Source: a virus. From it: DNA of 22,374 nt. The stretch is taken from IMG/VR virus record IMGVR_UViG_3300025652_007479, positions 1 to 22,374 of that record, one strand, 5' to 3'. This document shows positions 1 through 22,374 of this stretch, one piece after another. The position numbers and the translations under genes are program-made. Within the stretch, counting starts at the first letter, position 1, and the number at the start of each line of letters is the position of its first letter. Under the pieces are notes generated by a model. That model did not search any database and was not told the origin of the DNA. It worked only from the letters and a program-made list of their open reading frames with translations.

Positions 1-167
1 GAAATAGGATCGACAGGTAGTGTATAGTTAAGTGGAGAAGCAGGTGTGCAAACAACCTTAATCGTAAGACAACTACAAATGCAAACGATAATTTTGCGCC
101 TACAGGTTATGCTCTAGCAGCTTAGCACTGGTGGGTATGGGTTCCACCTAGAAACAGAACGGGCCTC
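1..167 (+). ncRNA. ssrA: tmRNA (ssrA), coding piece of a circularly permuted two-piece form; 5' end cut by the window edge
   Basis: tmRNA rescues stalled ribosomes and adds a degradation tag. The first bases carry a GGATCGACAGG block that matches the conserved GGATTCGACGGG region of bacterial tmRNA just inside the 5' acceptor strand. An AGGTGTGC block and TCGTAAGAC follow, resembling the E. coli AGGTGCATGC and TCGTAAAAA segments, and then a tag reading frame at 81-125. After the tag stop there is a hairpin (130-134 GGTGG with 144-148 CCACC), and a protein gene starts about 60 bases later. There is no room for pseudoknots 2-4, and no T-arm or CCA end follows. This is the order expected of permuted alphaproteobacterial ssrA, in which the acceptor piece lies upstream of the coding piece; that piece would be outside the window. 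The mature 3' end is not defined; 167 is a guess. Confidence in tmRNA is high, and in the permuted form good but indirect. Confidence 0.87.
81..125 (+). other. tmRNA tag-peptide reading frame
   Basis: Starting at the GCA resume codon, the frame reads ANDNFAPTGYALAA followed by TAG. With the alanine carried by the tmRNA itself, the appended peptide would be 15 residues. The AND start and ALAA end are hallmarks of proteobacterial tags, as in E. coli ANDENYALAA; the ANDNF start resembles the Caulobacter tag. The hydrophobic ALAA end is the signal recognised by ClpXP and related proteases. The exact resume codon is assigned by similarity to E. coli (GCA AAC GAC versus GCA AAC GAT here). Confidence 0.88.
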
Positions 168-187
168 TAATCATAATGAGAAATAAA

Positions 188-754
188 ATGAATAAATTAT
201 ATATTCTAGGAAACGGAAGTTTCGCTCAAGAAGTATTTGAGCAAATAATTGTGGCTAATCAAGTTAAGAATTTTGGAGGCTTTATTATTTTAAAAGATAA
301 TAAGGCTTTTTGTATAGGAGAAGAAGGTGCAGAAGCATTTACCTACCCATCAGAAGCTCAACTTATTCTTGGTACTGCCAATCCTCAGTGGAGAACACAA
401 TTCTATAATCACTTTTTAGGTTATTATGAACTCAATATTAATCATTGGCCTAATATGTCAGCACCTAATTCTTATCAGTCATTAAGTTCTACTGTAGGAA
501 TAGGTAATCTATTTTTAATGTATTCATTAGTAAATGCCAATACTCAAGTAGGTAACTTTAATTTATTATGCACGTACGCATCTATTAGTGTTAATTGTGC
601 AATAGGTAATCATAATGTGCTATCTCCTTATTCTTCTATATCTAAAAACGTATGTATAGAAAATAGTAATTTACTTGAATCAGGAGAGATACTTTTTGAA
701 GACCTCGAAAGTGAGTGTATATTAACTAACGGTGTAGTATACGCTAATGATTAA
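188..754 (+). CDS. Left-handed beta-helix acyltransferase-like protein (NeuD/PglD type), possibly inactive
   Basis: The N-terminus (MNKLYILGNGSFAQEV) resembles the Rossmann-like N-domain of NeuD/PglD sugar O- or N-acetyltransferases. Residues from about 95 onward show the hexapeptide periodicity of a left-handed beta helix (VGIGN, VGNFN, AIGNHN). In this family a histidine in the motif vxHxxxIG is the catalytic base. The corresponding stretch here reads ISVNCAIG, with Asn in place of His, and the usual GxPA closing motif is missing. It may therefore be a scaffold or a degenerate enzyme. I chose the ATG at 188 rather than the in-frame ATG at 176: it begins at the conserved MNKLYILG, and GAG at 178-180 can serve as a ribosome-binding site. 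It overlaps the next gene by 8 bases and begins the sugar cluster. Confidence 0.62.
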   Translation: MNKLYILGNGSFAQEVFEQIIVANQVKNFGGFIILKDNKAFCIGEEGAEAFTYPSEAQLILGTANPQWRTQFYNHFLGYYELNINHWPNMSAPNSYQSLSSTVGIGNLFLMYSLVNANTQVGNFNLLCTYASISVNCAIGNHNVLSPYSSISKNVCIENSNLLESGEILFEDLESECILTNGVVYAND

Positions 755-1421
755 AGTTGCCATAATGCAACCTTATGCATTTCCTTACTTTGGTTATTTA
801 CAACTCATGAAAGCCGTAGATCATTTTGTATTTATGGATGATGTTACTTTTATTAAAAAAGGTTGGATGAACAGAAATAAAATTATTGCTAATGGTGAAG
901 AACAAATATTTACTATTCCTGTTAATAAGATTTCTCAAAATAAAAAAATTAACGAACATTATATTAGTTCTCAATGGTCTACAAAATTAATTAGGTCAAT
1001 TCAACATAACTATCAGAAAAGTCCGTATTTTGAAGAATACTCTGTTCATCTTTTTTCACTTATAAAAGAATTAGAAGATAAAAAATTTTCAGATGGTTGT
1101 ATTTTAATTTTTGAAACTATAGCAGATATACTTAATATAACATCAAAATGGCATCTATCATCATCATTTGGTGTAGAACATTTAAAAGCAGAACAAAAGA
1201 TTATTACTATCTGTAATGAATTAGATGCAGATATGTATATAAATCCTATTGGAGGATTAAGTCTTGATTTTTATACTCAAGAACTATTTAGTCCAATCCA
1301 ATTACGTTTTATTAAACGACAAGATTCACTGTCTTCTACTTCTATAATAGATTTGTTATTTAGTGTGGGAGCAGAAGAACTTCGTAATAATATAGATAAA
1401 TATGAATTGATAAGTAAATGA
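747..1421 (+). CDS. WbqC-like family protein
   Basis: A 224-residue protein, close to the usual length of the WbqC-like family (about 230). The N-terminal block QPYAFPYFGYLQL, then the FVFMDDVTFIKKGWMNRNKI region (two adjacent conserved segments), is the family signature. WbqC-like proteins occur in O-antigen, capsule and related sugar biosynthesis loci, often beside aminotransferases and acyltransferases. Their exact reaction is poorly defined. This gene is very AT-rich: 11 of the 60 bases at 901-960 are G or C. Translation is probably coupled to the preceding gene through the 8-base overlap, since no strong ribosome-binding site is visible. Family call confident, function open. Confidence 0.85.
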   Translation: MIKVAIMQPYAFPYFGYLQLMKAVDHFVFMDDVTFIKKGWMNRNKIIANGEEQIFTIPVNKISQNKKINEHYISSQWSTKLIRSIQHNYQKSPYFEEYSVHLFSLIKELEDKKFSDGCILIFETIADILNITSKWHLSSSFGVEHLKAEQKIITICNELDADMYINPIGGLSLDFYTQELFSPIQLRFIKRQDSLSSTSIIDLLFSVGAEELRNNIDKYELISK

Positions 1422-2122
1422 CTACAAAAGCTCTACATGAAATTTTTACAGCAAAAGCTGGTATAAGTAGAATGGATAGACATTCAATTAGTGATATGGC
1501 TACACATTTTAACGCACTAAGAGAGTATGGACATGACTGTTCTTTAATACATGAGTTAGGGGTTAGAGAAATAGGATCATCATGGGCATTTTTAACAGGA
1601 CTTGCTGATAGAGGTAATGCTATGGTTACAGTAGCAGAAGATCGTAGAAGATTAGAAATGTCTCCTATTACAGCTTTAATATCTATAGATCACGTACATC
1701 CTGATAAATTTGCAGGAGAGGGAACTTTAGCAGAGTTTCAAAAACATGCACGAGAAAATAATGTACATCACGAGTTTATTGAGTCTAGTTCATTAGATGT
1801 AAATATTGAAAACTCACATTGTATATTTTTTGATACAGACCACACGTATAAACAACTTTCTCAAGAGCTACAACTACATGGTAATAAATCTCTAAAGTAT
1901 CTATTATTTCATGATACTATAGGTTGTGCTCATGAAATACTACCAGCAATTAACGAGTTTTTAGAAGAATACCCAGAATGGATAGTATTTGATCACTCGT
2001 TAGAATCACAAGGTATGACTTCTCTAGCTAGAATGTCAGTAGAACAATATAATATAATGAAAGAACATCAAGAGCGTTCTAGATCTGGTGAGCAATTTAG
2101 ACCTGAATATGAGGATAAGTAA
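1418..2122 (+). CDS. Class I SAM-dependent methyltransferase-like protein (Methyltransf_24 type)
   Basis: The 234-residue product has a motif I-like segment, ELGVREIGSSWAFL (residues 46-59), in the position of the SAM-binding ExGxxxG loop. The pair IFFDTDHTY (137-144) and LLFHDT (162-167) is typical of the Methyltransf_24/cephalosporin-hydroxylase-like branch, where FIDGDHxY and xxHD are characteristic. Such enzymes are common in glycan clusters and usually methylate sugars, though the acceptor cannot be read from sequence. The start overlaps the previous stop as ATGA, and the next gene begins at the last base of this one, so translational coupling on both sides is likely. Confidence 0.68.
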   Translation: MTTKALHEIFTAKAGISRMDRHSISDMATHFNALREYGHDCSLIHELGVREIGSSWAFLTGLADRGNAMVTVAEDRRRLEMSPITALISIDHVHPDKFAGEGTLAEFQKHARENNVHHEFIESSSLDVNIENSHCIFFDTDHTYKQLSQELQLHGNKSLKYLLFHDTIGCAHEILPAINEFLEEYPEWIVFDHSLESQGMTSLARMSVEQYNIMKEHQERSRSGEQFRPEYEDK

Positions 2123-2745
2123 TGACTAAACCAATTATAATATTTGGAAATAAAGATTTAGCAGAAATGGCTAAATGGTATTGGGGTAGCACTGTTGTAG
2201 GATTTACAATGGATAATCCTGAATCTGATACATTTCTAGGTTTTCCTATGTATGATTTTGAAACAATAACAGAAACTAGGCCTTCTTCAGAATATGATAT
2301 GTTTATCCCTGTGATAGATAACAGAACAAGAGCTAAAATATATAATAAAGCTAAAAACTTAGGATATAGACTACCTAGTTATATACATCATGATGCTTTA
2401 GTATGGAATAGAAATGCTATTGGAGATAATTGTTTTATACAAGAGAACAACAATATACAATATAAGACTACAGTGGGTAATAATGTAATTATGTGGGCAG
2501 GTAATCATATTGGGCATCATAGTATAATAGAAGATCATTGTTTTTTTACCTCTCATGTGTGTATGTCAGGACATTGCCATATTGGTAGTTATTCATATCT
2601 AGGAGTAAATGCTACTATTAGAGATTTTGGAGAAATAGCTGAAGGCACGTTTGTGTCTATGGATACATCTATAACTAAAAATATCACAGAACCGTGGGGA
2701 ATGTACAGAGGAAGTCCAGCACGGAGATTGAAGAATGTGGAATAA
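2122..2745 (+). CDS. Left-handed beta-helix acyltransferase (NeuD/PglD-like sugar acetyltransferase)
   Basis: A 207-residue protein with an N-terminal nucleotide-binding-like domain (KPIIIFGNKDLAEMAKWY) and a hexapeptide-repeat beta helix from about residue 95 (IGDNCFIQ, VGNNVIM, HIGSYSYLG, FGEIAEGTFV). It ends with YRGSPARRLK, the GxPA motif typical of active sugar acetyltransferases. Histidines in GNHIGHHSIIED sit where the catalytic base is expected, unlike the related protein at 188-754, which has Asn at that point. The likely role is acetyl or acyl transfer from acyl-CoA to an amino or hydroxyl group of a nucleotide-activated sugar. It starts in a TAATG overlap with the preceding gene. 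Confidence 0.78.
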   Translation: MTKPIIIFGNKDLAEMAKWYWGSTVVGFTMDNPESDTFLGFPMYDFETITETRPSSEYDMFIPVIDNRTRAKIYNKAKNLGYRLPSYIHHDALVWNRNAIGDNCFIQENNNIQYKTTVGNNVIMWAGNHIGHHSIIEDHCFFTSHVCMSGHCHIGSYSYLGVNATIRDFGEIAEGTFVSMDTSITKNITEPWGMYRGSPARRLKNVE

Positions 2746-3619
2746 ACATGGTATTATCTATTCTGATAAAAAAGCACAGCTACCTGTAGTAGAAGAAAGA
2801 AACTGTTCTTGGAGAATCTATTTTACTTCTCGTAATAAATTAAATCAAAATGAAGGCTACTTTATTGACGTAAAAAAAGGTAAACCATCTAAAATACTAG
2901 CTCCTGCTAAACAAATGTTAGTTCCTGGCAAACCTGGAAGTACTGATTCAGCAGGTGTTATGCCGGTTTGCAAGTTTGAAGATAAACTATATTACATAGG
3001 ATGGACTGTAAGACAAGATGTTCCTTACTACAATTATTGTTCTGTAGCAGAAGAAGGTTTAAATGCTAAGTTTAAAAAACTTGGACCTATCCTGTCTCCA
3101 GATATAGTAGATCAGGGATATTCAGGCACTATATGTGTAACTAAACTTAAGGATATGTACATGGGCTATTACTTATCTTGTAATAAGTGGTTACCTGATG
3201 AAAATGGCGATTTACAGCCTTCTTATAATATTAGACTAGCTACTTCAGACGATGGTATATACTGGAATAAATCAGTTATACCTACGTTAAAACTACGTGG
3301 AGAAGAAGCAGGTATTTCTGCTGCTACAGTATATAAACATAAAGATATTTTTCATATGTGGTTTTCTGTGAGAAATAGTATTGAATTTAGAACTAATCCT
3401 GAACATGCTTATACTATACAGCATGCCACTTCCAAAGATGGTTATGTCTGGTCAAGAGATGCAAAATTTGGTATAGTACAAGAACTGGATTTTGAATCAA
3501 TTATGTGTGCATACCCCGCCGTAATTGCATATAAAGATAAACTTCATATGTTTTATAATGGAAATGGTTTTGGCGAAACTGGTATAGCATACGCAACAAT
3601 GGATATAAAAGAACTATGA
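2735..3619 (+). CDS. Five-bladed beta-propeller protein resembling GH43/GH32 glycosidases
   Basis: The 294-residue product has repeated blade-like strands typical of glycosyl hydrolase clan F/J propellers: CSWRIYFTSR near the start, KLYYIGW, MYMGYYLSC, IRLATSDDGIYW (a near-diagnostic SxDGxxW motif), IFHMWFSVR, HATSKDGYVWSR and KLHMFYNGNGFGETGIAYA. No signal peptide is present, so it acts in the cytoplasm or on a phage product. Proteins of this kind appear in glycan biosynthesis loci, where substrate and even catalytic activity are often unknown. GGAG at 2723-2726 precedes the ATG, which overlaps the upstream gene by 11 bases. Fold call good; activity uncertain. Confidence 0.7.
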   Translation: MWNKHGIIYSDKKAQLPVVEERNCSWRIYFTSRNKLNQNEGYFIDVKKGKPSKILAPAKQMLVPGKPGSTDSAGVMPVCKFEDKLYYIGWTVRQDVPYYNYCSVAEEGLNAKFKKLGPILSPDIVDQGYSGTICVTKLKDMYMGYYLSCNKWLPDENGDLQPSYNIRLATSDDGIYWNKSVIPTLKLRGEEAGISAATVYKHKDIFHMWFSVRNSIEFRTNPEHAYTIQHATSKDGYVWSRDAKFGIVQELDFESIMCAYPAVIAYKDKLHMFYNGNGFGETGIAYATMDIKEL

Positions 3620-4338
3620 AAACAACTAATTTAAGAGAGCTAGAAGAACAAGGTTACACTATTGTAGATAATCTTATTGAAACTGCATTTTTAGATGCAA
3701 TTAAAGAATCAGTTACAGCAATATTTGATAAACAGATACAATACACAAAAAGCAAAGATATTGTAGATTTATTTAAGAATCACAATGAAAGATTTGCAAA
3801 TTGCACAAAACACGCTCAATGGAATTTACAGTTACACCATTTAGGTGTAATGCTAGGCTATAAAATAGGTAAATGTATGATTGAGCCACAAGTTAGTATC
3901 TGTACTAGACCTGTAATATACTTTAATAATAAAGATACAGCAGAAAAAGAAGTACATCATACAACTCCTGCACATCAAGATTCTAAATCTATGCAGGGTT
4001 CTAGTGATGCAGTAGTATGCTGGGTTCCTTTAATAGATATTACAGAAGATTTAGGACAGCTACAAGTTGTTCCTAAAAGTCATAGACAAGGAGATTTAAC
4101 AAAATCTATACATGAAGGTTTTGGTTTAGTAGAAGATTCAGAATTTAAGTTTGAATCTGTAAAAGTAAAAAAAGGCTCAGTTCTAGTTTTTGATTCTAAT
4201 TTAGTACATAAAAGCGGTGATATTAAAGAAGGAACTCGTTGGTCAGCTCACTTTAGATTTAATAATATGTATGATCCTGAATATATTGTAAAAGGGTATC
4301 CTCACAATTATATTTACGCACCAAAGAGTAAAACATGA
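3616..4338 (+). CDS. PhyH-family Fe(II)/2-oxoglutarate dioxygenase
   Basis: Non-haem iron dioxygenases of the phytanoyl-CoA family hydroxylate small molecules, using O2 and 2-oxoglutarate. The iron-binding facial triad is visible as H120-x-D122 (in TPAHQDSKSMQG) and H198 (in DSNLVHKSGD), with R208 in GTRWSAHFRF placed to bind the 2OG carboxylate. The central segment CWVPLIDITEDLGQLQVVPKS is the hallmark PhyH sheet, in which a polar residue pattern leads to xxPGSH. At 240 residues the length is normal. The position inside a sugar cluster suggests hydroxylation of a sugar, lipid or amino-acid substituent, which is inference. The start forms an ATGA overlap with the previous gene. Confidence 0.85.
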   Translation: MKTTNLRELEEQGYTIVDNLIETAFLDAIKESVTAIFDKQIQYTKSKDIVDLFKNHNERFANCTKHAQWNLQLHHLGVMLGYKIGKCMIEPQVSICTRPVIYFNNKDTAEKEVHHTTPAHQDSKSMQGSSDAVVCWVPLIDITEDLGQLQVVPKSHRQGDLTKSIHEGFGLVEDSEFKFESVKVKKGSVLVFDSNLVHKSGDIKEGTRWSAHFRFNNMYDPEYIVKGYPHNYIYAPKSKT

Positions 4339-5117
4339 TTCGTATAATTTATAGAACTTGTGGTTGGAATAATCATAATAATAGACCTGATTGGTTTCAT
4401 TATAGAAGTTGTTGGAATAATCTAGTTGATACAAGTAAAATTGCTGATTGTAGAATAACTGTGCTTTATGACGGAGAACTACAAGGTCATGAAGAGTATA
4501 ACTATAATGCAGAAGTATTAGAAATTGATAGTGCTGCTAAACTTCCTGAACTATATAAAGAGTGGGAGTTACGTAGTGACACTTATATAGATCATGATGA
4601 ACAAGGTAGAGAAATACATAAAAGAGTAGAAGCTCCTGATAGAGAAAAAGCATCTGGATACTTAATGTATGAGTTAATAAAAGATAATATTAATGATTGG
4701 AATGATAATGATATTATTTACCTTGTAGAAGACGATTATATGCACATACCTGGTTGGACTACTGTTTTACAAAATGTATACGATATGTATGATAGTGTAA
4801 ATTATGTTTCATTATATGATCATCCTGATAAATACACACCAAGGTATCAAGGATTACAGAGTCAAATTATAGTATCTAACTATTGCCATTGGCGAACAGT
4901 TCCTAGTAGCTGTGGTACATTTGCGGGTAGAGTAAAAACTTTTAAACAAGATTTAGATATTCATATGAGTAGTTTAGGAGATCATAATAAATTTACTCTT
5001 CTAGCTGAAAGAAGTAGAAACATAATATCAGCAATGCCCGCATTTGCTACACACTGTGTTGAACCTTGGGCATCTCCTTTTAGAGATTGGGCTAATGTTG
5101 ATACCTTTCATCCTTAA
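4335..5117 (+). CDS. Probable GT-A fold glycosyltransferase
   Basis: A 260-residue protein whose core reads DIIYLVEDDYMHIPGW (residues 126-141). The acidic cluster E132-D133-D134 after a hydrophobic strand matches the metal-binding DxD-like site of GT-A glycosyltransferases, and the following PGW is common in the family. ITVLYDGE at 41-48 fits the second strand of a GT-A nucleotide-binding fold. Later conserved-looking segments (VSLYDHPDKY, SSCGTFAGR, and the His in ATHCVEPW) are compatible with acceptor and metal binding. Donor and acceptor sugars cannot be predicted. AAGAG at 4325-4329 is a fair ribosome-binding site, and the start overlaps the previous stop by 4 bases. Confidence 0.65.
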   Translation: MIRIIYRTCGWNNHNNRPDWFHYRSCWNNLVDTSKIADCRITVLYDGELQGHEEYNYNAEVLEIDSAAKLPELYKEWELRSDTYIDHDEQGREIHKRVEAPDREKASGYLMYELIKDNINDWNDNDIIYLVEDDYMHIPGWTTVLQNVYDMYDSVNYVSLYDHPDKYTPRYQGLQSQIIVSNYCHWRTVPSSCGTFAGRVKTFKQDLDIHMSSLGDHNKFTLLAERSRNIISAMPAFATHCVEPWASPFRDWANVDTFHP

Positions 5118-6108
5118 AAAACAACTTGATTCAGATAGATTTAATGACTATTTAGTCACAGCTAACACAACTAATCAATTTACAAACTATGGTTATGCCG
5201 TACAGCTTTTAGAGCAACGTGCTAAAACTATGTTAAAAATTGATGATAGCAAAGCAGTTATTGCTACGGCTAATGGCACTTGTGCTTTAGATGCTATCTT
5301 ATATGGAATTGAGACTTATGATAATAGTTCTTGTAGAATTGCTACACAGGCATTTACTTTTCCTAGTAATTGTTTAGGCAAAGCACAAGGACCAATAATA
5401 ACAGATATAACTGCTCATTGTAATATGAATTTAGATGATGAATATTTAATAAAGTATTCTGATACAGTTATTATAACAAACATATTCGGGCATTTACAAA
5501 ATTTTAAAGAGATTTTAAGTAAAACTGAAAGCAGAAATAAAAAATTAATAATTGATAATGCAGCTACTCCTTATTCGTTTTGGAATGGTACTAACAGTTG
5601 TAATTTAGGAACAGCTAGTTATATTTCTTTACACCATACTAAACCTATAGGTTTTGGAGAAGGAGGATTAGTAATTATTGATAAAGAGTATGAAGAATCC
5701 GTAAGAATAGCTTGTAATTTTGGCAAACATGATACTATTTGTAATGAGCAAGGCGGTAATTTTAAAATGAGTGAACTAAGTGCAGCAGGAATCTTACAAT
5801 GGTGGGATCAATTTAATATTGATGATATGCAAAATTTATTTATAACAAATTATAATACATTAAGATATGAAATGAGAGAAGAGAATGGAGATTTTTGGTT
5901 TAATCATACCTCTGATACTTGGTTTCCTACTTGCTTACCTTTTATACATAACTCACCGGTAGAAGAGGTATCAGGAGAGTTTAAAGGTAAAGAGTTTAGA
6001 AAATATTATAAACCATTAAATGATAGTCATGCTATATCTAATTTAGTATATAATAATATTATGTGTATTGCCCTAACTGAAGGAATAGAAAAATGCATAA
6101 ACGTATAG
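5095..6108 (+). CDS. DegT/DnrJ/EryC1-like PLP-dependent sugar aminotransferase
   Basis: The sequence follows the DegT/ArnB family order: NGTCALDAIL in the PLP phosphate-binding region, IIDNAATPY (Asp154 facing the pyridine nitrogen), then ISLHHTKPIGFGEGGLV, where Lys183 is the expected Schiff-base lysine followed by the family GEGG motif. At 337 residues it is a little shorter than the typical 360-390. Residues before FTNYG do not show the usual TSGP substrate loop, and the C-terminal third is divergent. A longer frame opens at 5044, but I prefer the ATG at 5095: it still overlaps the upstream gene by 23 bases and removes a non-homologous leader. With the dehydratase directly downstream, it could make a 4-amino-deoxy sugar nucleotide (inference). 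Confidence 0.78.
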   Translation: MLIPFILKKQLDSDRFNDYLVTANTTNQFTNYGYAVQLLEQRAKTMLKIDDSKAVIATANGTCALDAILYGIETYDNSSCRIATQAFTFPSNCLGKAQGPIITDITAHCNMNLDDEYLIKYSDTVIITNIFGHLQNFKEILSKTESRNKKLIIDNAATPYSFWNGTNSCNLGTASYISLHHTKPIGFGEGGLVIIDKEYEESVRIACNFGKHDTICNEQGGNFKMSELSAAGILQWWDQFNIDDMQNLFITNYNTLRYEMREENGDFWFNHTSDTWFPTCLPFIHNSPVEEVSGEFKGKEFRKYYKPLNDSHAISNLVYNNIMCIALTEGIEKCINV

Positions 6109-7076
6109 CTGTAGTGACAGGATGTGCTGGATTTATAGGCACTACATTTACTAGACTTTTACTAGAAAAAGGCTGGTTAGTATATGGTATAGATAAATTT
6201 ACTTATGCGGCTAATGAGCAAGAAATGCAATGGCTACTAAATACATATTCAGATAACTATATAGTAATAAAAAATGATATTAAAGATATAGATAGACTTC
6301 CTGAATGTGATGTAGTGTTTAATTTAGCAGCAGAATCTGATGTAGACAATAGTATTTTAAATGTAGATAAGTTTATTGATTCTAATATTTCAGGAGTAAA
6401 AAACTTATTAGAAATTATAACTCATAAAAGTGTACAAATAAAACATAATAAACCATTGTTTTTTCAAGTGTCAACTGATGAAGTATATGGAGATAGGACT
6501 GATGGAAGTTTTGATGAAACAGATGCATTAATGCCTAGTAATCCATATGCCGCTACTAAAGCTGCTGCCGACATGCTTATAGAGAGTTGGTCTAGAACTC
6601 ATGGATTAGACTATATAATTGCTAGACCTTCTAATAATTATGGTGAGAATCAATATCCAGAAAAGTTAATACCTACAGCAGTTAGATGCTTACAACGCGG
6701 TAAAAAAATTAAATTACATGATAGAGGAAAACCTATAAGATCCTGGACTCATGTAGAAGATACTGCAGAAGCATTTATTTTACTATATGAAAAAGCATGT
6801 AGAAATAATATTTATAATATACAATCAGACTATGAACAAACTAATTTTGTAACTGTTACAAAAATTATAAATACCTATTTTATAGGTACTATAAATGCAG
6901 AAATACCAGATTATAATGAGCATATAGATTATAGTTATGATAGACCCGGACAAGACGTAAGATATTCAATATCATGTGAATCTATTAAAAACTATGGTTG
7001 GACTCCTAAAAAAGTTTTTGATAAAGAAATTGTTAAGCTAGTTGACTATTATAAAAAAAGAAAGTGGAAATGGTAA
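6093..7076 (+). CDS. rmlB: dTDP-glucose 4,6-dehydratase-like extended SDR
   Basis: This is an extended short-chain dehydrogenase, 327 residues. The NAD-binding loop is GCAGFIG (10-16). Active-site residues Thr128-Asp129-Glu130 in STDEVYG, plus Tyr152 and Lys156 in YAATK, match the RmlB T-D-E/YxxxK set that oxidises C4, removes water and reduces C6. RPSNNYGENQYPEKLIP and PIRSWTHVEDTAEA are characteristic RmlB segments. The likely product is a nucleotide-4-keto-6-deoxyhexose, a substrate for the aminotransferase encoded immediately upstream. The nucleotide base (dTDP, UDP or GDP) is not certain, so the symbol denotes similarity only. The gene overlaps its upstream neighbour by 16 bases and shares a TAATG junction with the next one. 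Confidence 0.85.
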   Translation: MHKRIAVVTGCAGFIGTTFTRLLLEKGWLVYGIDKFTYAANEQEMQWLLNTYSDNYIVIKNDIKDIDRLPECDVVFNLAAESDVDNSILNVDKFIDSNISGVKNLLEIITHKSVQIKHNKPLFFQVSTDEVYGDRTDGSFDETDALMPSNPYAATKAAADMLIESWSRTHGLDYIIARPSNNYGENQYPEKLIPTAVRCLQRGKKIKLHDRGKPIRSWTHVEDTAEAFILLYEKACRNNIYNIQSDYEQTNFVTVTKIINTYFIGTINAEIPDYNEHIDYSYDRPGQDVRYSISCESIKNYGWTPKKVFDKEIVKLVDYYKKRKWKW

Positions 7077-8086
7077 TGAGAGTTTTTATTACAGGAATTA
7101 GTGGACTATTAGGCAGTACGATGGCTAGGTATTTAATTATGCAAGGTGATGAAGTAGTAGGTATTGATAATATGATTGGAGGCGTAGAAGGTAATGTACC
7201 AGACCATCCAAAATGTGAGTATCATAGAGGAGATATACTAGATACAGAATTTATGAAAACAATTATGGCAGATTGTGATGTAGTATTTCATACAGCTTCT
7301 CTTCCTTATGAAGGTTTAAGTGTGTTTTCTCCTACAGTAACTGCTACTAGTATAGTATCTGGTACTATTAGTACCGCTATTGCAGCACTACATAATAAAG
7401 TAAGATTATTTATAAACTGTTCCTCTATGGCTAGATATGGTGACCAAGTACCTCCTTTTACAGAAGATATGCCTACAAAACCTGTAGATCCATACGGATT
7501 AGCTAAAGTACAAGCAGAAGAACACTTACAGATGTTAAGCGAAATACACGGACTAAACTATGTAACAGTAGTGCCTCATAATGTTATAGGTGTGGGACAA
7601 AGATATTATGATCCTTTTAGAAATGTTGTAGGAATAATGATTAATAGAGCCGCACAAACTAAAAATCTTATTATATACGGGGACGGAGAACAAAAACGTT
7701 CTTTTTCTGATGTAAGGGATTGTATTATTGCAGTAGAAAGAATTATGAAAAGTGATCGTAAAGAGTTATGTGGACAGGTATACAATATTGGGCCAGATGA
7801 CAATGAAATATCTATTATACAATTAGCTACGTTAATTACACAACTTTCAGAAGTTTACGTAAAATTTGATCATTATCCCGATAGACCTAGAGAAGTAAAA
7901 GATGCTTATTGTTCTAGTGATAAAATTAGAAAAGAGTTTAATTATAATGCAGCTACACCAGCTAAACAAACTATTCAAGATATGGTAAACTGGATTAGAC
8001 CTATTACTCGTGAGTTTGAATACCATCTACCTGTAGAACTAGTTACAGAACAAACTCCTAAAACATGGACGGATAAACTAATCTAA
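7076..8086 (+). CDS. NAD-dependent sugar-nucleotide epimerase/dehydratase (extended SDR)
   Basis: A 336-residue extended SDR. It starts MRVFITGISGLLG with a GxxGxxG dinucleotide-binding loop at residues 7-13, acidic D31 after the second strand, Ser116/117 in NCSSMARYGD and the catalytic YxxxK as Y140-K144 in DPYGLAKVQAE. GDGEQKRSFSDVRD is the conserved substrate-binding segment of GalE-like enzymes. It lacks the TDE triad of the neighbouring dehydratase, so an epimerase or reductase is more likely than a second dehydratase. A GTG at 7064 extends the frame by four codons, but the ATG at 7076 has GGA at 7066-7068 at good spacing and forms a TAATG overlap with the previous stop. Confidence 0.82.
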   Translation: MRVFITGISGLLGSTMARYLIMQGDEVVGIDNMIGGVEGNVPDHPKCEYHRGDILDTEFMKTIMADCDVVFHTASLPYEGLSVFSPTVTATSIVSGTISTAIAALHNKVRLFINCSSMARYGDQVPPFTEDMPTKPVDPYGLAKVQAEEHLQMLSEIHGLNYVTVVPHNVIGVGQRYYDPFRNVVGIMINRAAQTKNLIIYGDGEQKRSFSDVRDCIIAVERIMKSDRKELCGQVYNIGPDDNEISIIQLATLITQLSEVYVKFDHYPDRPREVKDAYCSSDKIRKEFNYNAATPAKQTIQDMVNWIRPITREFEYHLPVELVTEQTPKTWTDKLI

Positions 8087-8301
8087 TGAGTAAGATTCAA
8101 GAAAAAATAACAGTATTTATGGATAAGTTACAAAATATGATGGAAAACAATATTCATCTAACAGACTTTCCTGCAGTAGTTACTGTTCATATGCAAGCAT
8201 CACTATATAGATCACATATGAATGATGAAGACAAAGATTATTATGATGCAGTTCAGTGGTGGTTAGAAGAATATCCTGAAAAGAGTTGGAATGTACAGTA
8301 G
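8086..8301 (+). CDS. Small hypothetical protein
   Basis: A 71-residue protein that I do not recognise. It is acidic and mostly helical in appearance (KIQEKITVFMDKLQNMMENN), with a Trp/Tyr-rich C-terminal third (DYYDAVQWWLEEYPEKSW). There is no signal peptide or membrane segment. Its reality is supported by a TAATG junction with the upstream epimerase gene, an 11-base overlap with the next small gene and codon use like the neighbours. No function is proposed. Confidence 0.6.
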   Translation: MSKIQEKITVFMDKLQNMMENNIHLTDFPAVVTVHMQASLYRSHMNDEDKDYYDAVQWWLEEYPEKSWNVQ

Positions 8302-8515
8302 TGATTGTTGGCAATGTAAGTATGTTTGTTGGGCTATAGGGGCAGGGCAAGGAGTTCTATGCTTTCATCCAGAAAATCAAAAGTATAACCCAAAACCTCG
8401 CAAATATGTAGCACCAGGAGAAGAAGATAACTATTTGGTAAATAAAGCAACAATTGTAAGATACATACCAGATGGTTGTACTTTTAGAGAAGAAAGAGTA
8501 AAAGATGGCAGTTAA
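8291..8515 (+). CDS. Small cysteine-rich hypothetical protein
   Basis: The 74-residue product has a compact N-terminal motif, CWQCKYVCW (Cys6, Cys9, Cys13), followed by CFH (Cys24, His26). This spacing could form a zinc or iron site, but it matches no family I can name. The remainder is polar and basic (NPKPRKY, TFREERVKDG). It overlaps its upstream and downstream neighbours by 11 bases each, which supports expression as part of the operon. Function unknown; a metal-binding small regulator or accessory protein is only a guess. Confidence 0.58.
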   Translation: MYSSDCWQCKYVCWAIGAGQGVLCFHPENQKYNPKPRKYVAPGEEDNYLVNKATIVRYIPDGCTFREERVKDGS

Positions 8516-9245
8516 AATAATTACACCTTATGTGTATGATAATGAGATAGCAGAACATAAAGATAAGTTTTGGGATCTTGATATACATTACGAAAAAGAT
8601 ACCGCTGGAATCGGCTCTGATTTAATGTATCAAAAAATGTGGAATCAGTTTCCTGAACATGATATTTTTATACTTCATGCAGATATGCACCCATTTAAAG
8701 ATGGATGGTGGGAAGAAATGTTAGAATATGTTGATAAGTATCCAGAAGCAGGAATGTTGGGTTTACTATTATTATACCCTGCACAGAATGATAATTATGA
8801 GCATTATATACAGTGCGCTGGTGGACAATTTACAGATGGAAAACCAGACCATTTTGGTAGTGGTTTAGTACTTGAAAATAAATCACAATTTAAACAAGAT
8901 TTAGAAGTTGATGATGGAAGATACTTAACAGTAAGAGAAGTTGCTTGGACTACATTTGGAGGATGTTATCTCAGACGAAGTTTTCTAGACACTGTAGGAG
9001 ATTTTAGCCCAGAATATGAATGGACTTATAACAGAGATGTTGATTATTGTTTAAAAGCCAGAGAAGCCGGAGAACGCATCTATCAAATACCTGTTAGACT
9101 TTTACACCATGAATCAAGAGATAATAAAAGAATAAAAGATCAGTCTAAAGCTGATATGGAAAGTAGAAACTTACAAACATTACTGGCGAAATGGGCAAAT
9201 TCAAAATTTTATAAAACGCTGGACAAAGAGATAAAAAGTGGATAA
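8505..9245 (+). CDS. GT2-family-like glycosyltransferase
   Basis: The 246-residue protein shows the GT-A fold order of family 2 enzymes. IFILHADMHPFKDGWWEEM (54-72) holds the donor or metal site around Asp60. VAWTTFGGCYLRRSFLDTVG is the acceptor-site region, and RDVDYCLKAREAGERI (177-192) is the classical ED/DxDxxLRxxxxG segment. LLHHES (199-204) supplies the late His that often completes metal binding. No membrane segments are seen, so it is a soluble enzyme using cytoplasmic nucleotide sugars. A purine-rich stretch (AGAGAAGAAAGAG) lies just before the ATG. Family call good; linkage and sugar unknown. Confidence 0.82.
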   Translation: MAVKIITPYVYDNEIAEHKDKFWDLDIHYEKDTAGIGSDLMYQKMWNQFPEHDIFILHADMHPFKDGWWEEMLEYVDKYPEAGMLGLLLLYPAQNDNYEHYIQCAGGQFTDGKPDHFGSGLVLENKSQFKQDLEVDDGRYLTVREVAWTTFGGCYLRRSFLDTVGDFSPEYEWTYNRDVDYCLKAREAGERIYQIPVRLLHHESRDNKRIKDQSKADMESRNLQTLLAKWANSKFYKTLDKEIKSG

Positions 9246-9474
9246 AGTATATATAACGAAACAAGAAATGTACGATGGCATTGAGAAAGAAGCTAAAAAA
9301 TTGAAATCAGGCGATAATGGCCCTATATTAACTGTATTATTATGGATATGGATTATGTGGGCCTTAGTATTTTTAGTTATACCTGCTTTTATATCATTAG
9401 TATTGGTAGTGGTAGTATACGCACCGTTCTATTTTGTAGATAAAAAAATTATTAAAAGGAGAAATAATGGCTAA
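9238..9474 (+). CDS. Small membrane protein
   Basis: A 78-residue protein with a polar N-terminal helix (about 1-28), two closely spaced hydrophobic segments (about 29-48 and 50-67, turning around a Pro at 49) and a basic tail KKIIKRRNNG. This predicts a hairpin in the inner membrane with both ends in the cytoplasm. I do not recognise a family. It begins with GTG at 9238, with AGAG at 9227-9230 at good spacing; an ATG at 9268 would give a shorter version lacking a clear ribosome-binding site. It overlaps the glycosyltransferase before it by 8 bases and the next gene by 8. A holin-like or membrane-anchor role is possible but unsupported. Confidence 0.6.
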   Translation: MDKVYITKQEMYDGIEKEAKKLKSGDNGPILTVLLWIWIMWALVFLVIPAFISLVLVVVVYAPFYFVDKKIIKRRNNG

Positions 9475-10228
9475 GTTAAATAAAACGTGGGTACAAGCAG
9501 CATTAGAGTTATCACAAGTAGATAAAGACAAGCTTGATTGGTGGCACAAAAAAATTCCAGGAGCGTCCTCTAATAGATTAAGAGGCTTTATTAATAATCT
9601 ATGTGGAGCTGATAATGTAAATTATCTTGAAATAGGTGTTTATAAAGGTTCAACAATAATTGCAGCAGTAACTAATAACCCTAAAACAAAAGCTTGGGGT
9701 ATAGAAAATTCTAGCTATGACTTTAGACAAACTTTTCCTGATCAAATACCAGAAGGATCTCCTTGCTGGCCTTCTATGATACGTGATTTGAATGAAAATC
9801 TAAAAAAATGGAGCACTCATTTAAATTACGTACCTGATGCTATAACTATTATAGAAGATTCTTTTCAAAATGTAGATTATAGCAAACTTCCAACATTTAA
9901 TGTATGTTATTTAGATATAGAAAAATTAAATCCTGTTATATATGATGAGTTTTTTACTACAGTGTACCCAAAGCTTGATAAAGAGTGTGTTTTGATAGTA
10001 TCAGGAGTTACAAATCCTATATTTATGGAAGAACTAAATAAAGCTCTACTAAGACATGATGAAAGTTTTACTATAGATTATGAATTTTTAAAAGTTAGTG
10101 GAGCAGGTTCAGATAGTAGAAATTACTGGAACGGAATTAGAATACTAGGATTAAAAAGAAAAGTAAAAGCAGTAGTTAAAGCAATAGTAACTAAAAAACC
10201 GGCACCTAAACCCACTAAAGAGGCATAA
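9467..10228 (+). CDS. Methyltransferase-fold protein (Methyltransf_24-like), possibly divergent
   Basis: The 253-residue product has a clear SAM-type motif I, NYLEIGVYKGSTI (52-64), followed by AWGIENS at the end of the second strand. The equivalent of the DGDH motif reads YLDIEKLN (around Asp150), and the usual HD pair is replaced by SGVTNP, so catalytic residues seen in relatives are altered. The C-terminal tail is rich in Lys, Pro and Ala (KKPAPKPTKEA) and looks unstructured. AAAGGAGA at 9455-9462 is one of the best ribosome-binding sites in the cluster. It may be a sugar or glycan methyltransferase, or a non-catalytic relative. Confidence 0.62.
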   Translation: MAKLNKTWVQAALELSQVDKDKLDWWHKKIPGASSNRLRGFINNLCGADNVNYLEIGVYKGSTIIAAVTNNPKTKAWGIENSSYDFRQTFPDQIPEGSPCWPSMIRDLNENLKKWSTHLNYVPDAITIIEDSFQNVDYSKLPTFNVCYLDIEKLNPVIYDEFFTTVYPKLDKECVLIVSGVTNPIFMEELNKALLRHDESFTIDYEFLKVSGAGSDSRNYWNGIRILGLKRKVKAVVKAIVTKKPAPKPTKEA

Positions 10229-11059
10229 ATGAAAAAGAAATCAGTAATAAGTTTAGTAAGCTATGATGCAGCTTATTTACCAGAAAGTATATCTAAATAT
10301 TATAATTATGTAGATGAAATTGTTTTAGGTCTTGATAAGAATAGAACTACATGGAGTGGTAATAGTTTTTCTTTTGATGAAAAACAATTATGGGCAGATT
10401 TAAGTGCTATTGATGGAGATTCTAAAATTTCTATTATAGAAGAAGATTTTGTAAAAAGTAAAATAGCTATTGAAAATGATAATTATGAAAGAAACTTTCT
10501 TAAAGCACAATGCACAAATGATTGGATTTTTAGTATAGACGCAGATGAGTATCTAGTTAATCCAAAAGATTTTTTCTATAATTATTGTCCTCTTATAGAA
10601 CGCTACTATAATAAAGCAGATATTTGTATGACCTGGGCAACCCCGTATAAAACTATTGGAGATGCTACACTAGTAATTGCAGATGAAGATGGAACTCCTT
10701 TTTTTGGGGAGAATCAAGGTATGACTACTTCTAAAGATAGTACTTTTACGTACGCTAGATGGACTGACAAAAGTGCTGCAGGACATAATAGATTAATGTC
10801 GCCTCTTGTAGCTATTCATTGGAGTCTATGTAGAGATAAAGATGCACTACATGAAAAAATTAATAATATTGGACATTCAGACTTAGTTGAAAATGATCCT
10901 TTTTATCAGATTTGGAATCAAGTTACATTAGAAAATTACGAAGAACTACATAACTTTAAGTCTTCAGGACTTGGAACAGCACAGTGGCCTATTCTCAGAG
11001 CTATAAAAACAGAACAAGTAGCAGATTATATAGAACAACACTTAAGTAAGGCATATTAA
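10229..11059 (+). CDS. Glycosyltransferase, GT-A fold (GT2-like)
   Basis: A 276-residue protein beginning with a strand (KKKSVISLVSYDAAYLPESI) that fits the N-terminal edge of GT2-like enzymes. The key site is WIFSIDADEYLV (99-110), with Asp104-Ala-Asp106-Glu107 as the DxD metal site. This is typical of the subgroup that carries a D-x-D-E-(F/Y) signature and often appears in capsule and LPS loci. His residues in AIHWSLCRDKD may take part in catalysis. The ATG follows the previous stop directly (TAAATG) and is preceded by AGAGG. Donor and acceptor unknown. Confidence 0.74.
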   Translation: MKKKSVISLVSYDAAYLPESISKYYNYVDEIVLGLDKNRTTWSGNSFSFDEKQLWADLSAIDGDSKISIIEEDFVKSKIAIENDNYERNFLKAQCTNDWIFSIDADEYLVNPKDFFYNYCPLIERYYNKADICMTWATPYKTIGDATLVIADEDGTPFFGENQGMTTSKDSTFTYARWTDKSAAGHNRLMSPLVAIHWSLCRDKDALHEKINNIGHSDLVENDPFYQIWNQVTLENYEELHNFKSSGLGTAQWPILRAIKTEQVADYIEQHLSKAY

Positions 11060-11060
11060 T

Positions 11061-12224
11061 ATGATAATTGACTTTGTAGGAAAATTTTATGATAACCATT
11101 CACTTTCGATTATCAATAGAAATATAGTAACTAAACTAGCAGAAGCACATCCTGATTGGAAAATATCTATTACTCCATTAGATTCTTATGATCCTGAATA
11201 TAAATTAGATAAGAATATAGTTAAACAGTTAAAGACTCTAGAGCAAGCAGAAACAGGTGAGCCTAATATACAAGTACGACATTCTTATCCTCCTATATGG
11301 CAATGGCCTGCTAGTGATAGAACTAAGATTATATTTATCCAACCTTGGGAATATTTAAAAGCACCTTTTGAGTGGCAGTATAAATTTGAAACCTTTGCAG
11401 ATGCTTTAATTGTACCAAGTAAATATATAGCTGATGTATTTAGAGGGGCAGGACTCAAACCTGATAATTTATTTGTAGTACCTAATGGGTATAATGAAGA
11501 TTTGTTTAATACAGATGAAGAAAATTCAGAAAGTAGATATATAGATAAAGATAAATTTAATTTTGTGTATGTAGGAAATTCTCAATGGAGAAAAGGATTA
11601 GATATACTTATGAACTCTTGGAAAGAGTGCTTTAAAAAATTTGATAAGGCAACTTTAACTATTAAAGATAATCCTAAGATTTATGGGCAAAGTAATGTAC
11701 TAAATGAAATTATAAAAATGCAGTATAAAACAGGATGCTCAGACGTACAATATATTGATGAAGATTTATCAGATAAAGAAATGGCAGCTTTGTTTAAAGC
11801 ATCTGATATTTTAGTACATCCTTATAGAGCTGAAGGATTTGGTATGCATGTACAAGAAGCAATGGCTTGTGGCTGTATACCTGTAGTATCTGATGGTGGT
11901 CCTACAGATGATTTTGTATCTCATGAAAATGGGTTTAGATTGCCTACAGAACGTAAATCTATGAATATAGCAGATCCAAATGTATTTGCTATGAAATCAG
12001 GAGATGCTATGACAGGAATGAGTACTCATACTTTTTACAATGAACCTAACGTACAAGCACTAACAAATGGTCTTAAAATGATTTATCATTCCCATAATAA
12101 AGAAGAAGAAATTTACAATAAAAGAAACAATATGAATATGGTAAATACTTGGAAAAAAGTAACAGAAGACTATGTTAAAGTACTTGAAGAAGTTAGTAAT
12201 AGAACAGATATTGTTAGATATTGA
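11061..12224 (+). CDS. GT4-family glycosyltransferase (GT-B fold)
   Basis: At 387 residues this has the normal length of a GT-B glycosyltransferase. VPNGYNEDLF (140-149) is the conserved linker before the C-terminal domain. FVYVGNSQWRKGLDILMNSW (168-187) is the typical start of the nucleotide-sugar-binding domain. HPYRAEGFGMHVQEAMACG contains the EX7E motif as Glu258 and Glu266, which contacts the donor, followed by IPVVSDGGPTDD. It is a retaining transferase using a nucleotide sugar in the cytoplasm. It is the last gene of the sugar cluster: after its stop there is a 44-base gap with promoter-like sequence. Confidence 0.9.
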   Translation: MIIDFVGKFYDNHSLSIINRNIVTKLAEAHPDWKISITPLDSYDPEYKLDKNIVKQLKTLEQAETGEPNIQVRHSYPPIWQWPASDRTKIIFIQPWEYLKAPFEWQYKFETFADALIVPSKYIADVFRGAGLKPDNLFVVPNGYNEDLFNTDEENSESRYIDKDKFNFVYVGNSQWRKGLDILMNSWKECFKKFDKATLTIKDNPKIYGQSNVLNEIIKMQYKTGCSDVQYIDEDLSDKEMAALFKASDILVHPYRAEGFGMHVQEAMACGCIPVVSDGGPTDDFVSHENGFRLPTERKSMNIADPNVFAMKSGDAMTGMSTHTFYNEPNVQALTNGLKMIYHSHNKEEEIYNKRNNMNMVNTWKKVTEDYVKVLEEVSNRTDIVRY

Positions 12225-12262
12225 CTTTTTTATAATTTACTATAATATAATGTTACAAGGAG
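12221..12262 (+). promoter_or_regulatory. Candidate promoter and strong ribosome-binding site upstream of the Fe-S carrier gene
   Basis: This 44-base gap is one of the few in the window. TTGACT at 12221-12226 overlaps the preceding stop codon and resembles a sigma-70 -35 box. TATAAT occurs at 12231-12236, 12241-12246 and 12246-12251; against the -35 box the last two have spacers of 14 and 19 bases, neither ideal. The AT-rich TATA repeats could instead be a phage late-type promoter. AAGGAG at 12257-12262 is a near-perfect Shine-Dalgarno sequence 6 bases before the ATG at 12269. The break in gene overlap supports a new transcript here. Confidence 0.45.
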
Positions 12263-12268
12263 AATATT

Positions 12269-12769
12269 ATGGATGATTTAGATGAGTTTTTTGCAAATCT
12301 AGAAAGCGACATGAAAAATAGCAAACTAGAAAGTGCTGCAACCTCAGAAAAAACAAGTTTAGACCGTAAAATTATTGATGATTTTCATGGCAACGTGCCT
12401 ATTTTTAACGAAGAAGTTACTGGACAATTACCTACTATTACTAAAAAAGCACAAATATATATTAGTGATGTTTTAGAAAAAGGACAATACTTTAGATTTG
12501 CAGTAGATGGAGGTGGTTGTTCTGGATTTAACTATGCTTTTGATGTAGAAACACATCCTAGAGATAATGATATACAATTTTCAGACAGTCCTCCTGCTAT
12601 AATTGATGACGTAAGTATAAAATATTTATATGGAAGTATAATTGACTTAGATACATCCAGCTTAAGTAAGCAACTGGTAGTAGATAATCCAGGTGCTAAA
12701 GCAAGTTGTGGCTGTGGAACCAGTTTTGCATTTGATGAAGCAATGTTATTAGAGGCAGGGATACAATGA
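12269..12769 (+). CDS. A-type iron-sulfur cluster carrier (IscA/ErpA/HesB-like)
   Basis: The C-terminal about 110 residues form an A-type carrier, which holds and delivers Fe-S clusters or iron. The three ligand cysteines are present: Cys84 in DGGGCSGFNYAF, and Cys147 and Cys149 in ASCGCGTSFAF, exactly the family pattern C-x(n)-C-x-C. Residues 1-55 are an acidic, low-complexity N-terminal extension (DDLDEFFANLESDMKNS) not found in the roughly 107-residue bacterial IscA. The gene follows its own promoter-like gap and the strongest local ribosome-binding site, and overlaps a Fe(II)-dependent oxygenase gene by 4 bases. It could sustain host or phage Fe-S enzymes during infection (inference). Confidence 0.93.
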   Translation: MDDLDEFFANLESDMKNSKLESAATSEKTSLDRKIIDDFHGNVPIFNEEVTGQLPTITKKAQIYISDVLEKGQYFRFAVDGGGCSGFNYAFDVETHPRDNDIQFSDSPPAIIDDVSIKYLYGSIIDLDTSSLSKQLVVDNPGAKASCGCGTSFAFDEAMLLEAGIQ

Positions 12770-13398
12770 AGTATAAAGAAATAGTAACTGAAAGTGGTTT
12801 ACCTTGGTTAGGACTTGATATAGATATACCTCATGAAAAAATGTTACAAGAAGCTGTAGATCTTAAAGATGAATTTGTTAAACATAGAGATGAAGATAAT
12901 GGTGGAGGTTATAGGCATAAAGGATGGAGAAGTTTATGTATACATGGAATAGATCCATATAAAACTAATCATTATGAGCAATATGGTTATAAATCAAATA
13001 ATGAAACTCCTTACACTTGGACAGATATATGTGCACGATGTCCTATAACTAATGAATTTTTTAAATATTATTTTCCATATGATGTATATTATAGAGTAAG
13101 ATTTATGTTACTAGAGCCACAAGGGTATATTACTCCACATAAAGACTCTCAAGAACATAGATTATCACCTGTTAATATAGCACTGAATAATCCTGAAGGT
13201 TGTAATTTTAAAATGAAAGGTCATAAAGGATATTTACCTTTTGCTCCTGGAAAATCACTATTACTAGATGTAGGTAATACACACGCAGTATATAATAACA
13301 GTGATGAAGATAGATACCATATAATAGTACATGGTAAAATAACAAAAGAATTTAAAGAGTTGGTAGAGCGTAGTTATGCGAAAAATGGGCCTCAATAA
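12766..13398 (+). CDS. Aspartyl/asparaginyl beta-hydroxylase-like Fe(II)/2OG oxygenase
   Basis: The 210-residue protein carries the double-stranded beta-helix core of the AspH-like oxygenases. RVRFMLLEPQGYITPHKDSQ gives H125-x-D127, the second half LLLDVGNTHAVYNNSDEDR gives H173 as the third iron ligand, and Arg183 is placed to bind 2-oxoglutarate. PVNIALNNPEGCNF is the typical intervening strand. The substrate could be a protein side chain or a free small molecule. It is ATGA-linked to the Fe-S carrier gene upstream and overlaps the next gene by 23 bases, so the three appear co-translated. Confidence 0.84.
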   Translation: MKYKEIVTESGLPWLGLDIDIPHEKMLQEAVDLKDEFVKHRDEDNGGGYRHKGWRSLCIHGIDPYKTNHYEQYGYKSNNETPYTWTDICARCPITNEFFKYYFPYDVYYRVRFMLLEPQGYITPHKDSQEHRLSPVNIALNNPEGCNFKMKGHKGYLPFAPGKSLLLDVGNTHAVYNNSDEDRYHIIVHGKITKEFKELVERSYAKNGPQ

Positions 13399-14749
13399 AA
13401 ACTATGTAGTAGCAATATTTGATGATCCAAAATTTGCATCTAGAAATATGACTATACAAGAAAAACGTAAAGAAATTACAGAATTTTTTACAAGATTCAA
13501 ATATTTTGGACCTATAATTTATGGCAAATCAGTTAATGATGTATTAGACAAAGCACTAGAGCATGATGTAGAATACTGTATAGTACAGGCAGTAGGTCAT
13601 ATTGTTAGAGATGGTTCATTTTTTAAAATTATAGAAAAATGGATGAGTAAAAAGAACTTCTTTGTTACAGGGCATATTATGGACAAAGAAACTCCAAATA
13701 GTAATTGGTCAGAAGGCAATGGTTATTATGGATTACATAAACAGTGTATTTTAGTTAATTTAAATTACTATAAAAAGTTTGATAAACCTGTGTGGGGAGA
13801 AGCTAAACATAAGTTAGATAAACCAGAACATTTAGCTGCTGCTAATAGACATGCTAAAGATATACATGATGACTATACTCCACTAGCAGTTATGCCTACA
13901 GAAGAAACTAAAGTATGTACCCCTCTAGTAGATGGTTGGAACTTTATAAATACAAGTTTAGAAAATGGTTTAACTGTTTATAATTTTCATCCAAAGATTC
14001 GTGATGCGAAAGAATTTGTTTATCCTACTAGTAGTATTGAAGATCTACAGACTCAGTTATCATGGGTTAATAATATAGTAAACTATGCACCTCAATGTGT
14101 ATTTTTATGGAATACAGAGACATATTTAGATTTAAAATACTGTAAAATACAAGAACCAGTTAGGCACTTATATACATTAGCAGCTAGTTTCAAACCACAT
14201 ATTATATTAAATACCTTTAATTTTGAAGATGATGCAATTGTTAATTTTTATGACTATAGTAAACCTGCACTAGCTTATAAAAAAATGATGTTAAAACAGT
14301 GGAATGGTGAAGATTATCCTGCATTTATAAATTGGGCTAGAAAAAAATATCAATTTAATGAAACACACGGAACTCTAACAGAGCATGAAACAGATGATTT
14401 CCTATGGCAAAGAGAAATATCTTGGTGGGGTAGTGAAGATACTATAAAAGAACACTGGAAACGGTATAAAAATCTAAAACATACATGGACTCATGTAGAT
14501 ATATCAAAAGACTGTACGCCCATAACTAATAAAATAATTAATGAACCAGGTAGTGTAATATGGTGGAGTAATGCTTTCCATACTGTAAATGCTCATTATC
14601 TTCATGGGTTAAAAGGTGTTACCGCTAGTTACAAAACTTGGATAGATGAAATTACTAAACAGAATCCTAATATATGGATTTTAGGAAAAGACTTTTTAGA
14701 TAGACCTGTAGAAGGAGGTCAGATAAAAGATTATGTTATTAAAAGCTAA
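13376..14749 (+). CDS. Conserved-looking protein of unknown function (457 residues)
   Basis: I do not recognise a family with confidence. The first 170 residues (YVVAIFDDPKFA, VEYCIVQAVGHIVRDGSFF, NFFVTGHIMDK, YYGLHKQCILVNLNYYKKF) alternate strands and helices in a way that vaguely recalls a GT-A nucleotide-sugar domain, but no DxD is evident. The C-terminal half is rich in aromatic residues (WWGSEDTIKEHW, GSVIWWSNAFHTVNAHYLHG). There is no signal peptide or membrane span. It sits between two Fe(II)/2OG oxygenase genes and overlaps both (23 and 17 bases), suggesting a joint pathway. The start could also be the ATG at 13385. Confidence 0.75.
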   Translation: MRKMGLNKNYVVAIFDDPKFASRNMTIQEKRKEITEFFTRFKYFGPIIYGKSVNDVLDKALEHDVEYCIVQAVGHIVRDGSFFKIIEKWMSKKNFFVTGHIMDKETPNSNWSEGNGYYGLHKQCILVNLNYYKKFDKPVWGEAKHKLDKPEHLAAANRHAKDIHDDYTPLAVMPTEETKVCTPLVDGWNFINTSLENGLTVYNFHPKIRDAKEFVYPTSSIEDLQTQLSWVNNIVNYAPQCVFLWNTETYLDLKYCKIQEPVRHLYTLAASFKPHIILNTFNFEDDAIVNFYDYSKPALAYKKMMLKQWNGEDYPAFINWARKKYQFNETHGTLTEHETDDFLWQREISWWGSEDTIKEHWKRYKNLKHTWTHVDISKDCTPITNKIINEPGSVIWWSNAFHTVNAHYLHGLKGVTASYKTWIDEITKQNPNIWILGKDFLDRPVEGGQIKDYVIKS

Positions 14750-15329
14750 AACAAGGCTAGAGTTTGATAATAGTTGGGTAAAGCAATTAAAATTTGTAGA
14801 ACACACAGACCAAGATTTGGCAGGTCATGTAGACGCTATATCAATAAAAAGTGAATCAGGAAGTGTATTTGATTTTTATAGATCTAATCCTTTAGAGAAT
14901 CCTGATGATTTTAAATATACAGCTTTATATCATAAAATACCTCAAGTTAAAAAATTAACAGATTATTTTCAGCTACAAACTACCAGAGTGCGTATACATA
15001 GGCAACTTCCGGGTCAAGAAATACCGCTACATACTGATGGCAATAATACAGCAGTAAAAGATAAAAATGATTATATGATAAGAAGTATTACAGCTCTTAC
15101 TGCAAGTAAAGATTTTAGATATAACTTTATAGATACAGAAAATAAACATAGAGTTCAATGGCTAAGACAGGGAGAAACTATGTTTTTTGACCCTGATTTA
15201 ATAGCTCATGGCATGTTAAATGAGTCAAAAACAGAAACTAGATATGCATTGGTACAGATATTTAAGTTATACCCAGTAACAGACTGGGCAAGAGATTTTA
15301 TAAGTACCAAAAAAGTAGTAAAAATATGA
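14733..15329 (+). CDS. Fe(II)/2OG oxygenase, AspH-like
   Basis: The 198-residue product has the diagnostic iron-binding residues of the cupin-fold oxygenases: H100-x-D102 in GQEIPLHTDGNN, H159 in PDLIAHGMLNES, and R170 in TETRYALVQIF as the likely 2OG anchor. TRVRIHRQLPGQ just before the HxD matches the corresponding strand in the proteins at 12766-13398 (YRVRFMLLEPQG) and 19744-20409 (TRVHIQQPGQ), so the three form a paralogous set. A strong AAGGAGGT lies at 14712-14719, 13 bases before the ATG, which is a long spacing. The substrate is unknown. Confidence 0.82.
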   Translation: MLLKAKTRLEFDNSWVKQLKFVEHTDQDLAGHVDAISIKSESGSVFDFYRSNPLENPDDFKYTALYHKIPQVKKLTDYFQLQTTRVRIHRQLPGQEIPLHTDGNNTAVKDKNDYMIRSITALTASKDFRYNFIDTENKHRVQWLRQGETMFFDPDLIAHGMLNESKTETRYALVQIFKLYPVTDWARDFISTKKVVKI

Positions 15330-15613
15330 ATATAGACTTTGGTACAGCATTTCACAAACCAAACGGTAATGCAGTAAAAGTAACTATTAATGAATTTAGA
15401 GATAAACTATATCTACATATAAGAGATTATACAATGGACGGAGATACAGGACAGTGGTTTCCTACTAAGACAGGATTTTCTATTCCAGCAGATGAAGTTA
15501 GCTCTTTAATACCTTTACTAAATGACGCTGCAGAAGCAGTAGCACAAAGGTATATATGGAATAATCAATTAGAATTGGAATTTGAAGAATTGGAGAACGA
15601 ATATGAGTATTAA
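15326..15613 (+). CDS. PC4-like ssDNA-binding protein
   Basis: Residues about 15-65 (VKVTINEFRDKLYLHIRDY, then GQWFPTKTGFSIPADEVSSL) match the compact beta-sheet plus helix of the PC4/Sub1 domain: F/YxGKxYxxIREYY, a basic TKKGI segment and a closing helix. In phages and bacteria such small proteins bind single-stranded DNA and can affect replication or transcription. The C-terminal tail is strongly acidic (ELEFEELENEYEY), a feature also common in ssDNA-binding proteins. At 95 residues the length is normal. It is ATGA-linked to the oxygenase upstream and overlaps the next gene by 11 bases. Confidence 0.78.
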   Translation: MNIDFGTAFHKPNGNAVKVTINEFRDKLYLHIRDYTMDGDTGQWFPTKTGFSIPADEVSSLIPLLNDAAEAVAQRYIWNNQLELEFEELENEYEY

Positions 15614-15911
15614 AGCTTGGAATGATGAACAAGAAGCTGAATTAACTAGGCTTTATCTTGAGGAAGAAATTAAAGATGTACATGAATTAGCATCTATATT
15701 TGAAAAGGGTTATAGAAGTGTTATAAGTAAATTAGTACAACTTAAAATATATGAAAAACCTGAATTAGATGAAGAAGATAAGTCATTAACTGTAAAAGTT
15801 ATGTTGAGAGAGCTAGAAGAGATTTTAGGTGTAGAAGTGGTAGGAACTAATTTAAATAAAAAAGAAAATTTAAGTAAGTTACTTGAGTCTATCAAAAAGA
15901 AGATTGGCTAA
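15603..15911 (+). CDS. Small HTH-like protein, putative regulator
   Basis: A 102-residue protein. Residues 1-50 (KAWNDEQEAELTRLYLEEE, then DVHELASIFEKGYRSVISKLVQL) have the helix pattern of a SANT/Myb- or homeodomain-like helix-turn-helix: a W at the first helix start, a turn and a recognition helix with YRSVISKL. The remainder is a basic/acidic helical segment ending KLLESIKKKIG. A TTG frame extends upstream to 15582, but the ATG at 15603 has GGAG at 15592-15595 with 7-base spacing and starts at the domain. DNA binding and a regulatory role are inferred from fold only. Confidence 0.68.
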   Translation: MSIKAWNDEQEAELTRLYLEEEIKDVHELASIFEKGYRSVISKLVQLKIYEKPELDEEDKSLTVKVMLRELEEILGVEVVGTNLNKKENLSKLLESIKKKIG

Positions 15912-16438
15912 TGGGAACACTTAAACCAGGTGTTGGATTAGTATATGAACGAGTAGATGGTGTCGTATATGGCAGATACCAAGGAACAACAGATAGATGG
16001 GAAATAGGAAGAGATATGAGACCAATATCACCAAATGATATAAGACCGGAACCACAAACAATTGGTTGGGACTCTGCTGCCGGACATGGTCATAACCAAT
16101 ACACAAAAGAAGAGATTGAAGCATTAGGTATTAAAGTGGTAGAAGAACAAGTTATTCCTGAGCAAACTAACATATATAAGTTTAGTGAAGATAAACTAAT
16201 AGAAGAGTTTACAGACTATATTGATAGTACTTATGCAGCACATTATAATACTAATAAAATTCAATCTATGGAAAATATTATAGATAAAGGTCATGGTACT
16301 GGATTCTGTATGGGAAATGTAGATAAGTATGCAAGTAGATATTTAAATAAAGGTACGAGAGAAGATGCTCGTAAAGATCTAATGAAGGTGTTACACTACA
16401 CACTTCTTCAATTACATATACATGATAATAATTTATAA
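15911..16438 (+). CDS. DUF3310-like phage protein
   Basis: The C-terminal half (about residues 90-170) resembles the DUF3310 domain found in many phages: helix DKLIEEFTDYIDSTY, the turn GTGFCMGNVDKYASRYLNKG and the helix REDARKDLMKVLHYTLL, following the family's GNVxKYxxRYxxKxGxxDLxKAxxYL pattern. The N-terminal 75 residues form a separate beta-rich segment (GVGLVYERVDGVVYGRYQG). The domain's role is undefined; a nucleotide-metabolism link has been suggested for relatives. It starts in a TAATG junction with the HTH-like gene. Confidence 0.72.
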   Translation: MGTLKPGVGLVYERVDGVVYGRYQGTTDRWEIGRDMRPISPNDIRPEPQTIGWDSAAGHGHNQYTKEEIEALGIKVVEEQVIPEQTNIYKFSEDKLIEEFTDYIDSTYAAHYNTNKIQSMENIIDKGHGTGFCMGNVDKYASRYLNKGTREDARKDLMKVLHYTLLQLHIHDNNL

Positions 16439-16447
16439 GGACTAATC

Positions 16448-16759
16448 ATGAAGTATATCGTAGATATTGACGGCACTATCTGTCATGCACATCAATTACC
16501 CAGTGGCAAATGGGACTATGAAAATCATGTACCAATTATGGGTCGTATTTTTAGAATAAATAGACTATATGATGAGGGACATACTATTAAATATATGACT
16601 GCTCGAGGAGCAGTTAGTGGTATTGATTATTATGAAATGACTAAAAGTCAATTAGATAGTTGGGGTTGTAAATATCACGAATTGTCAGTTGGTGAGAAAG
16701 AACATTACGATATCTGGGTAGATGATAAAGCTCACAACTCGGAAGAATTTTTCAAATGA
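16448..16759 (+). CDS. HAD-superfamily phosphatase-like protein
   Basis: A 103-residue minimal HAD fold. Motif I is VDIDGTIC with nucleophile Asp6 and acid/base Asp8; motif II is the Thr of MTARG (Thr51); motif III is Lys84 in VGEKEHYD; motif IV is WVDDKAHN (Asp92, Asp93). All catalytic positions are present despite the missing cap domain. Small cap-less HADs of this type occur in phages and polysaccharide loci and usually hydrolyse sugar or nucleotide phosphates; the substrate is unknown. TAAGGA lies about 7 bases before the ATG, and the end is ATGA-linked to the next gene. Confidence 0.83.
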   Translation: MKYIVDIDGTICHAHQLPSGKWDYENHVPIMGRIFRINRLYDEGHTIKYMTARGAVSGIDYYEMTKSQLDSWGCKYHELSVGEKEHYDIWVDDKAHNSEEFFK

Positions 16760-17244
16760 CAACTAGTATGAGATGGTTTGCTAATCAGTGGCAGACTCAA
16801 GAAGTTGACGAAACTGTAGTTAATAGGGTCTTAGCAGCTAAAAATGTATTAGATATTGGTTGTGGGCATAATCCTTATAAAAAATTTGCTACAGGTAAAT
16901 TTACAGGAATTGATGTTTATATTGATACAGCTGATGAACATATGGATTTTCTAAACTTTAGGACACAAGAAAAGTATGACCTCATAATTGCTTATGGGGT
17001 TTTTCACTTTCATAGTTTAGATTTAATAGATATACAGATTAAAAAAGCTATGAAACTGCTTACTCCAGATGGTGTTCTATGCATGAAAGTAAACCCTAAC
17101 TGTCCTAACTTTGACGGTTCTATACTACCTTGGTACAATAAATGGACTAAATCTCTTGCTTATCATTATGGAGAAGTGTATAATAAAAAAGTTACAAATA
17201 TGAGAGAAAGTACTCGTGGGAGATTTAAATGGGAATATGAATAG
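16756..17244 (+). CDS. Class I SAM-dependent methyltransferase
   Basis: The 162-residue protein contains motif I NVLDIGCGHNPY (30-41), acidic Asp52 at the end of the second strand (GIDVYID), motif II/III KYDLIIAYGVFHFHS and motif post-II MKLLTPDGVLCMKVNP. This is the standard class I Rossmann methyltransferase order, slightly shorter than usual because the C-terminal sheet is trimmed. The acceptor could be a small molecule, protein or nucleic acid. ATGA overlap with the HAD gene upstream; the transporter gene starts directly after its stop. Confidence 0.85.
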   Translation: MTTSMRWFANQWQTQEVDETVVNRVLAAKNVLDIGCGHNPYKKFATGKFTGIDVYIDTADEHMDFLNFRTQEKYDLIIAYGVFHFHSLDLIDIQIKKAMKLLTPDGVLCMKVNPNCPNFDGSILPWYNKWTKSLAYHYGEVYNKKVTNMRESTRGRFKWEYE

Positions 17245-18684
17245 ATGCCAGAAATTCTAGCACTATTATCAGGAACTTTTTATGGACTACTAATAGGCAT
17301 AATTCCTGGAGCAGGCGCTACTACTGGTCTTATTTTTCTATTTAGCTTTATTACACTATTTCCAGATCCATATCTAGCTGTTATTTTTGTTATGGCAGTA
17401 GTTGCTGCCAGTACTACAGGAGATACATATACAGGAGTCTTATTAGGTATTCCTGGTGCAAACTCCGCAGCTGCTACTATGCTTGATGGTTTTCCCTTAG
17501 CACTACAAGGTAAAGCTACCTATGCTATTAGTGCTGCTGTTATAACATCTACTATAAATGGTTTACTTTGGGGATCACTTACTTTCTTTTTATTACCTTG
17601 GTATACTAATTTAATACTAATATTCGGAGTTCCTGAGTTATGGGCTTTTACTATGTTAGCACTAGCTACAGTAACCTTCATAAGTAATAAATGGTGGGTC
17701 AGAGGATTAATGGCGCTTGCTGCAGGAATCTTTATCGGTATGATAGGAGTTGATCCTAATACTAATTTAGATAGATGGACCGGTGGCTGGGAATATCTAG
17801 GAGCTGGAGTACAATTACTTCCAATGATAGCGGGTTTATTTGCTATTCCTGAACTTATTGATGGACTAGCTAGAAGAAGAAATACTGCTGATTCTACTAT
17901 ATCAAATGGTAGACAGACACTAGATGGTATAAAAGCTGTATGGGATAACAGATGGTTAGCTCTACGTGGAGGTTGTATAGGCGCTTTTATAGGAGTACTT
18001 CCTGGTCTAGGTGGTGCAATGGCAGACTGGATGGCTTACGGTCAAGCAGTAGCTACTACTAAAAATCCAGATGTTCCCTTTGGTAAAGGTAATATAAGAG
18101 GAGTTATCGGGCCAGAAGGTGCTAATAATGCACAAAAAGCTACCTCAATGATTCCTACAGTGCTATTCGGAATCCCTGGTGCTCCTTTTGCGGCAATTAT
18201 TATTGGATTGTTTGCATATTTAGATTTTGAACTGGGTACTGTTGATTTAGCAATGGATACCAAGTTTTTTGATAGTATGCTGTTTGGATTTATGATGGCT
18301 ACTATACTTGTAGCTATATTGTGTATACTTTTAACTAAGTATATAGCTAAAATTGCTAATGTACCTTATAAATATTATTTTCCGTTACTATTAGCTTTTA
18401 TAGTACTTGCTTGTGTTCAGTATACAGGAGGATGGGAAGACTATGCTATACTCATAGTTTGCTCCTTAATAGGTATATTAGCTAAAAAATTCAAGTTCTC
18501 AAGACCTGCATTATTATTTGGTTTTATACTTGCAGAAAGAATTGAAGCACTGAGTATACAAATGTATGGTATGTATACTTTTGATAGGTTATTAACAAGA
18601 CCTATATTCTGGACACTGATCGGTGTTATTTTTATTATATTGGTTTGGGGATTATCCAAACGTAACAAGTTAGAATATGCGTAA
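17245..18684 (+). CDS. tctA: Tripartite tricarboxylate transporter large membrane subunit TctA
   Basis: TctA is the sodium- or proton-coupled permease of TTT systems, in the inner membrane. The 479 residues form about ten to twelve hydrophobic segments. The two family repeats are visible: GIIPGAGATTGLIF (18-31) with GVLLGIPGANSAAATMLDG, and GVLPGLGGAMADWMAYGQA with VLFGIPGAPFAAIIIG. The N-terminus appears about 20-30 residues shorter than typical TctA, so the first hydrophobic segment begins almost at the start Met. No small TctB subunit is encoded next to it. The ATG directly follows the previous stop. An unusual cargo for a phage; the family call is very strong. Confidence 0.95.
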   Translation: MPEILALLSGTFYGLLIGIIPGAGATTGLIFLFSFITLFPDPYLAVIFVMAVVAASTTGDTYTGVLLGIPGANSAAATMLDGFPLALQGKATYAISAAVITSTINGLLWGSLTFFLLPWYTNLILIFGVPELWAFTMLALATVTFISNKWWVRGLMALAAGIFIGMIGVDPNTNLDRWTGGWEYLGAGVQLLPMIAGLFAIPELIDGLARRRNTADSTISNGRQTLDGIKAVWDNRWLALRGGCIGAFIGVLPGLGGAMADWMAYGQAVATTKNPDVPFGKGNIRGVIGPEGANNAQKATSMIPTVLFGIPGAPFAAIIIGLFAYLDFELGTVDLAMDTKFFDSMLFGFMMATILVAILCILLTKYIAKIANVPYKYYFPLLLAFIVLACVQYTGGWEDYAILIVCSLIGILAKKFKFSRPALLFGFILAERIEALSIQMYGMYTFDRLLTRPIFWTLIGVIFIILVWGLSKRNKLEYA

Positions 18685-18697
18685 AAAAGGAATATTA

Positions 18698-19744
18698 ATG
18701 AAACGCTTACTATTATCTGTAGCAGCTGCTACTATGCTAGCTACATCTGCTATAGCAGACTATACTTTTGTAGTACCCCAAAGAGCGGGTCAAGGCACTA
18801 CCGTGTGGGCGGAAATTATTGCAAAAGAACTAGAACCTTTTCTAGGAGAGTCTATTACTATTAAAATGTTGCCAGGAGCTAGAGACATTCCTGGATTTAA
18901 TGAATGGCATAATGAAATGCGTGATGATGATAAAACTGTCATGGTATCTCACGGAGGAAATGGTGTATCATTTCTACAAGAAAATGTAGATTATGATTAT
19001 CGTGAATACGATAGTGTAGGTATGATGAATCTAAATATCATTGCAGGAAAACGTAAAGGTGAAAATATGGATAAACCTTATTTTCCTGCAGGATCTGGTA
19101 TGGTTCCCGAAGCATTTGCTATTGCACTAATGATTTGTGGCCCTGATAAGTCAGTAGAAGAGTATATTGCTTGCTTTAAAGAAAATGTAACATGGGTTAA
19201 AGGTATGAAAACTGCGGAACGTAGATTAGCCTTTAAACGTGGGGAACTGACAGGGACTCGCGAGAATCCTGCAACATATAAAAAACATGTGGAGCCTGAT
19301 GAAAACGCCGAACTCTGGTTTCATCATGGATTGCTACAACCTGATGGGTCACACGCAGATGACACAAACTATCCAGCAGGTTATCAAGTAGAACAAATAT
19401 TTGAAGCACGATGGGGAGTAGCACCTAGTGGAGAGTTCTATGATACTTATAAGTTAGTTAAATCGTTTCGTGACGGTCTACAAAAAGCTCTTTGGGTAAA
19501 TAAAGATAATCCTAATAGAGATAAACTTGCAGCCGCGCTAACAGCTATGAGTAAAGATCCTGATGCAATCGCAGCATTGATTAGAAAAAATGGTGATTAT
19601 GATTGGTATATTGGAGAAGCAGGAGATGCACAACGTGATAAACTATTAACTTTTGTAACTGCTAGCACTTTACAGAATCTAGTTAAGTTTAATAGTGAAG
19701 CTTTAGGATTAGCTAGTGTTTATAAAGAAGGCTTGGTAGACTAA
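18698..19744 (+). CDS. tctC: TctC/Bug-like periplasmic substrate-binding protein
   Basis: It begins with a clear Sec signal peptide, MKRLLLSVAAATMLATSAIA, with cleavage expected before DYTF. The mature N-terminus YTFVVPQRAGQGTTVWAEII, then KELEPFLGESITIKMLPGARD, follows the TctC/Bug pattern VPFPAGGxTDxxAR..LGxxVVVENxPGA, with Gln-Gly in place of the usual GG. The rest is divergent from known Bug proteins. I chose the ATG at 18698, preceded by AAGGA, over one at 18677 that would add seven residues before the signal peptide. It directly follows tctA, so the pair probably forms a transporter. Ligand not predictable; citrate, other di/tricarboxylates or 2-oxoglutarate are candidates. G+C is higher here (26 of 60 at 19261-19320). 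Confidence 0.8.
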   Translation: MKRLLLSVAAATMLATSAIADYTFVVPQRAGQGTTVWAEIIAKELEPFLGESITIKMLPGARDIPGFNEWHNEMRDDDKTVMVSHGGNGVSFLQENVDYDYREYDSVGMMNLNIIAGKRKGENMDKPYFPAGSGMVPEAFAIALMICGPDKSVEEYIACFKENVTWVKGMKTAERRLAFKRGELTGTRENPATYKKHVEPDENAELWFHHGLLQPDGSHADDTNYPAGYQVEQIFEARWGVAPSGEFYDTYKLVKSFRDGLQKALWVNKDNPNRDKLAAALTAMSKDPDAIAALIRKNGDYDWYIGEAGDAQRDKLLTFVTASTLQNLVKFNSEALGLASVYKEGLVD

Positions 19745-20409
19745 TGGAAAGTAGTTGGGATAAATTAGTACCTAGAACAAGTTATCATTTTGATCCCTTC
19801 AAAATAGACCCAGCATATGACGCAATGCGCTATGCTGGGTGTTTTACTGGTGACTGGAGTGAGGAACTTGCACAAACTATTAAAAGTAGTGAGGAAATCA
19901 CTTGGAGAAATAGAAATCCAAAGGATGGCACCAGCAAAGACATAGAATCTGAAGAATATGACCTCGTAAGAAGTGGTGCAGATGTAGATTTAGTTTTAAC
20001 TAACCTAGAGTATGATTTACTACCAGTATTTCAACGTATGACAGATGCTCTAGAATTAACCTCTGTAGATAAAAAAGAACTACAAACTCGTGTTCACATT
20101 CAACAGCCTGGACAGGTATGGAATTTACACATAGATAAACTTGAAAAATTTAATAAAACTGATCCCCATAGTGTATATAGATTTATGGTTATGTTAAATG
20201 ATTGGGAGCCAGGCCACTTTATTCAATATGGTAACTTTGTGCATACAGGTTATCGTGCAGGAGAAATATATAGTTTTGATTGGTATAATGTACCTCATTG
20301 TACAGCTAATGCAGGTCTTGGTCCCAGATGTACACTACTAGTAACAGGTGTAGCTACAGATAAAACACTTAAACTATTTAGTACATACAATAATAAAATA
20401 AATGTATAA
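19744..20409 (+). CDS. Fe(II)/2OG oxygenase, AspH-like
   Basis: The 221-residue product shows the triad H129-x-D131 in GQVWNLHIDKLEKF, H185 in DWYNVPHCTANAG and R195 in GPRCTLLVTGVA for 2-oxoglutarate. The strand TRVHIQQPGQ before the HxD is shared with the paralogue at 14733-15329. The N-terminal part (WDKLVPRTSYHFDPFKI) is not recognisable. It overlaps the TctC-like gene by one base (TAATG), hinting at co-expression with the transporter. A link between imported substrate and oxygenase is possible but unproven. Confidence 0.83.
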   Translation: MESSWDKLVPRTSYHFDPFKIDPAYDAMRYAGCFTGDWSEELAQTIKSSEEITWRNRNPKDGTSKDIESEEYDLVRSGADVDLVLTNLEYDLLPVFQRMTDALELTSVDKKELQTRVHIQQPGQVWNLHIDKLEKFNKTDPHSVYRFMVMLNDWEPGHFIQYGNFVHTGYRAGEIYSFDWYNVPHCTANAGLGPRCTLLVTGVATDKTLKLFSTYNNKINV

Positions 20410-20471
20410 ATGGTTCTATAATAAGTAATTATTAACTTTCCCAATGCTTATTTTTATTCTATATTCATAAT
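20410..20471 (+). other. AT-rich intergenic spacer before the ligase gene
   Basis: A 62-base gap separates the transporter/oxygenase block from the ligase. AATAAG at 20420-20425 can pair with CTTATT at 20447-20452, followed by TTT, but the 6-bp all-weak stem and 21-base loop make a poor terminator. CTATAATAAG and TATTCATAAT contain -10-like words without a convincing -35 box. No Shine-Dalgarno sequence is obvious before the ligase ATG at 20472. Confidence 0.4.
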
Positions 20472-22211
20472 ATGATATATAAAGAACTTAAAACACTTAT
20501 TCAAAAACATAGTAAACTGTACTATGACGACTATGCTCCTGAGATTACAGATGCAGAGTTTGATCAACTGTATGACAAGCTAGAAGCTATGGAATCCGCT
20601 CAAGGCTGGCGTGATCATGATTCTCCTACTTTCCGCGTAGGTGGGAAGGCAGGCAAAGTAACTCATCCCTATCCTTTATACTCATTGCGTAAAGTATATG
20701 ATATAGACGAAGTTGATGCGTTTATGGATGTTAGACTCCCTAAAATTGATGGTACTAATCTTAGTTTAATTTATACTAATGGTAAATTATCTCTTGCTGT
20801 CACTCGCGGTAATGGTGAGCGTGGAGAAGATGTTACACATCTTGCAGGCGCTATTTCTAATATACCTACACGTATAGATACTCATTTAGATGAAGTAGTG
20901 ATTAACGGTGAATGTGTAACTAATAACGAAGTAGATAACTTTAGAAATTATGTTAGTGGTGCGCTCGGTCTTAAATCTGCTAAAGAGTTTGCAGAACGTA
21001 ACATTATATTTATTGCTCATGACTGGCTAGGCACAGAAATGAATTATAAAGCCCGTATGAATATTGTAAAAAATATGGGATTCTTCACAGTTCTAGAAGA
21101 TGATGCATGGACCTATCCTATGGATGGTGTAGTATATCGTGCTGATTCATATGCTAAATCTGTAAGGCTAGGTTACACATCTAAGTTTCCTAAATTTGCA
21201 GTAGCACTCAAAGAACGTGAAACAGAAACAGCTATTACTACTCTACAAGATGTATTATGGGTAGTAGGTAGAACTGGCACAGTAAATCCTACAGCAGTTG
21301 TTGATCCTGTGGTATTGGAAGATGCTACAATTTCTAGAGTTACCTTACATAATTTAGGTATTATCGAAGAACATAATCTTGGATTGGGCGACATGATCCA
21401 GATTGAACGTGCTGGCGGTGTTATACCTAAGTTTCTTCGTGTAATCGAACACTCTAAGCATGGTATTAAGATAACTAAAAATCATGCAGAAACTACCATT
21501 GGTATGGATACAAAGTTAGATGGTCCTAGGTTAATGGTTGCTGATAAGAGTAATATAAATTCATCAAAAGTTTTAGAACATTTTATTAAGACTCTTGATA
21601 TTAAAGGATTAGGTCCAGCTTCTGTAAAGAAAATGGGACTAACACATCCAGTAGATCTTTTCGAAGATCAAAACTGGAATCTACTTGGTGTCAATGGTGC
21701 CAAGGTTCAAGCTGAGATAGAAAGAACAAAAACCAAACCTTATGATCTTGTTCTAGCATCTCTTGGAATGACAGGGGTAGGTAAACGTGCTTCTAAGTTA
21801 ATTATTAGTAAGATACCTGCTTTTAGAAATCTAAGAGATATTGAAACTACAGATATTAAAGGTATTGGTCCTTCGACAATAGAATCGGTACTGTCGTGGC
21901 TTGATGAAAATGAAGAGTGGGTATTAACCTTACCTCTACAACTCGAACAGAATGTGACAGTTGAAGAAGTAGTCGGAACCCCTGCTCGTAAAATCTGTAT
22001 TACGGGAAAGTTAGATATGACTCGTAATCAGTTAGGCGATATTCTAGAAAAACTTGGATTCAAAGTAACTAACACTGTGACTAAAGATTGTTATGCTTTG
22101 ATAACCGGCGGAGATACTACATCTTCTAAATATAAAAAAGCTAATACAATGGGAATATCTGTAATCGACTATTGGTCAAGTAAAAAAGATGTGTTATCTG
22201 GTGATTTCTAA
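20472..22211 (+). CDS. ligA: NAD-dependent DNA ligase lacking the zinc finger
   Basis: It seals nicks in DNA using NAD+. Domains in order: Ia (about 1-50, ELKTLIQKHSKLYY..PEITDAEFD) that binds NMN; adenylation domain with nucleophile Lys91 in LPKIDGTNLS, TRGNGERGED and NGEC; an OB-like region (VVGRTGTVNPTAVVDPV, TLHN, IERAGGVIPK); helix-hairpin-helix region (LDIKGLGPASVKK, GVGKRASKL, IKGIGPSTI); and C-terminal BRCT (RKICITGKLDMTRNQLG). It is 579 residues against about 670 in bacteria. The four-cysteine zinc finger is missing: only three Cys occur in the entire protein, none in pairs. The lesion-binding role of the finger may be replaced by phage proteins. Confidence 0.94.
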   Translation: MIYKELKTLIQKHSKLYYDDYAPEITDAEFDQLYDKLEAMESAQGWRDHDSPTFRVGGKAGKVTHPYPLYSLRKVYDIDEVDAFMDVRLPKIDGTNLSLIYTNGKLSLAVTRGNGERGEDVTHLAGAISNIPTRIDTHLDEVVINGECVTNNEVDNFRNYVSGALGLKSAKEFAERNIIFIAHDWLGTEMNYKARMNIVKNMGFFTVLEDDAWTYPMDGVVYRADSYAKSVRLGYTSKFPKFAVALKERETETAITTLQDVLWVVGRTGTVNPTAVVDPVVLEDATISRVTLHNLGIIEEHNLGLGDMIQIERAGGVIPKFLRVIEHSKHGIKITKNHAETTIGMDTKLDGPRLMVADKSNINSSKVLEHFIKTLDIKGLGPASVKKMGLTHPVDLFEDQNWNLLGVNGAKVQAEIERTKTKPYDLVLASLGMTGVGKRASKLIISKIPAFRNLRDIETTDIKGIGPSTIESVLSWLDENEEWVLTLPLQLEQNVTVEEVVGTPARKICITGKLDMTRNQLGDILEKLGFKVTNTVTKDCYALITGGDTTSSKYKKANTMGISVIDYWSSKKDVLSGDF

Positions 22212-22229
22212 TATATTTAAAATGAACCA

Positions 22230-22258
22230 CAAGTAAAGATACTGTCACTTTATACTTG
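22230..22258 (+). terminator. Imperfect hairpin after the ligase gene
   Basis: CAAGTAAAG (22230-22238) pairs with CTTTATACTTG (22248-22258), giving nine pairs with a two-base bulge and a nine-base loop, 18 bases after the ligase stop. There is no U-tract afterwards, so a classical intrinsic terminator is doubtful; it may be an RNA-stability or processing hairpin. Confidence 0.35.
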
Positions 22259-22294
22259 CTTCTAATTGATAATTTCTGTAATATCTAAACATAG

Positions 22295-22319
22295 TCAAGA
22301 GAAACACAAAAACTCTTGA
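22295..22319 (+). repeat. Perfect 7-bp inverted repeat in the leader
   Basis: TCAAGAG (22295-22301) and CTCTTGA (22313-22319) are exact reverse complements separated by 11 A-rich bases. It could be an operator for a dimeric repressor or an RNA hairpin in the leader of the next gene. There is no T-run on either strand next to it, so terminator activity is unlikely. Confidence 0.45.
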
Positions 22320-22345
22320 AAAATTCAATAAACCACAACAACTTA

Positions 22346-22360
22346 TGATCGAGGGGATCA
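22346..22360 (+). promoter_or_regulatory. Small hairpin carrying the ribosome-binding site in its loop
   Basis: TGATC (22346-22350) pairs perfectly with GATCA (22356-22360), leaving GAGGG as a five-base loop. The loop is the Shine-Dalgarno sequence for the ATG at 22366. Such a hairpin could present or regulate the ribosome-binding site; only the pairing is visible here. Confidence 0.4.
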
Positions 22361-22365
22361 ACAAT

Positions 22366-22374
22366 ATGTCTAAA
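22366..22374 (+). CDS. Start of the next gene, cut by the window edge
   Basis: ATG TCT AAA (Met-Ser-Lys) begins 10 bases after GAGGGG at 22351-22356, a good ribosome-binding site for this region. An in-frame ATG at 22345 would add seven residues but lies upstream of the Shine-Dalgarno sequence. Too little is visible for any functional call. Confidence 0.6.

Follow-up and report, generated by a model that had tools for sequence, protein, structure and literature searches.

The window analysed here, the entire IMG/VR record of 22,374 bases, starts inside a genuine phage two-piece tmRNA gene, a new member of a published kind. Comparison with its relatives suggests that the permuted tmRNAs of phages probably form a lineage of their own, in which the spacer between the acceptor and coding pieces would be a helix-closed, exchangeable cargo slot that has repeatedly acquired different small genes with their own ribosome-binding sites. 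The gene order, pairing, tag, spacer statistics and selection described below are read directly from the sequences compared.

An earlier note had recognized the 5' core and tag of a tmRNA at the start of the window. Rfam family RF04321 (tmRNA_permuted) matches positions 1–125 on the plus strand with 53.1 bits (E 5e-8; gathering score 47), and the match begins at model position 93 of 213, its 5' side being cut off. Since the window is the whole IMG/VR record, base 1 is the contig end. In the Rfam alignment it falls on G7 of the acceptor stem and is followed by the conserved D-arm GAAATAGGATCGACAGG (positions 1–17, plus strand; the counterpart in relatives is GGGGCTG followed by AAATAGGATCGACAGG) and by the helical region 5' of the resume codon (18–80, plus strand). 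The tag frame, ANDNFAPTGYALAA with the stop codon TAG (81–125, plus strand), begins with an Ala codon and ends with an Ala-rich degron, and ARAGORN calls the same tag in relatives. The 3' part of the coding piece (126–167, plus strand) contains the conserved AACAGAA at a distance of 27 nt from the stop, the short form typical of phages. The coding piece ends near position 167 and protein genes follow, as had been stated, the first of them (176–754, plus strand, ATG at 176 or 188) belonging to no Pfam family. ARAGORN reports neither a complete tmRNA nor a tRNA in the window; this silence is expected, because the acceptor piece would precede base 1 and the gene is cut mid-way. In line with the reported lack of a T-arm and 3' domain, neither ARAGORN nor Rfam detects a one-piece 3' domain in the window. 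Rfam families other than tmRNA, including the glutamine riboswitch of the Melnitz type, are absent from the window and six relatives.

Relatives reaching further upstream were found with the WbqC-like protein (747–1421, plus strand) as a synteny anchor. ARAGORN identifies complete permuted tmRNAs in L001, L002, L004, L006, L007, and L008, and the gene order in relatives is acceptor piece, spacer, coding piece. The tag is that of the window in L001, L002, L004, L007, and L008, and ANNNFAPTGYALAA in L006. Coding pieces are 99% identical to that of the window in L002 and L004, 98% in L001, and 93% in L006 and L007; the tmRNA of L008 is the same as that of L007. Five complete relatives score 114–127 bits for RF04321 and 95–109 bits for RF01849 (alpha_tmRNA), and this double match bears out the proposal of a permuted two-piece gene of the alpha type. 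The acceptor piece, with T-arm, acceptor 3' strand and encoded CCA, lies upstream in all six of these loci, where the earlier note had placed it, and its 3' part, GGACTCGGGGGCAGTACCCGACAGCTCCACCA, pairs with GGGGCTG of the coding piece. In the close relatives GGGGCTG pairs with CAGCTCC over 7 of 7 bp with a G3-U70 wobble, of which stem the window itself holds G7 only; G3-U70 is the mark of alanine identity. Among the matches listed, the acceptor stem is preserved in other loci via several alternative 7-bp pairings. The T-loop GGCAGTA was considered as a phage oddity and rejected, as a loop of this kind is part of the alpha_tmRNA consensus and GGCAGTA itself is frequent in cellular tmRNAs. The spacer and acceptor piece of the window's own gene both lie off the contig, and the spacer was not found in the sequence collections searched, so that the spacer results below come from relatives; the acceptor is expected to be CAGCTCCACCA, accompanied by one of the known spacer types.

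Pattern scans yielded at least 161 distinct viral and at least 119 cellular permuted tmRNA coding starts. The tag AN[DN]NFAPTGYALAA is present in at least 51 viral loci and in none of the searched contigs of 84,980 bacterial and archaeal species. In a quick maximum-likelihood tree of the acceptor and coding pieces (181 rows, 233 columns) the 63 cellular rows fall together in a single group (SH-aLRT 98), the remainder being phage rows; this phage/cell comparison is limited by the sampling of cellular tmRNAs with one exact D-arm pattern. Two changes between phage and cell are needed on this tree, or one if locus L164 is taken as phage; on a tree of the pre-tag sequence only, the numbers are three and two, respectively. 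L164 (FZLS01000082.1) is filed as a Rhodobacteraceae MAG and encodes three tRNAs as well as a phage-type tmRNA, and its small genes resemble those of phages; it is probably mis-binned phage DNA, and was counted both ways because of this resemblance and its place among the phages on the tree. Members of the window's clade, L001 and L007, are placed among phages, apart from cellular alphaproteobacterial ssrA. The median distance from the stop to AACAGAA is 27 nt in phages versus 41.5 nt in cells.

A recent capture of the tmRNA from SAR11 or another alphaproteobacterial host, which would make the gene an indicator of that host, is unlikely. The alpha-type fold and the GGCAGTA T-loop, common to alphaproteobacteria, are consistent with it, and the authors of the Melnitz study favour an origin of the gene in the alphaproteobacterial lineage (PMC9004378). 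However, a single phage/cell change among 181 tmRNAs (two with the pre-tag sequence only, L164 being taken as phage) and the phage-type stop-to-AACAGAA distance, shared by the window, speak against it. So does the tag of the SAR11 phage HTVC008M, ANFNEYALAA, which differs from the commonest tags of a Pelagibacteraceae-rich cellular set (ANESYALAA, ANDKFALAA, and ANQKFALAA, among the matches listed). We infer that the phage tmRNA is an old phage lineage rather than a recent copy of a host gene. Cultured carriers of the alpha type are Melnitz, which infects the methylotroph OM43 (Methylophilales), Phosso (Sinorhizobium) and HTVC008M (SAR11). Because the phage branch is separate from the sampled cellular tmRNAs and its carriers infect such different hosts, the alpha type does not reveal the host, and the suggestion that it points to the host class was not upheld: an alpha-type tmRNA in a phage is no proof of an alphaproteobacterial host.

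Spacers were compared at loci taken by exact patterns, so that the proportions given here hold among the matches listed and are no census; an acceptor piece was counted as present only where the full 7-bp acceptor stem pairs. With the same D-arm pattern, the median spacer length among the matches listed is 76–77 nt in viruses (n = 136) versus 16 nt in cells (n = 107; p 1e-24), and spacers of at least 60 nt make up 60% of the viral and 2% of the cellular ones. Coding pieces that are 99–100% identical carry unrelated spacers of 28 nt (L029), 109 nt (L061), and 137 nt (L050). Within the window's clade, where coding pieces are 98–99% identical, three unrelated spacers of 25 nt (L001), 75 nt (L004), and 93 nt (L002) occur, none of these three types containing an ORF. 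Conversely, L006 and L014 have nearly the same spacer (95% identity) next to diverged coding pieces (72%). The ends of the spacers pair, with a mean longest uninterrupted helix of 10–11 bp versus about 6 bp in shuffled sequences, and the closing helix of ORF-bearing spacers measures 9.8 bp versus 6.5 bp in shuffles. No tRNA gene was found inside any of 95 spacers.

Several further observations concern the tmRNA loci and their surroundings. Sinorhizobium phage Phosso (L063) encodes an alpha-type permuted tmRNA, unannotated in its record, with a 410-nt spacer lacking a clear ORF. Inspection by eye revealed a tRNA-like gene ending in CCA shortly upstream of the acceptor piece in L050, L054, and L061. 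A promoter-like site, TTGAC-N16-19-TAnnA, is located just 5' of 64 of 129 viral tmRNA genes without a nested ORF and 11 of 25 with one, and the same pattern precedes none of 107 cellular tmRNA genes, all among the matches listed. The window's clade has no such site, and there an upstream ORF extends into the acceptor piece.

Small protein genes nested in the spacers were defined by an ATG start, a Shine-Dalgarno-like site and coverage of at least 60% of the spacer. Among the matches listed, 75 non-redundant viral spacers measure at least 60 nt, and 22 of them contain such an ORF, versus 0.98 expected in dinucleotide shuffles; of 107 cellular spacers, few of which are long enough, none has one. 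In homologous pairs pN is well below pS (0.16 over 0.64, 0.13 over 0.52, 0.09 over 0.46, 0.18 over 0.55, and 0.22 over 0.56). Values of 0.09 over 0.20 were obtained for Melnitz and L261, whose conservation may partly stem from the RNA, because the codons extend into the tmRNA coding piece. Judged by these values, the homologous nested ORFs, which belong to several families, are under purifying selection. One family (L244 and L358) is 52.5% identical to a homologue in Melnitz (45792–45974), inside an annotated CDS (45780–45980) located directly 5' of ssrA and outside the tmRNA. On the tmRNA tree the ORF-bearing state changes 20 times for 22 rows, as expected if cassettes move. At least one carrier of a nested ORF is a T4-like phage, since the L335 contig contains gp23 and terminase. 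A KYL(S/G)G-type motif is common to the spacer ORFs of Melnitz, L033, L341, L308, and L261. The Melnitz ORF, starting with MFKWLSKTRLVVITRDYF (L062 2872–3036; Melnitz 46096 onward), is unannotated.

It is improbable that these small ORFs are chance frames in AT-rich RNA and the long spacers filler. The nested proteins have no Pfam family and no convincing PHROG match, and many of their reading frames have no private stop codon and run to one supplied by conserved tmRNA flank sequence (TTTGAT or GAAATAG), as chance frames would have it; the excess over shuffles, the low pN relative to pS in homologous pairs from several families and the annotated gene of one family outside the tmRNA in Melnitz all speak against chance. 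Among the 22 non-redundant spacers with an ORF, 9 have a nested stop codon whose end is 1 nt short of the coding piece, and another 6 have one lying 13 nt past the coding-piece boundary; given that many stops come from the conserved flank, this position alone is no proof of regulation. Recurrent protein genes under protein-level selection, nested in a processed structural RNA gene, are unusual and bear on phage gene packing and on the evolution of permuted RNA genes. Small phage proteins can be missed in this way, because the stretch is annotated as tmRNA.

The contig itself has the character of a phage. A DUF3310/phrog_480 phage protein (15911–16438, plus strand) and a phage-like NAD-dependent DNA ligase (20472–22211, plus strand), the latter present also on syntenic viral contigs, are accompanied by a run of glycan genes and aspartyl/asparaginyl beta-hydroxylase-like proteins (one at 12766–13398, plus strand). 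The syntenic 45.6-kb contig G008 encodes a lysis cassette of endolysin and two Rz-type spanins together with a phage exonuclease. In all six relatives that reach upstream, a gene for ribosomal protein bS21 is found near the tmRNA; it lies upstream in L008 (7364–7717), G001, G002, G004, G006, and G007, and the L008 protein has a long basic C-terminal extension. The proposal that the tmRNA is phage-borne agrees with its flanking genes in relatives, which are phage genes and not host chromosomal ones. The search for virion hallmarks gave a divided answer: gp23 and terminase are absent from the window and from ten relatives of 15–46 kb, while a 121-kb T4-like contig with the tag of the window (L026, G011) carries both T4 gp23 and terminase. 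The proteins of the window led to no close cultured relative. Pelagimyophages are reported to share bS21, Asp/Asn hydroxylase and LPS genes, the hydroxylase being named as core (PMC7029224). The fit of bS21, hydroxylase and glycan genes, along with the same-tag T4-like contig, makes a pelagimyophage-like (T4-like, Kyanoviridae) virus the likely source of the window. At 17245–19744 the window also encodes TctA of a tripartite tricarboxylate transporter (Pfam 326 bits) and, after it, a secreted protein of solute-binding-like type; the best matches of this TctA in phage collections are below 32% identity, and L370 (5986–8601) has neighbours resembling the pair.

IMG/VR contigs can contain mis-sorted DNA, and the contig might be an alphaproteobacterial chromosome or a mis-sorted cellular fragment with the host's own tmRNA. 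The lack of a virion gene in the window and the many glycan genes and TctA-like transporter, types that occur in cells too, would fit such an origin, but the lysis genes and exonuclease of G008, the phrog_480 protein and ligase on the window, a tag found in no cellular genome searched and a tmRNA in the phage branch make it very improbable. There is equally little to be said for a non-functional remnant or integration scar (attachment-site fragment): the window displays only part of the gene and phages often integrate into ssrA, but the truncation coincides with the contig end, relatives whose coding pieces are 93–99% identical have the whole gene and a paired acceptor stem, and the tag peptide stays constant despite synonymous codon changes (in a subset picked by tag). 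The role of ssrA as a phage integration site is noted in PMC9004378.

Taken together, the gene is very likely a phage-encoded permuted alpha-type tmRNA that would work via host SmpB and belongs to an old phage lineage, in which the spacer is an exchanged hairpin loop that often holds a small gene. Processing, charging, SmpB use and rescue are here extrapolated from tmRNA biology. The precursor would be cut by tRNA-processing enzymes, the spacer removed, and the acceptor and coding pieces paired. The mature tmRNA would be charged with alanine and bound by SmpB of the host, none of the 20 phage records searched encoding an SmpB. During infection it could then free ribosomes that have stalled on broken mRNA, adding a ClpXP-type tag ending in ALAA to the stalled products; ribosome rescue or retargeting of degradation by the phage tmRNA is plausible. 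Phages would exchange the loop of the spacer hairpin among themselves, and the small protein gene often found in it would presumably be transcribed together with the tmRNA. More speculatively, tmRNA maturation may truncate the mRNA of the nested gene, cutting it at the stop or leaving it stopless, and thereby make it a target of the same tmRNA. That the tmRNA could regulate the nested gene's product, or tag it, is put forward purely as a hypothesis, separate from the likelihood given to the phage lineage and its cargo slot.

Phage two-piece tmRNAs are a known kind, since one was published in 2022 for the cultured OM43 phage Melnitz (MZ577097) and the same paper lists 53 phage cases, of which 50 come from marine or aquatic samples (PMC9004378). 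Like the gene at the start of the window, Melnitz ssrA is phage-borne, permuted and of the alpha type, and window positions 1–130 align with it at 70% identity; unlike it, Melnitz ssrA encodes the tag ANDNYVPVDYALAA and is located next to genes for a late transcription coactivator and a helicase loader, whereas the neighbours in the window are a glycan cluster. The 142-nt spacer of Melnitz holds the unannotated ORF (MFKWLSK...), of which no mention was found in the available part of PMC9004378. With both Melnitz and its OM43 host in culture, translation of the nested ORF and activity of the tag are directly testable. Pelagibacter phage HTVC008M (KC465899, 145103–145414), a T4-like SAR11 phage, likewise has an alpha-type permuted tmRNA, with the tag given above; it is unannotated in the record, and its 5' part overlaps an annotated CDS (144891–145181).

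Alphaproteobacterial tmRNAs (RF01849 and RF04321) share with the phage forms the permuted order, the T-loop GGCAGTA or GGCGGTA, CCA, a paired acceptor stem and a tag ending in ALAA or similar. The phage forms differ in branching apart, in the shorter 3' part of the coding piece and in their long variable spacers, whereas spacers in alphaproteobacterial cells are short (median 16 nt) and free of ORFs, among the matches listed. No description of a protein gene in a tmRNA spacer was found in the accessible part of the openly licensed literature, an absence that supports priority only weakly. The 2025 tmRNA database paper, in its available part, describes permuted intervening sequences with one tRNA-Ala and one repetitive element (PMC11915505), and no mention of a protein gene in such a sequence was found there. 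Those cases have in common with the present ones extra sequence between the two tmRNA pieces. They are, however, single cellular oddities, whereas the phage spacers described here contain recurrent small protein genes.

Follow-up and report, generated by a model that had tools for sequence, protein, structure and literature searches.

Does a phage equip the bacteria it infects with an organic-acid importer made of only two parts? The tripartite tricarboxylate transporter (TTT) family and its three parts have been reviewed in PMC5812351, where the function of TctB is stated as unknown. The window analyzed here, 22,374 bases long, spans an entire IMG/VR viral record, which is a fragment. In it, the initial annotation described a TctA gene and a TctC-like gene, without TctB, inside a phage-like gene array. 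Our analysis indicates that a trimmed organic-acid pump is probably installed in infected cells by ocean phages. More specifically, we favor, with a probability of about two-thirds, a virus-adapted, TctB-less, two-part TTT importer that would bring a C6 tricarboxylate into the host TCA cycle and 2-oxoglutarate to phage oxygenases. The pair and its neighbors are as follows.

15911..16438, + strand: DUF3310 protein, a viral context marker (phrog_480, 1.4e-26; PF11753, 1.9e-8)
16756..17244, + strand: SAM-dependent methyltransferase-like protein (weak Pfam matches to Methyltransf_12/23/31, best 7.7e-05, below cut-off)
17245..18684, + strand: TctA permease, 479 aa (PF01970, 4.5e-97)
18677..19744, + strand: TctC-type periplasmic solute-binding protein, 355 aa, of a divergent virus family (signal peptide, fold, and BugD profile match)
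19744..20409, + strand: probable Fe(II)/2-oxoglutarate-dependent oxygenase (conserved residues and a weak AtsK match)
20472..22211, + strand: phage-type NAD-dependent DNA ligase, a viral context marker (phrog_3869, 9.7e-118)

All interpreted genes in the window share one direction, and the array holding TctA and TctC is overlapping and translation-coupled. The stop of the methyltransferase-like gene (17244) and the start of TctA (17245) occupy adjacent bases, TctA and TctC share 8 nt (ATGCGTAA), and TctC overlaps the next gene by 1 nt (TAATG). Neighbor counts in related viral loci showed that a homologue of the methyltransferase-like gene precedes TctA in 65 loci, as defined by cluster c0, a mixture of methyltransferase and P-loop/sulfotransferase-like genes. 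A homologue of the 19744..20409 gene was found directly after TctC in 31 loci. In an 18-member alignment, the latter family has the invariant residues H129-x-D131 ... H185 ... R195, and its profile weakly matched the 2-oxoglutarate dioxygenase AtsK (0.005). Based on this residue pattern and the AtsK match, we read the gene as an Fe(II)/2-oxoglutarate oxygenase.

Several other features of the window were recorded. Four separate predicted Fe(II)/2-oxoglutarate oxygenase-type genes are present within 22 kb (3616-4338, 12766-13398, 14733-15329, and 19744-20409). The first matched PhyH, while the second and third were Asp/Arg hydroxylase-like, the match at 14733 lying below the curated cut-off. Genes of the surface-sugar type are packed into positions 176-12224, encoding a WbqC-like protein, a DegT/DnrJ/EryC1 aminotransferase, two epimerase/dehydratases, a hexapeptide protein, and glycosyltransferases. 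A protein with an A-type Fe-S biosynthesis domain (PF01521) and an N-terminal extension is encoded at 12269-12769, within the phage gene array.

The assignment of TctA at 17245-18684 was confirmed. The window protein covers 422 of the 423 positions of the PF01970 profile, and this full-length match, together with its placement among TctA proteins in the phylogeny described below, identifies it as the TctA subunit of the TTT family (TC 2.A.80). Its AlphaFold2 model (pLDDT 84) is that of a multi-helix membrane protein. A fold search with the model gave no PDB match below 1e-3, and no sequence relatives of TctA were found in the PDB.

The binding protein is more divergent. A Pfam search of the 355-aa protein, in which the TctC model was included, returned no match, and 40 viral homologues gave scattered insignificant matches only. 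However, a profile built from these 40 homologues matched BugD, a TctC protein (1.5e-5). The AlphaFold2 model (pLDDT 93.6) was searched against the PDB with Foldseek, and the best 17 fold matches all belonged to the TctC family (E 1.3e-9 to 4.6e-7), including BugD, Bug27, MatC with malate, TphC, and Rpa4515 with oxoadipate. The N-terminus was judged by eye to carry a classical signal peptide, MRKKGILMKRLLLSVAAATMLATSAIA/DYT. As the fold matches are all of the TctC type, the "TctC-like" label given to this signal-peptide-bearing protein at 18677-19744 was correct, the protein being a distant TctC. It is thus identified as a TctC subunit by its fold and the BugD profile match, and not by the Pfam TctC model.

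Like the characterized members of the TTT family, such as Salmonella TctABC and Bordetella BctCBA/Bug, the viral pair consists of a PF01970 TctA and a TctC-fold protein on one strand. It differs from them in being phage-borne, in having a TctC too divergent for Pfam, and in having no TctB gene or domain. The gene order also differs, being mostly A-C in the viral pair and C-B-A in the family.

The absence of TctB, which had been noticed in the window, held up in a wider search. No TctB was found among the ORFs of the 22 kb fragment, and the Pfam TctB model (PF07331) found none in 38 viral records. We rejected the Pfam model as sole proof of absence because it barely detects fused bacterial TctB domains and is too insensitive. 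A replacement profile was built from such fused domains. It matched 0 of 47 viral records, some of which are possibly incomplete, compared with 4 of 4 bacterial controls, two of which gave extra weaker matches. The same profile found nothing significant in 242 viral loci spanning 3.48 Mb. Judged from these sequence searches, TctB would be absent from the whole lineage and not just from the window contig. The pair had been described as a complete permease with its own binding protein; the two components are indeed present, but by the standard of the family the system is incomplete, as TctB is missing.

A three-part importer could still operate if something else replaced TctB, whether a small membrane protein of the c55 family, DUF6552 (cluster c6) in other viruses, or the TctB of the host. 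TctB diverges fast, so the role could fall to a host TctB or to a viral one that sequence searches do not recognise. The c55 family (L233-L249, for example L037:15190-15543) consists of proteins of 117 aa with four hydrophobic segments and no Pfam match, and sequence searches showed it to be unrelated to TctB. In all 10 c55 loci of at least 15 kb, the gene was found near the pair, within about 1.5 kb and with TctA within 10 kb, and this was the case in both gene orders. Across 102 loci, c55 (9 occurrences) and DUF6552 (31 occurrences) were never found together. The hydrophobic segments, the proximity, and this mutual exclusion favor a replacement, but the exclusion is possibly a chance or lineage effect, c55 is confined to a minority of the viruses with the pair, and neither c55 nor DUF6552 lies beside the pair in the window. 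DUF6552 was rejected as a general TctB substitute, since many viral loci with DUF6552 lack TctA (24 of 39 large ones). We therefore regard c55 as a candidate replacement for TctB in a minority of pair-bearing viruses, and a three-part importer as an unlikely explanation of the pair as a whole.

To place the viral proteins, 68 TctA domains were used for a maximum-likelihood tree. In it, every viral TctA sequence was grouped, together with those of two genome-derived loci (L121 and L122), in a single clade with support of 100/100 and a long stem of 1.75 changes per site. The sister of this clade (98/93; joint node 100/98) was found to be a group of longer bacterial proteins, and the two groups together stand apart from ordinary unfused TctA. 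The best identity between viral TctA and ordinary cellular TctA was 32-39%. This placement and the low identity argue for an old, diversified, virus-dominated lineage and against a recent capture.

The sister proteins were also reached from TctC. In wider genome searches, the viral TctC profile detected a related group of bacterial TctC proteins whose carriers belong to Proteobacteria and to the order that includes a Pelagibacter metagenome-assembled genome (MAG), and the TctA genes adjoining them encode 649-749 aa. Searched within a small set, the C-terminal extra ~170-200 residues of these TctA proteins matched stand-alone TctB (5e-12 to 9e-11), and the Pfam TctB model was matched over most of its length by one of them, at 0.0025, below the curated cut-off. 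The C-terminal matches identify the sister proteins as TctA-TctB fusions. Based on both the TctA tree and the TctC profile, the operons that encode them (L250-L267, from the Pelagibacter MAG order and other Proteobacteria) are the closest cellular relatives of the viral pair. They resemble it in that a binding protein of about 350-390 aa adjoins the permease, but they differ in the 649-749 aa length of TctA, in the catabolic genes alongside, and in a TctA identity of about 32-39%. The fusion trait is absent from viral TctA, which has 390-512 aa and ends at the point where the TctB domain starts in the sister proteins. Loss of the TctB domain and its never having been present are equally parsimonious, because the basal L135 is fused and an independent long form, L307, also exists.

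We searched ~85,000 species genomes for cellular copies. The viral TctC query found no close relative, and the viral TctA alignment found eight loci. Of these, L121 (WJMG01000074.1, an Omnitrophota MAG) and L122 (BQJD01000039.1, MAG B5-7) had TctA identities of 59% and 53%, respectively, and the remainder, L123 aside, about 28-30%. L121 and L122 each carry a TctB-less pair of the viral clade in apparently bacterial surroundings, and they could represent either phage-to-host transfer or a remnant of the lineage from which the viral genes came. L123 (CAJQJC010000036.1, a Pelagibacter MAG) was rejected as a host copy: its gene pair is ~91% identical to that of the viral contigs L100 and L101 and has the same neighbors. 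From this identity and the shared gene order, L123 is probably a phage contig binned with the Pelagibacter MAG, and its binning gives a weak hint at the host.

The pair is widespread among viruses and recurs in over a hundred marine virus fragments. Scans of viral contigs gave 70 loci with the TctA query and 52 with the TctC query, and using c6, c55, and a second TctA clade as queries added further loci. The 159 complete viral TctA ORFs, of 390-512 aa, include no fewer than 101 distinct sequences, which are nearly always next to a TctC of the family found in the window. Where both genes were present they were on one strand, in the order TctA-then-TctC in 129 loci and TctC-then-TctA in 38, which are not counts of viruses because the loci overlap. 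TctA only was found in nine loci, six of them contigs below 9 kb, and TctC only in ten. The second viral TctA clade (L268-L298) has the reversed order, with TctC before TctA, and occurs on contigs of up to 343 kb. One viral contig (L114:5931-11071) was found to carry two tandem TctA-TctC pairs, whose TctA proteins are 44-45% identical to that of the window; this suggests a duplication, with a possible change of ligand.

Among cultured phages, no phage with the pair was found in the searched collection. With tblastn, TctC gave no match and TctA gave only matches of 26.7-30.9%, mostly to unannotated gut or enteric records. Megablast of the whole window against phages returned no match.

We then examined selection on the two genes. 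Between related viral copies, dN/dS of TctA was 0.05-0.10, and the pairwise values for TctA and TctC among viral copies ranged from 0.05 to 0.19. These values reflect purifying selection, which means that both genes are maintained as functional. The pair is thus kept intact by selection, as expected of auxiliary metabolic genes. The same two proteins might instead modify the surface or envelope of the host, for example in superinfection exclusion or sensing, and not import a nutrient. Exclusion is a frequent use of phage membrane genes, and the window is otherwise rich in glycan and surface genes. However, both proteins are full length with conserved family motifs, and the permease and binding protein are kept paired across very different phages, as expected of a transporter; we consider a role in envelope modification very unlikely.

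The pair lies in bona fide viral genomes, as shown by the IMG/VR record of the window and by the hallmark genes of its relatives. The initial annotation had proposed to search viral contigs for the same pair beside phage structural genes, and two such loci were found. In L103, a T4-type terminase gene is located 1.2 kb upstream of TctA, and in L058 a tail sheath gene is located 1 kb downstream of TctC. The record containing the latter locus (G024) also carries gp23, and this major capsid gene was present in 8 of 38 TctA-bearing records, including contigs of 328, 300, and 204 kb. An origin of the contig as a bacterial island, or as host DNA contaminating the viral collection, is the least probable explanation and can be set aside: the window itself contains no recognised capsid or tail gene and L121 and L122 fall in the same clade, but related pairs adjoin terminase or tail sheath genes or share contigs with gp23, the window contains the phage-type DNA ligase and DUF3310 genes, no close relative of TctC was found in the ~85,000 genomes, and identity to ordinary cellular TctA reaches no more than 32-39%. 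The proposal that the pair is phage-encoded was thus borne out. Two outcomes had been named in advance as counting against it, shallow nesting in one bacterial genome and a bacterial island, and on both the evidence favors the viral reading.

To narrow down the ligand of the favored two-part importer, we analyzed the genes beside the bacterial fusion operons. A PrpF-family gene was found in 14 of 18 sister loci. Six of these genes were checked with NCBIfam, and in each the best match was 4-oxalomesaconate tautomerase, five being above the curated cut-off. The FAD-dependent tricarballylate dehydrogenase TcuA was found in two examined sister loci, and in one sister locus (L251) a ComA-like gene takes the place of PrpF. 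Neither PrpF/4-oxalomesaconate tautomerase nor TcuA was found in the viral loci. Because both sister-operon enzymes act on C6 tricarboxylates, such a compound is the most plausible candidate for the ligand of the viral pair. By analogy with these relatives, the ligand would most likely be a C6 tricarboxylate of the tricarballylate, aconitate, or 4-oxalomesaconate type, although this transfer by association is weak, given the remote similarity between the viral and sister binding proteins. The earlier suggestion of iron-citrate uptake found no specific support, as the relatives point to tricarballylate, aconitate, or 4-oxalomesaconate.

Taken as a two-part importer, the viral system may work in the following way. 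The signal peptide would export TctC to the host periplasm, where TctC would capture the carboxylate. TctA in the inner membrane would take it up by ion-coupled symport, functioning without TctB, whose C-terminal domain it either lost or never had. Host aconitase and isocitrate dehydrogenase would then turn the imported tricarboxylate into 2-oxoglutarate, and energy would be obtained via the TCA cycle. 2-Oxoglutarate would also serve as co-substrate for the phage Fe(II)/2-oxoglutarate oxygenases encoded nearby, a supply that is plausible with gene proximity as its sole basis. A stronger form of this reading, held at slightly less than even odds, is that the pair represents an old, nearly virus-only two-component TTT lineage that would import the tricarboxylate without any TctB and feed both the TCA cycle and the phage oxygenases.

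In the literature on viral TTT genes, we found only one report and a review citing it. According to the accessible text of these sources, a SUP05 viral contig gave a match to the tctA domain, listed as a putative auxiliary metabolic gene (PMC4164917, eLife 2014), and this was repeated in the review (PMC6359870). Compared with the pair in the window, the accessible text of the SUP05 report describes a domain hit only, with no mention of TctC, the absence of TctB, the clade, or its recurrence. Pelagimyophages (PMC7029224) resemble the window phage in being marine and T4-like and in carrying envelope-related auxiliary genes (curli/TSS VIII), but the text describing them mentions no tricarboxylate transporter. 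No description of a TctB-less viral TctA-TctC lineage was found in the searched literature, which covered few subscription journals and preprints, and within it the lineage appears to be undescribed.

If the two-part importer is real, infected marine bacteria could draw on organic acids for which their own genes may make no provision, and a phage-encoded importer would be a direct viral route to shaping carbon uptake in the sea. For the TTT family, a large, selected lineage of TctA and TctC without TctB makes the dispensability of TctB testable with two genes, and a two-component TTT system, if true, would offer a natural way to ask whether TctB is necessary.
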